DNA of 64,000 nt, from contig JADGDM010000002.1 in the NCBI GenBank assembly GCA_016744905.1, positions 62,001 through 126,000 of the forward strand. The letters are read 5' to 3'. The translations under genes were made by a program, and so were the position numbers. This DNA comes from Sulfurimonadaceae bacterium. Lineage in GTDB: Bacteria; Campylobacterota; Campylobacteria; Campylobacterales; Sulfurimonadaceae. Below, one piece after another: positions 1 through 64,000 of the stretch. Positions within the stretch are counted from its first letter, which is position 1; the number at the start of each line of letters is the position of its first letter. Below the pieces are notes generated by a model. That model had not been told where the DNA came from, made no database searches, and saw only the letters and a list, made by a program, of their open reading frames with translations.

Positions 1-30
1 TAAAACTCCTGAGATAGAATTTTATCTAAA
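1..30 (-). promoter_or_regulatory. Promoter end and ribosome-binding site of a gene beyond the left edge
   Basis: Read on the minus strand, the last bases before the edge contain AGGAG (positions 10 down to 6) followed by TTTTA. This is a good Shine-Dalgarno placed to serve a start codon just outside the window. About 15 bases upstream is an AT-rich GATAAAAT stretch that could be a -10 element. The rest of the 1-190 region carries no convincing gene. The downstream gene itself cannot be seen. Confidence 0.35.
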
Positions 31-190
31 GAAAGTTTTATTTAACTTTAATCTTTAAGGGTAGGTGACTTTAGCTCTTAGGCAAGTGTAGTTCAGAAGC
101 ACTTAGGAAGCATTCAAGATACTATCAAGAGAAAGTTGCGGCTTATAAAAGTTGATTAAGTTGAGAATAAATAGGGAGTTGGAAATAGAT

Positions 191-208
191 ACAGCGCAAG
201 CGCGCTGT
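191..208 (-). terminator. Hairpin downstream of rpsI
   Basis: A perfect 7-bp inverted repeat, ACAGCGC / GCGCTGT with a 4-base loop, begins 18 bases after the rpsI stop. Read on the minus strand it is followed by ATCTATTTCC, so the U-tract is weak. It is a plausible end of the rplM-rpsI transcript. The stem also contains one copy (199-206) of the AGCGCGCT palindrome that recurs through the window. Confidence 0.5.
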
Positions 209-225
209 AAAGAACAGTGAAACGA

Positions 226-615
226 TTAACGCTTACTGAATTGTGGAGAACGACGTGCTTTACGACGACCTGGTTTCTTACGCTCAACAACACGTGAATC
301 ACGAGTCATCATGCCTTCAGGCTTAAGAATAGATCTGAAAGATTCATCATATTTCACTAGTGCACGAGAAATTCCGTGACGTAGTGCATCTGCTTGACCA
401 CCGAAACCACCACCTAAAGTAGAAGCAACGATATCAACTGATGTATCTTGTTTAGTTAAAGCAAGTGGTTGCTTAACACGAAGTTTTTTCGCTTCAAGTC
501 CACCTAACCATGCGTCTAATGAAAGACCATTGATTGTGATGTTACCTGTACCTGGAGTTAACCAAACTTTTGCGATTGACGCTTTACGGCGTCCTGTTGC
601 GTATGTTTTTGCCAT
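226..615 (-). CDS. rpsI: 30S ribosomal protein S9 (uS9)
   Basis: A complete 129-residue small-subunit ribosomal protein. It has the family's N-terminal [13 protein letters not shown] segment, the central [19 protein letters not shown] loop region and the basic tail ending in RRSPQFSKR, whose C-terminus reaches toward the P-site tRNA in known ribosomes. It follows rplM by about 11 bases in the conserved rplM-rpsI order. AAGGA sits upstream of the ATG. Length and ends are normal for the family. Confidence 0.98.
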
Positions 616-626
616 GTATTAATTCC

Positions 627-1049
627 TTACTTAGCTAGCTGTGCAGTGTGAGGATGCTCAGCACCTGCATAAATTTTTAGTTTTTTAAGCATAGCACGAC
701 CAAGTTTTGTTTTTGGCATCATACCACGTGCAGCTAATCTATAAAGTTTTTCAGGATTTTTTTCTAATAGTTCAGTCATCTTTACAGATTTAGTACTACC
801 AAAGTATCCACTGTGAGAAAAATATTCTTTATCAGCGATTTTACCTGCACCTTTAAATACTGCTTTAGAAGCGTTAATGATTACTACGTAATCACCACAG
901 TCAACGTTTGGCGTAAAGTAAGGTTTGTTTTTACCACGAAGGCTAGTTGCTACTTCAGTCATCATACGACCGAATGTTTTACCTTCAGCATCAATCAAAA
1001 TCCATTTTTGATCAATTTGCTCGGGAGTTGCAATTTTTGTAAATTTCAT
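627..1049 (-). CDS. rplM: 50S ribosomal protein L13 (uL13)
   Basis: A 140-residue large-subunit protein with the L13 signatures: WILIDAEGKTFGRM near the N-terminus, NVDCGDYVVIINASK in the middle, and AARGMMPKTKLGRAMLKKLKIYAG toward the end. The reading frame is open 14 codons further upstream. The start is placed at the MKFTK methionine (1049) because that is where L13 homology begins and because AAGGA lies 8-9 bases upstream on the minus strand. It is the first gene of the rplM-rpsI operon. Confidence 0.97.
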   Translation of the reverse strand: MKFTKIATPEQIDQKWILIDAEGKTFGRMMTEVATSLRGKNKPYFTPNVDCGDYVVIINASKAVFKGAGKIADKEYFSHSGYFGSTKSVKMTELLEKNPEKLYRLAARGMMPKTKLGRAMLKKLKIYAGAEHPHTAQLAK

Positions 1050-1078
1050 ACTCGAGTTCCTTTTATTTGATGGCGGAA

Positions 1079-1084
1079 GTATAA
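1079..1084 (-). promoter_or_regulatory. Candidate -10 box for rplM-rpsI
   Basis: On the minus strand TATACT lies about 30 bases upstream of the rplM start codon, between the preceding operon's end and rplM. Campylobacterota sigma-70 promoters typically have a strong -10 and a poorly conserved -35, so no -35 is claimed. Confidence 0.4.
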
Positions 1085-1101
1085 CCACCATAAACTTAAG
1101 A

Positions 1102-1120
1102 GAAGCTTAGTTTAAGCTTC
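1102..1120 (-). terminator. Hairpin between the SpoIIE-domain gene and rplM
   Basis: A perfect 8-bp inverted repeat, GAAGCTTA / TAAGCTTC with a 3-base loop, starts 16 bases past the stop of the 1136-2833 gene. The following minus-strand sequence is only moderately T-rich (TCTTAAGTTT), so terminator function is likely but not certain. Confidence 0.4.
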
Positions 1121-1135
1121 ATCAAAGTTAAGGAT

Positions 1136-2833
1136 TTAAAGCTGGTTCAGGAAGTAGACGCCGTTTGCCTTGTGATTATAATAGATACCTAAACTAGAGT
1201 CACGAGACATAGAGACGCCTCGTCCATTGAAATTTTTATGTAGGCCAAAAACATTTTTTAATATTTCAGTATTAAACCCCGTCCCTTGATCTTGGATATG
1301 CGTTAAAAGATATGAGGTGCCATTGGGATTAACTATTTTATATAAATGAATATCTATACTTGAAATTTGTTTTTGCTCTGCTGCTAAAAGATATTCAAAA
1401 TATTCATCATTTTCTAAAAGTTGGTGTTTTTGACTATTACTGATTCCTAAAGCTCCATGTTCATACGCATTCATACAAAGTTCATTAAACGCCAAACAGT
1501 TTCGAATAGACGTTTCATCATTACTAAAATAGTGGCGAATAGTATTTTCATACCAGATATTGGCTTCTTCAACAGAAGCAAGTTTGGCTTCTATTGTTAA
1601 TGAAGCCAACTCTTCTTCTAAAGAGAGTTGATGTAAAAATATAAAAGTAATATCATCTTCTTGAGTACCCAAACGTTGTTTAATACTTTGTCGTAAATCT
1701 TCACGTGTCATAGAAGATTTAAAATCATCTTCTATATATTTCGAATAGGTCTCATTTTCATCTTTTACAGGATTTTCATTTAATCCATCACTGTACATCA
1801 GTAACTTACTATGATGTCCAAGATTAATAGTTTTAATATTTACACTAATCATGTATTTATTAATAGGAGGATTATTAGAAGGCAAGCGTTCAATTCCTCC
1901 CTCTTTTGTCATTAGTAAGATAGCGGGCATCGAGTAAGATGCATACTGTAAAGAGAGCCCCGTAGAATCAATAAGAACTACGGATAAGGAGACAACTTCC
2001 TCTTCTAAAAGACTTCTTTGGAGATAAAGGATGGCCTCTTTGAGTATCTCTTCTAAGTTAAACGCTACTTTTGATTTGACACTTTTATCAATAAGATAAT
2101 TTAACTGCTCTGTTAAGAACATAGCCGATACAGAAGCCGATACACCTTTGCCCATGCCATCAACAATAAAATAGAGCTCTTTTCCATCTTGCAACTGGCG
2201 CGCTGAATAAGAATCCCCACTTATAATATCTAAAGGATGGTAAAGAAAATCACTCAAATATAATGTGCCACTAATCTCTTGATTACTTAATCTATAATAG
2301 AAATCATTTTGAATAATTTGCAACTCTTTTTGAAAACTCAACTCTTCTTGATAATTGGAATATTTTTTATGTTCAGCTAAGAGTTCAAGCTCTTTCTCCT
2401 GCTTCTGTGTCTCTTTTTTTAAAAATATATCCGCTATTTTAATCCGTACTGCATCACTTAAGATATCCATAACATCTGGAACGGTAAAAGGTTTCTTTAT
2501 AAAACTTGTTACTCTATATTTTAATGCATCCATAAACAGTGCTGGCTCTTCAATTCCACTTACAAGGACAATAGGGACAACCTTATCATATTCTCGAACT
2601 GCTTTAATAAACTCAATACCTGACATATTAGGCATTTGATGGTCTGTAATAATAATATCAATACGATGTGCATGAAAAAGCTCTAAACCCTCAACACCAT
2701 CTTTTGCACTCAATACCGATCCAAATACTTCTTCAAAAATACTTTCATAGATACGCATCGTCATCTCATTATCTTCTACACAAAGAACAGTAAATTTCCT
2801 TATGTATTTTGATAAAAGGGCATCGTCAATCAA
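1136..2833 (-). CDS. Response regulator with SpoIIE/PP2C phosphatase and anti-sigma-type kinase domains
   Basis: A 565-residue cytoplasmic signalling protein with three parts. Residues about 12-125 form a receiver domain: acidic pair E20/D21, phospho-acceptor D64 in ITDHQMP, and Lys113/114 in FIKKPF. Residues about 170-400 form a PP2C-type SpoIIE phosphatase, with metal-binding acidic motifs GDSY, VDGMGKG, YSDGLNE and a DDITF tail. Residues about 420-565 resemble an RsbW-like HATPase, with N-box FNELCMNAYEHG and G-box QDQGTGF. The start is a TTG three bases after the chemoreceptor stop, with AAGG upstream, so it is probably translationally coupled. With the STAS gene upstream it forms a partner-switching set in which the phosphatase would act on a phosphorylated STAS protein. 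Confidence 0.88.
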   Translation of the reverse strand: MIDDALLSKYIRKFTVLCVEDNEMTMRIYESIFEEVFGSVLSAKDGVEGLELFHAHRIDIIITDHQMPNMSGIEFIKAVREYDKVVPIVLVSGIEEPALFMDALKYRVTSFIKKPFTVPDVMDILSDAVRIKIADIFLKKETQKQEKELELLAEHKKYSNYQEELSFQKELQIIQNDFYYRLSNQEISGTLYLSDFLYHPLDIISGDSYSARQLQDGKELYFIVDGMGKGVSASVSAMFLTEQLNYLIDKSVKSKVAFNLEEILKEAILYLQRSLLEEEVVSLSVVLIDSTGLSLQYASYSMPAILLMTKEGGIERLPSNNPPINKYMISVNIKTINLGHHSKLLMYSDGLNENPVKDENETYSKYIEDDFKSSMTREDLRQSIKQRLGTQEDDITFIFLHQLSLEEELASLTIEAKLASVEEANIWYENTIRHYFSNDETSIRNCLAFNELCMNAYEHGALGISNSQKHQLLENDEYFEYLLAAEQKQISSIDIHLYKIVNPNGTSYLLTHIQDQGTGFNTEILKNVFGLHKNFNGRGVSMSRDSSLGIYYNHKANGVYFLNQL

Positions 2834-2836
2834 CTG

Positions 2837-4819
2837 TTATACCTTAAACTGCTCGAGTGTTTTTTCTAACTCTTGTGTCCCAGTAAATAAGGTGTGCGAC
2901 ACTTGTTCTACTTTAATAGAAAGCTCATTTGTTTTTTCTGAGGCTTCAACCACTTCAAACATTAATGAAATTAAGCCTTTGGTTTTGGTTGCGATATAGA
3001 TAGTGCGCTTCATAACATCTGTTGACTTCTCACTTGTTCCAAAAAGTTTCTCTTTAGTTAACTCTGCTTGGTCAATCAAGTCACTCGCTGATGCAGATGT
3101 CTCTTGCATCTCTTGTGTTGTTTTATCCGTTTGTTCATAAATATCATTTACATTTTGTGTAATCATATTCACATTCATACTAATTTCGCTCAAACTTTTT
3201 TGTGTACGCTCTGCTAATTTTCTAACCTCGTCAGCCACAACCGCGAACCCACGTCCATGCTCACCAGCACGCGCTGCTTCTATAGCGGCATTCAGTGCTA
3301 GAAGATTTGTCTGATCAGCGATATCACTGATGATACTCAACACATCTTTGATATTTTTAGCCTGTTCCGTCAAAGCATTTACTTTTTGAGATAGCTCTTC
3401 TTGACGAGTGGCTCCATTTTCTACATTTTCAACCACGGTCTCTAATGAACTGACAAAAGTTGAGAGAACCTCAACCGTTTTTTCTAGATCTTCAGTTGTT
3501 GATATAGACGCTTCTTCAACATTATCAAGATGTACCCCGACATCATCAATCAATGATTTCATATCTCCCACTTTTTCCTTCTCTAGAGAGATATTTTCTC
3601 CTAAATGAACAACAACCTTATCCAGTTGTCCACTTTGATCCTGTGTTACCTTAGAAATATCTACTGCATTTTCAATGGTTGAGCGAAAACTTCCTAAAAG
3701 GTCATTTAGAGCAATAGAGACATGATTTAATTCATCCTCGCTCTTGGCTACAACAGGAAGAACTATTGAGAGGTCTTTATTATCAGAGATATGTTGAATA
3801 TTTTCCAACTTTGAACGAACTCCACTTATGATTCCGCGTTGGATAAAAAGAACTACCCCAATCAAAATCAATCCAAATAAGATATTTTTTAATAAGACAG
3901 TAATCATATATGTACTTGTTTTTGCATAGAGTCTATTTATCGCCTCAGTATTTGACTCTGATATTGAATCATCCACCTTTTTAAGAACATTAATTTTTTT
4001 AGTAATTGTCGCAAACCAGTTTTCCGCTTCAACGTTAAAGGCTCCCGTTTGTGCTTTTGAAAGTGCAATATCGCGTAAGCGTTGCACATCTTTTACAGAT
4101 TGATTTTGCATAGCATTTTTAAAGGCACCCGCAGTTTTTTCATCCGCACTCGCTAAAAAAGCATCCGCGTAAGAGTTCTGCTCTGCCATCAGACGAATCC
4201 ACTTTGCAAACATCCCTGGCTTAAAGGCATCATTGGCGAAGGTCGCACTCATCACAGCGCGTTCGATTCCAGCACGCTCTTTAGACTTCAAGAAGTTAGA
4301 ATAAGCACTAAGGGCTTTAATCAACTCTGGATTTGAACTTACTTTTGACGTCAACGCAGTTACATTTAAGATATGACGATTCATCCCTGTATAAAACTTA
4401 ACACTCTCCCCAACAGAAATATTTTGTTGATCGACACGTGCACGTATCGAATTGATTTTTGAAGACTGCTTCTCTACTTCTAAAAGTTCACTTTTTAACG
4501 CACTAGAATAGTCTTCTAAGTGTACCGTTTGAACATAGGTATTTAATTCACGAAGTTTTTCATCCGTTAAAATCCTTTGTGCCGGTAAAATTGTTGTAAA
4601 TTTTTTTCCTTTTGAGCCTAAATAACCTGCACTCGCACCACGTTCTTTTTGAGTCTCATGAATAAACAGACTTAACTTTTTTGAGAGTTCATTTAAGACC
4701 TCTACCTTGGAGAGTTCTTGGCGTTTTTCAATCCCGTCAATCACGACTTCTGAAATATTTAAAATGGCGTATAAAACAACCAAAATCAACATAATAAATA
4801 ATTTTTTATTAATACTCAT
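2837..4819 (-). CDS. Methyl-accepting chemotaxis-type receptor with NIT sensor domain
   Basis: A 660-residue membrane receptor. The first transmembrane segment is at about residues 8-25. The periplasmic part contains a NIT-type helical sensor, with hallmark KERGASAGY near residue 60 and a second KERAGIERA near residue 180. NIT domains are known or suspected to bind nitrate or nitrite. A second membrane segment lies at about 305-327, followed by a weak HAMP-like stretch. The signalling helix carries the invariant hairpin tip [19 protein letters not shown] and [12 protein letters not shown]. No C-terminal pentapeptide tether is present. It lies between the STAS and SpoIIE genes with 2-3 base gaps, so it probably feeds that module as well as or instead of CheA. 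Confidence 0.88.
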
Positions 4820-4821
4820 AA

Positions 4822-5112
4822 TTAGCCTACTTTTTTAACATTAAATTCACTGACCAGTCCTAAATCACTCAAGAGTGCATGTAGTCGTTCATCACCGACA
4901 GAAACGCTCAATCGTACGCCATCTTTATGTATCAGCTTGACCAAATACCCAATAACTGAAGAGGTCATGGAAATAGAGTCAACAACTTTTATACTGATAG
5001 ACTTTTCACGCTGAGACATCGAATCTAAAGAATTTTTAATCTCTTGGAAGTCACTAATCGTTTTTATATTACCCTCTATATGAAGGGTTGAAGCATCTGC
5101 TTTAAGTGTCAT
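4822..5112 (-). CDS. STAS-domain protein (anti-sigma-factor-antagonist-like)
   Basis: A 96-residue single-domain protein. Its pattern, [25 protein letters not shown] followed by a hydrophobic strand and [17 protein letters not shown], resembles the STAS fold, in which the Ser in the SMTSSV loop occupies the usual phosphorylation position. It is the first gene of the three-gene operon with the NIT receptor and the REC-SpoIIE-kinase protein. By analogy with SpoIIAA/RsbV it would be the switch component, phosphorylated by the HATPase domain and dephosphorylated by the SpoIIE domain. The downstream target is not in the window. Sequence similarity is modest, so the family call rests partly on context. 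Confidence 0.72.
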
Positions 5113-5169
5113 AATTTCTCATTTCATAATAATATACTTACATGGTACTAATAATTATCTTAAACAGTT

Positions 5170-7881
5170 CTAAACTTCAATGAACTCTATTCTTTGTGAT
5201 AAAATATAGCATATATATGCACGTACTTTTTTACCACTTAACGATGCGACGGCTTCTTTATAAAAACGCACCTGCTTTTTATGGGATGGTCCATGAGACT
5301 TAGCACTTTTATAATCAATAATCACCCACACATCACTGTGTTCAATCAATAAGTCAATATAACGCAACTCATTTTTATAAGAAAAAGCCCGCTCTTTATA
5401 AATATCTCCATCTACTAAATCTAAAAATTTCTGCTCTTGTAAAAGATGCCCTATCCGTTGTGCTATCTCATCAAAAGCACGCGCTTCAAGCTTCATCGAA
5501 AAACGATTTTTAGTTGCAATCAAAGCATTCGCTAAAGCGTCTATTTTAAACTCCACCATCATCTCTAAACAATAATGCAATGCCAAACCAAAATCAATTG
5601 CGCCTAAGTCAGACTCTCTCTCATCTTCGACTTTTAGAAGATCACCTTGAGTTCCATAATAAAGTGCCTTATATTCCAGCGCGCTGAGTTCTACTTTTTT
5701 TACTTGCTCTTTGGCTGTAACTTCTAAGGTTCCATAAGATTTAAATTCTAAATTTAACTTTTCAAACTCACTGTCTTTACCCTTTTGAACAATAAAAAGG
5801 TTTTTCTGCGCACGGGTAAACGCCACGTAAAGCGCATTTAGTGAATCTTCATGGGCTAAGACCTTATCCTTAGACAGAGCACGCTCATAAGCCAGATCAA
5901 AACTATCACGTGTCTTTTGACGTAAATATATGCGTTCTAACCTTACGCCATCATATTCATAAATCAAAACAGAGCGCGATGCCGGAGCGCGCTTGAGTCT
6001 GTCTAAAACAACTACATTTTCAAACTCTAAGCCTTTTGACTTATGTACTGTCAGTACCCGTACTCCATTAAGTTCTGGACTATACGCCGTCGCATCAATA
6101 CGCTCATACTCATAAATAAACGACTCTATATCTTTATAACCATCAAGTATCTCAATAAATTTTAAAATATTAATATCACTGTTAAAAAGTCCAAACTCTT
6201 CGATGACACTTTTAACCAAAGCAACAGGAGAGTACATGGAGAGGTTTACTCTTTTTATTTTGCGGTACTCCAGCGCGCTGAGTTGACAAAAGTTACGGGC
6301 ATAAACACTCTCATTAAAGTAGCAGTACTTAAGATACTCGATAAGGGCTTGAACACTGCGTTGTCCAATAAGCTTAGACGTTGTCTCCGTCACTACTTCT
6401 ATCTCTTCAGCGCGTAGAGCCTCTGCCACACTGAGTCCATCCCCATTAGTGACACAAAGAATAGCGATGTCATTACTGTTCGCACCTAACTCTAATAAGC
6501 TTTTAACAAAACCCAGCGCGCTGTCTAATATCTCATCATCAGTGACTACTTCTACATAACCACTGCTTTGATCAGCGAACACTTCTTGATCCACATAATC
6601 TTTGATATTTTTTCTAAAGACATTGTTCACAAAATTTACCACCTGTCCACTTGAGCGGTAATTGACTTTTAGTGCCTCTTTTTGCACATCAAAAATTCGT
6701 GCTGTCTCATTAAACAGTGCGCTGACTCCACCACGAAAACGATAGATAGATTGTTTCACATCACCCACAAAGAAAAAAGAACCACTCTCTTTAACCCCTG
6801 TTCCTGAACGAAGTTCGGTGATGATGGGTTTTAAAATCTCGTACTGTAAAACACTGGTGTCTTGATACTCATCGAGTAAAATGTGATCGATTTTTGCATC
6901 GAGTCTAAAATAGAGAAACTCAGACTCTATGCCCTCTTTTAAAAGTTTGTACACCATGGCCGTAATATCATCAAAACTAAGTTCACTTTCATCTTTGGCT
7001 AAAAAAGTCTTAGCGCGCTCATACACTTCAAGTAAGGAGAAAAGATCATGAAAAAAACTCTGCTCTTTGGCTTCCATATAGGCACCCATCATACTTTGGA
7101 TATTTCGCAAATGCTCATCTAAAAAAGGCTCGTACACTTTTTTATAATCCCAGTAATTAAAACTCTCTTTTTGGAGCCAAGACTTTGAGATCAAATCATC
7201 TATCGTCTCTATGTCAAAAGTTTTCATCCCACGCACTGAGAGTGTCTGTACATCTTGCATATAAATTTTGATACGTGTGACTTCATTTAAGATGGTATGT
7301 TCTATCTCTTTTAAATCTTTTTTTTCAAATTTTTGCGCAGGGAGTTCTTTACTTTTAAGATACAACTCATCAAGTAGACCAATAATAGAGTTCAGTCTTT
7401 TTTGGCTCAAACTCGATAAGGATATCAATACATTGTCTAAATTGGCCGCATTCACCTCTTTTAGAAAACGCATCAAAAGTTTGATCTCATGTTGCGCAGC
7501 AAAGGTTGAGAAGTTAGGCATCAAACCAGCGTTGAGTGAAAACTTTCGCAAGATCTGCGCAAAAAATTTATCCAGTGTCATGATTTTGGTGTCAGCATTT
7601 AAAAAGTTTGCTAAAACACTTTGGCGCGCTTGCAAGATATCTTCACTACTAAGACCACTTTGTGTAGAAATATGCTGAAGTTCATCGCGTGTAGGCAGTT
7701 CTTTTAGAGTCAAAACAATTCGCTCACTCATCTCATTGGCGGCTTTATTGGTAAAAGTGAGTGCTAAGATTTTAGTAGGATCTTCCCCCATAAAAAGCAG
7801 GCTCAAATATCGAACTACAAGATTAAAAGTTTTGCCACTACCGGCACTGGCTTCATAAGCTAAAAAAGGGGTAAAAGTCAT
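5170..7881 (-). CDS. addA: AddA/RecB-like UvrD-family helicase-nuclease
   Basis: A 903-residue double-strand-break repair enzyme, shorter than AddA of Firmicutes but normal for Campylobacterota. It shows the UvrD-family motifs in order: Walker A EASAGSGKTFN (residues 10-20), motif Ia LTFTNKAANEM, Walker B LLDEYQDTS, VGDVKQSIYRFRGG, VNYRSS, VLTVHKSKGLEFENV, and ALYVAFTRAQK. The C-terminal nuclease segment contains VIIDYKSAK, the PD-(D/E)XK motif. It would unwind and resect DNA ends with AddB for RecA loading. It is separated from addB by an oppositely oriented gene rather than being adjacent. Five AGCGCGCT palindromes lie inside it. Confidence 0.92.
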   Translation of the reverse strand: MTFTPFLAYEASAGSGKTFNLVVRYLSLLFMGEDPTKILALTFTNKAANEMSERIVLTLKELPTRDELQHISTQSGLSSEDILQARQSVLANFLNADTKIMTLDKFFAQILRKFSLNAGLMPNFSTFAAQHEIKLLMRFLKEVNAANLDNVLISLSSLSQKRLNSIIGLLDELYLKSKELPAQKFEKKDLKEIEHTILNEVTRIKIYMQDVQTLSVRGMKTFDIETIDDLISKSWLQKESFNYWDYKKVYEPFLDEHLRNIQSMMGAYMEAKEQSFFHDLFSLLEVYERAKTFLAKDESELSFDDITAMVYKLLKEGIESEFLYFRLDAKIDHILLDEYQDTSVLQYEILKPIITELRSGTGVKESGSFFFVGDVKQSIYRFRGGVSALFNETARIFDVQKEALKVNYRSSGQVVNFVNNVFRKNIKDYVDQEVFADQSSGYVEVVTDDEILDSALGFVKSLLELGANSNDIAILCVTNGDGLSVAEALRAEEIEVVTETTSKLIGQRSVQALIEYLKYCYFNESVYARNFCQLSALEYRKIKRVNLSMYSPVALVKSVIEEFGLFNSDINILKFIEILDGYKDIESFIYEYERIDATAYSPELNGVRVLTVHKSKGLEFENVVVLDRLKRAPASRSVLIYEYDGVRLERIYLRQKTRDSFDLAYERALSKDKVLAHEDSLNALYVAFTRAQKNLFIVQKGKDSEFEKLNLEFKSYGTLEVTAKEQVKKVELSALEYKALYYGTQGDLLKVEDERESDLGAIDFGLALHYCLEMMVEFKIDALANALIATKNRFSMKLEARAFDEIAQRIGHLLQEQKFLDLVDGDIYKERAFSYKNELRYIDLLIEHSDVWVIIDYKSAKSHGPSHKKQVRFYKEAVASLSGKKVRAYICYILSQRIEFIEV

Positions 7882-7939
7882 GAGAGATTGTACTGTAAAT
7901 TAAGTGATATTTAGTACAGTTAAATAGGTGAAAGTAAGA

Positions 7940-7945
7940 TATAAT
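7940..7945 (+). promoter_or_regulatory. -10 box for the NrtS-like gene
   Basis: A perfect TATAAT in an AT-rich leader 25 bases upstream of the likely TTG start at 7971. It lies in the 82-base space between this gene and the divergent addA. Confidence 0.55.
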
Positions 7946-7970
7946 CATTTCAAATAATTAAAGGTTGTCC

Positions 7971-8330
7971 TTGAGTTCTCTACTACGTTTTGCAAAAGTT
8001 GCTTGCACTAAAAAGGTTGTCACTAAGGCAGTCAGCATCTCTCTTGTCGTTGGATCTCTACTGAACCTTATCAATCAAGGTGAGCATCTAATAAGTCTTA
8101 ATTTTGACCAGCTCAACATCGCAAAACTGCTTTTTACGTATCTCGTGCCCTACGCCGTTACCACCTACACTGCAGTATCTCTACATTTAGAGTTCAATAT
8201 CGGACAAAAAGCCATTATGGAAGCAGACTTGGAGTGTAAGGTTTGTCGTCATAGAGCACATGTAAATGAGCAAACCCTCATTCCTGAGTGTCCAAAATGT
8301 GGACTTCAAACACGTTGGCGCGTTAAATAA
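7971..8330 (+). CDS. NrtS-like membrane protein with C-terminal zinc ribbon
   Basis: About 119 residues. The first 85 residues match the NrtS pattern: VTKAVSISLVVGSLLNLINQGE followed by a second hydrophobic helix LLFTYLVPYAVTTYTAV. NrtS is a small two-helix membrane family linked to nitrate/nitrite transport in other bacteria. The last 30 residues add a zinc-ribbon-like CKVC...CPKC motif, which is not a standard part of NrtS. Both TTG codons at 7965 and 7971 are possible starts. The second has AAGG at a better 6-base spacing. The gene converges on addB with a 2-base gap and diverges from addA. Confidence 0.75.
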   Translation: MSSLLRFAKVACTKKVVTKAVSISLVVGSLLNLINQGEHLISLNFDQLNIAKLLFTYLVPYAVTTYTAVSLHLEFNIGQKAIMEADLECKVCRHRAHVNEQTLIPECPKCGLQTRWRVK

Positions 8331-8332
8331 AT

Positions 8333-10672
8333 CTAAGCCCGTTTACAGAGGTATTTGTAGGCACAGTATTGACAATTCAGTGTACTTTCACACTTCTCAA
8401 AACTGCTTGTTTTACTCTGGGAGAGTTCACTTAGGTGATGACGTAAAAGTTCCAGTTTCTCTTCTAAAAGTTCTTCTTTAACTATACTTCCACTTTTTAA
8501 GTCATAAAATGAGACACTATCAAGCGTTCCGAGGGAGCGCGTTAGTAAGGTATAGAATTCTAGTTGGAAATCGGTAGCATTGTCTACAGTCCGTTTGGTA
8601 TAGAGTTTGTATTTCCCTGTTTTATAGTCCAAGACACTCAGCGCGCCAGACTTCAAATCTATACGATCAATAATTCCAGTGAGTTTGAAACCCTCGAAAT
8701 CAACACTGAGTTCTTTCTCGGTGTGCACTACAATATTGCCCTTTTTAAAGTGCTCTATCTCATGGGTAAAAAATGGCTCAAGAAGTTTTTCATATTGTCT
8801 GTTTTGAAACTTCTGTAAAACAGTTGTTCCATTTTCATTTTTAAGTATCTTCATAAAGTCTGATTTTAATAGTCGCACATCATCATAAGTGTTCTGCGCA
8901 CTATAAAGCTTATTCAGTGCATTATGAATAATATTTCCTATCTCATGCTCTTTAGGCAAGTCTTTGGCTATTTCATGCTCTTTAACTTGCAAGATATAAC
9001 GATAATAATACTTTCTCTTACACTCTAACAATAATCTCAGTGCGCTCGATGATAGTGGACGTTGTGTGAAATCATGCTCAAGGATAATTTCCTCTTCATC
9101 AAGTATTTTGATACCACTGCTTTCAAACAATATCTTTGCGTACTGTTCATCATCGGCCTTAGTATAAGGGATACCAATCTGTGTAAGAAACCTTGATACA
9201 TTCGCATCACTGCTGTCTACACAAGCGATGCGTACCACTTCAGCGCGTCTAAAGAGTTCTGAATAATAGTGTTTTTGTAGCGCTTCCCTATCCACCGTAG
9301 TAGGTAAAGATGCCTTAGCGCGTATACTTGAATTTAGAAAAAGATCTTTTTCACTTGAGCGGGGAACATAGGCCTCATTAAAATCGACTACGATAACAGC
9401 GTCATAAGTGATAAGTCTCGTCTCAAGTAGTCCTAAAACTGTTATCTTCCCCCCACGAACATCGTCCAACGAGTGTTTTATCACACGATTTAAAAAAAGA
9501 TGAAGCACCGATTTGATACTGCTCTCTTTAAGGTGTTCTGAGAGTTTAGAGAAGTAATACAACTCCTCTTTGACAATCTTTTTAACACTGTTTTTTCGTT
9601 CAATTGCCAAATACGATTCGATTATTTTCTCAAAATCTACTTCAGCCAAGGGACGATGATAATTTTCTAGTAAAGTACTCTCGTCTAACATCCCCACTCT
9701 GTTCAAGCGCGCTACATTTTCTACACTTGGATTGTCAAGATACTCCACCGTCGACGAGATACTTTGGTAAAAAGAGGACTCTTTAATACTTAAACCCATG
9801 GCAAAGTTAAAGTTCCCTTCTGTGTCAAAAGTACGTAGCATTTCAACAAATCCCTCATCAGGGAGCATTACTACTATCTTAGAACTATCATAGCCCTCAT
9901 TTAACAGAGTAAATACTTGGTACTTAATAAAAGCAACTTGCAAAATTCTTTGTGAGAAAGTAAAGGCTTCTATACTTTGATTGGCGCGCTGACGTGACGT
10001 GTATTCAATCTCTTTGGTGCTTAAGTTTAGATGATTAATGGTTTCATTTTTTATCTCAAAACCTAAAGCACCAAGACGTTCTTGCATTTTTTGATTGTAC
10101 ACCGAAGCACTAAACTCAATTTTAATCTCAATAAGTTCCGCACATTTTTGAATAACTTCTATCTCAAAGTTGGTCAAAAAGCCATCTATTTTTAAGAGTA
10201 CTGAACCCAGTGATTTTACATAAGCCTTATTGATTTCATAAAGCTCAGGTAAAAACATTCTGTCAATAACATTTTCTTTATCACAAAGTTCTTTATAGCG
10301 CGCTCGAAGCTCGATAAGTATCTCAATATGTTCACTATACTCTTCATAGGTATCAACTAAGTCAAGCTCTTCAATCGCTACTTTCTCACCACTAAGTTCA
10401 TTAAAAAATTTAAAAATATACGAGCTATTTTGAATAAATGTAAAAAAGTTTCGTTCAATATTGAGTTTGGAGAAGTTTTGAAATTCGCTGGCACGAAGCA
10501 GGAGTAATTTTTGAGAATCTTCATCTAAAAAAGTTCTATTCGATACTAAGATAGCACGTGAGAAAAATTCTGAGATGGTTGAGTAGTTGTCTAAAAAGGT
10601 ATCGTTACTTCTTTCGCGTAAAATAGCTTCACGTATCGCACGTGAGCTAGGAAGAACAATATTTTGTTGCAT
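8333..10672 (-). CDS. addB: AddB-like PD-(D/E)XK nuclease / inactive helicase subunit
   Basis: A 779-residue partner of AddA. The C-terminal nuclease region has a GIIDRIDL motif followed by VLDYKTGKYK (catalytic D and K). It is flanked by cysteines that fit the AddB iron-sulfur cluster arrangement: one in LLLECKRKYYYRY and a terminal C-x2-C-x5-C set in NCQYCAYKYLCKRA. No Walker A motif is visible, unlike Firmicutes AddB. This matches the short Campylobacterota form. It starts 5 bases after the fixH stop, so it may be transcribed partly from the cco operon. Confidence 0.87.
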   Translation of the reverse strand: MQQNIVLPSSRAIREAILRERSNDTFLDNYSTISEFFSRAILVSNRTFLDEDSQKLLLLRASEFQNFSKLNIERNFFTFIQNSSYIFKFFNELSGEKVAIEELDLVDTYEEYSEHIEILIELRARYKELCDKENVIDRMFLPELYEINKAYVKSLGSVLLKIDGFLTNFEIEVIQKCAELIEIKIEFSASVYNQKMQERLGALGFEIKNETINHLNLSTKEIEYTSRQRANQSIEAFTFSQRILQVAFIKYQVFTLLNEGYDSSKIVVMLPDEGFVEMLRTFDTEGNFNFAMGLSIKESSFYQSISSTVEYLDNPSVENVARLNRVGMLDESTLLENYHRPLAEVDFEKIIESYLAIERKNSVKKIVKEELYYFSKLSEHLKESSIKSVLHLFLNRVIKHSLDDVRGGKITVLGLLETRLITYDAVIVVDFNEAYVPRSSEKDLFLNSSIRAKASLPTTVDREALQKHYYSELFRRAEVVRIACVDSSDANVSRFLTQIGIPYTKADDEQYAKILFESSGIKILDEEEIILEHDFTQRPLSSSALRLLLECKRKYYYRYILQVKEHEIAKDLPKEHEIGNIIHNALNKLYSAQNTYDDVRLLKSDFMKILKNENGTTVLQKFQNRQYEKLLEPFFTHEIEHFKKGNIVVHTEKELSVDFEGFKLTGIIDRIDLKSGALSVLDYKTGKYKLYTKRTVDNATDFQLEFYTLLTRSLGTLDSVSFYDLKSGSIVKEELLEEKLELLRHHLSELSQSKTSSFEKCESTLNCQYCAYKYLCKRA

Positions 10673-10677
10673 ACGAC

Positions 10678-11190
10678 TTAGTAGCCGTACTCTTCTATAT
10701 AATCGTTACGTGTATCTACTTTCAGACTTAAGTAGCGCGCTTTTTCACCCACTGCAATATGAGCAATGATATTCCAACGTCCCTCTTTAGGTAAGGCAGT
10801 CTCTTTAAAGATATACTGACCATTAACCAGTGTTGGATTCTCTTGTTTGATATCAAATTCTAAAAGGTCTGGACGTGTCCACACTAAATCAATTTTAGCA
10901 TCTTCGATTGTTTTCCCACTAGTGTCTTTAATCACATAAGCGAGGGAATTTTTGTCTACGCTAAAGTCTTTCGTTAAAAATTTAATGGTATAACTTTTAT
11001 CAAAATCAATTTTTTGATTAATAAGGTCATTAAAATTAGTATCACCATTATGATAATCCATCATATATTCATTGGTTAACTGAACAGGATTATTAACAGC
11101 TACCACAACGGTGGCCACTGAAGCTAAAAATATAGCCATAATAGAGAGTGAAATTCCGACTGGCCATCTTGCTGCTTTTTTCTTTTTCAT
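10678..11190 (-). CDS. fixH: FixH-family cbb3 oxidase accessory protein
   Basis: A 170-residue protein with a short basic N-terminus (KKKKAARWPVG), one membrane anchor at about residues 12-32, and a periplasmic beta-rich domain with VNNPVQLTNEYMMDYHN and a terminal GRWNIIAHI strand, as in FixH/CcoH relatives. FixH proteins are associated with cbb3 oxidase assembly and copper or haem supply. It is placed at the end of the cco operon, with a one-base gap after the preceding gene. Identification is by pattern and context. Confidence 0.78.
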   Translation of the reverse strand: MKKKKAARWPVGISLSIMAIFLASVATVVVAVNNPVQLTNEYMMDYHNGDTNFNDLINQKIDFDKSYTIKFLTKDFSVDKNSLAYVIKDTSGKTIEDAKIDLVWTRPDLLEFDIKQENPTLVNGQYIFKETALPKEGRWNIIAHIAVGEKARYLSLKVDTRNDYIEEYGY

Positions 11191-11191
11191 T

Positions 11192-11941
11192 TTACTCTTC
11201 TCTCATTCGTTCTTCTATCTCTGCTACTTCTTTGTCCGTCTGCTCTTTTGATCTTAACTTAGCGCGTCGGCGTCCTCTGAAGTATTGAAATAATGCTAAA
11301 AGTATAGTACCGTAAAAAATTACACGAATTACATCGATAAAATTCTTACTTCCATTACCCGCTGCATTTTCTAAGACTACACCATGTGTAGCAGCTATCT
11401 CTTCTGCAATCTGAGAATACCCGTTGTACATACCGACTGAGTACTTTTTAACAACATTTCCATCTTTAACTCTTTGAGAAATAACGGGCAGTATCACACC
11501 TCCATAATTACTCATCACTTCACTGACATCATCAAATGAGCGTGCAAACATAATAACAGTAATAATCGCACTCATCATGTTCCCATTGGGACTCAGTACA
11601 CGTTTTTTATCAAAATCCTTATATAAAGATGCTGGCTGAGCATAAATACCTAACTGCTTATCAAATTCAGAAAAACTGAGAATGATAAAAGGCTCCTCAA
11701 GCTCTTTGGCCAACTCTTGTTCGTAATCAATCATACTCTGGTTATTTTCTAACTCTCTTGTCATAACCATGTAAAGACTTACCCCTGTTTTTTCAAATAA
11801 TTCAGTACCTAAGTAGCTTACTGATTCATTAAAACGTGGATTATTAACGACGTTATCTTTATATAAATATTCTGTTGCTGTAAGTGTTGTGGAAAATAAT
11901 AATGTGAGGATGAGGGCCGCAAGCCCTCGTGAAAAGATCAA
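11192..11941 (-). CDS. cco-operon membrane protein, possible TPM-type periplasmic domain
   Basis: 249 residues: an N-terminal signal sequence ending near TLTATEY, a roughly 170-residue periplasmic domain, then a single membrane helix (FIDVIRVIFYGTILLALFQYF, about 207-227) and a charged cytoplasmic tail (RGRRRAKLRSKEQ...EERMREE). The periplasmic part has the alternating strand/helix pattern and a YLGTELFEKTGVSLYMVM opening reminiscent of TPM domains, a fold sometimes linked to membrane-complex assembly or repair. That match is weak. Its place between cco structural genes and fixH points to a role in oxidase biogenesis. Confidence 0.6.
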   Translation of the reverse strand: MIFSRGLAALILTLLFSTTLTATEYLYKDNVVNNPRFNESVSYLGTELFEKTGVSLYMVMTRELENNQSMIDYEQELAKELEEPFIILSFSEFDKQLGIYAQPASLYKDFDKKRVLSPNGNMMSAIITVIMFARSFDDVSEVMSNYGGVILPVISQRVKDGNVVKKYSVGMYNGYSQIAEEIAATHGVVLENAAGNGSKNFIDVIRVIFYGTILLALFQYFRGRRRAKLRSKEQTDKEVAEIEERMREE

Positions 11942-11953
11942 AGACCTTTTCCC

Positions 11954-12043
11954 TTAACCAACGTACAAGTGGTTAGTAGTAAATACTGACCATAATGTAA
12001 TCGCAGCCATAATAACCATACCCCATGATAAAATTTTATCCAT
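11954..12043 (-). CDS. 29-residue single-helix membrane microprotein in the cco operon
   Basis: A short frame on the minus strand from ATG (12043) to TAA (11954) encodes MDKILSWGMVIMAAITLWSV and nine further residues, mostly a single hydrophobic helix. A near-perfect AAGGAGTACCAA precedes the ATG, as strong as the other cco ribosome sites, and the frame fills the 112-base space between two operon genes. Very small membrane subunits of cbb3 oxidase such as CcoM are known in other bacteria. This could be an analogous subunit, but sequence similarity cannot be judged here. Confidence 0.72.
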   Translation of the reverse strand: MDKILSWGMVIMAAITLWSVFTTNHLYVG

Positions 12044-12053
12044 TTGGTACTCC

Positions 12054-12272
12054 TTACTTGGCAGAAACATCAACACGGTGGTTGACATTTTCTACGCTGT
12101 TCATACGGATTTTTTGCTCATCTTTGATTTCGTAAAATTGATCCGCACTTGCTTGTTGTGTAACAATTGCACCGTATGTTAACCCAGCTAAAATACTGAG
12201 TAACAATAGAGTTGCAATTAACATCCCTGTTATACCGTGAAGTGAGAATACACCTCTTTCATTTTCATTCAT
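12054..12272 (-). CDS. DUF4006-like small membrane protein
   Basis: 72 residues with a short polar N-terminus (MNENERGVFSLHGITG), one membrane helix (MLIATLLLLSILAGLTYGAIV, about 17-37) and a polar tail. Size, the FSLHGITG lead-in and position directly after ccoP fit DUF4006, a Campylobacterota family found beside cbb3 oxidase genes. It is probably an accessory or structural small subunit. Function is unknown. Confidence 0.75.
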   Translation of the reverse strand: MNENERGVFSLHGITGMLIATLLLLSILAGLTYGAIVTQQASADQFYEIKDEQKIRMNSVENVNHRVDVSAK

Positions 12273-12282
12273 TAGGCTCTCC

Positions 12283-13197
12283 TTACTTACTTAAGCTAGT
12301 GATGTATGCACCAACAGCTTCGATTTGTTTATCGTTAAGACGTTCAAATGCTGGCATTGTACCAATGTTCGCTTTTTTACCATCTTTAAGTACTGATGCA
12401 ACTGTTGCGATGTCAAATCCATTAAGTTTTGGTCCAGCATACGCCATACCTTCACCTGATGCACCGTGACAACCAGTACACGTACCTTTTTCAAATAATG
12501 CAGCGCCTTCAGTGTCAGAAGCAGGAAGACCTGCAGCAACATAAGCAGCTACCTTATCAATTTCACCATCAGCAAACATATAGTTAAGACCAGCTGGCAT
12601 TCCACCAGGGAAGTCTGACTTTAAGTTGCTTGCGCCATTCATGATTGCATGAACAACACCTTCTTTAGAGATACGGTGGTTAAGATCAGCTGCCTTACCT
12701 TCGATACCATCTGCAGAAAGACCGTGACACACTTTACACTCTGCTAAGAATACAGACTCACCCATTTCAACTAAACGATCGCCAGTAATGTCTTTATACT
12801 GTGCTTCAAATTTAGTGTTATGTGCAGATACATCCTCATTATATTCACCGATTTGAGAGTAAGCGTTCAGTGGGTAACCCACGAACCAATACCAAACACC
12901 CCAAATCATTGTTAATAAAAATGTAATAGCCCAACCCATTGGAAGTTCATTTTTGTACTCGCCAATGCCATCCCAATTTTCGTCCGCTAACGTACCTGTT
13001 GCTGTATCATCTTGCATTTGACGAACGTATTTGAGAACTACAAACACTGTCGCTAAAACAAGAACAACCGCACCAGCTACTGCTAGAAGATTTACAATAT
13101 CATCGTTCATACCACCTTTAGATCCGCCAACTGCCATCCATGTGGCTGCTAACATTACTATAGTAGTGATGATACCTGTAAGTACTAACTTATTCAT
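12283..13197 (-). CDS. ccoP: cbb3-type cytochrome c oxidase subunit III (dihaem CcoP)
   Basis: 304 residues with two N-terminal membrane helices (about 5-22 and 33-55), a third near 88-108, and two class-I cytochrome c domains. The first haem motif is C154-x2-C157-H158 (CKVCHG) and the second is C240-x2-C243-H244 (CTGCHG), with likely axial methionines in GGMPAG and GTMPAF. CcoP passes electrons from periplasmic carriers through CcoO to CcoN. It follows ccoQ by 8 bases in the usual N-O-Q-P order. No AGCGCGCT palindrome occurs in ccoNOQP, in contrast to flanking genes. Confidence 0.96.
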   Translation of the reverse strand: MNKLVLTGIITTIVMLAATWMAVGGSKGGMNDDIVNLLAVAGAVVLVLATVFVVLKYVRQMQDDTATGTLADENWDGIGEYKNELPMGWAITFLLTMIWGVWYWFVGYPLNAYSQIGEYNEDVSAHNTKFEAQYKDITGDRLVEMGESVFLAECKVCHGLSADGIEGKAADLNHRISKEGVVHAIMNGASNLKSDFPGGMPAGLNYMFADGEIDKVAAYVAAGLPASDTEGAALFEKGTCTGCHGASGEGMAYAGPKLNGFDIATVASVLKDGKKANIGTMPAFERLNDKQIEAVGAYITSLSK

Positions 13198-13205
13198 ATA
13201 TGCTC

Positions 13206-13406
13206 CTACTTTTTCTCTTCATCAGAGATTTTTTCTACCGGTTTATCGGTAATGTCATCATGTAAAGCGATATCCGCATACTCTTCATAATCCTTACCGT
13301 ACTTCTTCTTTGCAGTGTAGAGGTGCCAGATGTACCCATAAAGTACAAGCACCATAAACGCTGTTAAGAAAAAATAACCGTAAGCTTGAAATGTTGCAAT
13401 ATCCAC
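13206..13406 (-). CDS. ccoQ: cbb3-type oxidase subunit CcoQ
   Basis: 66 residues with one membrane helix (YGYFFLTAFMVLVLYGYIWHLY, about 9-30) followed by the charged YTAKKKYGKDYEEYADIAL segment typical of CcoQ-like subunits, which stabilise the complex. It is located between ccoO and ccoP with short gaps. Confidence 0.88.
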   Translation of the reverse strand: MDIATFQAYGYFFLTAFMVLVLYGYIWHLYTAKKKYGKDYEEYADIALHDDITDKPVEKISDEEKK

Positions 13407-13415
13407 TGCTCTACC

Positions 13416-14108
13416 TTATTTCAAACTATTCATGTATGCAATAATAGCTACGATTTCAGGAATATTTCCTGCTTCAACCATATCTTTAATCGCTTGATCT
13501 TTCATATCTGCAGTTACTAATTTTGCTTCTTCTAATGCTGATGCGTGTGCACCATCAAGAGTGTCTGCTAATTTAACAACTGAAGTTGAACCATCCTTCA
13601 TCGGGATTGGTTTATTATAAGGAACAGCGAATACATTTTTAATAGTGATCTGCTCAGCATATGCTGTATCGATATCTGCTAAATTTGTATACATCCATGT
13701 ATATTTAGGCATGATTGAACCAGGAACAACGCCCGCTGGATCTTTCATATGATTTTCGTGCCAGTCAGTTGTACGGTAGTTACCTACACGCATTAAGTCT
13801 GGACCAGTACGTTTTGAACCCCAAAGAAATGGACGATCATAAGCATACTCACCACTTAAAGAGTAGTGACCATAACGGTCAGTTTCAGCTTTAAACGGAC
13901 GAATTAACTGTGAATGACAAGCATTACAGCTATTTTTAATATAAACATGACGACCAGCCAACTCTAAAGTTGAGTAAGGAGTAGTCCCTACAACTGGTTG
14001 TGACGCTTTATAAAAGTTTGGCACGATCTCAACAAGACCGGCGAACGCGATTGCGATAAATACACCAACTGCAAAAAAGAATGGGCGTTTTTCTAACCAA
14101 TGAAACAT
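13416..14108 (-). CDS. ccoO: cbb3-type cytochrome c oxidase subunit II (monohaem CcoO)
   Basis: 230 residues. One membrane anchor (about 9-30) is followed by a cytochrome c domain with C61-x2-C64-H65 (SCNACHSQ) and a likely methionine ligand in GSIMPKYTWM. The frame is open 32 codons upstream, overlapping ccoN. The start is placed at MFHWLEKRP because that is where CcoO homology begins and GGGGATAAT sits just upstream as ribosome site. It relays electrons from CcoP to the catalytic subunit. Confidence 0.95.
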   Translation of the reverse strand: MFHWLEKRPFFFAVGVFIAIAFAGLVEIVPNFYKASQPVVGTTPYSTLELAGRHVYIKNSCNACHSQLIRPFKAETDRYGHYSLSGEYAYDRPFLWGSKRTGPDLMRVGNYRTTDWHENHMKDPAGVVPGSIMPKYTWMYTNLADIDTAYAEQITIKNVFAVPYNKPIPMKDGSTSVVKLADTLDGAHASALEEAKLVTADMKDQAIKDMVEAGNIPEIVAIIAYMNSLK

Positions 14109-14122
14109 ATTATCCCCTTTCC

Positions 14123-15604
14123 TTACGCTGCCATAGGAGTAGCGTTTTGTAACTCGCTCTCTTCTACACGACGGCCAGCAGTCATAGTTTTGTACATATT
14201 CCATGCAAACATTAAGAAACCTACTAAGTATAAAGTTCCACCAACAGCACGGATTGTGAAGTATGGGTGTAATACAGAAACTGTATCGATAAATGAGTAA
14301 GCTAAGTTACCAAATTCATCGTGAGCACGCCACATCATACCTTGAGTAATACCAGCAATCCACATAGATGTGAAGTACAAGATAACACCAAGTGTTTGGA
14401 TCCAGAACTGAGAGTTCATCATTGATTTAGAGTAAATTTCACGCTTGAACACACGAGGTGCCATGTGGAAAAGTGCTGCCATAATCATGAATCCAACCCA
14501 ACCAAGTACACCATCATGTACGTGACCAACAATCCAGTCAGTAAAGTGCGCAAGTGCATTTACAGATTTAATCGCTTGAATAGGACCTTCAAGAGTCGAG
14601 AACATATAAAATGTAGACGCAAGAACCATAAACTTAATCAACGGAGATGAAGCAACTTGTTGCCATTCACCCTTCATTGTAAGAAGCATATTGATCGCTG
14701 AACCCCATGAAGGAAGAATCAATACAATTGAGAAAACAGATCCCATTGTTTGCATCCAGTCAGGAACAGTTGAGAATAGAAGGTGATGACCACCCGCCCA
14801 AAGATATACAAACATTAAACCCCAAAAAGATAGTAAAGAAAGTTTATATGAATAAACCGCTTGACCAGACTCTTTTGGTAAAAAGTAGTAAATCATTGCA
14901 ACGATAGGCACTGTAAATCCAAATGCAACTGCATTGTGACCATACCACCATTGAACTAAAGCGTCATTTGTACCTGCGTACATTGAAACTGAGTGATACC
15001 ATGCGCCGATTCCACCTGAAGCGAAATAAGTTGGAACTTCCATATTATTAAATAAGTAAAGCATAGCTATACCTAAGAAAGTCGCAATATAGTACCAAAT
15101 TGAGATGTATAAAGATCTCTCACGGCGAATACCGATAAGACCGAAAATACTTAATCCCCAAATAACCCATACAATAACGATAGCGATATCGATTGGCCAT
15201 TCAAATTCAGCATACTCTTTTGAAGTAGTGATACCTAAAACAAGTGAAACAACAACAGCTGCCACACCAACAAGGTATAACCAAAAGTGTAATTTACCTA
15301 AGAACATCAATAGCTTAGATTCTGCCATTGATACTTTAAGAACACGTTGTCCTACATAGTACCAAGTTGCAAAAACACCACTAAGTGTAAAACCAAAAAT
15401 TACTGCATCAGTATGCAGCGGACGTAATCGTGAAAAGTTCGTATATTCCCCAAGTGCTTCACCTAAAAATAGGTTCGCTCCAGGGAAAGCTAGTTGCCAA
15501 GCAAGTATAACACCTACAAGCATACCAACAATTCCGAGAACAACAGTTGAAAGCATAAACATCTTTGCAACTGAGTAATCATACTCTAATGGACGATTCT
15601 CCAT
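14123..15604 (-). CDS. ccoN: cbb3-type cytochrome c oxidase catalytic subunit I (CcoN)
   Basis: 493 residues of a haem-copper oxidase with about 12 membrane helices. Metal and haem ligands are visible in PLHTDAVIFG, WYGHNAVAFG, GGHHLLFS and IVGHVHDGVLGW. It reduces O2 to water at low oxygen. The start at MENRPLEYDY (15604) is chosen over an upstream in-frame codon because AGGAGG lies 7 bases before it. First gene of the cco operon, transcribed away from the cyclic-nucleotide-domain gene across a 315-base AT-rich gap. Confidence 0.97.
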   Translation of the reverse strand: MENRPLEYDYSVAKMFMLSTVVLGIVGMLVGVILAWQLAFPGANLFLGEALGEYTNFSRLRPLHTDAVIFGFTLSGVFATWYYVGQRVLKVSMAESKLLMFLGKLHFWLYLVGVAAVVVSLVLGITTSKEYAEFEWPIDIAIVIVWVIWGLSIFGLIGIRRERSLYISIWYYIATFLGIAMLYLFNNMEVPTYFASGGIGAWYHSVSMYAGTNDALVQWWYGHNAVAFGFTVPIVAMIYYFLPKESGQAVYSYKLSLLSFWGLMFVYLWAGGHHLLFSTVPDWMQTMGSVFSIVLILPSWGSAINMLLTMKGEWQQVASSPLIKFMVLASTFYMFSTLEGPIQAIKSVNALAHFTDWIVGHVHDGVLGWVGFMIMAALFHMAPRVFKREIYSKSMMNSQFWIQTLGVILYFTSMWIAGITQGMMWRAHDEFGNLAYSFIDTVSVLHPYFTIRAVGGTLYLVGFLMFAWNMYKTMTAGRRVEESELQNATPMAA

Positions 15605-15919
15605 ATACAGCCTCCTGTTAAGATTCAAAGCGTAAGAGTCCCCTTTCAGAGACTATTGACCTTGTAATATTATCATCAATAATATGTAAATACCCTTAAG
15701 TCAAATAAAATATTTAATCTAATTTATTAATTTTTATTTAATATTTACGGGAAAATCCCCTAAATTACGGAGCAAATATCTTATTTTACTTATAAAAATC
15801 ATAAATAAATTATAATTTTCTATACGTTACTAGGTGAAACACTCTTCAATTATTAAGCTTTTTGACTATTAAATAAGAAGTTTTTATGTAGAATACTTTC
15901 AATAAGACAAAGGTTGATA
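15605..15919. promoter_or_regulatory. Divergent promoter region between the cco operon and the CNB-domain gene
   Basis: 315 bases, very AT-rich, no gene. Toward the right, TATAAT at 15811-15816 is a plausible -10 for the 15920 gene. Toward the left, an inverted repeat ATATTAT-N5-ATAATAT (15667-15685) lies about 65-80 bases upstream of ccoN and could be an operator. A minus-strand TTGACT (15704-15699) lies upstream of it. No textbook FNR or ArcA site could be confirmed. Confidence 0.5.
15667..15685. promoter_or_regulatory. Candidate operator upstream of ccoN
   Basis: A perfect 7-bp inverted repeat, ATATTAT / ATAATAT, separated by CATCA. Its position just upstream of the long ccoN leader suggests a dimeric regulator site. 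AT-rich repeats of this length do arise by chance in such a gap, so this is tentative. Confidence 0.3.
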
Positions 15920-16603
15920 ATGCGTAGTGAACATAAGGTAATGATTCCACAAGAGTTTATTGATGAGGCGTCTATACATATTAATGATTTAATCAGTCGA
16001 AAAACAAGTAAAATCACTCTTTTAGTAGATCAAGTTATTCCTTCTGTTGTTATGCTTTCTCAAAGTGACTTTGACAGACTAAATAGTAACAACAGTCCTC
16101 AAGATATTAATACTCAAACAGCTTCTACTTTTGATAAGACTAAGCTTTCTAAAGAAGAGAGTATGTTGCTCACAATTAAAGACCGTATCAATTTTTTTAA
16201 AGATCTCGGTGAAGAAGATGTTATCAACATGGCAAGCAACATTAAATTTATACGTCCAAAACTCAATGATGTTATTTTTGAGCAAGGTTCACATGGGAAG
16301 GAGATATATTTTATTATCAAAGGCATTGTCTCCATCTCTTCACTCAACCATTCTAATGAGAACACAGAAATAGCAACCCTCGATCAAGGACAAGTTTTTG
16401 GTGAGATGGCAATGATTAATGACTCCAGAAGCGCCAAAGCCAGTGTCAAATCAGATGAAGCCTTTTTACTGCAAATGACTTTAATAGAAAATCCAACCTG
16501 CGATGATGCAGTAGCCTTTGCAAAGGTTTATCAAAACATGTTGAAAGCACTGGCACAAAAACTGGTTGGTAGTAATAATCAGCTCATAAGTTTCATCTCT
16601 TAA
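15920..16603 (+). CDS. Cyclic nucleotide-binding (CNB) domain protein without a visible DNA-binding domain
   Basis: 227 residues. Residues about 90-200 form a CRP/FNR-type effector domain: IKFIRPKLNDVIFEQGSHGKEIYFIIKGIV, then the phosphate-binding-cassette-like GQVFGEMAMINDSRSAKASV. Unlike CRP or FNR, the chain ends after one more helix (MLKALAQKLVGSNNQ) with no helix-turn-helix. The N-terminal 85 residues are polar and unassigned. ATG at 15920 is preferred over TTG at 15914 because AAAGG is 6 bases before it. Divergent from ccoN, so it may sense a ligand or redox state relevant to respiration, but it cannot be a conventional repressor or activator by itself. Confidence 0.8.
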   Translation: MRSEHKVMIPQEFIDEASIHINDLISRKTSKITLLVDQVIPSVVMLSQSDFDRLNSNNSPQDINTQTASTFDKTKLSKEESMLLTIKDRINFFKDLGEEDVINMASNIKFIRPKLNDVIFEQGSHGKEIYFIIKGIVSISSLNHSNENTEIATLDQGQVFGEMAMINDSRSAKASVKSDEAFLLQMTLIENPTCDDAVAFAKVYQNMLKALAQKLVGSNNQLISFIS

Positions 16604-16810
16604 AATACTAAGCACTTTTATGTTTCATTTTGGAACGTATTCAATAATTTAACTTATAGCACTAAAACTTGTATCTATAGTTCCCTTATCAATTTTTATA
16701 AATTATATCTACAATTTATCACATTTCAACAATAGCGAAAGTGCTATATATACAACACTTATATTCAAAATATTAATATTTAGCGCTTAATTAAACTCAT
16801 TAAAACAAGA

Positions 16811-16835
16811 TATAATCATAAGTTTTTTTTATAAT
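16811..16835 (+). promoter_or_regulatory. Candidate promoter elements upstream of the GH19-type lipoprotein gene
   Basis: Two TATAAT boxes (16811-16816 and 16830-16835) with an 8-T run between them, 50-75 bases before the ATG. The 282-base space 16604-16885 otherwise holds only AT-rich sequence and no gene that I can support. Confidence 0.45.
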
Positions 16836-16885
16836 CACTTAAGTATATTCCTCTAAACTTTCTAGATAACCTTAAAGGAATTCAT

Positions 16886-18601
16886 ATGCACGTCTCAAAA
16901 CTATCTTTAACTATTTTAAGCCTACTTTTAATCTTTAGCTTTAGTGGCTGTGAAGACATCACACAATTTGGCAAAGATTCTAATACAACTGAGAACAATG
17001 AGACTCAGCCAGACTTAGCCTTGTCTATAAGTGAAGAGACTGCTCCTGAAATAGAAAGAGCAGAGAAATCTGAGGCATCGATAGAACCTACAGAGATGAC
17101 TGAAAATAGTCCTGCCCCACAAACACCAGATGAACCAGAACTTGTCATACCTCCCCAAGTAGATACGCCAAATGCACCAGAAACAGATCCAGAAATCATC
17201 ATCCCAAATACACCAACACCTACTCCATCAGAGACACAGACACCTGAAGTCACTGAACCAGAACCAGAAGTAGAAGTACTTCCAGAACCTGAGCTTGTAA
17301 CACCTACCCCTAGTCAAGCAGTTATTGAACTGTGTGAAGCCATTGAGATTACAGCCCAATCACTCAATGTAAGAATCAATCCAAATACATCTGATGACAA
17401 AGTAGCCACCGTGGAAAATGGTGAGCAATATGTTGTTGTAGGTCGTGATGGAAACTGGGTTAATATTTGGTTTGATGAAGAGACACGATGGGTTTATGGG
17501 TCAGGTTATACTGAAGATATGAACCTCTCTTGTGGAAAAGTAATCAACACAAATTCGCTGAATGTACGAACCGGAAACAGTACTGCTTTTGATATTGCAG
17601 GAAGTATGAAAGGGGACTCTCTTTGGGTATATGCAACACAAAGTGATGATATCTGGAAAAATATCTGGTACAAAAGTGAATCTCTATGGGTACATGGAAA
17701 CTATCTAGAACAACAGTACAGTGATGCACCTTCAAATTCTGACGCAATAGCCATCATCGTTGAGAGTTTTACAATTAACAGTGATGACCTTATAACAGAT
17801 ACTAATTTTGTCACACTCACTATGCGTGTGAACAGCAGTGTCGTCTCTTATCAAGTGAGTGAAGAGCGTACTTTAAGTGGTGCGCAGTGGTTAGACTACA
17901 GTGAGAGCGCTGACTTTACACTCTCTTCAGGAGATGGGGTAAAACAGCTCTATCTACGTGTTAAAGATGCCAATGGTCGTCTCTCAGAGATTGTTAGCAA
18001 CAGTATCGAACTTAAAGTTCCTGTGGTAATTAGTGATGGACGTAGTATCGATCGTGATCTTTTTTACGCAGGATATAGAAGTAGTTATGGAGGTCTTAAT
18101 GGCCAACAGGTAACTGGTCTAAATTACCTTCTTGATAACTTTGAAGAGGATAAAGAAGCAGCTTATACAAACTTGAGTGTTTGGTCTCGTCAGATAGCCT
18201 ATCTTTTAGCAACCACCAAACATGAGGTAGCCAATACTTACACTCCTATTACAGAGTATGGAAGCAAATACTGTGCGCGCTACGATGGTGGATGTACCTA
18301 TAAAGGGCGTGGCTATGTTCAACTCACACATAAGTATAACTATAGTGCAATGAGTGCCATTACCGGTGCCAACTTGGTTGATTATCCAACCCGTGCACTG
18401 GAGCCGGACATTGCTTATACGGTTATGTCTTATGGATCATTTCATGGTATTTTTACCAGTAGAAAATTGGGTGACTACATCAAGTCAGGTTCAACTGACT
18501 ATTATAATGCACGACGCGTTATCAATGGAACAGACAAGGCAACACTGATAAAAGGTTATGCACAAACATTCCAATCAATTTTAGATAACTCTGCAAAATG
18601 A
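16886..18601 (+). CDS. Lipoprotein with bacterial SH3 repeats and GH19-type (chitinase/lysozyme-like) domain
   Basis: 571 residues. The signal peptide ends in a lipobox, FSFSGC (Cys at 22), followed by a Pro/Glu/Thr-rich linker to about residue 145, two SH3b-like repeats (ITAQSLNVRINPNTSD... and INTNSLNVRTGNSTAFD..., each with a W(V)YGSGY / WVHGNYL end), a beta-domain, and a C-terminal GH19-like lysozyme fold. The last shows a catalytic-type Glu in TTKHEVANTY, YKGRGYVQLTHKYNY, and ARRVINGTD. Similar domains occur in chitinases and phage or cell-wall endolysins. It probably cleaves peptidoglycan or chitin outside the cytoplasm. It overlaps the next gene by ATGA. Confidence 0.83.
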   Translation: MHVSKLSLTILSLLLIFSFSGCEDITQFGKDSNTTENNETQPDLALSISEETAPEIERAEKSEASIEPTEMTENSPAPQTPDEPELVIPPQVDTPNAPETDPEIIIPNTPTPTPSETQTPEVTEPEPEVEVLPEPELVTPTPSQAVIELCEAIEITAQSLNVRINPNTSDDKVATVENGEQYVVVGRDGNWVNIWFDEETRWVYGSGYTEDMNLSCGKVINTNSLNVRTGNSTAFDIAGSMKGDSLWVYATQSDDIWKNIWYKSESLWVHGNYLEQQYSDAPSNSDAIAIIVESFTINSDDLITDTNFVTLTMRVNSSVVSYQVSEERTLSGAQWLDYSESADFTLSSGDGVKQLYLRVKDANGRLSEIVSNSIELKVPVVISDGRSIDRDLFYAGYRSSYGGLNGQQVTGLNYLLDNFEEDKEAAYTNLSVWSRQIAYLLATTKHEVANTYTPITEYGSKYCARYDGGCTYKGRGYVQLTHKYNYSAMSAITGANLVDYPTRALEPDIAYTVMSYGSFHGIFTSRKLGDYIKSGSTDYYNARRVINGTDKATLIKGYAQTFQSILDNSAK

Positions 18602-19662
18602 GTCAAAACAAAACGATAAATTATATCTTACCCAGCGCGCTCCTTCTACTAGGTCTCAGCGTAGGGTACTATCTGGGTTCGCTCAACAAAACACCAAGTG
18701 AACAGATACGTCACGTCTCTATTGCCCAAACATCCCAAGAGACTACGCCAACTATGCAAAAAGACAACAATAATATCCCACTTAAGACTGAGAAAAAAAT
18801 AAGTGCAAACATCTCAAAACATCAGCAAAAGAGATATCTCAATGAAGGCACACTTGAAACAGTCCAAACAGATAAGAGCATGGTTGAAGGAATCAATCAA
18901 TTAATGACTTTAGCCAATGGTGATGGAGAGTATGACTATACAGCCGTCAACAAAAGTAAGCAAGCACTCCTTCGTTTAGCCAAAAGTAATCCCAGCGCGC
19001 TCAGTGATCTGCTCAGTGCTTACGCGGAAAATCTCAACAATGACATGATTCAAAATCAGCTTTTTCAAATCGTCTCTCAGGTAAAAACACCTCAGGTTCA
19101 AGCTCTTGCAACGGACTTGGCAAGCTCCAATGATAGAACAGAAAGTATCGCAGGTTTTGATCTTTTAGGTGCGCTCGACATCCCGACACAAGAGGGATTA
19201 GAACTCACAACCTCTACACTACGTGCCTCACCAGAAGACAAAGAGTTGGTACTCTCTGCCATGCACGCTCTGCCAAAACTGACACTCTCAAGTGAAAAAA
19301 ACGGTGAAGTCGTTGCACTGCTCTCAGATTTGGCCAACAGTGATAACGAAGCGATACGTTCTGAGAGTCTGCTCACCATTGCTTCATGGGCCAAAACAGA
19401 AGAGGAGTTAAAGTCCGTTATCAGCGCGCTGGACAGTGAAACCCCTGATGATAAGATATCTGCGGCCATGGCACTAGAGCACAGTAGTGTTGTCGGAGAT
19501 CAAATAAAATCTGCACTCCTTAATAAAATCTCTTTGGAAACTGAACTTTGGGAAGTACGTGCCATGAGTGCCAATGCACTGAACCGTTTTGACCTCAGTG
19601 AGAGTGAATTTTCTACGCTACAAACTTTTAGAAAAGAGCAAGTCGGTGGTGTAGAACATTAA
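18598..19662 (+). CDS. Membrane-anchored HEAT-like repeat protein
   Basis: 354 residues. One N-terminal membrane anchor (LPSALLLLGLSVGYYLGSL, about 11-29) is followed by a polar linker and then an all-helical region (about 100-350) with repeated acidic/alanine-rich helices such as LSDLANSDNEAIRSESLLTIASWA and KISAAMALEHSSV, which look like HEAT or TPR-type repeats. The start overlaps the stop of the GH19-type gene (ATGA), so the two are translationally coupled. It may be a scaffold or inhibitor for that enzyme. Three AGCGCGCT palindromes encode Ser-Ala-Leu in it. No specific family was recognised. Confidence 0.7.
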   Translation: MSQNKTINYILPSALLLLGLSVGYYLGSLNKTPSEQIRHVSIAQTSQETTPTMQKDNNNIPLKTEKKISANISKHQQKRYLNEGTLETVQTDKSMVEGINQLMTLANGDGEYDYTAVNKSKQALLRLAKSNPSALSDLLSAYAENLNNDMIQNQLFQIVSQVKTPQVQALATDLASSNDRTESIAGFDLLGALDIPTQEGLELTTSTLRASPEDKELVLSAMHALPKLTLSSEKNGEVVALLSDLANSDNEAIRSESLLTIASWAKTEEELKSVISALDSETPDDKISAAMALEHSSVVGDQIKSALLNKISLETELWEVRAMSANALNRFDLSESEFSTLQTFRKEQVGGVEH

Positions 19663-19671
19663 ACTACAGTT

Positions 19672-20205
19672 CTATTCGTAGAGTAATCCCAAATTTTCTA
19701 ACAAAAGTTTCAAATCTTTACTAGGTAATTTTATGGTCTCTATTGAATAGTCGTAAGAATCTCCCAGTCCTACCATAAGTCCCAAGGACATAGATGCCCC
19801 TGATTGCTCGTAATTAAAACATATATCTTCAATGTTACTAAAATAGTTATACTCTAAAAAATTTCTCGCCTCAACTCTAAGTTCATAACTGTATCCACTT
19901 TTCTGATTAGGAGCAATTTTTTTTATATACCCATTGACACTATAGCTCGGTGATCTGTCCATGCACTTCACGCCTGTTATAAATATTGTATCAAGCACAT
20001 CAGCCTGATTATGCGTAAAAGTTAAAGTAATATCTTCTTTTGAGATTAAATTCATCACAATATCAAAGTTATACACACTTGAATTACCATCATTTATATA
20101 TTCACTATAGACATCTTGGTATTCAAAATACATACGTTGAGTGTCCATAGTTTTTGTACACCCTGAAAGTAAAATAAGTACAATAAAGGAACTCAATATT
20201 TTCAT
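19672..20205 (-). CDS. Hypothetical lipoprotein
   Basis: 177 residues with a short signal peptide and lipobox (IVLILLSGC, Cys at about 16), then a beta-strand-rich domain containing aromatic residues and two further cysteines (VKCMDRS, EDICFNY) that could form a disulfide. I do not recognise the family. It converges on the HEAT-like gene and diverges from lepB, and likely stands alone. Confidence 0.65.
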   Translation of the reverse strand: MKILSSFIVLILLSGCTKTMDTQRMYFEYQDVYSEYINDGNSSVYNFDIVMNLISKEDITLTFTHNQADVLDTIFITGVKCMDRSPSYSVNGYIKKIAPNQKSGYSYELRVEARNFLEYNYFSNIEDICFNYEQSGASMSLGLMVGLGDSYDYSIETIKLPSKDLKLLLENLGLLYE

Positions 20206-20342
20206 TTCAACTTCTTAAAAATTTTATTTAACTTTTTATAATATTAAAATAACTATATCATATACCTTAAAATAGTTATAATCGAAGGCTTACGTTAACT
20301 TTTCGTTAGCGCACCATTACAATTTGATTTACCCACTTTTTC

Positions 20343-20348
20343 TATACT
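20343..20348 (+). promoter_or_regulatory. -10 box for lepB
   Basis: TATACT lies 30 bases before the proposed ATC start and about 20 bases before the GGAG ribosome site at 20367-20370. The spacing would give a short leader and supports translation beginning at 20378 rather than at the internal ATG 20504. Confidence 0.45.
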
Positions 20349-20377
20349 ACCGTACATAAAACTTACGGAGACAAAAC

Positions 20378-21193
20378 ATCAAAAAAACATTTAGCTTCTT
20401 AAAAGCCTTAGGTCGATTTTCTAGCACATGGACGGGAAGTATTATTTTTGTTCTTCTCTTTACCTTTTTTCTCGCACAAAACTTCCGAATACCAAGTGGC
20501 TCGATGAAAGACTCACTTTTAGTCGGCGATCATCTTTTTGCGAAGAAGTTCGCTTATGGGATTCCAACACCTACCATTCCTTTTTTAGAAATCCCCCTCA
20601 TTCCAAACACGGATGGACATATCTATAATGGAGACAAGCCAAAACGTGGTGATATCGTGATTTTCAGGTATCCATTAGATATCAAACTTCACTATGTAAA
20701 ACGTTGTGTGGCCACAGAAGGAGATGAGTTATTTGTTAATAATAAAGACCTTTACCTACATCTACGTGAAGGTGATGACTATATGAAGCTTCAGTACAAG
20801 ATGGATGAGTTGATTGAGTATGGAGGAAAACTCTGGGCAAAAAAACCATATCAAAATCTCCATCACGGTATTCATCATGATGAACATGTCATCCAAGATG
20901 GAAAATATCCTTCTCAAATATTTAACACCCCCATCATCAAGGTTCCTCAAAATGAGTACTTTATGATGGGCGACAATCGTGACCACTCAGCTGATAGTCG
21001 TTATTGGGGTAGCGTTCCTTATGGATTGTTGCAAGGCACACCATGGTTTATCTATTTTTCAATGGGTGATGACTGGGAGATACGTTGGGACAGAATGTTT
21101 AAAACGCCTACCGATTTAGAAGAGAAAAAGCATCTTGATAAGGCAGTAAAAATTCGTAAAAAAGAGGATATTAAAGAATATATCATCAGCTAA
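20378..21193 (+). CDS. lepB: Signal peptidase I, apparently with a non-canonical ATC start
   Basis: About 271 residues. It cleaves signal peptides at the outer face of the inner membrane. The frame contains the essential parts: N-terminal membrane helix (GSIIFVLLFTFFLAQNF), catalytic Ser42 in IPSGSMKDSL, Lys108 in HYVKRCVATEGDE, and the C-terminal box GDNRDHSADSRYWG. The first ATG (20504) lies just after the catalytic serine, so starting there would remove the nucleophile and the membrane anchor. Between the upstream stop (20357) and 20504 there is no ATG, GTG or TTG. The best candidate is ATC at 20378, 7 bases after GGAG and followed by Lys-Lys-Thr-Phe. A sequencing error (ATG read as ATC) is the main alternative. 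Confidence 0.85.
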   Translation: MKKTFSFLKALGRFSSTWTGSIIFVLLFTFFLAQNFRIPSGSMKDSLLVGDHLFAKKFAYGIPTPTIPFLEIPLIPNTDGHIYNGDKPKRGDIVIFRYPLDIKLHYVKRCVATEGDELFVNNKDLYLHLREGDDYMKLQYKMDELIEYGGKLWAKKPYQNLHHGIHHDEHVIQDGKYPSQIFNTPIIKVPQNEYFMMGDNRDHSADSRYWGSVPYGLLQGTPWFIYFSMGDDWEIRWDRMFKTPTDLEEKKHLDKAVKIRKKEDIKEYIIS

Positions 21194-21205
21194 CGACAGA
21201 GGCTT

Positions 21206-22462
21206 TTATACTTTAAAAAAGCGCTCTAAGTTAAATCTTTTAGATTCAAGTTTATATTTTTTCGCAGCAGATGACTCTTCTATCTTGGAGTAACGTCTAA
21301 ACAATTCATTAAGATCTGCAAAGGTAATCTCTTCACCCTCTTCATCCAACTCCAATGTTTCAGGATTGAGTTTGGTTGGTTCTAACTGTTTAGTAGTCCC
21401 TCCTATTACCTTATTTCCCTGTACACGTGGCCCCATTAAAATGGTACTCGTCACTGGCCAATGATCTTTCCCTGCTATGGAGTTATACTCTGCCGTTCTT
21501 CCCATCTCTGAAAACAGTACCAAAACCGTATCATCCCAAACTTCCATCGCCTTTGCATCATCAATGATATCTTGAACAAACTCAAAATAGGCAATGATAC
21601 TCTTTGGATGATCACTGTCCATCGCTCCATGTTGATCAAAACCTCCAACACCAGAGTGCGCAGTATTGATAGCGATGGTCATCTGATTGGAAGCGTATCC
21701 TGCAATCCCTAAGTGAGTTTTACCAACAGCCAAACTGCCACTGGTATCTCCCTTTGGTAGTTGATCTACCACATCTTGTAGACGTTCACTGCTTTTATGT
21801 GACTGAATATACTCGTGCAAGTCTGCTTGAACCGCTTTTGAATGCTTTTTATTCAAGAGCCTCTCTTGACGTGCACGTTTTGCTCTGTCAAGTCGGTCAT
21901 TTATACTCTGAGTGTAGGTTGGCGTTTTATGACCAGGTGAGCGCGTAAAAATCAGATCAATCATATCTCTCCCATTACGCACGCCCACACTACTACCCAA
22001 CCCTGCTGAGTAGCGATAGGCATTTCCACTTAAAATGTGTCCCATAGGACTCTCTTTTCTATACACATCACTAAGTACTGAACCAAAGGTGGGATAGCCC
22101 GCTTCAAGCTGACCTGAGACAAAATATCTATCCGTATGACTATTTGTCTGGGCATTTACACCATTAATAATCAACATCTCTTCATGATGGTTTTGAAAAA
22201 AATCATCCATCACTGTATTATTTTCCCTGTCCTGTGCTAGATAGTCAATATTTCCAGCGCGCTTGGCTGTTTTTGTCCAATCAAGATTATTGATTTCCGG
22301 CTGGGGGTTACAGATCATGGTCGGATCCCACCCTCCAACGGCGTGGACAAAAATCCATAAAGGACCATCATAGATTGGATAGTCATAAGCTTCTAAAAAC
22401 GAGGGTGTAAGCAGTGCGCTTGCTCCTGCGACTGAGAGTTTTAAAAAGTTTCTTCTTTGCAT
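21206..22462 (-). CDS. Tat-exported DUF1501-family protein
   Basis: 418 residues. The N-terminus MQRRNFLKLSVAGASALLTP is a twin-arginine signal. The mature part shows DUF1501 features of the alkaline-phosphatase/sulfatase-like superfamily: FVHAVGGWDPT near the start, INGVNAQTNSHTDRYF, GVGGFDQHGAMDSDH, VLVLFSEMGRTAEYN and DHWPVTSTILMGP. The start at 22462 is chosen for the Tat motif and a GAGGAG ribosome site. The frame extends 15 codons further upstream into the preceding gene. It follows the cytochrome lipoprotein gene with a one-base gap, the common DUF1501-plus-cytochrome pairing. Substrate unknown. Confidence 0.85.
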   Translation of the reverse strand: MQRRNFLKLSVAGASALLTPSFLEAYDYPIYDGPLWIFVHAVGGWDPTMICNPQPEINNLDWTKTAKRAGNIDYLAQDRENNTVMDDFFQNHHEEMLIINGVNAQTNSHTDRYFVSGQLEAGYPTFGSVLSDVYRKESPMGHILSGNAYRYSAGLGSSVGVRNGRDMIDLIFTRSPGHKTPTYTQSINDRLDRAKRARQERLLNKKHSKAVQADLHEYIQSHKSSERLQDVVDQLPKGDTSGSLAVGKTHLGIAGYASNQMTIAINTAHSGVGGFDQHGAMDSDHPKSIIAYFEFVQDIIDDAKAMEVWDDTVLVLFSEMGRTAEYNSIAGKDHWPVTSTILMGPRVQGNKVIGGTTKQLEPTKLNPETLELDEEGEEITFADLNELFRRYSKIEESSAAKKYKLESKRFNLERFFKV

Positions 22463-22463
22463 A

Positions 22464-24806
22464 CTATTTCTCCTCTTGTGGAATATCATAAAAAAAGTAG
22501 AAGTCATCTACCAGATAGTTGATTATTACCGACCAGGTTTGAACCATAAAAGTTCTGTCAAATTCATTCCCTGTATATACACCTTGATAATTGAACGAAC
22601 CGCTACAGTTGATAATACGCGTACGCCCTTGTGCTTTAAAATCCTCATAACTCTCTTTTAAAAGTGTGTACGTAAAATTTAACTCTTCAGAATCCAAACT
22701 CATCTCCTCATTACGAAGGTACTTATGTAAGTACTGAATATTTTGTTTAATCTTTGCGATATCTTCAGCACTTTCAGGTGTAGTGTTTACGTCTACAAAA
22801 GGGGTGAGTCGTTTTTCAGAGAGTGTACCTTTAGAATAGAGTAGATCAAAGCTCAACTCCTTACAGCCTGCGTCAAAAGAGATGCGTTTTTGTATGCCTG
22901 CTTTGATCGCATTCATTCCATGATCACGTCTATTTTCCAATTTATTATCAATACCTCCATAGAGAAGGTTATAGATAGTATCAATATAACGCCACTGAGA
23001 GTAGGTATTAAAATCAGAAGGTTTTAGTGTTGGCATCTTAGTGTTAAGCTTATCACTCAGCGCTTCAGGTGTTAAGAGATGACTATTTAAGAGCAATCTA
23101 TCAAGTTCTAAACTACTCTGATCTACGCTCTTTGCTCTAAAAAGTGCAGAAAAAATAATCTCTTTTATTAAGACCTTTGTATTTCGGTTTGAATTTTCAA
23201 ACTTCTCGATAATCCCCGCAACAATCTCCTCTTGAAGCTCATAAGCTTGAAGCAGTTCATTATACTTCTCATCATTGGCACTAGGATGTGTCAGCAGTTC
23301 GTGTCCTAAAAGCATCTTTGAGAAGTGTCTCAGCATGGTATGCACAAAACGAGGATCCTTGACTATCTTTGATGCCAACCACTGCAAAGAGTTCGGACGA
23401 AATTCATCAGGCATCACATCAATCATCGAGTAACCAATAGCAAACATATCTTTTTCATCAATATCAAACCAACCATCAAAACGCGGCAGATAAAATTGAG
23501 AACCAATCACCCCATAAAAGTTCTGATATGCCCCTGCAATTGGGTCCATTACATAGTGACAGACCGTACAATTGGGGTTTTGTGTGGTGGGGTTGGTATA
23601 GTTGTTATCTATACCTAAGTCCCCTGTACTACGAATAGCAATGGCTTCGATATCTACATTCCAGAAGAATTCGGCGATTTTCTTAGCGCGGTGACGGTTT
23701 CTATTCGTTCCACTGGTGGGATATTTTTTAAGAAAATAGAAATCATTTAATATCCCTGCGTGAGGATAATATTCAATATCTTGAAGACGTCTTTTTGCCG
23801 TACCATGAATATGGATCTTTGCCTCTTTGAAGTCATACCAAGAGTACGCTTCATAATTATCCGAACCATCATAGAAAAAGTTTTCATACTTTGACTGATC
23901 ATAGAATTCTGAGTTGTTCACATCCCATGATATCCCACTAAAAGGGTTAACTAAAATATAATCCGCAGTCAAAATTTCATCCAAAGAACGTTCATTTTTG
24001 ACAACATGTGCAATCAACTCTAAAGATTGACGCACTGCACCATAATTGGTACCGCGTTTCAGATAGTTCCACTTAGAGATATTTTCATCTTTATAGTGTT
24101 CCATCCATCTATACACATCTGTTGGAATACCTGCAGTAGAATTACCCAAATAGGAATCTATTTGAAAAATATCATTAAACTCAAACATCAGATAATCATA
24201 AAATTTATCATCTTGCATCATTACATCAAGATAACTGTTCAGCTCAGCTCTGCTCACTATATCTTGAAGTTCACTCTCATTTGCATCTCGATGGTACACT
24301 TTTGAGATGACTTTTTTAGCCGTAGATTTATAATCCAGCAGAGATATTTGAGCAGGACTCAAAGAAGCAAGTACAACATTACTGGGTAACTTACACAAGG
24401 GGGCATTAGATCCATAAGATTTAAAATTCTCAAAAGCCAAAACATCTTTATCATCAAAACTTGCCCCACCTTGATGTTCCAATACAGCGGTATTTTTTTG
24501 AATCAATCTTTTTTGGTTTTCAAGCATAAACTCTAAAAGAGTACTTTGGTTCAGTATTTTATCATCACTCAAAATCAGTGACGAACTACTTTCTGCTGCA
24601 CCACCATTAATATGACAAACCTTACACGCTTGAACACGTGGCTCTATTTCTGCAAGATAATAGCTATCTACACAGTTTTGTGTTCCATCAAGAATTTGTG
24701 TATTTTGACTTTGAGGTTCTTTATCATCAATTTGTGATGTAATAGAGTTGGGTGCCTCACATCCCAAGAAAAAGGCGACACATAGAAGTAAACATATCTT
24801 TTTCAT
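22464..24806 (-). CDS. Large cytochrome c-type lipoprotein (partner of DUF1501 protein)
   Basis: 780 residues. The lipoprotein signal (FFLGC, Cys at about 16) is followed by an N-terminal haem motif CKVCHINGG within a module that resembles the N-termini of the GH18 chitinase and the DUF1592-type protein at 45-52 kb. A second C-x2-C-H lies in CTVCHYVMDPIAGAYQNFYG, reminiscent of DUF1588/PSD1-type cytochromes, and the rest is mainly helical with many aromatic residues. It probably sits in the outer or inner membrane leaflet facing the periplasm or surface and exchanges electrons or co-folds with the DUF1501 protein. AAGGAATTGTGA precedes the ATG. Confidence 0.75.
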   Translation of the reverse strand: MKKICLLLCVAFFLGCEAPNSITSQIDDKEPQSQNTQILDGTQNCVDSYYLAEIEPRVQACKVCHINGGAAESSSSLILSDDKILNQSTLLEFMLENQKRLIQKNTAVLEHQGGASFDDKDVLAFENFKSYGSNAPLCKLPSNVVLASLSPAQISLLDYKSTAKKVISKVYHRDANESELQDIVSRAELNSYLDVMMQDDKFYDYLMFEFNDIFQIDSYLGNSTAGIPTDVYRWMEHYKDENISKWNYLKRGTNYGAVRQSLELIAHVVKNERSLDEILTADYILVNPFSGISWDVNNSEFYDQSKYENFFYDGSDNYEAYSWYDFKEAKIHIHGTAKRRLQDIEYYPHAGILNDFYFLKKYPTSGTNRNRHRAKKIAEFFWNVDIEAIAIRSTGDLGIDNNYTNPTTQNPNCTVCHYVMDPIAGAYQNFYGVIGSQFYLPRFDGWFDIDEKDMFAIGYSMIDVMPDEFRPNSLQWLASKIVKDPRFVHTMLRHFSKMLLGHELLTHPSANDEKYNELLQAYELQEEIVAGIIEKFENSNRNTKVLIKEIIFSALFRAKSVDQSSLELDRLLLNSHLLTPEALSDKLNTKMPTLKPSDFNTYSQWRYIDTIYNLLYGGIDNKLENRRDHGMNAIKAGIQKRISFDAGCKELSFDLLYSKGTLSEKRLTPFVDVNTTPESAEDIAKIKQNIQYLHKYLRNEEMSLDSEELNFTYTLLKESYEDFKAQGRTRIINCSGSFNYQGVYTGNEFDRTFMVQTWSVIINYLVDDFYFFYDIPQEEK

Positions 24807-24866
24807 TCACAATTCCTTAAATATAAAGAATTATTATATCACATTTTTGTGCTAAAAAATTATTTA

Positions 24867-25397
24867 CTATTTTGGAATGTTTACTTTAAAAAGCGATTTT
24901 AAGATATTGGTGTCTAATGTTTTTTGGCTTTGTAAACGTGTCTCTCCTAGAGAAAGTTCTCCTGGACTAAGAATGCGCACTCGAAGTCCCCCTCGTCCCT
25001 TCATCAAAGAGTAAGCCCCTTTTTTCATCACCTTATTCATCCACGGACAAGGTGCGCAGTGTGCCATGCCTTCAAACTCAACATCGCCTATCTTAAAACG
25101 CTCACCTATCAAAGAGTTGAGATGTACGCCTGAGATGATGATGTTGCGTCTAAAGAGTTTTATCTCCAACTCAATATCCAGCGCGCTGCATACTTCAGTG
25201 GCGACTTCAAGAGAGAAAAAAGTGAGAGGATAAGTAGAGAATTCAAAACGGTCATCTTTGATGCCTTGTCCTTCAACAAGCAAAACACTTTTATGTTCCA
25301 AGTCTGGCGCACTGCCCACATCAAACTTATCTCGGGTGAAGTAGTTGTGTTCTGGTGAGCTAAAAATATGGTGAATATTTATGGGGGTCGTGTTTAT
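24867..25397 (-). CDS. MOSC-domain protein, start non-canonical or unclear
   Basis: A small MOSC-type protein (sulfur/molybdenum-cofactor-associated beta-barrel fold) with the conserved cysteine in AHCAPCPWMNK and the GQGIKDDRFEF turn. The first canonical start is GTG at 25319 (150 residues). However, the same frame upstream encodes HHIFSSPEHNYFTRDKFDVG, which matches the usual MOSC beginning (an HIFISPGHNYF-like segment). No ATG, GTG or TTG occurs before the upstream stop. ATA at 25397 overlaps the mqnA stop as ATAA, so coupled initiation at ATA or at a nearby ATT is proposed. If only GTG is used, the protein lacks a conserved strand. Confidence 0.72.
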   Translation of the reverse strand: MNTTPINIHHIFSSPEHNYFTRDKFDVGSAPDLEHKSVLLVEGQGIKDDRFEFSTYPLTFFSLEVATEVCSALDIELEIKLFRRNIIISGVHLNSLIGERFKIGDVEFEGMAHCAPCPWMNKVMKKGAYSLMKGRGGLRVRILSPGELSLGETRLQSQKTLDTNILKSLFKVNIPK

Positions 25398-26056
25398 TTT
25401 CTGTAACCCAGCGCGCTAGAGAGTTTATGAAACTGTTTCAGACCTCTACGAGATTTTCCATCAATCTCATAAGAGATGAGTTTGAGATAAGAGAGTATCT
25501 CTTTTTTCTCTATGCCTGTCTTTTGACTGGCGCGTTCAAGCAGGTACTGAGGAATTTTATATTGTGTTTTTAAAAATTCACGGGTGAGACTTTTCATATG
25601 CTTGTGATGGTTGTGATAACACAGTGTTGCAAAGACAAAGGGAAGCTGATACTTCTCATGCCAGACTTGGGCTAAGTCTATCGCCTCAACACCTTCAAGA
25701 TACGCCTTAAGCGCCTTGTCTCCGATAAGGACTTCTCCATGAAGTCCCAGTGTACGCGCTAAAACGTTAGAGGTCGCTGACTCACTGTCTTTGATATCCA
25801 GCGCGCTGGGTTTAAGCAAGACACTTTTAACCTCTTTTTTAGCGATGATACCCAAACGGGTTTGACGACATCGACGTGCTTTGATGCTTGAGATAAATGC
25901 CGCATCCACACGACGTTTTAAGAAGTCTTCATTGATCTTTGAGGGCACCCCTTTTTTGTAATTCACACTCATTTGGTGACGTGTTGTACTCGCAAAACGT
26001 TTTAAAAAAAGGTGAAACGGGAGTAAGTTAAGATAGTCTATTTTTCCAAAAATCAT
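25394..26056 (-). CDS. mqnA: Chorismate dehydratase MqnA, futalosine menaquinone pathway
   Basis: 220 residues. MqnA dehydrates chorismate to 3-enolpyruvyl-benzoate, the first step of the alternative menaquinone route used by Campylobacterota. Signatures: FGKIDYLNLLPFHLF at the N-terminus, VDAAFISSIKA, SATSNVLARTLGL, VLIGDKAL and the HEKYQLPFVFA segment. Two AGCGCGCT copies lie inside, one spanning the last codons (SALGYRK). The MOSC gene follows immediately. Confidence 0.9.
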   Translation of the reverse strand: MIFGKIDYLNLLPFHLFLKRFASTTRHQMSVNYKKGVPSKINEDFLKRRVDAAFISSIKARRCRQTRLGIIAKKEVKSVLLKPSALDIKDSESATSNVLARTLGLHGEVLIGDKALKAYLEGVEAIDLAQVWHEKYQLPFVFATLCYHNHHKHMKSLTREFLKTQYKIPQYLLERASQKTGIEKKEILSYLKLISYEIDGKSRRGLKQFHKLSSALGYRK

Positions 26057-26095
26057 AAATGAATCATAGCGAAGTTGGGGTGAAAGGGATGTTAA

Positions 26096-26137
26096 TTAAA
26101 AAAGAGTTTACACAAGCACCTGTGCGCTTGCGTAAAC
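26096..26137 (-). terminator. Rho-independent terminator after the phytase-like lipoprotein gene
   Basis: GTTTAC.CAAGC / GCTTG.GTAAAC pair across one mismatch (26106-26137). Read on the minus strand the hairpin is followed by CTCTTTTTT. It lies 15 bases beyond the stop of the 26152-28959 gene and before mqnA, a convincing intrinsic terminator. Confidence 0.75.
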
Positions 26138-26151
26138 TTGAGCGTAATTTT

Positions 26152-28959
26152 CTACTCTTGGTTGGCGATAGCTACGGCCACTACACCATTTTTGATTGCC
26201 ACTGAATTCACAGTGTCGCCATAAGGGCTTAAGTCTATGTCTTTGATTTTTGTAATGTTACTTACGTTACTCACATCTAAAATCATAACCACATTTGTCG
26301 AAGCGTTAGTCACATAAAGTTTGCTGTTTTCATAAACAACTATTTCTGAAGCACTCTCATAGTAGATACCGGTTCGGTATGTTCCCATTTTTGTAGCGCG
26401 CCCATCATTTGCCAGTTCATAAACAGAGGTTGTTCCACTCACTTCATTGGCTAAGGCCAGGTAGTTTTTACCATCTTGGCTAAATGTTGTAGAACCCTCT
26501 GGTCCCATATCATCGATATCCGCAGGTACTTCTGTTTTATAATCAAACTCTTTTGAGTAGTTGATGTCGTTGTTGTACTCTACAAAGCTTACTGCCTCAG
26601 GTGATGTGATGTCATACACCATAAACCCGCCTTGTTTCTCTAAACCGATGTAAGCAAATGTTTTACCATCAATCATACCTAAAGTCAGAGACTCAGGCTC
26701 GATAGATTTCTTTTCACTTCTCTCATCTGTTGTATACCACTTCCCTTTTTTAGGTCTAGTTGCAAAATAATCATTGTCAATTTGCGCAGCTACTTTTGTC
26801 TCAAAGTCACTCCCACTGTCATACACCAGCGCGCCTGTGTCAGCATCAAAGATAGAAAATGAACGTCCACCATACGCATAAAGTTCTTCATACACGCCAT
26901 CACCATCAGCGTCACCCAAATCAGGATTTACACGAAGATCACCAACACTCTCACCTAAGCTGTGTGTTAACTCACTTGCCTTGGTTGCCTCTTCATAAAA
27001 GTCATCTCTATCATCACCTTCATTCGCCGTCACGATGTAGTTTTTACCCGCAACGTTGTAAGAAGTGATGGTGTCTGGCTGATACATTCCATAAACACCA
27101 ACAGGTGCTGTTTCGATATTTACAATCTCATCTTTTTTAAAGTCCAGTGCATTTTCTACTTTTGAGAAATCTTTAAAACCAAGACCAAACACCTTTGTTA
27201 AAGTATTGTCTTCAAGATTGATTTCTGCGATAGCATTTGTCTCTTGAAGTGCAATCCATGCCTTAGTATCATCTGCACTAACCGTTACGTACTCAGGTTC
27301 AAAGTCACGAGCGATTTCTGCGCCTGAAGCGATTTTAGAACCCGTAGGTGCCACGGTGATTGATTTAAAATCAACACTGCTTACCGCCTTACTTGCCACA
27401 TCGATAATGCTGATACTTCCATAAGGATCACTTAAATGACCCTCTTTCTCTTCATCACCAACCGGCTCGCCTTCATTGGCTACAATAATTTTACTTCCAT
27501 CATGTGTGAAAGTAACCATGTCTGGTAAGATACCTACACCAACAGAGCTGTTATAGTCACCATCAGCGTTGAAAAATGCCACCACACCAGGAACTTGTTT
27601 ACTAACAGGCGCTTCGTCTACATCGATTTCGATTACAGAAGAGACAACATCATCACCTAAGATTCCGAAATCATTATCATTGATAACAAAGAATTTGTTG
27701 CCACCTAAATGTGCTACCCCTTCAAGTTTATTGGGGAATGACTCACTTCGTGATTCAGTGTCAAAAACCTTAGTTTTTGGAAGAACATTATCATAATCAT
27801 TATTTTCCAAGTCTGCTGATTTGTCTGCAGGTACTTCATAGTTTGGAATACCACTTGGATATAAGGCTACATTTCTATCAATAATTTCTGGATCAATTTT
27901 ATACAATTTTGTCACAGCTGAGATACGTTCTAATACTAAAAGCTCACCACTTGGAAGTGCTGTCATCTCTGAGATTTTTACATCTTTGGCTTTACGTGTT
28001 TTACTTTCATTGTCTTTGACAAATGAACTTGGTGCGTCCATCTCATACAGATACTCTTTAAACGTTGTTGTGGCGATGTCCATGGCGTATAGACGTACAC
28101 GGTTTGTTTTGGCGTAGTCATCATTATCTAGTGGTGATTGCATAATAAAGTAAAGAGTTGATTCATCAGGAGAGATCGCAATAGATTCGATACCACGATT
28201 GGCGTGACGTTTAGCAATGATGGCAGGCAATGAACCCTCTACTTCGTACGTCGCTTCACTCAGATCATCTTCTAGTCCAGCAGGCACCAAACGTTTGATG
28301 ATTTTTCCATCCGCTGCCACATGTGCAATACTCGCCGCATACTCTTCAGCAATCCAAAATGAGCCATCGCTCAGTTTAACCAATGCTTCCACATCCAAAC
28401 CATTTGGGTCAAGTGCTAAGACATCCCCTTTCATGTTGTAAGCGATTTCACTGAAGTTACTTAAAGGATTCGAAACACCTGAGATTTTTTTACCCGCGCT
28501 ATCTTTAAGGGCTATCACCTCTTTAACAGTAATTGTCTCATCCCCTAACTCTGCTTTAATGATGGTTGGTGTAAATGATGGGAAAGGAAAGATTTTCCCT
28601 TTTTCACAAATATCCATGCCCGTTATTTTTTCATCATCAGCACACTTTATATTGACACCACGATCTGTCACGATATAAACAATGTTCTCTGGATCTGCTG
28701 GATAATGATACGCACCACTTCCTAAACCGTATGTTGCAGGCAATTTAAAACCATTTGGGAAAGTCACCTCACCCAAGGTGATGTTAAACTTTGAGAGTGG
28801 ATAAACAGTGCCAACTTCAATTGCTGAAAGTTTTGCTCCTGCTTTTTGCTCTATTTTATTGTCTGGATTTTTTTTGTCATCCTCTGTAGTTGTTGTGTCA
28901 TCACATCCTGTGAAGATTAACATGGCCGCAACGATTGATGGTAGTAGTGTGTGTTTCAT
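26152..28959 (-). CDS. Lipoprotein with phytase-like esterase domain and choice-of-anchor-I domain
   Basis: 935 residues. The lipobox is IFTGC (Cys at about 19), followed by an Asp/Lys-rich linker. Residues about 60-400 match the phytase-like esterase beta-propeller: GLGSGAYHYPADPENIVYIVTDRGVN, DVEALVKLSDGSFWIAEEY, ESIAISPDESTLYFIMQ. Residues about 450-930 form a second propeller of the choice-of-anchor-I type, with GILPDMVTFTHDGSKIIVANEGEP, FEPEYVTVS, YQPDTITSY and VTANEGDDRD. The second half is clearly related to the C-terminus of the PhoX-like protein encoded at 30916-34527. Probable surface or periplasmic phosphoester-binding or hydrolysing protein; activity not proven. AAGGACTCAA precedes the ATG. 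Confidence 0.82.
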   Translation of the reverse strand: MKHTLLPSIVAAMLIFTGCDDTTTTEDDKKNPDNKIEQKAGAKLSAIEVGTVYPLSKFNITLGEVTFPNGFKLPATYGLGSGAYHYPADPENIVYIVTDRGVNIKCADDEKITGMDICEKGKIFPFPSFTPTIIKAELGDETITVKEVIALKDSAGKKISGVSNPLSNFSEIAYNMKGDVLALDPNGLDVEALVKLSDGSFWIAEEYAASIAHVAADGKIIKRLVPAGLEDDLSEATYEVEGSLPAIIAKRHANRGIESIAISPDESTLYFIMQSPLDNDDYAKTNRVRLYAMDIATTTFKEYLYEMDAPSSFVKDNESKTRKAKDVKISEMTALPSGELLVLERISAVTKLYKIDPEIIDRNVALYPSGIPNYEVPADKSADLENNDYDNVLPKTKVFDTESRSESFPNKLEGVAHLGGNKFFVINDNDFGILGDDVVSSVIEIDVDEAPVSKQVPGVVAFFNADGDYNSSVGVGILPDMVTFTHDGSKIIVANEGEPVGDEEKEGHLSDPYGSISIIDVASKAVSSVDFKSITVAPTGSKIASGAEIARDFEPEYVTVSADDTKAWIALQETNAIAEINLEDNTLTKVFGLGFKDFSKVENALDFKKDEIVNIETAPVGVYGMYQPDTITSYNVAGKNYIVTANEGDDRDDFYEEATKASELTHSLGESVGDLRVNPDLGDADGDGVYEELYAYGGRSFSIFDADTGALVYDSGSDFETKVAAQIDNDYFATRPKKGKWYTTDERSEKKSIEPESLTLGMIDGKTFAYIGLEKQGGFMVYDITSPEAVSFVEYNNDINYSKEFDYKTEVPADIDDMGPEGSTTFSQDGKNYLALANEVSGTTSVYELANDGRATKMGTYRTGIYYESASEIVVYENSKLYVTNASTNVVMILDVSNVSNITKIKDIDLSPYGDTVNSVAIKNGVVAVAIANQE

Positions 28960-29083
28960 TTGAGTCCTTAAATATTTGTGATATTTTAAAGATTGTAGAT
29001 TACCTCACTGTTACTCTTATCACACAGAAGTAACATAAAATCGTCACAGAAATGGAACATTTTGTTTTTAAGACTTTTTTATG

Positions 29084-30859
29084 TTAATTAAACTCTATTT
29101 TCTCTACTTCTGTACTCTGCTCTAGCTCCAACTCTTCATGTACATTTTCAACCGGTTTCACATGCGCATCACGTCCATAGATAAAACTTTGTTCTAAAAC
29201 GATGACACGGTACGCCTTATTGAGTGCTCTAGCGCGCTCGGCTGAGGGGATGATAAGGCTTGAGACATCACTATGTAGCGCGCTGAGTCTCTCCTCTTTC
29301 ACAAAACCTTGCGCATCAAAGAAGTTATGCATCACCTCTTCATTGCTTCTAAACTCATCGCCTGCACCATTTTCTTCTAAGTAGAGACTGTACTCATAAC
29401 GTCCATCTTTCGTTCGAGGTTCAGGGATGTTTTTAAAACCACTCTTTACCTGTGTCCAGTGATACCACCCTTTTGCCGTGCTACTATTTTCAAACTTTCT
29501 AGGAAAGACAAAGGTCGAATCAACAATCCCACCAATACCACTATGACAGCCGATGCAGTAGAGCGTCTCTTCATAGTTTTGTGGACGTAGCGCGCCGCTC
29601 TCATCTTCGATAAATCCTTGATAGACCCAACCCAGTCCTGTTTGAAGACCACTTTCAGCGTCACCTTTGATATTTCGAAGTCTATCAGGGAAGTCATCAC
29701 GCTCTTTAATCTCAGCAAGTGATGCATTATGTAGCTGTCCATAACTGTTCCATGATACTTTTTTGGCATATCTAAGCTCTTTCATGCGCGCTGACATCTG
29801 AACACTGTTGTTCTCATCAACATCAAGATAACGCACCGAGTGTAAAAACTCTGTTCCTTTGGGATAAAGCCCTGGCGCAATAAGATAGCTATTGTCTTCA
29901 AGCGCCTCTTTTGCTGCGCCCACATAAGACATAGAGAAGTTCTCTAACTTTTTATCCACAGCACTATAATCTGGTGTCTGCCAGTTAAAAACTATCTCAG
30001 TTGCCCTATCTAAGAGACCATTTTGATTAAGATCTACTCCATAAAGTGTCTCATCAGTCTCAGAAATAGAGATATTTTTCTCTTTGATTAAGCTCTCAAC
30101 GATACTGAGATTTAATTTATATACCTCAATATCAAAATCGCCTTGAGCATTTTGTGAAAAGATAGGTTCTAATCTTATAAGCACATCATCCGCGCTGCCA
30201 TTGATTGGCCAAAAAGTTCCTAAAAATGGATAGTACGCAAAGGCCCGCCATAAGGTATACTCCCCATTGGGCTTTTTATCAAAACCTTGCGCATCAAAAT
30301 CAAAATAACAATCAGGCAAGTACCCATTCCATTTTTCATCTTCATTCACATCCCACTTTTGTGGTACGTTTTCCAGTCTCTGCCTTAGTAGTAAGATTCC
30401 ATTTTTATCTTTATAGTTGTTCTCTTTGATATAGCTTGCTATTTGTGTATCATCCAGCGCGCCAACCTCAGCGGTTCTATCTTTAAAAAGGTTGCTAAAG
30501 CGGTTAATCTTTGTGTAGTCACTAAAGTCATAACTCTCTTGCAGGTCTGCATCATCGATATAATTTGGCTCTTTAGAGTTGATATGACAGCTAAAGCAGG
30601 GGTTATGAGAGATGTTGTTTTCATCTACAGTTTTGGTATAACACTGAGAGGTGACATAGGCTGCTCTGTTATTCACCGCAACACTTTTTTTAAAGTCGAT
30701 GTCTACCAGCACAGAGATGTTGTGTTCTCTTGGCGCGCTGGGTACAATTGATTTGCTTGTATTTGTCTCTTGAATAGGGACAGCATCAACACTGTTATTT
30801 TGACTTTCACATCCAAATAAAAATATTGACAGGCTTAAACTTAGTAATTTTAATTTCAT
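29084..30859 (-). CDS. Dihaem cytochrome c-type lipoprotein
   Basis: 591 residues with lipobox IFLFGC (Cys at about 17) and a short Asn/Thr/Ser linker. Two haem-binding motifs are visible: CFSCHINSKEPNY near residue 90 and CIGCHSGIGGIVD near residue 440. The rest is alpha/beta with many aromatic residues and Asp/Asn loops (VDLNQNGLLDRATEI looks like a calcium-binding loop). It lies between the phytase-like and PhoX-like genes in the same orientation, so the three may act together. I do not recognise a named family. It carries several D/E-X-N-X-S/T sequons. Confidence 0.7.
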   Translation of the reverse strand: MKLKLLSLSLSIFLFGCESQNNSVDAVPIQETNTSKSIVPSAPREHNISVLVDIDFKKSVAVNNRAAYVTSQCYTKTVDENNISHNPCFSCHINSKEPNYIDDADLQESYDFSDYTKINRFSNLFKDRTAEVGALDDTQIASYIKENNYKDKNGILLLRQRLENVPQKWDVNEDEKWNGYLPDCYFDFDAQGFDKKPNGEYTLWRAFAYYPFLGTFWPINGSADDVLIRLEPIFSQNAQGDFDIEVYKLNLSIVESLIKEKNISISETDETLYGVDLNQNGLLDRATEIVFNWQTPDYSAVDKKLENFSMSYVGAAKEALEDNSYLIAPGLYPKGTEFLHSVRYLDVDENNSVQMSARMKELRYAKKVSWNSYGQLHNASLAEIKERDDFPDRLRNIKGDAESGLQTGLGWVYQGFIEDESGALRPQNYEETLYCIGCHSGIGGIVDSTFVFPRKFENSSTAKGWYHWTQVKSGFKNIPEPRTKDGRYEYSLYLEENGAGDEFRSNEEVMHNFFDAQGFVKEERLSALHSDVSSLIIPSAERARALNKAYRVIVLEQSFIYGRDAHVKPVENVHEELELEQSTEVEKIEFN

Positions 30860-30888
30860 AATTTTCTCTCTGATTTAAAAGATAGTGC

Positions 30889-30908
30889 ACACCCTCAAAA
30901 GAGGATGT
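30889..30908 (-). terminator. Weak hairpin after the PhoX-like gene
   Basis: ACACCCTC / GAGGATGT pair with one mismatch around an AAAA loop, 8 bases past the stop of the 30916-34527 gene. The following minus-strand run (GCACTATCTTTT) is only weakly T-rich. Confidence 0.35.
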
Positions 30909-30915
30909 AAAGGTT

Positions 30916-33900
30916 TTATTTGATTTCGTAAACTACTGTTGTAGAGCTTACTTCATACGCTACTAAAAGTAGTGCTTTTCCTGTTGGACTATCAGCTTGA
31001 GAGATAAACTTCATCCCCTCAGGTGCAATATCATTGTCTTTGTGTGAAGCGATATAGTCAACATATCTAACATCTTGTGGATTGCTGATATCAAAGATCA
31101 TAATCGCACTTTGACGCTCAAGACCTACAAACGCGTATGTCACACCATCAACTTCACCAACAGCTAAGGCTTCAGGCTCCATACCCTTGTTTCCACTACG
31201 ACCATCTTTTTCAAAATCGTCATGGTTAAAAAGTTCTCTGTCATTTTGATAAACAATCTGTGCCATCAAGTTTGCACTGTCGAATACAAGGTTGGCATCT
31301 TCATCCCAGATAGAAAATGAACGTGCTCCATAAGCATAAAGTTTTTCATACACGCCATCATCGTTGGCATCACCCATATCTACCATAACTTTCAGGTCAT
31401 TTTCGTTTTCATACGCATCAGCAATAGCTGGATCAAGATCCAATTTTTTGATTTTTTTCTCATCTTCAAAAAGGTCACCCTCTTCGAAAGAGTCATTCAC
31501 ATCATACGTTGGGTATGAGCGACCATCACCTTCATTTGCTGTTACTAAGTATGTCTGTCCACCTGCAACATAGGACTGGATAGTATCGGGTTGAAAAAGA
31601 CCAAATAGATTTGGATACGCAGAGAGTTTAACCACCCCATCTTCTTCGATGTCCAGTGCATTTTTAGACAAAGAGTGATCTTTTGCACCTAGAGATTTGA
31701 TATACACTAAGGTGTTGTTGCTCAAGTCAAGTTTTGCAACAGCATTGTTCTCTTGAAGTGTAATATACGCAAATCCATTAGATACCGTAATATACTCAGG
31801 CTCTAAATCAAGCGCTAAATCATCACTTGGCGTGCCACCTAAACGTACCTGCGTACCATCAGTTGCGCTGCTTAATGTTGCGCCACTAAAGTTGATGTCT
31901 TCATAAGCGTTATTGGCTACAGTAAGGACACCGATTGAACCCATTGGATCCACATAAACGCCTGTATCTGCTTGAGGTTCTCCCTCATTGGCGACGATAA
32001 CGCTTGTTCCATCTTCATTAAACGTCACCATGTCAGGTAAAAATCCAACCTCAGTGGCAACTTGATTTGAACCATCTGTGTCCATAAGAACAACCTTACC
32101 TTTGCTACTCACCTTATTCGCAGAACCAACGGCTACGGCTACTTTATCATGGGAGACACTCACACTTTGAATGGCTGCACCGTGTGCCGACATATCGATT
32201 GACGATTCGAGTGTTAATGTTTTATCAGCATTGATAGTGGCTACGTCGATTCTATTGTTTGCCCCATTGGTGATAAACATTTTTTTACTTGTTTTATCAA
32301 AGGCAACAATCTCACTACCACCCTCGTTTTTATCATCACCTATTGAGCGTAATGTACCGACTTTAGATATAATTTTTTGATCCAGTTTTGTAAAGTTAAA
32401 TGGACCAAATACCCCTACAAATGACTCTTCCTCTGCAAGATAGTTTGAGCTGTTATCATCATCAATAGGATGTTGAGTCACCAAAGTTTGGTAACCATAA
32501 CCATTGACATTTTTGTACCAAAACGGAGATGTTGTCTCTGCCGCTGTTGGGGTTGTAAACGTGCGTGTTAGCGCGCCATTTTCAACGTCATATGCCCATA
32601 CGATATTGTTTTTATGATACGAGGTGTCTTCACCAATGCTTAAGATATTTGAACCCTCTAAATAAGTGATATTATCAGGATTTGAGATACCATTAACTGA
32701 ACAAGTATTTCCCTCATACGGGTGACCTGCTGGATACGAGGCAGGTTCACCGGTAAGTACAGCGTACATATTGTTTACAACATAAGAACTTGGAACGATA
32801 TTTCCATCCATATCCACTTGAGCAGACTCTTTAAGATCCAGCGCGTAGATACCACCACAAGGGTTGTAACCTAAACGGATGTCATTATTTGAACCCACAT
32901 CATATTTATCATTGTCACTCCCTTTTTTCTGCTCACTTTCCATACCGTAAGCAATTTGACTCATTGCTACATACAGACGGTTGTGATCCGCATCAAAAGT
33001 GATACCCTCTTCTTTTCTAAACTCAGTCGTTGCCCCTTTAAGTGCTGCGTAACGACGCGTCTCTAAGTAAGCCGCTGTTGTCTCCATGCCAGACTTTAGA
33101 GAGAGACATTCGTGACCTGCTGTTGTGTTGATAGAAGTTAGTGTTGCACATGAACCATCTTCTGAAACATCTTCACTATTAAAGATATCAGAGAAAACTG
33201 GCGCGTCATTCGTTGATACATTATTATCAGGATCGACAAGCGCTCTGAGTGTTGCGTCATCACTGTGTCCAAGTTTGATCCATGTCAGATCCGCTTTACC
33301 ACCATTGGCCGCTTCAACTTGAATCCATTTGGCTGCGTAGAGTGTTCCCTCGCTTAGATCAGCTGGTTTATCCGCCACAAACATAAAAAGACCCACATTG
33401 GTGCCATCATCACTCATATAAACAGTTTTTTGATCTGGCATTACATAAGAGAGTTCATGAGACATACGACCCATAGCGTAGTGCTTTTTATATACCGCTG
33501 CGTCATTAAGTGCGATAGTTACCTCAGGTGTCCAACCGTAGTAGTATGGACTTGAGAGTTTGATATCATCTTTCCAAAACTTCGCTGTTTCATCATAATA
33601 CTTTGAGCCCGTTAAACCTGTTAGTGCGTCTGCATCTTCTTCAACAAAACGAGCATTTGGCTCATACTCTTCGCTTCCTAGGTGAGACTCCCACGGTGTT
33701 TTTTGACCCGCACAGTGAACAAATCCACCAAATTCGTCGCTCTGAGAGATAAACTCTAGTGAAGAAGGTTTAACACTCAGTGCGCCATTAACGGGGTCTT
33801 GATCCAGTTCAGCCATATACATCGCACCGACTTGACACTCAAACTGAGAGACCATAAAAAGTTTGTTATTTTTTTGTAAGATCGATGTAAAGTCAAGACC

Positions 33901-34527
33901 TGAACCCACACCTGAATTTGTACCATTACAAACGTATGGTGTACCATCAGCAAAAGTGATCGCCTCATCTTTATAATCTTTCAGCGCGCCGAAGATTTCG
34001 CCATTGTTGACATCACCCGTTGCCATCAACTTCGTAAATTCAATCGCTTGAATTTCGCTATCAATGGTGACCATTGATGCGGCTTGAGGTTCTAATGCCG
34101 CGTCACCTAGTGGTGTAGCGATTTCAGAAAACTGAACCTTAGTTGCACTGTTAGCACTGCCGTACCTATTAAAAGAGATAGAAGCGATGCCATCTTTCCC
34201 ATCAAGACCATTTTCACCAGCACTACCTGTTTGACCGGTGATGCCTGTTACACCATCCGCTCCATCTTGACCCACTTCACCATTACAGATAATCTCCGTT
34301 TGTGTTACCTTATCAATTTCACTATTTCCCGTTGTATCAAAACCGATTTTAATACTTACTCCGCCAGTCGCACACTCCGTACTCCCAACTGCCAATGGGC
34401 TTTTTTGAACCAATGATGAGCCAACTTTAATTGTCCCTGCATCTGGTGCCTCTTCTGTCGTTGAATTGCTACATCCACTGACTAATAATAACGCTGCTAC
34501 TGATGAAAACAGTAAAGTTCTTTTCAT
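30916..34527 (-). CDS. PhoX-like (DUF839) phosphatase lipoprotein fused to a choice-of-anchor-I domain
   Basis: 1203 residues. Lipobox LLLVSGC (Cys at about 19). Residues about 30-85 form a small cysteine-containing domain (TECATGGVSIKIGFDTTGN..EIICNGE, DUF7151-like). A collagen-like stretch of about nine Gly-X-Y triplets follows (GQDGADGVTGITGQTG...). The central 130-730 region has PhoX/DUF839 features: EFGGFVHCAGQKTPWESHLGSEEYEPNARFVEE, YYGWTPEV, MGRMSHELSYVMPDQKTVYMSDDG and RKEEGITFDADHNRLYVAMS. The C-terminal 770-1203 is a choice-of-anchor-I propeller related to the neighbour at 26152. PhoX enzymes hydrolyse phosphomonoesters outside the cytoplasm using Fe and Ca. AAGGAAGTGAA precedes the ATG. 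Confidence 0.85.
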   Translation of the reverse strand: MKRTLLFSSVAALLLVSGCSNSTTEEAPDAGTIKVGSSLVQKSPLAVGSTECATGGVSIKIGFDTTGNSEIDKVTQTEIICNGEVGQDGADGVTGITGQTGSAGENGLDGKDGIASISFNRYGSANSATKVQFSEIATPLGDAALEPQAASMVTIDSEIQAIEFTKLMATGDVNNGEIFGALKDYKDEAITFADGTPYVCNGTNSGVGSGLDFTSILQKNNKLFMVSQFECQVGAMYMAELDQDPVNGALSVKPSSLEFISQSDEFGGFVHCAGQKTPWESHLGSEEYEPNARFVEEDADALTGLTGSKYYDETAKFWKDDIKLSSPYYYGWTPEVTIALNDAAVYKKHYAMGRMSHELSYVMPDQKTVYMSDDGTNVGLFMFVADKPADLSEGTLYAAKWIQVEAANGGKADLTWIKLGHSDDATLRALVDPDNNVSTNDAPVFSDIFNSEDVSEDGSCATLTSINTTAGHECLSLKSGMETTAAYLETRRYAALKGATTEFRKEEGITFDADHNRLYVAMSQIAYGMESEQKKGSDNDKYDVGSNNDIRLGYNPCGGIYALDLKESAQVDMDGNIVPSSYVVNNMYAVLTGEPASYPAGHPYEGNTCSVNGISNPDNITYLEGSNILSIGEDTSYHKNNIVWAYDVENGALTRTFTTPTAAETTSPFWYKNVNGYGYQTLVTQHPIDDDNSSNYLAEEESFVGVFGPFNFTKLDQKIISKVGTLRSIGDDKNEGGSEIVAFDKTSKKMFITNGANNRIDVATINADKTLTLESSIDMSAHGAAIQSVSVSHDKVAVAVGSANKVSSKGKVVLMDTDGSNQVATEVGFLPDMVTFNEDGTSVIVANEGEPQADTGVYVDPMGSIGVLTVANNAYEDINFSGATLSSATDGTQVRLGGTPSDDLALDLEPEYITVSNGFAYITLQENNAVAKLDLSNNTLVYIKSLGAKDHSLSKNALDIEEDGVVKLSAYPNLFGLFQPDTIQSYVAGGQTYLVTANEGDGRSYPTYDVNDSFEEGDLFEDEKKIKKLDLDPAIADAYENENDLKVMVDMGDANDDGVYEKLYAYGARSFSIWDEDANLVFDSANLMAQIVYQNDRELFNHDDFEKDGRSGNKGMEPEALAVGEVDGVTYAFVGLERQSAIMIFDISNPQDVRYVDYIASHKDNDIAPEGMKFISQADSPTGKALLLVAYEVSSTTVVYEIK

Positions 34528-34713
34528 TTCACTTCCTTGATTAAGTTTATGATAGAACTTTAAGATAGATTTATTGCGGTGATGTTGCGAGGTGGTAACG
34601 AAGAGTGCACGGTTTTAACACGGAAAGATTACGTTAGATTATATATAAATTTTATTTAACTTATTTTGTTATCTTAGAAGCCTGTGATTAAAAAGTCTGA
34701 TGTTGATAATAAA

Positions 34714-35412
34714 CTACTTGCTTAAAGAATCATAAGGTGAGTTTTCAGGTCTCTTACACTCCAACTCATCATTTATCTCTCTATCTCTAAGTCGTACTCT
34801 ACCCTTCCTCTCTTTTTTCTCTGCGCGCTTAGATGAACTCATAAAGCCAAGCATCAACATACGTACCACACTAAAAAGCATCAGTGCAAAGGCGATAAAT
34901 CTGACAAGACCTGATAGTAGCGCATCATAAGAGAGAAGACCTAAGGTTTTTAAAATCATGTGAAAATCATGATAAGCATCCACACCTAAAAAGCTATCTT
35001 TTGCTTTGACAATCGCTGTGACGTGAGCCGATGATATATACCACGCAGTATATTGAAGTGAAAATCCTACAAAAAACAGACCGATAAGATAGCCTATGTA
35101 GTTCTTCTTCTTTTTGTAATACAGTGCCACTAAAAGAGGAAAGCCTACCTGAAAGAGTGTTCCATTGAGTGCGGTAAAAAACTGTGGACAAGGGAGGATA
35201 TAACAGATCCCATGCCCCGCTTCGTGGATGATGCCCAAGGTCTGATTGGAGATAAAGAAGTAGAGGAAAAATATCTGCTCCCAAAGAGTGTGCAGCGTCC
35301 TGGTAGAGTATTCATAGGGACGGTACTCCATAAAGAGCATGAAAAAAAGTAAAAAGCCAATAGCTATGGCGCGCTTAGTTTTTACACTGGTCTCTTCATG
35401 AAGTTTTCTCAT
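34714..35412 (-). CDS. Membrane protein with HEAGH zinc-binding motif (M50-like)
   Basis: 232 residues with about four to five membrane helices, and HEAGH at about residues 63-67 in the segment LGIIHEAGHGICYILP, the HExxH zinc-protease signature typically embedded in a helix of M50-like intramembrane proteases. A second metal-ligand motif (NPDG or similar) is not obvious, so activity is uncertain. The C-terminal 30 residues are highly charged. It begins at the base after the stop of the Tll0287-like gene, so the two are probably co-transcribed. Confidence 0.6.
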   Translation of the reverse strand: MRKLHEETSVKTKRAIAIGFLLFFMLFMEYRPYEYSTRTLHTLWEQIFFLYFFISNQTLGIIHEAGHGICYILPCPQFFTALNGTLFQVGFPLLVALYYKKKKNYIGYLIGLFFVGFSLQYTAWYISSAHVTAIVKAKDSFLGVDAYHDFHMILKTLGLLSYDALLSGLVRFIAFALMLFSVVRMLMLGFMSSSKRAEKKERKGRVRLRDREINDELECKRPENSPYDSLSK

Positions 35413-35988
35413 TTATCTTTTTATTTCAACAACCACTGCCCCACGTAAATCACCCATTTTATAACCCATTGCCTTATCCTCTGGATAGGTGTCACTGAGG
35501 TATTTTTTAAGTTTAGGATTGTTAACAGTACCATGACATTTTAGACAAACACCCTTGTTGATACTGAGTGGTTTGTAGTATTTAATAGTAGCCCCATTTT
35601 CTTGTAAAAGGAACTTTGGAAGTTCTACACCGTTAGCATTTAAACTCTCTAATGAATCAAGTACGACTTGCTCAGATGCCGATGGTTTATTAACGGGGCT
35701 ACGATATTTAAGTGAAATACGTTTAACCGTAATCTCTTTTCCGTACTTGTTGCTAATATCATCTGTGATACTTAGAGCCGATGTGCTACAAAACTGCGCC
35801 GCATCAATGGGACCACCTTTTTGCATATGTCCTTTGAGATTTTTACCTAAGGTTTTTAAAAGATCCACAGACACTTCATTTCCAATTTTTAAAATCTCAG
35901 CTCTGTTCTCTTCCTTATTTTGATAAGGATTTGCCAAAAGTAGTGTTGCGCTTAGTAGTGTTAAACTTATTGTTGTCATAACTTTCAT
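35413..35988 (-). CDS. Tll0287-like (DUF3365) periplasmic haem protein
   Basis: 191 residues with an N-terminal signal peptide ending near LLLAN. One c-type haem motif, CLKCHGTVNN, lies near residue 140, and the DUF3365 hallmarks RISLKYRSPVNKPSASE and QFCSTSAL are present. Such domains serve as haem-based redox or gas sensors, or small electron carriers. Here it is a stand-alone periplasmic protein upstream of the HEAGH membrane protein. CGGAGAGAATT precedes the ATG. Confidence 0.82.
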   Translation of the reverse strand: MKVMTTISLTLLSATLLLANPYQNKEENRAEILKIGNEVSVDLLKTLGKNLKGHMQKGGPIDAAQFCSTSALSITDDISNKYGKEITVKRISLKYRSPVNKPSASEQVVLDSLESLNANGVELPKFLLQENGATIKYYKPLSINKGVCLKCHGTVNNPKLKKYLSDTYPEDKAMGYKMGDLRGAVVVEIKR

Positions 35989-36075
35989 AATTCTCTCCGT
36001 TTTTTTGTATATTACAATGTATAGACTTAATTAAGCTCAGATAAGATAGAGTTATAGCAAGCTAAGAAGAAGAGT

Positions 36076-38316
36076 ATGATGTTTAAAAAATTGTTTTCCT
36101 TACATTATCATGATGAACTAATACTAGAGATGATGAAGGCCAGTAAATCAGGTATCTTTATCGGAAATATTCTCGCACCCTTTGTCTCAATTATTATTTT
36201 ATATACTTACATTCCAACCATAAACCTTCTCATTTGGTCAAGTCTTAATATTTTTCTATTTTTTGCAAGACATTATCTCGCACATAAACTCAAAGAGAGT
36301 ATCGCACATCAAAATCAGCACAAAGAGACCTATCTTTACTTTTATGTGCTCACAAGTGCCTTTACGGCTATGCTTATCAGCATGACTTCCTGGGGCAGTA
36401 TTGTTCACAATGCACCCGATATAAATATTTATATTACTGCCATGGTTATAACTGTACTCACCGCAGGATCTATTGCGACACTCGGACCTGTTTTTATCAC
36501 CTTTTTCTTTTTTATGACATTTGCCATCTTTCCAACTATGACAGCCATGATATATCATGGAGGTATCCCATTGTATACCTTAGCCGCCATTTTATCTTTG
36601 TACTATATTATTCATCTTGCCTCTGGATACCGTCTGTATTTAGCTCAGCGCGCTACACTGGAGATAAAACAGAAGTTTCAAAGTATCTATAATGAATCTT
36701 CCGATGGTATCGCCATCATTCGTAAAAATAAAATGTTGGAGTGCAATAAGACCTTACTAAAAATGTTTAAATATGAAGGAATTAAAGATTTTTATGCATT
36801 AGACTTTGCACAGCTCACCCCTAAATATCAGCCCGATGGACAACGCTCAAGTAGAAAAGTATTAAAACAGATGCAACGTGCACATAGCCAACTTATTCGA
36901 GATGAATGGGTCCAAATAAACAGTAAAGGTGAAGTTTTTTGGGCAGAAATCACCTTGCAAAGTATCATGCTCAATGATGAAGAATACCTTCATGCCACGT
37001 GGAGAGACATAAGTGATAGAAAAGAGGTTGAGAAAAAGCTTCAAGAGCTCAATGAAACACTCGAAGAGAAAATCGAACTTAAAACAGCACAAATTACGTA
37101 TGATCATTACCATGATAAATTAACTGGTTTAGAGAACTTGCAAATGTGTAAAGAGGTCTTAAAAGACAGTCCAGATAACTTTGTCATTATCACAGATATT
37201 TCTGACTTTTCTAGTCTCAACAAGCTTTTTGGAAAAGAGAAAGCAGATGAGATACTCCAACAGACAGCAAACTCCATAAAATTCAATATTAGTAATAATA
37301 TGAGACTTTTTAGAGGTGAATCAGATCGCTTTATAATATACGTCACCGATTCAACACTGGACAATGTCAAAGAGCTTTGTCAAAATATCTTTGCTTTTTT
37401 TGATATACATGAACTGGAGGTCGATGAACAACTTTTTACTATCACCTTCAACATGGGTATATCAGCTGTACTAGACACCAAAGAAACTCTTATAAATGCA
37501 GAGTTTGCTCTAGACGCCAGTAAAAAAATAGGGACTAAAACTTCTTATGTATTTAATGCTGATGAATTGAATGTTAAAGAGCAAAAAGAGCGTATGATTT
37601 GGATGAAAATCACCAGAGAGTTAATTGAAGAAGACCTTATTATGCCATACTATCAACCAATTAAAAATATTAAAGAGGACCGTATATATAAGTACGAAGT
37701 CTTAGCGCGTGCGTATTATGACGAAAAAATTATCGCCCCCTATCTCTTTTTAGATGCGGCCAAACGTCTGGGTCTTATTACAACCATCACCCGTATAATC
37801 ATTGATAAAAGTTTCGCTTTTTTTCAACATAATGACCATCAATTTTCTATCAATTTAACCGAGATGGATTTAAAAGATGGTTACTTAATCGAGTTTTTAA
37901 AGATGAAGTCAGCGCGCTACAACATGAATCTTTCACGTGTTACTTTTGAGGTTTTAGAAAATATTGACTCGCTTATCAAAGATGGTTCAACTGCACAAAC
38001 ACTACATGAATTGAAGCAGTTTGGCTGTCAGATTGCTATTGATGATTTTGGAGTGGAGAACTCAAATTTCTTACGTCTTTTAGAACTTGATTTTGACTAT
38101 CTTAAGCTAGATGGTGTCTTTATCAAAGACATCGCTGCCTCATCCAAAAGTCGTAAAATTGTTGAAGCCGTGGTAAACCTTTCAAAAACCATGGGGATCA
38201 AAACAGTTGCAGAGTTTGTTGAAAATGAAGCGATTTATACAATTTTAAAAGAGATTGGTGTTGATTATGCACAAGGCTACTACATTGCCAAACCTGCACC
38301 AGAGTTGCTTGACTAA
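36076..38316 (+). CDS. Membrane PAS-GGDEF-EAL protein, probable c-di-GMP phosphodiesterase
   Basis: 746 residues. An N-terminal membrane region (about six helices, residues 25-190) is followed by a PAS domain (about 205-320, ending in WRDISDRKEVEKK), a short coiled coil, a GGDEF domain (about 345-490) and an EAL domain (about 500-746). The GGDEF signature is replaced by RGESD in LFRGESDRF, so cyclase activity is unlikely. The EAL domain keeps its metal and catalytic residues: YEVLARA, SINLTEMDL, FEVLEN, IDDFG, LKLDG, AEFVEN and AQGYYIAKP. It likely hydrolyses c-di-GMP in response to a membrane or PAS signal. Gap of 23 bases to the LPP20/DUF4384 gene. Confidence 0.88.
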   Translation: MMFKKLFSLHYHDELILEMMKASKSGIFIGNILAPFVSIIILYTYIPTINLLIWSSLNIFLFFARHYLAHKLKESIAHQNQHKETYLYFYVLTSAFTAMLISMTSWGSIVHNAPDINIYITAMVITVLTAGSIATLGPVFITFFFFMTFAIFPTMTAMIYHGGIPLYTLAAILSLYYIIHLASGYRLYLAQRATLEIKQKFQSIYNESSDGIAIIRKNKMLECNKTLLKMFKYEGIKDFYALDFAQLTPKYQPDGQRSSRKVLKQMQRAHSQLIRDEWVQINSKGEVFWAEITLQSIMLNDEEYLHATWRDISDRKEVEKKLQELNETLEEKIELKTAQITYDHYHDKLTGLENLQMCKEVLKDSPDNFVIITDISDFSSLNKLFGKEKADEILQQTANSIKFNISNNMRLFRGESDRFIIYVTDSTLDNVKELCQNIFAFFDIHELEVDEQLFTITFNMGISAVLDTKETLINAEFALDASKKIGTKTSYVFNADELNVKEQKERMIWMKITRELIEEDLIMPYYQPIKNIKEDRIYKYEVLARAYYDEKIIAPYLFLDAAKRLGLITTITRIIIDKSFAFFQHNDHQFSINLTEMDLKDGYLIEFLKMKSARYNMNLSRVTFEVLENIDSLIKDGSTAQTLHELKQFGCQIAIDDFGVENSNFLRLLELDFDYLKLDGVFIKDIAASSKSRKIVEAVVNLSKTMGIKTVAEFVENEAIYTILKEIGVDYAQGYYIAKPAPELLD

Positions 38317-38339
38317 GAAAACTTTGTTATCATTTCACT

Positions 38340-39326
38340 ATGAAAAAACTATTACTAACTATTATACTCCTCACCTCTGCACAAGCTACGCCGACTTGGT
38401 ATCATACCCTTGATGACAGTGCTCAAAACTATTATGTTGGCTATGGCCAAGCGCGCAGTGATAAAAAAGCACGTAACCTTGCGCTAGATGATATCGCATC
38501 ACAAATATCTACAACCGTTGACAACTCACTTCAACAAAGTACCCGTGTTCAAAACGATACCGTCCACACCGATGTAAAAAAGAGTTCTTCACATAAGTCT
38601 TATGCTAAGCTACATGGGTATAGACCACTGAATTATGAACAGATAGATGGTATTCACTATATTGCCCTTTCATATGAAAACATCCCCAGTATCGATAAGT
38701 TCAATAAGGCTTTATCTAAGCTTTCCGATACTAATGACAAAGTTCAAAACAGCTATCTAAAAAATACCAATATCGCTAAAAAACTGAACAAAAATGTTGA
38801 TTTTTCACTCCTTAGAAAAGACAAACTTTGGTACATCAAATATCAAGATATACAACAAGTTTTAGACAGCAGTGATTTCAACCACTTTTTTAGCTCTCAA
38901 AAAAGTCCTGCACTCAGTATTCGCACCAATAAAAATCGTTCTGTTTTGTACGAGGGTGATGAATTTTTCTTCAAAGTACAGTCAAAAAAGAGTGGTTTTA
39001 TCACAGTTTTTACGGTTTATGAAGACGGAACCGTCTCAACTTTGATGCGAAATTCCCCTATCGACACCAACCATAATCTCAACATCCCAGACAAGGAAAA
39101 TAGTTCTATTTTTCAAGCAGGTCTCATAGAAGAGGGGGTCGAGACATTTGACCTCTATGTGGTGTTATTCACACCTCAAGAGACCACTTTTGACGCCTTT
39201 GCTTTAGCCGATGAGAGCCTTGTTGATAGTGAAAAATACAAAAACTTTGATGAGCTGATAAAGCTGATGAATACCCATGCATTTACCACACTTAAAGTTA
39301 TCACAAAACCTGCTAAAATGCACTAA
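38340..39326 (+). CDS. LPP20-family / DUF4384 exported protein
   Basis: 328 residues with a cleavable signal peptide (LLTSAQATPTWY). Residues about 20-120 resemble the LPP20 family, a group first seen in Helicobacter: YYVGYGQARSDKKARNLALDDIASQI. Residues about 195-325 resemble DUF4384: SPALSIRTNKNRSVLYEGDEFFFKVQSKKSGFITVFTVYEDGTVSTLMRN. DUF4384 is often fused to caspase-like peptidases. Here the caspase-like gene is the next gene, 70 bases downstream, so the pair may function together at the cell envelope. Confidence 0.8.
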   Translation: MKKLLLTIILLTSAQATPTWYHTLDDSAQNYYVGYGQARSDKKARNLALDDIASQISTTVDNSLQQSTRVQNDTVHTDVKKSSSHKSYAKLHGYRPLNYEQIDGIHYIALSYENIPSIDKFNKALSKLSDTNDKVQNSYLKNTNIAKKLNKNVDFSLLRKDKLWYIKYQDIQQVLDSSDFNHFFSSQKSPALSIRTNKNRSVLYEGDEFFFKVQSKKSGFITVFTVYEDGTVSTLMRNSPIDTNHNLNIPDKENSSIFQAGLIEEGVETFDLYVVLFTPQETTFDAFALADESLVDSEKYKNFDELIKLMNTHAFTTLKVITKPAKMH

Positions 39327-39396
39327 CTATATCTTTTAACGGAATATAATAATTTGTTATGTTATAATAATAGCAATTTAATATAAGAAGTGATCC

Positions 39397-40842
39397 ATGA
39401 AAATTATACTCCTCATCGCAATTTTTGTCACCTCAATGCTGGCATCAATTGAAACACAAAACAAACGTTTAAACACCGTCAGTGAACTGCTGACACAAAA
39501 ATATGCCAAAGACGCACTCTCTACTTTGGTAAAGCCTGAGTCTTCAAACACTTTAACGAAAAGTGAGTTTGAGACTAAGGGTGAATTTATCACACGCCGT
39601 GAAGAAGCAGAAATCAAAAATATTCAGTACAAACAAGATGTTAACAAGATCATGGCGACAGCGCAATTAAAAGCCCTTAGTGCTGTTTTACCCTCTATCT
39701 ACGGAGAAATTAAACTCACCAACCTTCACTATTTGGCTGAGAAAAAATCATTTATTGCAACCGTCTCTTTTTCTAAAATAGATATCAAAGACACCATCTC
39801 TATCAACATCCCTTCAAAAGAAGCACGAACATTTAAAACAAACCTTAAAACAGTAAAAGCACTTCCTGTCTTTGATATTGAAGGGAATAAGGTTCATGTG
39901 GATGGGATTAAGTTTCTTCATAATGATAAAAAATATATCGGTTCATTCACCAATGAATATTTTAAAGTTTCACAACCGACACTGAGTATTTCTAAAAATT
40001 ACATTCAAATTGAACAAGAGAACAGCGACAAACAAGAGCAATATATGCTGGCAAATAAACTGTTTGATAATGACTTAGAACGCGCTTTAAAAAAGAGTCC
40101 AAAAGTTGAACAAAGTAGTAAAAAATGGGCCTTTGTTATTGGGGTAGAAGATTATGTATTTACAGAAAAAATCACCTATGCAAAACGTAGCGCAGAGTTA
40201 TACGCAAAAGTATTGACAAAAACACAAGGGGTTCCAAGAAACCACATCACCCTTCTTTTAAATGAGCGCGCTACGGGAAATATCATCAAAAACTCTTTAA
40301 AGTCTATGCTCAGAAAAGTAAAAGAGGGAGACACCATCTACTTCTACTACAACGGACATGGTATACCAGTTCCTAGTGAGAAAAATGAACCGTATATGCT
40401 GGCAAGTGATATGAGTGTTGAGTTTGTTCAAGATGACAAATTTTTCGCCCTTAAAAATGTCTATAAAATGCTTACAGATTCAAAAGCAGACAATGTCGTC
40501 GCTGTGGTTGACAGCTGTTTTACAGGGGCAACAGATGGTAAAGTACTTCTAAAAGGCGTCGCAGCAGCGCGCTTGATTCCTAAAAAAGTAGGCTTTAATC
40601 AAGAAAAAATGTCCATCATTACCGCAGGTCAAAAACGTCAATACTCAAATGGTTATGATAAAAAAGGGCACCGCCTTTTTAGCTACTACGTGATGAAAGA
40701 CCTTATCGGCGGAAAAGCAGATATGAGCGCGCTGTATAACTCTGTTTATAATCAAACTAAAAACACCTCATTCGAATTATATGGTGATTTACGTGTTCAA
40801 GAGCCAAGTATTGATGGTAACTTGAAATTAGAACTCAATTAA
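39397..40842 (+). CDS. Exported caspase-like (peptidase C14 family) protein
   Basis: 481 residues with a signal peptide (IAIFVTSMLAS). The N-terminal 230 residues form an unassigned beta-rich region with a FETKGEFITRREEAE motif. The C-terminal caspase-like domain starts at KKWAFVIGVEDY (about 245) and contains the catalytic dyad His321 in YYNGHGIP and Cys374 in VVDSCFTGA. Target proteins unknown. Bacterial caspase homologues are mainly linked to programmed death or envelope proteolysis. Start is ATG at 39397. The next gene follows after 15 bases. Three AGCGCGCT copies are inside. Confidence 0.88.
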   Translation: MKIILLIAIFVTSMLASIETQNKRLNTVSELLTQKYAKDALSTLVKPESSNTLTKSEFETKGEFITRREEAEIKNIQYKQDVNKIMATAQLKALSAVLPSIYGEIKLTNLHYLAEKKSFIATVSFSKIDIKDTISINIPSKEARTFKTNLKTVKALPVFDIEGNKVHVDGIKFLHNDKKYIGSFTNEYFKVSQPTLSISKNYIQIEQENSDKQEQYMLANKLFDNDLERALKKSPKVEQSSKKWAFVIGVEDYVFTEKITYAKRSAELYAKVLTKTQGVPRNHITLLLNERATGNIIKNSLKSMLRKVKEGDTIYFYYNGHGIPVPSEKNEPYMLASDMSVEFVQDDKFFALKNVYKMLTDSKADNVVAVVDSCFTGATDGKVLLKGVAAARLIPKKVGFNQEKMSIITAGQKRQYSNGYDKKGHRLFSYYVMKDLIGGKADMSALYNSVYNQTKNTSFELYGDLRVQEPSIDGNLKLELN

Positions 40843-40857
40843 AAGATAAGGAAAAAA

Positions 40858-41637
40858 GTGAAAAGATTACTACTACCATTTTTACTATTAACAAACATCT
40901 ATGCCGTCTCTATCGAGACCAGTGCAGATACCACACTTAATGAGCGTGAGATTGATGAACTTCTTCAGATGGATCAAGAGCTTGATGCACAAGGAGCGGC
41001 TGCCTTAAAAGTCCTTGAAGATCAAAAACGTGTCAAAGAAGAAGAAGCGCTCAAAAAGAAGCAAGAGAAAGAGAGCAAAGAAGAACAAGCAAAAGTACAA
41101 AAAGAACAAGAGGACTCTGCAAAATCAAAAAATGCCAATACTTCTCTATTTATCATCGGTATCGGTGGAGGTTCTGGAACTGGAGAAAGTGTTTTGGCCA
41201 ATGCCAATGATGAACTTATTAATCCATTCTCAAGCAATAAATTTCTTCTACGCGCTGGATTAATCTGGGGTAATTTTGATTTTATCTTACAGTACAACGG
41301 TTCTGGTGTAACAGATGATCAAACAGACTATACTCTTGGAGTAAACAGCTTTGAGGGACAAGTAAAATATCGTGTTTATACCTTTGGCTCAGGTACCTTT
41401 CAATATGCCCCTGTTATTGGTGCGGGATATGGTTCTGGGAACTTAGACACCTTTCCTGATTCAACAGGGGGTATCCATTTTATGGGTACGGCAGGTCTCC
41501 AAATTTTCATCGCAACAAACTATGTGATAGAAGCTGCTTTTGTTTTCAATAAAGCTTACTGGGACTATCCAATAGATGGTATAGAGAGCTCATTTCAAAC
41601 AGGTGGTTTTGATTTGGCCTTTGAGTATAGATTTTAA
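40858..41637 (+). CDS. Outer-membrane beta-barrel protein with N-terminal coiled coil
   Basis: 259 residues starting at GTG, with AAGGA 6-8 bases upstream. A signal peptide (LLTNIYA) leads to a strongly charged helix (about 50-95: KVLEDQKRVKEEEALKKKQEKESKEEQ) that should form a coiled coil. From about residue 97 alternating hydrophobic strands end in FDLAFEYRF, a C-terminal phenylalanine typical of outer-membrane proteins. It may anchor or display the neighbouring caspase-like protein or the large lipoprotein. Same operon. Confidence 0.75.
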   Translation: MKRLLLPFLLLTNIYAVSIETSADTTLNEREIDELLQMDQELDAQGAAALKVLEDQKRVKEEEALKKKQEKESKEEQAKVQKEQEDSAKSKNANTSLFIIGIGGGSGTGESVLANANDELINPFSSNKFLLRAGLIWGNFDFILQYNGSGVTDDQTDYTLGVNSFEGQVKYRVYTFGSGTFQYAPVIGAGYGSGNLDTFPDSTGGIHFMGTAGLQIFIATNYVIEAAFVFNKAYWDYPIDGIESSFQTGGFDLAFEYRF

Positions 41638-41649
41638 TAAGGAAACATT

Positions 41650-44600
41650 ATGAAAACAGTTATAAATTTTATCAGCGTATTACTAATTAGTATTTTTGTA
41701 TTTACTGGTTGTGAATATACAGACAAGTCTAGTGAACAGAACCTTAGTACTTTACCTACAGTTTTTGATGAAGAGTTTAGCTCCGATATCAACAGTGATA
41801 CTATTTTCAATAATGAAGCGCCCCATATTATAAGTATCAGGCTTAACAATGATACTGAACTATTAAATGAGGGTGAAATCAGTAACATCGATCTTAACGG
41901 TGAATTTATTATCTATTTTGATCAAGCCATGGATATGAGCGGTATTCATCAAGGGAGTGTACAACTCAAGTATGAAGATGATAAGGGCGCTGAGATTACT
42001 ATTGATTCTCAAGTAGGTAATGAAAGTGCTGTCCGAGTTTCACTAACAGATGGAATACCTCTTTTAAATGGAACACGCTATACCCTCTCTTTTTCTAATG
42101 AGATTAAAAGTATTAATGGGAATTTCATCACCCCATTTGAAGTCTCATTTACAACACAATCTTTCAACAATGACACGACATCTCCTATTATCATCTCTTC
42201 AACACCTGAAAATCAAGGAACCAATGCCTTTATTAATGGCAATATTATTATAAGATTTAATGAAAGCCTTGATGCCCAAAGCATCACCCAAAGCTCAATT
42301 GAAGTACAAAACAACCTAACACAACAATTTGTCATCTTCCATCCAAGTGTTAATGACAACATAATCACTTTTACACCAGAAAACCCTCTTGAATATGGAA
42401 CTCTTTATGATGTTGCTGTTAATACAAATATACAAGACAGTGCAGGAAATTATCTAGAGAATAGACATTTCTTTCACTTTACGACTCAAGATATGCCAAT
42501 AGAGAATACTGTCGATCTAATAGCACCCGTTTTCACTTCAGCCACAAGCTATTCTGTAGACGAGAACCAACTTACTGCTTTTACTGCTATGGCTACGGAT
42601 AATCTTTCAACACTTATTAGCTATACCATTCTTAGCGGTTATGATAAAAGTAGTTTTGATATTACTTCATCTAGTGGAGAGATACTATTTATTAGCGAAC
42701 CAGACTTTGAAACTAAAAGTGTTTATACATTAAATATCCGTGCTACTGATGAAGCCTTAAACTACGTAGAACAAATAGTAAACCTTAACATTCAAAATAT
42801 TAATGAGCGTCCTACTGCACAAGGTATTAGTGGTGCAACGGTTGGAATGGATATGACATCAAGTATTACATTATTAGGTTCAGATGAAGAGAGTTCACCT
42901 CTAACTTATAGCATAGTATCTTTTCCATCAAAAGGTTCTGTCTCCATTAACGGCAATATCGCCTCTTTCACAGCTTCTGCAGGAGAAAGTGGAAGTGACA
43001 GCTTTTGGTATAAGGTTAATGATGGTATCAAGGATAGTATTTCAGCCTTAGTTACTCTTAATATCGTTGATCAAAGTGGACCTGTAGTTATAAATGCAAC
43101 CCCTTTAAATAACGCTTTAGGAATTCGCCCCGATACAAATATCACACTGACATTTAACGAAGCCCTAGAACCAAGCAGTATTACAGATTTTTCTGTCCAT
43201 CTCTTAGACACCAATGGTCTGGTCTCAGGTAGCGTTCTTTTACAAGGGCAAACATTAATTTTCACGCCAACCACTGCTTTAAATTATGACATGCAGTACA
43301 CTATTAATGTTCAAACCAGCATTACAGATATAGCAGGAAATGTAGTCGATGATACCTATGGAAGTGTCTTTACCACTGGTTCATTTTTTGAGCTCGCCCC
43401 ACTTGGACATCTCTTTAGTGGTGTTAACGGTAATGACTTTGCCAATGACGCCGTGATGGACAACGCTGGATTTTTCTATGTGACGGGTGCCACTACCAAC
43501 TTGGACAATGATTTAGATATGATTGTTGCTAAATACCGTCCAGATGGGACACTAGACACTACTTTTAATGGTAGTGGCTTTTATATTGATAAAAACCTTG
43601 CAGGTGGGTGTGCCGGATATTCTGATGATGTAGGTAATGCCATTGCTTTAGACAGTATGGAAAATATCTATATAACAGGATACAGCACAAGCTGTGACAA
43701 TCCTCAGAATACAGATATGGCTATTTGGATGTTCTCTCCAACAGGAGTACGAAAAGTAGCAACTTCTTACGCTTCCATCGCTGGAGAGCATAACGATACT
43801 GATGAAGGTAACGACATAGCCATAGACAGTAATAATAATATCTATGTAACTGGTGTCAGCCACAACGGCACGGATAGCTTAGATATGTATCTATCAAAAT
43901 ATACTCTCGGTGCTAGTGGCATTGTGTTAGAGCCCGGATGGACAGATATTAAAAAAGATATAGGAAGTGCAGCAGTTGGTATAGATCAAGGTCATGCCCT
44001 AAGCATCGATCAAAATGATAATATCTATGTCGCAGCTCAAAGTTATAACGGAAATACCTTTACCTTTGATATTATTCTTTTGAAATACCTTTCTGATGGA
44101 AGTATGGACAGTACCTTTGGTCCAACCAGTACTGGAATAGTTGTTCAAGATATTGTTGTAGACGGAAATTCACGACAAGATATCCCAAGAGATATTGTTC
44201 TTGACAGTAGCAATAATATCTATGTTGTCGGAGAGAGTGATGGAGAAAGTGTACTTCTCAAATATTCATCTAATGGAGACTTAGATCCATTTTTTGGAAT
44301 TGGGAACAGTGGTTATATCATAAATATGATAGGACAAAACAACTTTGCATATTCTGCCGCCTTAGATGATACTGGGCATATTTATGTAGCGGGGAATATA
44401 GCGAGTAGTCCAGATTCCATGTTTACTGCTAAATTCGACTCAGAAAATGGTAGCCTAATCAGTGACTTTGGGACCAATGGACATGTCATTTATGACAACA
44501 GTAATGGTGCTTCAATAGCCCATACTCTCATACTTGATAGTGAAAATAGACTCAATATTTTTGGAGGCGCGTATAACAATGAAAATAGCTCTACAGACCT

Positions 44601-44955
44601 CACTTTTTGGAGATATAATGACGTAGATACAACCCCTCCTATTGTCCTTTCTACCTCTCCTAACAATACTGGCACTATGAATACTTCTTCAGTAATTACT
44701 ATTACCTTTAATGAACCACTCTACCAAGCCAGTATTCAAGCAGGATACTCTGTACAACTTTTTCGAGATCTAATTGCTGAAGCACACTACGCGTACTCAA
44801 CAACGCCTGACACCCACATCATAAACATCCAAAAAGATGATACTGGAACACCTTTTACTCCTGGAGAGTACACCTGTAGCATTACAAGTGATGTTCTTGA
44901 TACCTCAGGGAATCGTCTTCCTATCAGCTATTCATTTAGTTTTACAATTCAATAA
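41650..44955 (+). CDS. Large surface lipoprotein with Ig-like, cadherin-like and delta-60 repeats
   Basis: 1101 residues with lipobox FVFTGC (Cys at about 20). Two SbsA/Big_5-like Ig domains near the N-terminus (TSPIIISSTPENQG.., ITFTPENPLEYGTLYDV), a cadherin-like domain (about 295-390), a further Big_5 domain, then at about 600-990 a run of delta-60-type repeats with recurring units such as LDSMENIYITGYS, IDSNNNIYVTGVS and LDSSNNIYVVGES, and a last Big_5 domain at the C-terminus. Typical of long surface adhesins or matrix lipoproteins. It is the last gene of the caspase-like cluster, 12 bases after the beta-barrel gene, and converges with the chitinase gene. Confidence 0.85.
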   Translation: MKTVINFISVLLISIFVFTGCEYTDKSSEQNLSTLPTVFDEEFSSDINSDTIFNNEAPHIISIRLNNDTELLNEGEISNIDLNGEFIIYFDQAMDMSGIHQGSVQLKYEDDKGAEITIDSQVGNESAVRVSLTDGIPLLNGTRYTLSFSNEIKSINGNFITPFEVSFTTQSFNNDTTSPIIISSTPENQGTNAFINGNIIIRFNESLDAQSITQSSIEVQNNLTQQFVIFHPSVNDNIITFTPENPLEYGTLYDVAVNTNIQDSAGNYLENRHFFHFTTQDMPIENTVDLIAPVFTSATSYSVDENQLTAFTAMATDNLSTLISYTILSGYDKSSFDITSSSGEILFISEPDFETKSVYTLNIRATDEALNYVEQIVNLNIQNINERPTAQGISGATVGMDMTSSITLLGSDEESSPLTYSIVSFPSKGSVSINGNIASFTASAGESGSDSFWYKVNDGIKDSISALVTLNIVDQSGPVVINATPLNNALGIRPDTNITLTFNEALEPSSITDFSVHLLDTNGLVSGSVLLQGQTLIFTPTTALNYDMQYTINVQTSITDIAGNVVDDTYGSVFTTGSFFELAPLGHLFSGVNGNDFANDAVMDNAGFFYVTGATTNLDNDLDMIVAKYRPDGTLDTTFNGSGFYIDKNLAGGCAGYSDDVGNAIALDSMENIYITGYSTSCDNPQNTDMAIWMFSPTGVRKVATSYASIAGEHNDTDEGNDIAIDSNNNIYVTGVSHNGTDSLDMYLSKYTLGASGIVLEPGWTDIKKDIGSAAVGIDQGHALSIDQNDNIYVAAQSYNGNTFTFDIILLKYLSDGSMDSTFGPTSTGIVVQDIVVDGNSRQDIPRDIVLDSSNNIYVVGESDGESVLLKYSSNGDLDPFFGIGNSGYIINMIGQNNFAYSAALDDTGHIYVAGNIASSPDSMFTAKFDSENGSLISDFGTNGHVIYDNSNGASIAHTLILDSENRLNIFGGAYNNENSSTDLTFWRYNDVDTTPPIVLSTSPNNTGTMNTSSVITITFNEPLYQASIQAGYSVQLFRDLIAEAHYAYSTTPDTHIINIQKDDTGTPFTPGEYTCSITSDVLDTSGNRLPISYSFSFTIQ

Positions 44956-44973
44956 CAAAAAAGTATTTAGTAT

Positions 44974-47406
44974 CTACGGCAGTGGAGAGTAGTTGTCTAT
45001 GACAAAACTCTTCACTGTTATCTGCGCAAAACCATCACTTGCATTTTGACTTAAAAATGCAAAGTTAAACTTTCCTACATTACTTTTATCCAGTGTTGTG
45101 GCTTGTGTGCCTAACCAGAGAAAGTCGCTGTCTAAACTGAGTACTATGGACACGACTTCATTGTTGGTTGAAGGTAGTGCCGCTTGATTATGCTGACCAC
45201 CATGAACATCTGTTTGACGTAACTGTAATATGGCGTCTGTATTTGAGCTATACGTAATACTTACGACTGTAGAACTGCTCAGATCCACCTTTGGTGTGGC
45301 GAAAGGGTCGTTACTCCCATAAGGATTAATTGGCAGTGACATCTCAAGATACGCACCTCCATAAGGTATATTTCCTTTTAATATCGCTACTTTTTTACCC
45401 TCAACATCAACCAGTGCATCGGTTCCACTACTTGGTGTTAATACAACACCACCATCCCCTGATCCCACAGCCCAATACCGGTAATCTTCGAGCAAAGCAG
45501 TCGTTGGTGTAGTGGTATTCGTCTCTGGCGCGCTGGTATTGTTTTCAACAGGAGGGACATAACTCATATTGTTTTCCAAATTATCATACATGGCGCCCAT
45601 TAAGTCACCATTGTCTGCATCAATTTCCCATGAAAAGAGACCTGCTAAATTGTTTTCACGTACATAATCACCCTTGGCAAAAACGGTACGCACATCGTCA
45701 AATGAGATCAACTGATTACTTGTTTCATTGTAAATATACGAGGCCTGAGCACTCTCATCAAAATAATAAACAAATCCATTTTTACCCTGCAGTGTTACAG
45801 GATCAAAATAGTTTGCCACAAGATCTTTATAGTCATAAATACCCGCTTCCCACGTTCCATCCATAGCGCCACTTCCCGTAAAATAAGTCCCATCAAAAGT
45901 GACATTTTTCCAGCCCCGACCATATTTACTCACGCCGATGACCAGCTTACTGCCTTGAACACCCTGTGTCAACATAGCGTTCACACTTGCTTCAATATTA
46001 TAATCTTCTGTTGGTTCATTGAGTGTCGGATAGAGTCCACTTTGGTGCCCGATAGTCGAGTTCCATGTTCCATAATAATCATAGCTCATCATAAAGATAT
46101 AGTCCAGACTATTTTGCGCCGCATTATAATCCACCTCATCTATCTTTTGACCTATCCCAATAGCAGTAGTAAGCTCATAGCTTCGTCCCGTGACCAGACT
46201 CAACGCATCAAGTCCAGCGCGCAAGTCTGCCATCAAGGCTGTATAGTTCGCCTTGTCTGCACTTGAACCCAGTGCGCTGTTTGCTCCTCCACCGCCAGGA
46301 AATTCCCAGTCAATATCAAGCCCATCAAAAAAGTCATACTGTGTAATAAAAGCGATGGCACTATCAACAAATACCTTTCTCTGCGCGCTACTATCTGCAA
46401 GAGTGAAAAATGGATCAGAGAGTGTCCATCCCCCGATTGACGGTAAAACTTTCAAATGAGGATTGGCTTTTTTAAGCTCGATTAACTGTCCAAAATTCCC
46501 TTTTAAAGTCCCACTGCTTGGATGTGTAGGATAAGTTTTTTCTAAACTCGCAAAATCATCAACGACTATTAATTCGTAGTCGTTTTTGGAAGCACATTTG
46601 GCCGTGATAATATCTTGCACATTTTGTGTTGCGGAGGTGTTATCTCCACACATAGCGATAAATCCATAAAGAAGATGGGTTAACTTTTCTGCGGGGATGT
46701 CATTGACATGATAGTCACGACCGTAAACACTCCACTCCACAAAATAGGTTCCTCGTACATAGTTCTGCGCTATCGTAGTGGTATTGGTTTCTGGAATTGT
46801 CGTATTGTTTTCAGGTGTTGTTGTATTCGTTTCCTCTGGAACTGTGGTATTTGTCTCCTCAGGAACAGTAGTATTACTTTCTGGCGTTGTTGTGTTTGTC
46901 TCTTCTACTACCGTCGTATTGGTTTCGGGTGTGGTGCTATTTATCTCCACATTCTCTTCTACACAAACATTTCCACTGCTGCGCGCTTGGATATACTTAC
47001 TAAAAAAGTTATGCACGTTATATTCAAACTTTCCGCCACTATGATCAACACCCGTACCTTTGATGATCTTTTGCAAAATCAAAATAGAATTTCCACGCTC
47101 TAGATCAAGGTAGTCATCTAAGGCCATTTGATTAAAAGTATTGTTATTCTCTTGAAACTTTAAAGGGGTGAGTGAGCTACTATTATGGCAAGCCACACAG
47201 TTGTCTACGGTATTAAATTGTGTATACACTTCAGTCGAACAGAGATTCTCAATATTGATTACAATGTTATCCACAACAGTCTCATTTGACTCTTGCGTAG
47301 TGTTTGATTCAATGCTTGTATTTGTCTCCTCTAGCGGATCTAAAAACTCTGAACAGCCACTAAAAATTGACCCACCAATAAGCAGTGATACCAATAAATT
47401 TTTCAT
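44974..47406 (-). CDS. GH18 chitinase lipoprotein with N-terminal cytochrome c motif
   Basis: 810 residues from ATG 47406, with lipobox FSGC (Cys at about 18). Residues about 50-140 carry a haem motif NCVACHNSSS and a trailing HSGGKFEYNVHNFF. A linker of about 45 residues made of E-T-N-T-T units follows. Residues about 210-590 form a GH18 chitinase: YGRDYHVNDIPAEKLTHLLYGF, LPSIGGWTLSDPFF, and the active site DGLDIDWEFPG with catalytic Glu368, then MSYDYYGTW. A C-terminal beta-sandwich (about 640-810), probably carbohydrate-binding, follows a second sequon linker. GH18 enzymes cleave chitin by retention. A haem-c domain on such an enzyme is odd. An in-frame TTG at 47418 is an alternative start. 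Confidence 0.87.
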   Translation of the reverse strand: MKNLLVSLLIGGSIFSGCSEFLDPLEETNTSIESNTTQESNETVVDNIVINIENLCSTEVYTQFNTVDNCVACHNSSSLTPLKFQENNNTFNQMALDDYLDLERGNSILILQKIIKGTGVDHSGGKFEYNVHNFFSKYIQARSSGNVCVEENVEINSTTPETNTTVVEETNTTTPESNTTVPEETNTTVPEETNTTTPENNTTIPETNTTTIAQNYVRGTYFVEWSVYGRDYHVNDIPAEKLTHLLYGFIAMCGDNTSATQNVQDIITAKCASKNDYELIVVDDFASLEKTYPTHPSSGTLKGNFGQLIELKKANPHLKVLPSIGGWTLSDPFFTLADSSAQRKVFVDSAIAFITQYDFFDGLDIDWEFPGGGGANSALGSSADKANYTALMADLRAGLDALSLVTGRSYELTTAIGIGQKIDEVDYNAAQNSLDYIFMMSYDYYGTWNSTIGHQSGLYPTLNEPTEDYNIEASVNAMLTQGVQGSKLVIGVSKYGRGWKNVTFDGTYFTGSGAMDGTWEAGIYDYKDLVANYFDPVTLQGKNGFVYYFDESAQASYIYNETSNQLISFDDVRTVFAKGDYVRENNLAGLFSWEIDADNGDLMGAMYDNLENNMSYVPPVENNTSAPETNTTTPTTALLEDYRYWAVGSGDGGVVLTPSSGTDALVDVEGKKVAILKGNIPYGGAYLEMSLPINPYGSNDPFATPKVDLSSSTVVSITYSSNTDAILQLRQTDVHGGQHNQAALPSTNNEVVSIVLSLDSDFLWLGTQATTLDKSNVGKFNFAFLSQNASDGFAQITVKSFVIDNYSPLP
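46777..46958 (-). repeat. Tandem coding repeat of ETNTT-type units in the chitinase linker
   Basis: About seven imperfect units of 24-30 bases encoding E-T-N-T-T or close variants (ESNTT, ENNTT) separated by one to four residues such as P, VPE or VVE. Each unit matches the D/E-X-N-X-S/T acceptor motif. Synonymous differences between units argue for selected protein sequence rather than very recent slippage. Confidence 0.8.
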
Positions 47407-47407
47407 C

Positions 47408-48694
47408 TTAAACGCCAAGCAGACCGCTCAACGCGCCAGTCTTCCCAAAGTGATAACCATACTTATCAATATCCATCCCTGCAAACTGTGCCGCAGATAC
47501 CAATAATTGCTCATGAGAGGTATCTGAATACGTTAATATACGCCCACCTTGTCCACCGCCTGCAACAATAAATGGCATATCATCTCCACCATGACCATTA
47601 GAATGTGAAACATCACTTCCAAAAACAATCATCGTATTATCAAGAAGGGTTCCCTCCTCCACGGTAATAGTTTTCAGCTTATTTATCAGATCTTTCAACT
47701 GTTCAGCGTACCAATTTCTGTGTGCATTAAAATCAGCACCCCAAGCGTGAGACGCAGCGTGACCTTGAGAATTTGCACCAATCCATGGCATCGGCATCTC
47801 CGAGGTGTTGTGTGAATAGTTTAAAGTCACACTTCTCGTCTTTCCTGTTGCTAAGGCTGCTACGGCGATGTCATTGTTTAGTGAACTTACATCTGGGATA
47901 TTTGCTAAGTCTGTGACTGAACCTAATGATTGTAGCTTAGCGATGTCAACTATCGTTGTCGGGTCAATTGCCCCTTCGATATTTGACTGAGAGAGTGTTA
48001 AATTGATACGTGACTTAAGATCTGTAATCGCATCAAGGTTTTGCTCCAGTTTTGATTGCTCGATAAGACCCAGTGCTGATTTCATATCATTAAGTTCTGA
48101 CTGAACATGTTCTAAGGCTTTTAAACGTCTTTGTGTGGCTAAATCTACACTATTGGTACTGCTACTACTTGACCCTATATCTCCAAAAAGAGAGCTGTAA
48201 CTGATAGAAGGATTGTCCTCCGGTAAGATGGGTGAGCTCCAAGATGATGCGTTTTTATATGTGGTACTAAATGGAAAGTTTTGGAAGTTATGGCGCATCC
48301 CCAAAAGAAGATACGGGTGGGTAATACTTATATCTGCGGCTTGTGCAAAACTACCAATAGCCACATTGATGGAGGTAGTATCAAAGTTGGTCAGTAAGGT
48401 TTTGGTTCCTCCATCATGGTTGGTTCCACTCTCAAAAGGAGAGTTTTTAAGATCAACGCCTCTTAAAAAAGTACAATGCTGTTTAACAGATTCTAAAGAG
48501 CTGTTCTGCGCACCTAAGGTAAGGTCAGACGCCGGATGCCACTGTGAAGGGTCAATCCCATCAGGCATGTGAATAAAAATCACATTTTTAGCGGGGTTTT
48601 GCGCTGCATTTAGGATACTTGGAAAACTCAAGGCCAGAGGCAGTGCCGCTGAACCGCTTAATATATTTTGTAAAAAATTTCTTCTATTCATCAT
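47408..48694 (-). CDS. Tat-exported DUF1552-family protein
   Basis: About 428 residues. MNRRNFLQNILSGSAALPLAL is a twin-arginine signal. The mature part shows DUF1552 features: NVIFIHMPDGIDPSQWHP, FLRGVDLKNSPFESGTNHDGGTKTLLT, LNYSHNTSEMPMPWIG and TMIVFGSDVSHSNGHGGDDMPFIVAGG. This family normally pairs with DUF1592/1588/1585 cytochromes, as here with the gene upstream. Two ATGs follow a GTG; 48694 has GGAG 6 bases upstream. Its stop is two bases from the chitinase ATG, so the three genes form one operon. Confidence 0.85.
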   Translation of the reverse strand: MMNRRNFLQNILSGSAALPLALSFPSILNAAQNPAKNVIFIHMPDGIDPSQWHPASDLTLGAQNSSLESVKQHCTFLRGVDLKNSPFESGTNHDGGTKTLLTNFDTTSINVAIGSFAQAADISITHPYLLLGMRHNFQNFPFSTTYKNASSWSSPILPEDNPSISYSSLFGDIGSSSSSTNSVDLATQRRLKALEHVQSELNDMKSALGLIEQSKLEQNLDAITDLKSRINLTLSQSNIEGAIDPTTIVDIAKLQSLGSVTDLANIPDVSSLNNDIAVAALATGKTRSVTLNYSHNTSEMPMPWIGANSQGHAASHAWGADFNAHRNWYAEQLKDLINKLKTITVEEGTLLDNTMIVFGSDVSHSNGHGGDDMPFIVAGGGQGGRILTYSDTSHEQLLVSAAQFAGMDIDKYGYHFGKTGALSGLLGV

Positions 48695-48705
48695 CACAAA
48701 CTCCT

Positions 48706-51700
48706 CTAGTTTTCTCTATGCGTAAACGCATTTAGTTGTGTCATCTCTATCATCAGTGTTTTAATATTACCACCACTCTCAACAAAACGTGCCTTTAAAT
48801 TATCCAGTGAACAACTGTCCATATCCGCTTCCATATAGCCCTTAGAAAATCTAAAATATTGTGTGGCGTAACACTCTTTTGTCTGCTGTTGTGTCGCCAA
48901 TGTTTCAATCAAATCATCACGTGAACTATAAGGGATCTCCGCCCCATCAAATCTGCTTTTAATTCCCTCTAGAACACCTGCTGTTGTGATGTCCAAAAAC
49001 AGTGGACTCTGCTCAGTCCCTTTCATCTCTTTTTCACGGTAACGACCATCACCCTCATAGTTTTCAAAGGCATATCCGATATCATTAAAACTCATATGAC
49101 ACGCATAACAACGTGATGGACTGGTGTGGACATCAAAAAGTTCTCTTGTTGTAACCGTCTCATCTGGCTCAGGAGGAGAGGTATTTACAGCCTCGGTTGA
49201 CACTGGCGCAAATGGTAGGTCATGACATAAAATCTCACGTCTGATAAATGAACCACGACTCAGCGCGCCAGACTCATCAAACTGACCATGTGAAGCTAAA
49301 AATGCCCCTGTTCTTAAAAGACCCCCACGGCTGGTCGTTCCAAATTCTGTTCTTTTACTCTGTTTTTGCATCGCTGAACCACTTAAACTTGTGTCTAAAG
49401 AGTAGAAAGTTGAGAGTGTATCATTGGCAAAAAAGTACTCAGCGTCCATCATTTCTGAGAAAGTGCCACTGCCTTCATATACGGCGTACTTAACAATCTG
49501 TGCAAACTCCGCAGCAAGTGAAGACTTCACGCCTAGCGCGTTAAACTCTGCAGAAGATTTAGGGCCAATAGCGTCTTCTTCAGTATGTAACCACAGTCCA
49601 CTAAATCGTGCAATCTGATCTTTGGCCGCTGATGTCTCTACCATCCGTGTTGCTTGCGCTTTTATCTGAGCAGCCGTATGTAAACTGCCTGCATCTGCTA
49701 GGTCAAACAACTCTTGGTCTGGCATACTTCCCCAAAGAAGATAAGAGAGTGCCGAAGCCACCTCATAATCATTTAATAGCGCATAGCCAAAACCTGTATC
49801 ACTACCGACTTCTGAACGATATAAAAAGTTTGGAGAGATTAAAATAGTTGTAAAATAATCTTTTAAGCCCTCTGTGGTTGTATCTGCCGTTTTAATCATG
49901 CTGCTTAGAGTACTCAAATCAGCACCAGAAACTGCTTTTCTATAAACTTTCTTTGTAAAATCTGCCACAAAATTATCTACACAAGCATCTTCATTTGATG
50001 GCAAAGCACGTAAGGCAGGTGACGCTGAACTGCAGGTTCCTTGAAGTGTCCATGTATTTTCATACGCAGAACCAACACCCAACTCCCAAGCAGCCAAACC
50101 AGCAGCTGAATCATCTGAACACCAAGTATTATAGATACATTGATACTCTTTACCATTATAAGAGACCACATCATTGGCTGCGTACGTTGAACCAGCGACA
50201 TACGCTGGCGCGCTACAAGTAGTCGTTCCTGAACCAACATCAACGCTACTGTTGTCTTCTACTAAACCACAGCTATAAACCGTGTCTAAATGCTCATCAA
50301 CCACCAAGTCAGAAATCGCTATCGCCACATTCAAATAACTCTCCATCTTAGAAGCATTGGCAATACTGGCATCAACCGAGTTTTTATAGTTTGAAAAAAC
50401 CTTATCTGATGGCAATGCATCTGTGGCGCTTGAACTAAATCCAAAAAGATCTTTTAGCGTGTTTGTATATTCTTGTCTGTCTAATAGTCTGAGGTATTTT
50501 GGAGAAACACTACTGCTGTCATCACACAGTGTTGCATTCTCTTCTTGTTGATATGGGTTGTCAAAGTTTTCTACTGCATACGTATAGATAGCATCTGAAC
50601 ACTCTTGATCACACGCCGATGCATTATACGTTGGCATAGAGTCTGCGATATATTTGACCAAAATCTCTTTTGAACTCACTTTTGAGAAAAAGTCAGGATT
50701 TCCATCAACTCCGATACCATCTGACCCATGACAAAATGCACACTGCGCGCTGTAAAGTTTGGCACCATCAAGAACAACAGTAGTATTGGTCTCAGTCCCA
50801 GTAGAGGTGTTTGTCTCAGGAATCGTTGTTCCACCTGAACCATCAACCACAGGACGTTCAAAATTACTCTCTGCATACGCTGCAATTTTGTCCGAACACT
50901 CTTGATCACAACTTCCATGATCAAGTGGAGGCATGGTATCTCTAATTTTACTTGCCAACAGTGCAGTTGAATCAAATTCACTATCAAGTACAAAATAAGC
51001 ACCGCCAAGTCCGCCTTCACCATTGCTTCCATGACAGTGCGCACACTTTTGTCCATAATGTTCTGCTCCACTTAAACTGATAAGCGTTTCATTATTTTCG
51101 TCAGTCTCATTATTTTCAATTGATGTAGTTGTATTGGTCTCCACATCTGTATTGTTTAGAGTTACATTTGGAAAGTTTTCCAAAGCGTAATCATATATCG
51201 CTTCTGAACAGGCATCATCACAGCTACTTGCACTGTTTGGAGGCATCGTTTCACTCACATACGCAACTAAAGAACGATGTGTCGGGTAGTCACTGTCTTC
51301 TTTAAAATAATCTCCTGCAAAAGAGAGTCCCTCTGTTCCATTGGCACCATGACACGACGCACATTGTTGCGCATAAAGTTCAGCTCCATCTAAAGTACTG
51401 TTTTCCTCTGGAGTCTCAATATTCTGTGAACTGTCAAAAACACCTGCTGTGCTACAACTCTCAGGATGAGCATATATATCAACAAATTTAACAAAAAACT
51501 CTAAGATCTCAGCTTCTGCTTTTCCTCCACCATGAGGCATTAAATTATCAGCATCAATTTTAGCAAGCAATCTATCGCTGTCTGATTTGGTTCTAAAATA
51601 ACTTGATAGTGATATATAGTTAAAGCCACTATCATTGAAGCGTAAATCAAATGAAGTAAATCCATCACTCTCTTCGTTATGACAAACCACACAGTTATTG

Positions 51701-51858
51701 ATTAAGTCTGATGAGGCTAGAAAATCCTCCGCACACTGATTACTGGCACGTGTAAAAGTACCCTCTGTTGTATCCACTTTTACTTCTGGTTCAATATCTT
51801 CTGAACATGCTGTAAAAAAAAGCAGTGTAAATAGTAGAATCATAAATAAGTTTTTCAT
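48706..51858 (-). CDS. Multi-haem DUF1592/1588/1585-type lipoprotein with embedded chitin-binding domain
   Basis: 1050 residues with lipobox FFTAC (Cys at about 18). Four N-terminal c-type haem motifs: CVVCHN, CASCHG, CAHCHG and CAFCHG, the last three in repeated c-domains separated by sequon-rich linkers. From about residue 440 the DUF1587-like start (KYLRLLDRQEYTNTLKDLFGF) is interrupted by a CBM5/12-like chitin-binding segment (about 550-620: YVAGSTYAANDVVSYNGKEY, then W and Cys residues), then DUF1595/1592/1588/1585-type regions: FVADFTKKVYRKAV, GLLRTGAFLASHG, CYACHMSFNDIGYAFENYEG (a fifth C-x2-C-H) and CYATQYFRFSKGY. It probably transfers electrons during oxidation of a polymer at the surface. 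Confidence 0.85.
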   Translation of the reverse strand: MKNLFMILLFTLLFFTACSEDIEPEVKVDTTEGTFTRASNQCAEDFLASSDLINNCVVCHNEESDGFTSFDLRFNDSGFNYISLSSYFRTKSDSDRLLAKIDADNLMPHGGGKAEAEILEFFVKFVDIYAHPESCSTAGVFDSSQNIETPEENSTLDGAELYAQQCASCHGANGTEGLSFAGDYFKEDSDYPTHRSLVAYVSETMPPNSASSCDDACSEAIYDYALENFPNVTLNNTDVETNTTTSIENNETDENNETLISLSGAEHYGQKCAHCHGSNGEGGLGGAYFVLDSEFDSTALLASKIRDTMPPLDHGSCDQECSDKIAAYAESNFERPVVDGSGGTTIPETNTSTGTETNTTVVLDGAKLYSAQCAFCHGSDGIGVDGNPDFFSKVSSKEILVKYIADSMPTYNASACDQECSDAIYTYAVENFDNPYQQEENATLCDDSSSVSPKYLRLLDRQEYTNTLKDLFGFSSSATDALPSDKVFSNYKNSVDASIANASKMESYLNVAIAISDLVVDEHLDTVYSCGLVEDNSSVDVGSGTTTCSAPAYVAGSTYAANDVVSYNGKEYQCIYNTWCSDDSAAGLAAWELGVGSAYENTWTLQGTCSSASPALRALPSNEDACVDNFVADFTKKVYRKAVSGADLSTLSSMIKTADTTTEGLKDYFTTILISPNFLYRSEVGSDTGFGYALLNDYEVASALSYLLWGSMPDQELFDLADAGSLHTAAQIKAQATRMVETSAAKDQIARFSGLWLHTEEDAIGPKSSAEFNALGVKSSLAAEFAQIVKYAVYEGSGTFSEMMDAEYFFANDTLSTFYSLDTSLSGSAMQKQSKRTEFGTTSRGGLLRTGAFLASHGQFDESGALSRGSFIRREILCHDLPFAPVSTEAVNTSPPEPDETVTTRELFDVHTSPSRCYACHMSFNDIGYAFENYEGDGRYREKEMKGTEQSPLFLDITTAGVLEGIKSRFDGAEIPYSSRDDLIETLATQQQTKECYATQYFRFSKGYMEADMDSCSLDNLKARFVESGGNIKTLMIEMTQLNAFTHREN

Positions 51859-52069
51859 ATAATACCCTTTGAAATATTAGAGATAATTTTATAACTATTT
51901 CTTATTTTATAAAAATCGTAGTCGAACTAATTTTATACTCTAAGAATGTATCAAGAAAAAATTATAGTCTTGCTATATGAAGATTTGATGAAGAATATAT
52001 AAGTGGGCATAAGTAAGAGAGTATAAATAATTTGATATACTCACATTAATAATAAATATAGGATTTTAT

Positions 52070-52291
52070 ATGGTACGTATCGAATTTTTAGGACCAATCC
52101 AAAAAGATGCTCAAGAGATGAATGCAACTAACTTAAGCGAAGTAGCTACTGAACTTAGTAAAGACCCTGTTGTTAAAGAGTGGTTAGAGAGTTGCGCTGT
52201 TGCGGTTAATGACACACTGGTTAGCTCACTTTCACATCCCCTTAAAGATGGTGATAAAATCTCTTTACTTCCTCCTGTATGTGGTGGATAA
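52070..52291 (+). CDS. moaD: Molybdopterin synthase small subunit MoaD
   Basis: 73 residues with a ubiquitin-like fold pattern (VRIEFLGPIQ, AVAVNDTLV, LKDGDKISLLPPVCGG). The terminal Gly-Gly is the site that becomes thiocarboxylated and donates sulfur to precursor Z. First gene of moaD-moaE-moeA; moaE starts within a few bases of its stop. Confidence 0.93.
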   Translation: MVRIEFLGPIQKDAQEMNATNLSEVATELSKDPVVKEWLESCAVAVNDTLVSSLSHPLKDGDKISLLPPVCGG

Positions 52292-52294
52292 TTG

Positions 52295-52744
52295 ATGTTA
52301 GAAATTCATGATGGCGCGCTAAATGTTCCCGAGATTCTTGAACGTTGGTATGTTCAAGAAGAGAAAAGTAATTATGGGGCCTATATCCCTTTTATAGGTA
52401 CGGTTAGAAGTGAAGACGAGATCAGTGGTCTGAGTTTTGATATCTATGAACCAATACTCGAATCATGGTTTAAAGCCTGGCAAGAGCGCGCAAAAGAACG
52501 CGGTGCAGTTGTTAAAATGGCGCACTCCAAGGGTGATGTTTTACTTCATGAGTCTTCTTATATTGCCGCTGTATTTTCACGTAAACGTCGTGTTGCGCTC
52601 GAGATGATTGATGAGTTTGTTGAAGACTTCAAAGCCAGCGCGCCGATATGGAAATACGATCTCCTTGATGGTGCACGTATCTATGCAAAAGACCGTTCCA
52701 CTGCCATCAATGGTGCTGGACTATTATCACAAGGAAATTCATGA
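52295..52744 (+). CDS. moaE: Molybdopterin synthase large subunit MoaE
   Basis: 149 residues. It binds precursor Z and inserts two sulfurs from MoaD to form molybdopterin. Features: GAYIPFIGTVRSEDE near residue 30, a KMAHSKGDV...HESSYIAAVFSRKRRVALEMIDEFVEDFKASAPIWKYD core with catalytic-region lysines. ATG at 52295 is preferred over the adjacent TTG because GGTGG is 7 bases before it. The stop overlaps the moeA ATG. Confidence 0.92.
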   Translation: MLEIHDGALNVPEILERWYVQEEKSNYGAYIPFIGTVRSEDEISGLSFDIYEPILESWFKAWQERAKERGAVVKMAHSKGDVLLHESSYIAAVFSRKRRVALEMIDEFVEDFKASAPIWKYDLLDGARIYAKDRSTAINGAGLLSQGNS

Positions 52745-53955
52745 GTTTTTTATCTTTTCAGAGTTCACAAAATATGTTAGAACTTTTAAATACAGGCGAA
52801 ATTAAAAGTGAAAATGTCTTTTTAAATGATGCGCTGGGTCGTATCCTTGCTTGTGATATTATCGCCCAACATGCTTCTCCAGAGTTTCCAACTGCTGCTA
52901 TGGATGGTTACGCCATCAAACACACCAACCAAGAAGATGGTCGTATCGAAATTCTCAGTGCTGATAATCCAGCAGGTGGAATTAATGATGGCTTGGTTAC
53001 TTCAGGGGTCTGTATCAAAACATTTACCGGTGCAGCGATGCCAGAGGGTGCAGACACTCTAATCAACATCGAAAACGTCACGGTTGATGAAAATGATATC
53101 ATCATCAATGAAAGTGTTTCTTTTGGCTTTAGTGTACGTCCTGTCGGAGAGAGTTACAATGCAGGAGATATCCTCATTAAAAAAGGCTCGCAGATTGGCT
53201 TTGCAGAGATCGGTGTTTTAGCAGGTCTAAATAAGGTTATGATTTCTGTCGCGCAACGTCCACGTGTCAGTATCATCGCAACGGGTAGTGAGATTTTAGA
53301 TTTAGGTGAAGAGGCAACAACGGCTTCACAGATCAGAAGTTCAAACAACTACACCCTTCAAGCATTGGCGCATCAAGCAGGTGCAAGTTCGGTTCAAATG
53401 GGTATCACTAAAGATGACAAGGCAAGTATCACTAAGACTTTTGAGATGGCACTTGCCAGTTCGGATATCATCGTAAGTACGGGTGGTGTAAGTGTGGGAG
53501 ATTATGACTTTGTTAAAGACATCATCCCACGTTTAGGTGCGGAAGTCATCTACAAAGGGGTGAAAATCAAGCCAGGTCAGCACATCATGGTAGCGCGCTT
53601 AGGTGAGAAGTTCATCATCGCCCTTCCTGGTTTTGCTTACTCCTCAACCGTCACTTTTATTCTCTATGTTCTTCCTCTTATCGCTAAGATGTTAGGAAAA
53701 GAGAAGGCTTATAGCACAGTAGAAGCCACACTCAAAGAGGGCTTTGCCAAACGTTCTAAAAAAAGTGAATTTACAGCCTGTAATATTGCTTTAGAAGATG
53801 GCAGATACATGGTTGATTTTGAAGGTAAAAAAGTGGGAAGCAGTGCTATCTTAACCAATATGCTTGGAAATACTGCGCTGATGATAACAGGTGAAGATGA
53901 TGGTAACCTTGAAGAAGGTACTCAGGTTAATGTAATTTTATTAGACACTTTTTAG
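52741..53955 (+). CDS. moeA: Molybdopterin molybdenumtransferase MoeA
   Basis: 404 residues. MoeA inserts molybdate into adenylylated molybdopterin. Signatures: PEFPTAAMDGYAIK (about 50-62), TGAAMPEGADTLINIE, RPVGESYNAGD, ATGSEILDLGE, STGGVSVGDYDFVKDI and KIKPGQHIMVARL, with ALPGFAYSS in place of the common LPGNPVS loop. It overlaps moaE by four bases (ATGA). Molybdoenzymes served are outside the window. Confidence 0.93.
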   Translation: MSFLSFQSSQNMLELLNTGEIKSENVFLNDALGRILACDIIAQHASPEFPTAAMDGYAIKHTNQEDGRIEILSADNPAGGINDGLVTSGVCIKTFTGAAMPEGADTLINIENVTVDENDIIINESVSFGFSVRPVGESYNAGDILIKKGSQIGFAEIGVLAGLNKVMISVAQRPRVSIIATGSEILDLGEEATTASQIRSSNNYTLQALAHQAGASSVQMGITKDDKASITKTFEMALASSDIIVSTGGVSVGDYDFVKDIIPRLGAEVIYKGVKIKPGQHIMVARLGEKFIIALPGFAYSSTVTFILYVLPLIAKMLGKEKAYSTVEATLKEGFAKRSKKSEFTACNIALEDGRYMVDFEGKKVGSSAILTNMLGNTALMITGEDDGNLEEGTQVNVILLDTF

Positions 53956-53961
53956 GCACCA

Positions 53962-55362
53962 ATGATGAAAGTTTTAAGGTATCTCTTTTTACTTTTTTCG
54001 ACTTTCATTTTTATACTTCTACTTCCCTTCACCCAAGAGAAAATCTTCGAACGCGTCACTGCACACTATCTAGATCTTAAAACGGAAGTACACATCACAA
54101 AGTACACCCCATTTCACTACGCGCTGGACCTTATACTAGAACAAAACAGTAGCCTTTCACTCTCTATTAGGCATAACCTTGTTTCACTCTCTTCCATAAC
54201 CCTCAAGTTTGATGGAGATATTCAACTTTTTACTCATGTGGCTCAGCAAAAACTTCCCCACCTCCAATTAAATCTTGATAGTTATCTGCTCACCCAAGAC
54301 AACAACCGTTTTATCGGTAGCTTAGCGCTTAACACAAAAAAAGAACATCTCAAACTTTCAAAAATATCTTTTGATATCAAGCACTTACGTCTTAGTACAG
54401 ACTATCATTTAAAGGTACCAAATCTTCAAGACACAAGCTATCCTCTGCCAAAACACCTTGAAGAGGCTTTAGAGACAAGAGGCAGTATTAATTATAAAGA
54501 CAGCATACTCAACTTCAGTAGCGACATAATTGGTGGAGAGCTACGTCTACAGTACGATCAAAATCAAACTATCTTAGCGCTACATCAATCAGAAATAGTA
54601 AAAATATTACGTTTTGTACCACAAGAACTTCCCTTAGAAGATGGCTTGGTTGATCTTCAAGTAGAGTTTTTAACACCCGCACTACTCAAAGGCGACATCA
54701 GTACGATGCAAGGACAGACAGATGCCAATGTCAGCGCTTTGAATATCTTAGGGATTAATGTTGATAATGCCATCTCTAAACTCGTGGCGACACAAGACCT
54801 TTCACTCTATAATCATGATAGCAACCATACAAAGAGCACTCCAGCCTCTGATGATAACCGTACACATATACAAAACATGCGTCTTTTTGTCAACTTGAAA
54901 AATGGAAAAGTACATTGTATTGATTGCGCTATCGCAACATCAGAACACCTTATCGCTATTAATGGAGATATCAATCTAAAAGAGAAAGCCTTTGAATCTT
55001 TTGAGATAGGTATCGTTGATGAGAGAAAATGTGCCTACTATGTGCAACCACTCAAAGGAACCTTTGAAGAGCTTGATATCTCCTTTGGAAAAGCTGGTTT
55101 TGATATCTTGAGTGGGAGTGTTCTCTCATTAGGCAGTAATATCGGTGATCTCACACACTCAGGAGGAAAACTGATCTCCTCTGTTGGTGACTTTAGTGCT
55201 AAAACCATCGACTTTGGAACCGCCTATATTCCTATCATAAAAAATCATTCCCATTACCTCAGCGACTCGATTAAAGCCGTAGGAGATAAAGGAGAATCCC
55301 TCAGTTCTAAAGTAAGTTCTGAGCAGTGCACTCCATTTTACACAGGTGTCATTACTCAATAA
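53962..55362 (+). CDS. AsmA-like inner-membrane-anchored protein
   Basis: 466 residues. One N-terminal membrane helix (LRYLFLLFSTFIFILLLPF, about 5-23) is followed by a long beta-strand-rich periplasmic region with alternating patterns such as LSLSIRHNLVSLSSITLKFDG, GSLALNTKKEHLKLSKISFDI and LFVNLKNGKVHCIDC. This is the general look of AsmA/TamB-type lipid-bridging proteins, though shorter. It starts 6 bases after moeA by proximity only; no functional link is evident. Confidence 0.65.
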   Translation: MMKVLRYLFLLFSTFIFILLLPFTQEKIFERVTAHYLDLKTEVHITKYTPFHYALDLILEQNSSLSLSIRHNLVSLSSITLKFDGDIQLFTHVAQQKLPHLQLNLDSYLLTQDNNRFIGSLALNTKKEHLKLSKISFDIKHLRLSTDYHLKVPNLQDTSYPLPKHLEEALETRGSINYKDSILNFSSDIIGGELRLQYDQNQTILALHQSEIVKILRFVPQELPLEDGLVDLQVEFLTPALLKGDISTMQGQTDANVSALNILGINVDNAISKLVATQDLSLYNHDSNHTKSTPASDDNRTHIQNMRLFVNLKNGKVHCIDCAIATSEHLIAINGDINLKEKAFESFEIGIVDERKCAYYVQPLKGTFEELDISFGKAGFDILSGSVLSLGSNIGDLTHSGGKLISSVGDFSAKTIDFGTAYIPIIKNHSHYLSDSIKAVGDKGESLSSKVSSEQCTPFYTGVITQ

Positions 55363-55444
55363 ATTATAATAAAATATTATACTCTAACTTTTTTCTAATT
55401 TTTTTCTTTTAAACTTTCACTGATTAAAAAATCAAAGGATAAAA

Positions 55445-56242
55445 ATGAAAAAAATGATTTCAACAGTAGCTGCATTGGCACTACTTTCTACATCAGTAAT
55501 CGCAGAAGAGATGGTAATTGGAGAAGAAGAAACAACAACATCTTCATCAGCATCATCTGCAATGACTATGAATAAAAATGCTAAAGTATATGGCGCTTTA
55601 AAAATGCTACCAGTAAATGTAAGCGGTTTTCAAAATGCTTACCTAAATGATTCTAAAAGTTACAGTGACGCTTCAACAGGTTATGGTAAAGTAAATTATG
55701 CTGATGCAAACACAGAAGGTTATTCTGTAGGTTTAACACTGGGTTATGAAACAGAAATCGTAGAAAACTCATTGGTATTGGCTGAATTAACGTATGCTTC
55801 TAATTATCTTGACTTAACAGTAGGGTATAACTACGCTATCAAAGGGCTAATGGACAAATTAACTCTAAAAGTTGGACCAAAACTTGGTTATGCGATGGTT
55901 GGTGGAGAAGCTGGAACAGTTGACTCATCTTTAAATATTATTACCTCTGATGGTACTTTCCGTAATGGTGATGTTATTAACATGTCTACTTCAGGTGTAG
56001 TTTTATCTGCTGGCGTTGAAGCAGAATATGAAGTAACGCCTAAATTGGCTGCTTTTGTAAGAGCAGATCTTCAGTTTAGTATGTTTGGTGACCCAGAAGT
56101 AAGTATCAATGATGTAGTAATGTCCAATCCATCTGACTGGCATGGAACCACACCATTTACAAATGGTTTAGATCCATTTGCAGGAGCAGAAGCTTCAACA
56201 ACAGGTCTTGGTTTAATGTTTGGTGTAAACTATAAACTGTAA
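55445..56242 (+). CDS. Outer-membrane beta-barrel protein (porin-like/OmpA-like barrel)
   Basis: 265 residues with a signal peptide (VAALALLSTSVIAEE), a short Glu/Thr/Ser-rich spacer, and a barrel of alternating strands: VYGALKMLPVNVSGF, YSVGLTLGYETEI, LTVGYNYAIKG, LKVGPKLGYAMVGG, AFVRADLQFSMFG and the terminal GLGLMFGVNYKL. AAAGGATAAAA precedes the ATG. AT-rich upstream region with TATAAT-like boxes; likely a single well-expressed gene. Confidence 0.82.
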   Translation: MKKMISTVAALALLSTSVIAEEMVIGEEETTTSSSASSAMTMNKNAKVYGALKMLPVNVSGFQNAYLNDSKSYSDASTGYGKVNYADANTEGYSVGLTLGYETEIVENSLVLAELTYASNYLDLTVGYNYAIKGLMDKLTLKVGPKLGYAMVGGEAGTVDSSLNIITSDGTFRNGDVINMSTSGVVLSAGVEAEYEVTPKLAAFVRADLQFSMFGDPEVSINDVVMSNPSDWHGTTPFTNGLDPFAGAEASTTGLGLMFGVNYKL

Positions 56243-56268
56243 ACTATAAACTGTACAAGCAATAAATT

Positions 56269-56946
56269 CTATAGCGCACTGCTACGTGCTATGGAATACC
56301 CCGCTTTAGACAAAGACCTGATTGATAGATCAGGCAATTTTCTCCTTAAACGATAGATGAGTTCTCTTAGAGACTCTTCCCTATCGTAATCTTCTTCCCA
56401 AATATAACGAATCAATTCAGAACTGTCCACAATATTTCCATGTGACTTGAAAAGTAGATGAACCACCTTATATTCATTTTTACTCAGTTTGACCAGTTCA
56501 TTTTTATAATTTAGAGTGCCCTTTTGAAAATCATAACTATAAGCATCAATTGTCACGACACTGCTCTCTTCTATAATTGATTTTTTCAATATTCTAGAAG
56601 CAACTGCTAAAGCTGCCTCTATATCACTCTCATTAACAGGCTTAATTAAATAACCCAAGGGAGAGGCATCCATCGCATCACGTATCGTTGAACTATTTTG
56701 ATAAGAACTGATAAATACCGAGGGAATATTGTACTGTTTGTCGAGCTTAACCGCACACTCAATGCCATCCATTTTTCCATTAATCTCGATATCCATAAAT
56801 ACTAAGTCAATCTTTTCCATGGATGCCATTTCTAGCATCTCTATCCCATTATCAAAATTTCCAACGACACTATGACCTAAATCTTCAAGAGTCTCAGTGA
56901 TAAAAAGTGAAGTTAGACTCTCGTCTTCAACTATGGCAATATTCAT
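56269..56946 (-). CDS. OmpR-type response regulator
   Basis: 225 residues. The receiver domain (1-120) has acidic ED at 8-9, phospho-acceptor Asp in LVFMDIEINGKMDGIE (about 52) and Lys in GYLIKPVNESD. The C-terminal winged-helix domain (about 130-222) has LSKNEYKVVHLLFKSHGNIVDSSELIRYIW and LRELIYRLRRKLPDLSIRSLSKAGYSI. It is divergent from the histidine kinase gene at 57162, its probable partner. GAGGAACAGATAAA precedes the ATG. Confidence 0.9.
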   Translation of the reverse strand: MNIAIVEDESLTSLFITETLEDLGHSVVGNFDNGIEMLEMASMEKIDLVFMDIEINGKMDGIECAVKLDKQYNIPSVFISSYQNSSTIRDAMDASPLGYLIKPVNESDIEAALAVASRILKKSIIEESSVVTIDAYSYDFQKGTLNYKNELVKLSKNEYKVVHLLFKSHGNIVDSSELIRYIWEEDYDREESLRELIYRLRRKLPDLSIRSLSKAGYSIARSSAL

Positions 56947-56978
56947 TTTATCTGTTCCTCAAAATTATTCAAGCTATT

Positions 56979-57101
56979 TTATTGCGTAGACTCTTCAAAA
57001 GGGGTAAAATTGGTGATATTTTGAATCAAAGCCTTTAGTTTAAGACTTGCCTTTTCTTTTTCAGCATTATAAGCATTTTTTATCAGATTAAATTGTTCCA
57101 A
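56979..57101 (-). CDS. Possible 40-residue small protein upstream of the response regulator
   Basis: On the minus strand, a frame from TTG (57101) to TAA (56979) encodes a Lys/Ala-rich amphipathic helix (EQFNLIKNAYNAEKEKASLK...) ending FEESTQ. Codon choice looks coding-like, but the ribosome site (AAAGAAC) is weak and the frame stays open upstream of the TTG to 57140 without an ATG. It could instead be a remnant of a longer gene's 3' end. Confidence 0.3.
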   Translation of the reverse strand: MEQFNLIKNAYNAEKEKASLKLKALIQNITNFTPFEESTQ

Positions 57102-57118
57102 ATAGTTCTTTAATGCTG

Positions 57119-57124
57119 TATAAT
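57119..57124 (+). promoter_or_regulatory. -10 box for the histidine kinase gene
   Basis: A perfect TATAAT about 38 bases before the GTG start at 57162, with AAGG at 57153-57156 as ribosome site. Confidence 0.5.
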
Positions 57125-57161
57125 TTGTAATTAAATTATTCTACTCTCTTCAAGGTACTGT

Positions 57162-58979
57162 GTGAAATTATTTTTTATTTTTTTTATTTTTCTAGTCTCT
57201 CTTTACGCTGATTATACGGTTTCATACCTCTATCCAAATGATAAAAAATTAACAATTTCAGAAATCATCCCTGACACGGAAGCGCAGATGATTTCTAAAG
57301 ACAAGTATCTTCAGCTTATGCCTTTTGATAAAAAAAATATCTCTTGGATGAAGCTGGTTTTAAAAAATGATTTAGATGTTGAACAGGTAAAAGTAGTCCA
57401 GTTTCTTGATATTCGAATTGATAAATTAATTATTTACAATCAAGATGGCAAAGAGATATATTGTATGGGTGATAAAATTGCTTTTGATAGTAGAGAATTG
57501 AAAGATGCACAGATTGCTTTTAAAATTGACTTGCGCGCTAAGGAAGAAAAAACAATTTATATTAACAACGTTTTTGTATCCACCGCAGGATTAAGTTTCA
57601 AAGTCCATAATTTAGATCAATATACGCAAAACACTCATCTCAAACATATGGAAGAATCTGCTTTTTTTGCTGTCCTCCTTGTCATGCTTATCTACAATAC
57701 AGTCTTGTATCTCTTTGTTAGAGAACGTCTCTATTTCTATTATATTTCTTATCATCTCTCACTGCTTTTTATTATGTATCCACTCAAAGGACTCAGTGTT
57801 ATGTATCATCATCCAAGCCTAATGAATGTTGATGCTGGTGCGGTTAAAGGGCACATTATTATTCTAACTGCCCTCACTTCCGCACAATTTTTACGCAGTT
57901 ATCTTAATACAAAAAAATATACCCCACGTCTTGATCAATATTTATTTAAGATTATAATTATTGATTTTATTTTATTTCTATTGTACTTTTTTGACCTAAT
58001 GCCTCCAGGTCAATTTTCTGTTGTTGTAGAACTCTTTCATGTTCTATTTTTATTTATTATTGCCCTGTATTTCACCTATACAAAAAGAACGATTGAATCC
58101 TATATTTATACTCTGGCTTGGACGATAATGCTCTCCGGTGTAGGTGTTACTTCGTTTGTTGCATTGGGCTTTTTAACACGTAATGATTTTACAACGTATG
58201 CCGTAGATATAGGTATAATTTTTGAGCTTATTATCTTCTCTATGGCCCTTGCGTATCGCTATGTACAACAGCAAAAAGTACTTTCGTCTAAAGAACAAGA
58301 ACTGAGGTTTATCAATCATAATCTAGAGAGGACAGTTACTTTAAGAACCCAAGAACTTGAAGAAGAGATCAAAAGAAAGAAAAATCTGCTCCTTGAGAGA
58401 GAGACTCTTTTTAAAGAACTTTACCACAGAGTAAAAAACAACTTACAGATGATGGTGAGTCTTATTTCTATGCAAAAAAGACGTCTAAACGATAATAAGG
58501 CAAAATATGTTTTAGATGATATCTCAGGACGTATCAAATCCTTAGCACTGATTCACGAGCAGTTACAAGATGCCCATGAGTTCGATAGCATTAACCTTCA
58601 AGAGTATATTAGCGCTCTTTTAAATGAAATTAGAAGTAGCTACTCTATTGCGCATGTAACATTAGAGATTGAATGTGGAGATATATTTATGAATATTGAC
58701 CAAGTCACTTCGCTGGGACTTATCATCAATGAGCTTGCTAACAACTCTTTTAAACATGCGTTTAAAGAACTCTCAAATCCTAAAATAACGTTAAAAATGC
58801 AAGAGGATAAAGACTATACGCTGTATTATACAGACAATGGAATAGGCAATAGTAAAATAGAAAACTCAGATTCGCTAGGTTCACTTCTTGTCAACACACT
58901 TGTAAAATCTCAGCTTAAAGGTGAGATAAAAATAGAAGTTCAACCATCAGTCAACTACAACATATCTTTTGCAAAGTAA
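57162..58979 (+). CDS. 7TMR-DISM sensor histidine kinase (HisKA_2 type)
   Basis: 605 residues starting at GTG. A signal peptide is followed by a periplasmic 7TMR-DISMED2-like jelly-roll (about 20-155), seven membrane helices (about 165-370, starting ESAFFAVLLVMLIYNTVLYLF), a coiled coil and a HisKA_2 dimerisation domain with His422 in KELYHRVKNNLQMMVSLISMQ, then an HATPase (N-box LIINELANNSFKHAF, TDNGIG). Such kinases are thought to sense carbohydrate or other extracellular ligands. Divergent from the OmpR-type regulator. Its stop abuts the convergent metalloprotease stop. Confidence 0.9.
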   Translation: MKLFFIFFIFLVSLYADYTVSYLYPNDKKLTISEIIPDTEAQMISKDKYLQLMPFDKKNISWMKLVLKNDLDVEQVKVVQFLDIRIDKLIIYNQDGKEIYCMGDKIAFDSRELKDAQIAFKIDLRAKEEKTIYINNVFVSTAGLSFKVHNLDQYTQNTHLKHMEESAFFAVLLVMLIYNTVLYLFVRERLYFYYISYHLSLLFIMYPLKGLSVMYHHPSLMNVDAGAVKGHIIILTALTSAQFLRSYLNTKKYTPRLDQYLFKIIIIDFILFLLYFFDLMPPGQFSVVVELFHVLFLFIIALYFTYTKRTIESYIYTLAWTIMLSGVGVTSFVALGFLTRNDFTTYAVDIGIIFELIIFSMALAYRYVQQQKVLSSKEQELRFINHNLERTVTLRTQELEEEIKRKKNLLLERETLFKELYHRVKNNLQMMVSLISMQKRRLNDNKAKYVLDDISGRIKSLALIHEQLQDAHEFDSINLQEYISALLNEIRSSYSIAHVTLEIECGDIFMNIDQVTSLGLIINELANNSFKHAFKELSNPKITLKMQEDKDYTLYYTDNGIGNSKIENSDSLGSLLVNTLVKSQLKGEIKIEVQPSVNYNISFAK

Positions 58980-61835
58980 CTACTCTATAATCAAGCCACT
59001 ACTTGGAAGCGTTAGCGTTGTTTCAACATCCACTGAACCATTACTCAGATGCGTATACTTCACTTCTTGGTTTTCTAGCGCGCTGGAGTCAAAAGCACGT
59101 AGATGATAGACAGTTTGGCGCACTCCATCTACGATATGAGAAAGTGCTGATTTGAAGTTTTCATCCAGTTCATAGACCAGTTCCAGCGCACTGGAGTTAG
59201 CAAAGAGTTCTGTCGTACTAAATTTCCAGGCACCCGCTTCTTTTAGCTCTACGCGTGTATTGATCATATTGGTTTTAAAATTGATATGACTATCTTGCAG
59301 TTGACTATCAATTTCCAAGCCCGTACTCACTTCTGTTTCAATACTCAGCGCGCTGGATTTAAGCACTCCATTTTCAAGTGCATAATCACACTCATTGTAA
59401 AAAATCTGCGCCTCACTGATAATAATATTTTGATCTATACACGTGGGGGAGGTATTGTCTGGAATTGTAGTATTGCCATCAGGGCTTGTTGTATTTGTCT
59501 CTGTAATGACCTCAGCCAATACATTAATACCAATCGTTTTATTAATATTTCCACCTTGATTATCACTAAAAAGTAAAATAAAACTATCCAGCCCTACATA
59601 ATTATCTGTAGGACTGTACGTGATGGCACTATCTACAAGCGTGACACTTCCATGTTTTGGACTTGAAGAGATAGAGAGACTTACACTGTCATTGTCATCA
59701 TCTTGTGCGCTGTATGTAAAAATCTTAGGGGTGTTAAATGGAGTTTCAAATGATTCAAGGATACTGATAAGGGGCACGTCGTTGACACTGTTGACAGTGA
59801 CCATGATTGTTTGTATCGTCACACTTCCCGAACTATCCGTAGTACTCACTTTAAAACTGTCATTTCCATTATAGTTTTCACTGGGTGTATAGACAACACT
59901 ATTGCCAACGATAGTGACACTTCCATTGGTATTGCTTACGTCCAATTCCAGTATCAAGTCACCATCATTGTCTTCAATATCACTCAAAGTAAAACTAAGT
60001 GATGCATTGTTGTCCTCGTTTGTATTTAAACTACTCACAATATCCAAACTCGGATCATCATTAATGCCCACCACTGTAATATTCACCTCAGCGCTATCGC
60101 TATCAAGATTTGAATCTGTCACGCTGATAATAAAACTGTCTGTTCCAAAATAATTCACATCAGGCACATAAGTAATATGCGTACTGTTCACACTTAAAGA
60201 TCCATGTGTAGTGTTTTGATCAAAATCAAGACTGAGTGCTTCTAGGGAGTTGATATCATAAACGATAGAGAGGTTGGTATCTTCATCGGTACTCTGAGTA
60301 GAAGTGATGGTGATGATTGGCGCGCTGAGTTCAGTAGTGATAATATCCATAACGTACTCTGTTACAGTATCTCCAAATGCGGCACTATTTTCATCACTGC
60401 TGTCTGAGAAGATAATGGTGTAAAATCCACTACTAAGGTCCAGTGAAAAGTTATCACTGTAGGTACCAATGTAGTGATTATTTTGATCATAAAGATTTAA
60501 GAAGTAGGCCCAGTTTGAGTATTTTGGATTACTTCCATTAAACTGCGTAATACCACTAAGTCGGACACTATAACTGTCCCGATCATCATTATCAATCAAA
60601 GATCCCTCTATATGATAGTCCGTCTGAATATCGCCTGATTCTAAAGGTTCGCTCACTGTTGTATTGTTGGCAATGGCCAGTTTTGAACGACGTATTGTTT
60701 TTGAACAGTCTGCGGAGTTGGGGTCACCTTCGGCCAGACCAATAGGCAGACCACTTCCCACATCGCTCAAATCAGGATTTGAAAAAAAAGCGATACCCGG
60801 CGTTTCATAACTCATCACCGTCGCAAAAGTACCAGCAATATCATAACCATGTGAATAGGTATAAAGCCCTGCTCCCCCTTCTGCTCTATTATGTGCACAG
60901 CCAAAGTTATGTCCTACTTCATGTGCAAAGGTGAGATCAACACAGTAGGCACCTCCCACAGAACCAACTTCAATAACACTATATAGAGAGTTAATATCTA
61001 CACGACTGTCTATACTCGCAGGTACATAAGCCAGTCCACAAGGTTGACCCGATGCACTATAAACACGAAACAGTGTCACTAAGTTTGCTTCATAAAGACT
61101 ACGCTTAACCTGCATCGAAAGCGAAGCATCTGAGAGTTGAGAGAGTGCTGTCCCAATGGTGTAACTCTCACTGGTTAAGGCAGTATCTAAAAGTTCTGTA
61201 TGCACATTTACTAATGTCACCTTTGTCAAAGAACTGTTCAACGCATCATTGGCATCATCAAACATTCCTTGGATAAAAGCATCCACTCCTGCCCCATATG
61301 TTGTCTCAAAATTTTTAGTATAGCGGACTAAGATATTGATGTTCACATCTGCATTTTCGTCTATAGATGCAGAGGCTGCTTGGACTGCGCTTGAACGTAA
61401 TAGTGACGAAGAAGTAGGAAGAAGAATTCCATCATCGCCTCTGTTAAGTGCTTTTAATTGAGAAAACTTTGTTAGATAATAATCACCCTCTAAATACTCG
61501 ATACTATAACGGAAACTCTGGTGTGTAAAAGAGATATAAAAAACACCACTTTTGTACGTAGCGCGCAGACGCTCATAAGGATTTGCAGCATTCACACCCA
61601 TCCAAGTATAGTCTTCATTTTGAACACGTGTTATCATCTTTTTATAAACAAACGTGGCCATATTTATCTCATCAAGATGGATATCAATAGAGGATTTATC
61701 TAAGGAAGAATGGAGTAAAACCTTGGTATTCAACACATAAGTAGAAACAGTATTTTTTTTTACTAACTTTGTAAAACCTTGACTCCCAAAAAGAGTAGTG
61801 CTCAGTAAAAATAAAATTACGATTAGATATTTCAT
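58980..61835 (-). CDS. Secreted zinc metalloprotease (reprolysin/M12-like) with cadherin-like repeats
   Basis: 951 residues with a signal peptide (FLLSTTLFGSQG). The zincin domain (about 150-400) has the extended site HEVGHNFGCAH (His305, Glu306, His309, His315) and a Met-turn in ATVMSYETPG. A pre-peptidase-type beta-domain follows (TDYHIEGSLIDNDDRDSYSV), then three cadherin/Ig-like repeats of about 90-95 residues marked by NYFGTDSFIISVTD, NYNGNDSFKVSTTD and NYVGLDSFILLFSD, and a sequon-containing linker before a C-terminal beta-domain. It likely degrades extracellular proteins. The small lipoprotein gene is directly upstream (5-base gap). Confidence 0.88.
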   Translation of the reverse strand: MKYLIVILFLLSTTLFGSQGFTKLVKKNTVSTYVLNTKVLLHSSLDKSSIDIHLDEINMATFVYKKMITRVQNEDYTWMGVNAANPYERLRATYKSGVFYISFTHQSFRYSIEYLEGDYYLTKFSQLKALNRGDDGILLPTSSSLLRSSAVQAASASIDENADVNINILVRYTKNFETTYGAGVDAFIQGMFDDANDALNSSLTKVTLVNVHTELLDTALTSESYTIGTALSQLSDASLSMQVKRSLYEANLVTLFRVYSASGQPCGLAYVPASIDSRVDINSLYSVIEVGSVGGAYCVDLTFAHEVGHNFGCAHNRAEGGAGLYTYSHGYDIAGTFATVMSYETPGIAFFSNPDLSDVGSGLPIGLAEGDPNSADCSKTIRRSKLAIANNTTVSEPLESGDIQTDYHIEGSLIDNDDRDSYSVRLSGITQFNGSNPKYSNWAYFLNLYDQNNHYIGTYSDNFSLDLSSGFYTIIFSDSSDENSAAFGDTVTEYVMDIITTELSAPIITITSTQSTDEDTNLSIVYDINSLEALSLDFDQNTTHGSLSVNSTHITYVPDVNYFGTDSFIISVTDSNLDSDSAEVNITVVGINDDPSLDIVSSLNTNEDNNASLSFTLSDIEDNDGDLILELDVSNTNGSVTIVGNSVVYTPSENYNGNDSFKVSTTDSSGSVTIQTIMVTVNSVNDVPLISILESFETPFNTPKIFTYSAQDDDNDSVSLSISSSPKHGSVTLVDSAITYSPTDNYVGLDSFILLFSDNQGGNINKTIGINVLAEVITETNTTSPDGNTTIPDNTSPTCIDQNIIISEAQIFYNECDYALENGVLKSSALSIETEVSTGLEIDSQLQDSHINFKTNMINTRVELKEAGAWKFSTTELFANSSALELVYELDENFKSALSHIVDGVRQTVYHLRAFDSSALENQEVKYTHLSNGSVDVETTLTLPSSGLIIE

Positions 61836-61840
61836 AAAAC

Positions 61841-62071
61841 TTACTCCACTTTTGCACTGCCTTTAATCAGTGTCACTGTTATAGTACTCTGTGCACTATT
61901 TTTATTAATTTTTACTTTTGCATCACTGCTCAGTGGGATGATTTTTTTTCCCTTTGTAATAACAACTTCTTCATCTAAAACAAGATTTTCACTTACAAGT
62001 TCTTCTTCACGGGTACATCCACTAAAAAAAATTGCCATAATAGTAAAAATTAATAATAATAGTTTTCTCAT
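61841..62071 (-). CDS. Small hypothetical lipoprotein
   Basis: 76 residues with lipobox FFSGC (Cys at about 19) and a short beta-rich domain (VVITKGKKIIPLSSDAKVKINKN...TVTLIKGSAKVE). No family recognised. It precedes the metalloprotease gene by 5 bases and is probably in the same transcript, so it could be a chaperone, inhibitor or surface partner of the protease. The GGAG upstream is rather far (about 12 bases). Confidence 0.65.
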   Translation of the reverse strand: MRKLLLLIFTIMAIFFSGCTREEELVSENLVLDEEVVITKGKKIIPLSSDAKVKINKNSAQSTITVTLIKGSAKVE

Positions 62072-62161
62072 AAGTATAATATTACTCCTAAAAGTTTAGA
62101 TTGGACTGAAAATTGGTATATAAGAAAAATTGATTTTAGTTTGATGGTTAAACGGAGGATC

Positions 62162-62181
62162 GAAGAGGGGAAGTCCTCTTC
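62162..62181. terminator. Hairpin between the MFS gene and the small lipoprotein gene
   Basis: A perfect 7-bp stem GAAGAGG / CCTCTTC with a 6-base loop, about 20 bases past the MFS stop. Read on the minus strand the following run is CGTTTAAC, poor in T, while the plus-strand side is T-rich (TAGTTTTGTTTTTGA). Orientation and function are therefore uncertain. Confidence 0.4.
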
Positions 62182-62200
62182 TAGATAGTTTTGTTTTTGA

Positions 62201-63529
62201 TTACTTAATTACTTGTGCTCTTAGGTCATCTTCTTCAACTGATTCCGTTTTATACTTAATAGCAACAACGGCTTCAGTTTCATTAATGTACCACTCACCG
62301 ATAGCGTCATGTTCAAGTTGCTCTAGTTTGGTTTGATCTACCTCATCGATCGGGATAAATAGAAATGAGTAGCGCGCTGGTTTATCCATACGCAGTGTCC
62401 ATAAAAACCATAACAGACCGATAGCCGCTAAAGCTCCACCCAATGTTTGACGATCAGACATATCTAAAAATAGACCCGCTGTGGTTCCACCGATAAAGGT
62501 CATAAAGTAAGACACTGAGTTACCAATACCCAGTGCAGCACCTTTTTGGTGTACTTTTGCGTAACGTGAGATGATTGATTGAACCAGTGGCTCCATCATG
62601 TTAAAGCCAATAAAAAAGCTTACCACACCCATAACAAAGATGGTCGCAGTAGGCGCGTAACCCATTAAAGCAAATGCAGTAATAAACAATAGGATAGAGA
62701 GTAAAAAGATCTCTTTAGACCTGTTTTTTTTCTCACCAAATACTGCCGCTGGTCCCATAGCTACTAGACCAAAAAGCATTGCTGGAAGATATGCTTGCCA
62801 TAACTCTGACTTTTCCCAAGCAAAACCACCATCTTCTACCGCGCTCGTTAAAACAATAGGGATCAATACAAATGCCATCGTCATCAGACCTTTTTGCATA
62901 CCATTGATAACAAACATACTCACAAGATTTTTATCTTTTAAGATATCTGATGTTTTAGATGTTTCATGATAGATATGTTTAATTCTTGGTGGGGTAGGAA
63001 CCGCAGTAAAAAGAAGCACCATCGCAATTAATGCAAAAACACCAGTGAGGTAGAAAAGAAAACTTACACCATATGCTGCACCAAGAACTGGTCCAAGACC
63101 CATAGCCAATGCAAACGAAATCGCAATAGTTCCACCCATCATTGCCATCGCTTTTCCACGAACCTCTTCAGGAACAAGGTCAGAAATCATCGCAGTTACA
63201 ACAGAACCAATTGCGCCCGCACCTTGTAAAAAACGACCCAACATTAACATGTAAATATCGTCACTCATTGCACAAATCAATGAACCTGCTAAAAAGATCA
63301 GAAGTCCAATAAGCAGAGTTAATTTACGACCAATCTTGTCACTCATCGTCCCAAAAGGAACTTGTAAAAGTGCCTGAGTCAGCGCGTAACCCCCAACAAT
63401 AACACCTACTAAAAGAGGTGTTGCACCTTCCATAGAAAGTGCGTAAACAGATAAAACAGGCAGAACTAAAAACAGTCCCAAAAATCTAAGTGATAAAATA
63501 GCCGAAAGAGGCATAATCTTTTTGAACAT
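62201..63529 (-). CDS. Major facilitator superfamily transporter
   Basis: 442 residues with about 12 membrane helices. The loop 2-3 motif is FGTMSDKIGRKLTLLIG and motif C-like GPVLGAAYG follows in helix 5, both typical of drug:H+ antiporter-type MFS proteins. The C-terminal 55 residues are a hydrophilic tail (IPIDEVDQTKLEQLEHDAIGEWYINET...) that is longer than in most family members. Substrate unknown. AGGATTACGT precedes the ATG. Divergent from rdgB. Confidence 0.9.
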   Translation of the reverse strand: MFKKIMPLSAILSLRFLGLFLVLPVLSVYALSMEGATPLLVGVIVGGYALTQALLQVPFGTMSDKIGRKLTLLIGLLIFLAGSLICAMSDDIYMLMLGRFLQGAGAIGSVVTAMISDLVPEEVRGKAMAMMGGTIAISFALAMGLGPVLGAAYGVSFLFYLTGVFALIAMVLLFTAVPTPPRIKHIYHETSKTSDILKDKNLVSMFVINGMQKGLMTMAFVLIPIVLTSAVEDGGFAWEKSELWQAYLPAMLFGLVAMGPAAVFGEKKNRSKEIFLLSILLFITAFALMGYAPTATIFVMGVVSFFIGFNMMEPLVQSIISRYAKVHQKGAALGIGNSVSYFMTFIGGTTAGLFLDMSDRQTLGGALAAIGLLWFLWTLRMDKPARYSFLFIPIDEVDQTKLEQLEHDAIGEWYINETEAVVAIKYKTESVEEDDLRAQVIK

Positions 63530-63584
63530 ACGTAATCCTATGATAAAATTACGAAATTATAACCGCAATAAATTAAGGGTAGTC

Positions 63585-64000
63585 ATGAAATTAATATTAG
63601 CAACCGGGAACAAGGGTAAAGTTAGAGAGATCAAGCAGATGTGTGAAAATTTTGAAGTGATTCCCTACAGTGATCTGATTGAACCTTTTGAGATTGTTGA
63701 AGATGCCCCTGACTTTAAAGGCAATGCACTAATCAAAGCGCGCGCTGTTTATGAAGCACTTAATGATGATAGTGTTGTGGTCATTGCTGATGACAGTGGT
63801 ATCAGTGTTGATGTACTTGATGGTCAACCAGGAATTCACTCAGCGCGCTATGGTGGTCCAGAAGCTGATGATAAAGACAATCTACATAAACTGATGGGTG
63901 CTATTAAAGATAAAGGTGTAGAGAGTTCACCTGCACATTATACTGCGGCCATTGCCATAGTGTATAAAGGTCAAGAAGAGACGGTTCATGGCTGGATGCA
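63585..64000 (+). CDS. rdgB: XTP/dITP diphosphatase (RdgB/HAM1), 5' part only
   Basis: The first 138 codons of a house-cleaning nucleotidase that removes XTP, dITP and related non-canonical purine nucleotides. Visible motifs: LILATGNKGKVREI at the N-terminus, DFKGNALIKARAVYEAL, and the core ADDSGISVDVLDGQPGIHSARYGG. AAGG sits about 7 bases before the ATG. The gene runs off the right edge. It contains one AGCGCGCT copy encoding the conserved Ser-Ala-Arg and a longer AGCGCGCGCT at the Lys-Ala-Arg-Ala codons. Confidence 0.95.
   Translation, partial: MKLILATGNKGKVREIKQMCENFEVIPYSDLIEPFEIVEDAPDFKGNALIKARAVYEALNDDSVVVIADDSGISVDVLDGQPGIHSARYGGPEADDKDNLHKLMGAIKDKGVESSPAHYTAAIAIVYKGQEETVHGWM

Follow-up and report, generated by a model that had tools for sequence, protein, structure and literature searches.

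Two lipoproteins of a Sulfurimonadaceae bacterium, a GH18 chitinase and a DUF1592-type multi-haem protein, carry linkers packed with D/E-X-N-X-S/T sequons. As far as sequence can tell, these linkers are best read as acceptor tracts that a PglB-type oligosaccharyltransferase of the same bacterium would furnish with stalk-forming N-glycans, a reading to which we give a probability of roughly three in four. It draws on the PglB-type gene of the source genome, the homologues of its pathway, the enrichment of the motif in lipoproteins and the retention of the peptide across different codings. The linker motif is probably the one that this transferase recognises, and the linkers are therefore probably coated with sugars, in the manner of those of cellulose-degrading enzymes. 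Both genes lie in the window, the whole 64,000-nucleotide stretch of DNA that was analysed.

Extended sequons are concentrated in linkers

The chitinase holds 15 D/E-X-N-X-S/T sites (X not Pro), at Asn 33, 39, 45, 92, 160, 167, 175, 182, 190, 198, 205, 212, 617, 627 and 634, and the DUF1592-type protein holds eight, at Asn 153, 242, 250, 256, 350, 358, 441 and 536. An earlier note on this DNA had claimed at least 13 and at least 8, almost all of them in linkers, and both statements hold: 14 of the 15 chitinase sites fall in the stalk or a linker by Pfam boundaries and a fold model, as do 8/8 in the other protein by domain boundaries.

44974..47418, minus strand: GH18 chitinase lipoprotein, 814 aa, N-terminal CxxCH domain, 15 extended sequons
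47284..47352, minus strand: chitinase N-terminal stalk after lipobox Cys22, residues 23-45, 3 sequons
46978..47283, minus strand: chitinase helical haem-like domain, residues 46-147, 1 sequon (Asn92)
46762..46977, minus strand: chitinase main linker, residues 148-219, 8 sequons, coil in fold model
45613..46746, minus strand: GH18 catalytic domain, residues 225-602, no extended sequon
45499..45582, minus strand: chitinase second linker (fold model), residues 613-640, 3 sequons
48706..51858, minus strand: DUF1587/1592/1595/1588/1585 multi-haem lipoprotein, 1050 aa, 5 CxxCH, CBM5/12 match, 8 sequons
51394..51453, minus strand: linker ahead of cytochrome domain 1, residues 136-155, sequon EENST
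51073..51186, minus strand: linker between cytochrome domains 1 and 2, residues 225-262, 3 sequons
50776..50853, minus strand: linker between cytochrome domains 2 and 3, residues 336-361, 2 sequons
50491..50568, minus strand: linker past cytochrome domain 3, residues 431-456, sequon EENAT
50206..50298, minus strand: segment ahead of the CBM5/12 match, residues 521-551, sequon EDNSS

Both proteins have a lipobox (Cys22 in the chitinase, Cys18 in the DUF1592-type protein), and both combine an export signal with D/E-X-N-X-S/T lacking Pro, as PglB acceptors do. All three Asn of the chitinase stalk sit within sequons. The main linker, which AlphaFold models as coil with pLDDT below 50 up to residue 217, has its eight sequons in 72 residues, one per 7-8 residues, and the GH18 domain contains five plain N-X-S/T and none of the extended form. 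A single CxxCH, at residue 74, suggests that the haem-like domain binds haem. The DUF1552 ORF between the two genes (47408-48697) has no extended sequon. A family search with the DUF1592-type protein gave partial relatives only, and L064:12640-15735 of the related genome G009 was rejected as its orthologue, the alignment being gap-rich with 196 of 907 positions identical.

The linkers could instead be plain low-complexity E/T/N/S/P spacers, in which composition and tandem duplication produce the motif and glycosylation is slight or absent. In the chitinase main linker TRF detects short arrays, degenerate and with periods of 21 and 24, which fit such an origin. The six ETNTT units of the chitinase, however, have six different DNA spellings, so it is likely that the peptide has been kept under selection despite its differing DNA.

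Three further loci of the window had been credited with linkers of the same kind.

16976..17005, plus strand: N-terminal stalk of the lipoprotein at 16886, DSNTT and ENNET
30713..30769, minus strand: N-terminal stalk of the lipoprotein at 29084, ETNTS and EHNIS
59466..59501, minus strand: linker of the reprolysin-like metalloprotease at 58980, ETNTT and DGNTT

Sequons are present in all three, and the linker placement holds for some of them: two of three sites lie in the stalk at 16886, two of five in that at 29084, and two of seven in a clear linker at 58980.

A PglB-type transferase and pgl locus in the source genome

An STT3 profile search of the source genome returned one match (99.9 bits, cut-off 24.5). 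The protein aligns with C. lari PglB (5ogl) over residues 12-703 (E 2.1e-164), contains WWDYG and is identical at the positions of C. lari D56, R147, D154, E319 and R331, of which D56, D154 and E319 are those we take to be the catalytic acids. The R331 position, which contacts the acidic -2 residue, is Arg in 12/12 distinct sequences recovered from the family, G000 included (L004 gave no PglB ORF). R331 was dropped as proof of the -2 rule, since oligosaccharyltransferases with relaxed specificity also retain it (PMC4894442). Against NCBIfam NF050801, the C. jejuni-type PglB equivalog, the protein scores 652.6 bits, below the cut-off of 1300, and we therefore call it PglB-type rather than a C. 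jejuni equivalog.

Genes homologous in sequence to pglF, E, D and C of the bacillosamine pathway adjoin pglB in that order (PglF, E 2.2e-120 to 5bju; PglE, E 2.4e-119 to 4ztc; PglD-like, E 3.8e-30 to 3bss; PglC, E 7.5e-82 to 8g1n), as does a PglA-like glycosyltransferase. The earlier note had set the absence of any PglB homologue as one of two refuting outcomes; the genome instead has a PglB-type gene next to homologues of pgl genes. In this arrangement, and in its single-subunit PglB, D/E-X-N-X-S/T motif and exported acceptors, the system resembles those of C. jejuni and C. lari. It differs from them in a PglB that falls under the equivalog cut-off. No PglK ABC flippase was recognised on the 17.9-kb pglB contig, where a Wzx-like flippase lies upstream.

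Another transferase might O-glycosylate the Thr/Ser-rich linkers, leaving the Asn motif incidental. The linkers are indeed Thr-rich, and the source genome encodes two proteins of the Wzy_C family, which includes O-antigen ligases and PglL-type O-transferases. Wzy_C matches are common, however, occurring in 9 of 14 control genomes, and O-glycosylation predicts neither an acid at -2 of the Asn nor an association with PglB; we consider it very improbable.

Lipoproteins are enriched in sequons beyond chance

When residues were permuted only inside blocks of 20-50 aa (5000 shuffles), the 15 chitinase sequons compared with a shuffled mean of 1.75-1.96 and a maximum of 8 in 5000, and the eight of the DUF1592-type protein with a mean of 1.61-1.89 (p <= 0.0006), such p-values being too small because tandem units are not independent. 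The independent test is provided by the 27 lipoproteins other than these two; their 67 sites give a density of 4.6 per 1000 aa, and that of cytoplasmic proteins is 0.79.

Across a 650-kb sample of the source genome, 29 lipoproteins average 5.5 sequons per 1000 aa and 306 cytoplasmic proteins 0.79; equal density, the other refuting outcome set by the earlier note, was thus not observed. In this sample the lipoproteins have 90 sequons against 22.2 after shuffling, about a fourfold excess, and the cytoplasmic proteins are at chance level (72 against 75.2). An acid stands at -2 of N-X-S/T in 90 of 218 lipoprotein sites (41%) versus 72 of 558 cytoplasmic ones (13%). Without the chitinase and the DUF1592-type protein the ratio of lipoprotein to cytoplasmic density is 5.9 (bootstrap 3.7-9.0) under crude localisation rules, which left two ORFs with exported-like starts (L033:6492-8420, seven sites; L155:3900-5174, four sites) in the cytoplasmic class, a misclassing that works against the contrast.

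An origin as plain spacers accounts poorly for these data: block shuffling does not reproduce the counts, the other lipoproteins are enriched with varied, mostly non-identical sites, and decoy motifs of like composition show no enrichment in the lipoproteins of the sample (0.51-1.44 times shuffle). It does accord with the uniformity of the two proteins, whose sites are E-type in 23/23 and have T at +2 in 18/23, unlike the other lipoproteins; these prefer D over E at -2 (45 D, 22 E), which counts against the acceptor reading.

Predicted role of the linkers

If the linkers are PglB acceptor tracts, the transferase on the periplasmic face would, after export, move its glycan onto many spaced linker Asn, the first sugar probably being diacetylbacillosamine. 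The resulting bristle of glycans would make the linkers stiffer and longer and shield them from proteases, and the stiffened linkers would set the catalytic and haem domains at a distance from the membrane anchor. This role would parallel that of O-glycosylated cellulase linkers, with N-glycans instead, and we infer a candidate surface location and dense N-glycosylation for the lipoproteins along with it. Like cellulase linkers, those described here are flexible and join a glycoside hydrolase to other domains, with the (here predicted) glycan sites between catalytic and other domains; unlike them, they carry N-sequons rather than O-sites. The abstract of PMC3490864 proposes that sugars along cellulase linkers serve extension and protease protection, and calls putative N-sites in them 'quite rare'.

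The same sites might be glycosylated but act, as in C. jejuni, in general stability or in quality control, without stalk function, the linkers gathering them for no other reason than that PglB requires segments that are flexible and exposed. This account shares the acceptor claim with ours and differs in the role. N-glycosylation in C. jejuni is tied to proteome stability (PMC6478998), and many sites of the other lipoproteins are scattered singly. Eight sites in a 72-residue linker, spaced by 7-8 residues, nevertheless exceed the need for one stabilising glycan, which is an argument rather than a test, and we think it unlikely that a stalk function is lacking.

Compared with linkers of up to eight sites, C. 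jejuni CmeA, CmeB and CmeC are credited with two sequons each in PMC6478998. PglB also occurs outside Campylobacter: PMC6025236 describes it in Helicobacter pullorum, whose system uses (D/E)XNXS/T, and names the deep-sea-vent species Nitratiruptor tergarcus and Sulfurovum lithotrophicum among those that possess it; in this the present bacterium is similar. For H. pullorum, the available part of that paper gives five glycosylated proteins with six sites in all, and does not describe linker tracts. No published account of sequon-dense linkers in Campylobacterota was recognised by title or abstract in a search that most subscription papers lay outside. Tandem linker acceptors would be a new aspect of the known PglB N-glycosylation system. 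They offer natural candidate acceptors, in which a single short linker holds up to eight PglB sites at a higher density than in the model acceptors of the papers cited, and natural multi-site tags for glycoconjugate work. They also make the purpose of bacterial general N-glycosylation, as linker extension or protease resistance, testable.

Distribution across related genomes

The closest chitinase orthologue, in the PglB-positive genome G009, is 63% identical and has an N/T-rich linker built from DNTNTT/DNSNST units, in which D stands at -3. Extended sequons make up 4 of its 21 N-X-S/T and the acidic -2 residue is mostly absent, which speaks against acceptor tracts and for plain spacers; the latter we nonetheless judge improbable. 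One scan for named chitinase relatives gave six loci (five Roseateles/Methylibium/Pelomonas, one Thalassomonas) at 31-38% identity, and no extended sequon occurs in any of the four whose ORF was recovered (all but L176 and L179).

We compared 298 related genomes, with group totals computed without G000 (209 PglB-positive, 88 PglB-negative, the latter including G245, whose match of E 5.2e-4 is under the cut-off). The PglB-positive genomes contain 588 E-X-N-X-T pairs against 217 of a reversed-pattern control, and the PglB-negative ones 74 against 135. Decoy Q-X-N-X-T pairs are not commoner with PglB (132 in the 209 genomes, 142 in the 88). Totals were also computed without the outliers G363, G380, G413, G316 and G289, and one decoy total omitted seven genomes with microsatellite matches. 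Inside families the difference between PglB-positive and PglB-negative genomes is weak (p 0.06 and 0.16, pattern minus control), a sign that common descent inflates the outcome of the test over 298 genomes.

The PglB-negative control G118 is weak for lipoproteins (just four, 702 aa), and the complete PglB-negative genomes G225 and G207 were therefore added; their exported proteins stand at 0.75x and 1.15x. Several genomes count against the acceptor reading: the PglB-positive G088 shows no enrichment (1.15x in 23 exported proteins), G289 and G084, with no PglB detected, have 12 and 2 pairs, and G120, also with none detected, is enriched 4.7x, three neighbouring ORFs accounting for 39 of the 45 sites.

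We suggest tentatively, at a little under even odds, that PglB has shaped a class of mucin-like N-glycan tracts in those bacteria of the phylum that have it, with tandem acidic sequons building the stalks and linkers of lipoproteins at the surface. If so, these tracts would be a bacterial N-linked counterpart to O-glycosylated linkers, and a genome by itself could reveal the preference at -2 of a transferase not yet characterised. Tandem sequons tied to the presence of PglB would form a genome-level signature, and the data suggest that sequon statistics may predict transferase specificity. Up to 36 sites occur in single proteins of the genus that goes furthest in this respect (G363, G380).

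Sequon-rich linkers in a chitinase and a multi-haem lipoprotein

A GH18 chitinase, a DUF1552 protein and a DUF1592-type protein lie head to tail on the minus strand (44974-51858), the outer two being lipoproteins that carry the PglB acceptor motif, the extended sequon D/E-X-N-X-S/T (X not P).

48706-51858, minus strand: DUF1592-type protein, 1050 aa, 8 sequons
44974-47418, minus strand: GH18 chitinase lipoprotein, 814 aa, 15 sequons
46978-47283, minus strand: helical N-terminal domain of the chitinase, with a CxxCH motif at 47185-47199

The earlier note had placed at least 13 sequons in the chitinase and at least 8 in the DUF1592-type cytochrome, nearly all in linkers. Both statements hold, as 14 of the 15 (Pfam and AlphaFold boundaries) and 8/8, respectively, fall in a stalk or linker. 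In the main chitinase linker (residues 148-219), 8 of 12 Asn are within sequons, spaced 7-8 residues apart. Pfam assigns GH18 to residues 225-602. The AlphaFold model, built from six sequences, is of low confidence overall (mean pLDDT 57.9; below 50 at residues 1-217 and 624-677), and shows helices inside 46-147, GH18 at ~221-616 and a C-terminal domain rich in strands; its top fold matches are to Serratia chitinase A. To our knowledge, a chitinase with a fused haem domain is unusual. In the DUF1592 multi-haem protein next to it, the N-terminus resembles this CxxCH domain (~33% over 170 residues).

The DUF1592-type protein comprises three cytochrome domains (five CxxCH in the protein), DUF1587, DUF1595, DUF1592, DUF1588, DUF1585 and a CBM5/12 (chitin-binding) match. 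The row resembles a putative redox-linked chitin-degradation operon; Cellvibrio Cbp2D is a known case of cytochromes linked to polysaccharide-degrading enzymes (PMC8981238).

Sequences were shuffled within 20-50-residue blocks, preserving local composition. The 15 chitinase sequons compare with a maximum of 8 in 5000 trials and the 8 of the DUF1592-type protein gave p <= 0.0006, although these p-values are not independent evidence for each site because the units may have been duplicated. Tandem Repeats Finder reported only short degenerate arrays in the linker (periods 21 and 24, 78-81% matches, ~2.5 copies each), and no two of the chitinase's six ETNTT units share a 15-base spelling. The sequon peptide is conserved while its DNA varies.

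A PglB-type transferase and pgl locus

The genome (G000; 3.01 Mb, 122 contigs) was searched for pglB and a pgl cluster, the check proposed in the earlier note, and a single STT3 match was found (contig C53), with adjoining pgl homologues. Its product, 704 aa long, can be aligned to C. lari PglB across residues 12-703 (E 2.1e-164); it shares the residues at the C. lari positions D56, R147, D154, E319 and R331 and has the WWDYG motif, all with functional roles in the C. lari enzyme. We call it PglB-type because its score, 652.6, is under the NCBIfam equivalog cut-off of 1300. Downstream, overlapping and in order, are a PglA-like glycosyltransferase and PglC, PglD, PglE and PglF homologues; the last four make diacetylbacillosamine the probable first sugar. 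PglK went unrecognised on this contig, where a Wzx-like flippase lies upstream of pglB, so the pathway may use another flippase than the one in C. jejuni.

L002:1223-2548 (locus on the pglB contig): Wzx-like flippase

Sequon density follows predicted localisation

We sampled 649,892 bases of G000 (the window plus further stretches; 550 ORFs of >=100 aa), using crude localisation rules of our own. The enrichment in exported over cytoplasmic proteins that the earlier note proposed to check was present: 29 lipoproteins carried 90 sites (5.48 per 1000 aa; shuffling expects 22.2), 37 sites (22.1) fell in 95 proteins whose starts look like signal peptides, and 306 cytoplasmic proteins carried 72 (75.2). 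Decoy motifs (K/R, Q/N or S/T/A/G at -2; Asn changed to Q or D; A/V/G at +2; the motif reversed; D/E at -3) reached 0.51 to 1.44 times expectation in lipoproteins. With the two finding proteins set aside, lipoproteins were 5.9 times as dense in sites as cytoplasmic proteins (bootstrap 3.7-9.0); beyond the window the two densities were 4.7 and 0.8 sites per 1000 aa. An acid occupies -2 in 90 of 218 lipoprotein N-X-S/T (41%; 67/178, 38%, without the finding proteins) and in 72 of 558 cytoplasmic ones (13%; background 14%). The organism's predicted minus-two rule is readable from sequence alone.

The likeliest reading is that the linkers of both proteins are PglB acceptor tracts; their occupancy, surface exposure and role we infer. 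Results against it are the linker of the G009 orthologue and the sequon pairs in genomes with no PglB found (both given below), and the E-type of all 23 sites in the finding proteins, where the remaining lipoproteins have 45 D and 22 E. As acceptor tracts, the linkers would act like the O-glycosylated linkers of cellulases, in which putative N-sites are called rare (PMC3490864), whereas the linkers here carry N-sequons. The case is best placed within the known PglB system, as a variant of it, and is no new system.

Comparison among genomes

Of the phylum's 298 genomes, 211 have a PF02516 match. Two E-X-N-X-T units encoded 0-30 bases apart were counted as a sequon pair, with the reversed pattern as control. 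With G000 left out of the totals, the 209 PglB+ genomes held 588 pairs (control 217) and the 88 PglB- genomes 74 (control 135; G245, E 5.2e-4, counted as PglB-); the pattern-control difference separates the groups with a Mann-Whitney p of 2.8e-10, uncorrected for ancestry. G000 ranks fourth of 298. Q-for-E decoy pairs numbered 132 in the PglB+ and 142 in the PglB- genomes (70 in 81 once seven microsatellite genomes were dropped). Within family f2, pattern to control was 25:26 in 22 PglB+ and 45:120 in 67 PglB- genomes (p 0.06), and within f7 it was 13:6 in 3 PglB+ and 15:11 in 17 PglB- genomes (p 0.16); the association therefore keeps its direction within families, weakly.

Exported-protein enrichment was 3.25 (G009, where stretches near pglB, near the chitinase and near its second match, on contig C2, were chosen for the sample) and 1.15 (G088) in PglB+ genomes, and 1.35 (G118), 0.75 (G225) and 1.15 (G207) in PglB- ones. 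It reached 4.72 in G120, where no PglB was found. At E <= 1 none was detected in G120, G084 or G289 (80 to 130 contigs each, so that a gap is possible), although sequon pairs occur in all three.

L055:3762-13113 (G120): extended sequons in three adjacent ORFs (27, 9 and 3)
L064:7419-9926 (G009): chitinase orthologue, with a long linker of repeated DNTNTT/DNSNST units

The G009 orthologue (441 identical of 793 aligned residues) has only 4 extended sequons among 21 N-X-S/T, the D of its linker units standing at -3, not -2. R331 is kept in G009's own PglB. Either this linker carries glycans at sites with N at -2, or the linker composition came first and the sequons second; PMC4894442 describes low-level use of one such site, NNNST, by the C. 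lari PglB kind of enzyme. At its N-terminal position the orthologue has a different cytochrome-like domain, which matches the region of cytochrome domain 1 in the DUF1592 protein (40%).

As signs that the phenomenon reaches further, other genomes also have sequon-rich ORFs classed as lipoprotein or signal-peptide proteins: G004 (14 sites in 378 aa), G018 (13 in 925), G084 (8 in 457) and G363 (31 in 1192; 12 in 701). In PglB+ G363, lipoproteins were enriched 4.2 times, signal-peptide-like proteins 4.9 times and those called cytoplasmic 2.0 times; these values are biased upward because most stretches were picked at or near sequon matches. G363 (L121-L127) and G380, of a related genus, show extreme sequon density: tandem pairs number 61 (control 3) and 32 (control 2), each genome has two STT3 matches, and one G363 protein of 2473 aa carries 36 sites.

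Follow-up and report, generated by a model that had tools for sequence, protein, structure and literature searches.

As reported, Cbp2D of Cellvibrio combines CBM2, X158, FN3, X183, DUF1587, and X132 domains, and its X183 domain slowly reduces lytic polysaccharide monooxygenases (LPMOs) in vitro (PMC8981238). Cbp2D and TERTU_2913 are both redox proteins proposed to feed LPMOs, whereas the X183 domains of Teredinibacter, whose midpoint potentials range from +11 to +124 mV, failed to pass electrons to the cognate LPMO (PMC10916295). In deletion work on Cellvibrio, loss of Cbp2D or Cbp2E impaired growth on insoluble cellulose, the LPMO mutant grew like the wild type, and the authors suggested direct cutting (PMC12542752), which raises the question of whether Cbp2D-like proteins feed LPMOs or attack the polysaccharide themselves. 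Additionally, a CBM2 protein of Cellvibrio annotated as DUF1592 was reported in the meta-proteome of a lignocellulose-degrading community (PMC6004670), PSCyt genes with CBMs have been noted in Verrucomicrobia (PMC5615132), and DUF1501/DUF1800 pairs adjoin bacterial chitin synthases (PMC5122149).

In the window studied here, which is the whole stretch of 64,000 nucleotides from a Sulfurimonadaceae genome, we found an operon that resembles this cellulose-attacking redox system of other bacteria and appears to be directed at chitin. Three genes, P1 (48706..51858), P2 (47408..48697), and P3 (44974..47418), lie on the minus strand as a tight operon at 44974–51858. An earlier note on this DNA had read them as one operon, and their positions, common strand, and almost gapless junctions were confirmed. 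P1 and P2 are separated by 8 nt. Because an ATG at 47406 follows the stop of P2 almost immediately, the annotated TTG start of P3 is probably too early, and the ATG is the likely start. DUF1552, the family of P2, and DUF1592, present in P1, are Pfam families of "unknown function" that are common in planctomycetes. Promoter-like sites were no more frequent than in shuffled sequence. Recent transfer was considered; however, the three genes lie inside or near the window's range in both GC and GC3 and thus give no sign of recent import.

Based on Pfam, PDB, and alignment, P1 is a lipoprotein (LLFFTAC) in which a haem domain is followed by three X183-type domains, DUF1587, CBM73, DUF1595, DUF1592, DUF1588, and DUF1585. 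The five DUF families were all above their cut-offs (PF07631, 106 bits; PF07627, 89; PF07626, 48; PF07637, 40; PF07624, 31), three stretches matched cbb3-type cytochromes (PF13442), and PF02839 (CBM_5_12) at residues 552–577 slightly exceeded its cut-off (28.2 versus 26.2 bits). The five CxxCH motifs lie at residues 56, 166, 272, 373, and 917; three of them are in the X183-type domains, and the fifth sits in DUF1588. In the N-terminal haem domain, CVVCH is followed by HGGG. The X183-type domains (50536..51411, minus strand, about residues 150–440) are joined by Asn/Thr-rich linkers and share the CxxCHG, MP, and CD..C features in the alignment. Residues 265–334 gave the best match (E 1.6e-9) to PDB 8q1v, a "putative lipoprotein" domain, which we take to be the solved X183 domain of TERTU_2913. 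No YceI-like (X158) domain was found in P1 at E up to 1 in the Pfam search, and we therefore call the protein Cbp2D-like rather than Cbp2D. A PDB profile search with the DUF1592 module returned no usable template, and CBM73 alone was matched. From the published domain descriptions (PMC8981238), we infer that the DUF1595–DUF1585 set of P1 corresponds to CAZy X132.

The CBM73 of P1 (50025..50220, minus strand, about residues 547–611) is placed between DUF1587 and DUF1595. Its best match was PDB 6z41, recorded as "carbohydrate binding protein, putative, cpb33A" and presumably the CBM73 of Cellvibrio LPMO10A, with E 3.6e-7 for the whole protein and E 4.8e-9 for the segment as the phmmer query; the alignment covers 65 residues and retains four cysteines. 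In the PDB sequence search with the segment, 6z41 was far ahead of the CBM5/12 chitinases, and the segment is therefore a CBM73 and not a generic CBM5/12. The multi-haem DUF1592/1588/1585 lipoprotein with an embedded chitin-binding segment described in the earlier note is thereby upheld and sharpened, as residues 550–620 matched carbohydrate-binding families both through CBM73 (6z41) and through PF02839. By homology, this CBM73 is predicted to bind chitin. Similarly, the DUF1592 protein encoded in the genome of a second genus of the same family, hereafter G498, carries a CBM73 (E 3.1e-8) that also matches CbpD and GbpA, with PF02839 reaching only 12.8 bits. The module lies ahead of X183 in the G498 protein and inside the DUF module in P1. 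The two genera thus both have a CBM73 on the DUF1592 protein, differently placed, despite 27% identity in the DUF1592 core, which favors a complex acting on chitin. The DUF1552 proteins are likewise only 26% identical; on these low identities, the DUF1592/DUF1552 pairs of the two genera are old or were acquired independently, and DUF1592 proteins may have gained chitin modules on two occasions.

P3 is a lipoprotein (IFSGC) composed of a haem domain, a Thr/Asn/Glu linker, a GH18 domain at about residues 220–617, and a C-terminal domain. It scored 267 bits against PF00704 (GH18), matched ChiA structures in the PDB at E about 1e-115 in an alignment spanning ChiA residues 135–536, and retains the catalytic motif DxxDxDxE intact as DGLDIDWE at residues 365–372. 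Its single haem motif is CVACH at residue 74 with HSGG downstream, so that H-x-GG follows the haem motif in the N-terminal domains of both P1 and P3. These two domains are homologous (33% identity, E 3.9e-11; z = 18.9 against shuffles), and what had earlier been described as a chitinase with its own haem-c motif is, more exactly, a chitinase with a whole haem domain of the P1 kind. The C-terminal domain of P3 (44977..45501, minus strand, residues 640–814, about 170 residues) is strongly conserved in the alignment with the G498 homologue; it had no credible PDB match, no family was assigned, and single-sequence structure prediction gave a low-confidence all-beta model (pLDDT 37) too poor for use. 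Matches of the P3 C-terminus to ribosome-inactivating proteins, at E 0.075 and above, were judged to be chance. The G498 GH18 protein is 63% identical to P3 over residues 159–813. Where P3 has its N-terminal haem domain, the G498 protein has an X183 domain (8q1v, E 3.1e-8; Cbp2D 7b21, just E 0.038), which is closest to the first X183 of P1 (39% identity, E 1e-17). Direct fusion of a GH18 chitinase to a haem domain like those of the redox protein thus occurs in both genera, with a different kind of domain in each. Collectively, the CBM73 of P1, the ChiA-type GH18 with an intact motif, and the CBM73 of the G498 DUF1592 protein make chitin, the substrate proposed in the earlier note, a well-supported predicted target.

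In the genomic background, PF03067 (AA10), GH20, NagB, and PQQ GSDH gave no match in six family genomes including this one, and NagA was not found in four of these six. In this genome, PF03067, PF00728, TIGR00221, PF07995, and TIGR00502 all remained without a match. A GH3-family enzyme is present both here and in G498. Three other family genomes encode GH18-CBM5/12-GH19 chitinases; chitin attack itself is therefore not unheard of in the family, and the previous view that such a system would be unexpected in a presumed chemolithoautotroph is only partly right. Two further cytochrome-lipoprotein/DUF1501 pairs, both without a chitin module, occur in this genome. A RecB-like helicase is also encoded (1018.8 bits to NF010485, a model associated with Campylobacterota); it is the chief sequence feature pointing to the sulfur-oxidizing Campylobacterota as the probable group of this bacterium.

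With about even confidence, we propose that the three proteins form an extracytoplasmic complex for chitin attack. It would be a chitin-specialized member of the CBM-X183-X132 (Cbp2D-like) redox type and would not act via an AA10 LPMO. P3 would hydrolyze chitin through its GH18 domain, and P1 would grip chitin by its CBM73, with a five-haem chain attached to the DUF1587–DUF1585 module. P2 would be the standing partner of this module; if a redox reaction takes place on chitin chains, chain ends, or oligomers, the module and P2 together are where it would most likely occur. The X183 haems of P1 and the N-terminal haem domains of P1 and P3 may relay electrons between the redox site and the c-type cytochrome pool. 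In this scheme, the surface location, the direction of the electrons, the substrate, and catalysis by DUF1552/DUF1592 are all putative. The data allow two electron directions; one of them, chitin oxidation that delivers electrons to the c-type pool, is plausible but stays hypothetical, since a GSDH-type sugar dehydrogenase was not found in the genome. The Sphingobium operon order, DUF1592-DUF1552-cyt c-cyt b, makes a link of DUF1592/DUF1552 to the membrane electron chain plausible. The proposal is also favored by the other carbohydrate modules seen with these families (three CBM26 plus GSDH in Pseudoalteromonas, CBM2 in Cellvibrio) and by the growth defect of the Cbp2D and Cbp2E mutants. Against the chitin-attack complex, no catalytic cofactor besides haem was identifiable in P1 or P2, the GlcNAc catabolism genes for GH20, NagA, and NagB were not found in the genome, and the Sphingobium and Planctomyces pairs have no obvious polysaccharide context.

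The missing canonical GlcNAc catabolism would also suit a possible, though somewhat unlikely, alternative in which CBM73 and GH18 mediate chitin adhesion, as in host or particle attachment, while the haem proteins work in extracellular electron transfer of a general kind or handle oxygen or peroxide and perform no chemistry on chitin. The lipoprotein-type N-termini of P1 and P3 fit adhesion, as do the two other cytochrome-lipoprotein/DUF1501 pairs of the genome. However, the CBM73 interrupts the DUF1592 core instead of occupying a free terminus, and the haem domains on both chitinases of the P3 subfamily would be superfluous for adhesion.

P2 scored 141 bits against PF07586 (DUF1552; cut-off 30), an assignment also based on alignment. 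Its N-terminus, MNRRNFLQ, contains the RR (Tat-type) motif NRRNFLQ, and TIGR01409 reached 13.2 bits, below its cut-off of 16.7; the Tat signal is therefore read from the motif. Of the Tat-exported DUF1552 protein described earlier, the family stands, and export is suggested by the motif with a sub-threshold model score. Residues H313, H317, D353, and H369 are conserved in the alignment. H313 and H317, the H-x3-H core of HXXSHH, are invariant in all five aligned DUF1552 sequences, and the third His of HXXSHH is missing from all five. Single-sequence structure prediction of P2 was too poor for use (pLDDT 33). The four conserved residues form a metal-site-like pattern, and residues 321–381 gave a weak PDB match to GalNAc-6-sulfatase (E 0.7), as would be expected if DUF1552 belonged to the alkaline-phosphatase/sulfatase superfamily as a hydrolase, with desulfation or deacetylation among its possible activities and P1 mainly as its carrier. 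We regard this as quite improbable; an E of 0.7 is not significant, the PDB profile search with DUF1552 returned nothing credible and no usable template, and the five haems of P1 would be left unexplained.

DUF1552 was found in 1/298 and DUF1592 in 1/397 sampled genomes of the class. Within the family, 2/228 genomes contain DUF1552, namely, the window's genome and G498, and close P3 homologues are confined to the same two. Under independence, the chance of this coincidence of DUF1552 with a P3 homologue is about 4e-5, a figure that is indicative only, as the genomes are not independent. In G498, a 9.9-kb contig carries the DUF1592-DUF1552 pair, whereas the GH18 gene lies among unrelated neighbors on a contig of 68 kb. 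The linkage of the trio is thus not conserved, whereas the co-occurrence is. A check for conserved linkage elsewhere accordingly had a divided outcome: DUF1592-DUF1552 adjacency is widespread, being present also in Pseudoalteromonas, Planctomyces (on a plasmid), and Sphingobium, but the GH18 gene is unlinked in the sole other family member with both, and its operon membership here could therefore be recent. Such separation would be expected if GH18 stood beside the pair by chance and acted independently. This explanation is very improbable, however, given that the three genes are co-directional and almost gapless, that P1 and P3 have an N-terminal haem domain in common, and that the components co-occur in the same 2/228 family genomes. 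A scan of genome contigs gave one DUF1552 match (L003), which was discarded as an unrelated phosphoesterase-like protein in which the Tat signal alone matches. Viral contigs scanned with the DUF1552 and DUF1592 alignments yielded no relatives.

Finally, P1 resembles Cbp2D in domain content, and the Cbp2D X183 domain reduces LPMOs in vitro (PMC8981238), but a role of P1 as an electron donor to an LPMO, as proposed for Cbp2D, is the most improbable explanation, because neither this genome (99.99% complete) nor G498 has a match to AA10 (PF03067), the one LPMO family to which this absence refers, and the Teredinibacter X183 gave no electrons to its LPMO (PMC10916295). Since the genome gave no match to an AA10 LPMO, feeding such an enzyme is probably not how the proposed chitin-attack complex works. 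A bolder form of this proposal, which we consider clearly unlikely, is that X183/DUF1592/DUF1552 constitutes a haem enzyme that, together with the haem-tethered chitinase, oxidatively attacks chitin without an LPMO. A bacterium from a mostly lithotrophic lineage could then respire the electrons of an insoluble polysaccharide that it does not catabolize by the GlcNAc route. A genome that encodes the redox protein together with its DUF1552 partner and a chitinase fused to haem, but in which AA10 was undetected, provides a natural separation of the feeding and direct-attack ideas. Moreover, X183/X132 function could be tested with this operon independently of an LPMO, and DUF1552 and DUF1592 gain a specific substrate, chitin, to test.

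Like P1, the Cbp2D protein of Cellvibrio japonicus (CBM2, X158, FN3, X183, DUF1587, X132) is exported and contains a CBM, X183, and DUF1587; the remaining DUF module of P1 is very probably the counterpart of the X132 of Cbp2D. In contrast to Cbp2D, P1 has CBM73 instead of CBM2, four N-terminal haem domains (three of them X183) instead of one, and no X158; additionally, it has DUF1552 adjoining and a haem-fused chitinase in its operon, and AA10 LPMO was not found in its genome. TERTU_2913 of Teredinibacter turnerae, listed with TERTU_3803, is similar to P1 in having three X183 domains in one exported protein with X132, which P1 very probably has as well, whereas TERTU_2913 and TERTU_3803 have X122 domains where P1 has CBM73, and their host is a cellulose-degrading shipworm symbiont with an LPMO. 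X158 is present in Cbp2D and Cbp2E but absent from the described TERTU_2913 layout. Furthermore, the planctomycete PSCyt3/PSD proteins share with P1 the DUF1587/1595/1592/1588/1585 order and a DUF1552 neighbor, and some have CBMs; these CBMs belong to families other than CBM73, and no chitinase operon is described there (PMC5615132). The "starch-binding protein" D172_RS17460 of Pseudoalteromonas sp. Bsw20308 also resembles P1 in its CBM, cytochrome, DUF1592 core, and adjoining DUF1552 but differs in having three CBM26 (starch) modules and a fused GSDH domain. Finally, ChiA of Serratia marcescens and P3 are alike in the GH18 catalytic domain and the DxxDxDxE motif, whereas P3 has no counterpart to the ChiA sequence preceding residue 135; its N-terminus is that of a haem lipoprotein, and its C-terminal domain is new.

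A second pair of a Tat protein and a haem lipoprotein, of the DUF1501 type, lies on the minus strand at window 21206-24806, and a third is found at positions 5711-9392 of locus L029, on a separate contig from the window. For the second pair, the DUF1501 member scores 62 bits, and the haem lipoprotein comprises 780 aa with two CxxCH motifs. This cytochrome is similar to that of L029 (z 13.5), which also shares the N-terminal haem domain of P1, the CBM73-bearing haem lipoprotein (z 7.3). Additionally, traces of DUF1588/DUF1592 are observed in the 780-aa protein.

The linkers of P1, encoded at window 48706-51858, and of P3, the haem-containing GH18 chitinase encoded at window 44974-47418, are dense in D/E-x-N-x-S/T sequons, the glycosylation pattern of Campylobacter PglB. 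P3 carries 15 (1.4 expected from the shuffled protein) and P1 carries 8 (1.5 expected), counts matched by 0 of 300 shuffles. Their relatives in G498, a second genome of the family, contain few.

The P3 gene is convergent with a plus-strand gene (window 41650-44955) whose end lies 19 bases away. The product of this neighbour, a large lipoprotein, contains four Big_5 Ig-like domains together with beta-propeller repeats. On the minus strand, at window 26152-34527, a 591-aa lipoprotein that weakly matches cytochrome P460 sits between two lipoproteins of the choice-of-anchor I type; a phytase-like part is present in one of these and a PhoX-like part in the other.

A plus-strand lipoprotein (window 16886-18601) combines a bacterial SH3 domain with a weak GH19-like match below threshold (18.6 bits against a cut-off of 25.5); it may be a further hydrolase acting on chitin or the cell wall. 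Other genomes of the family encode bifunctional GH18-CBM5/12-GH19 chitinases (L018 6682-9672, L019 8413-11649, and L020 8137-11130), in which a haem domain is not evident. Finally, a 2157-aa Pseudoalteromonas plasmid protein (L016 7303-13776), adjoined by DUF1552, unites three CBM26 domains, a GSDH domain, haems, and a DUF1592 core, and might represent a starch-directed counterpart.
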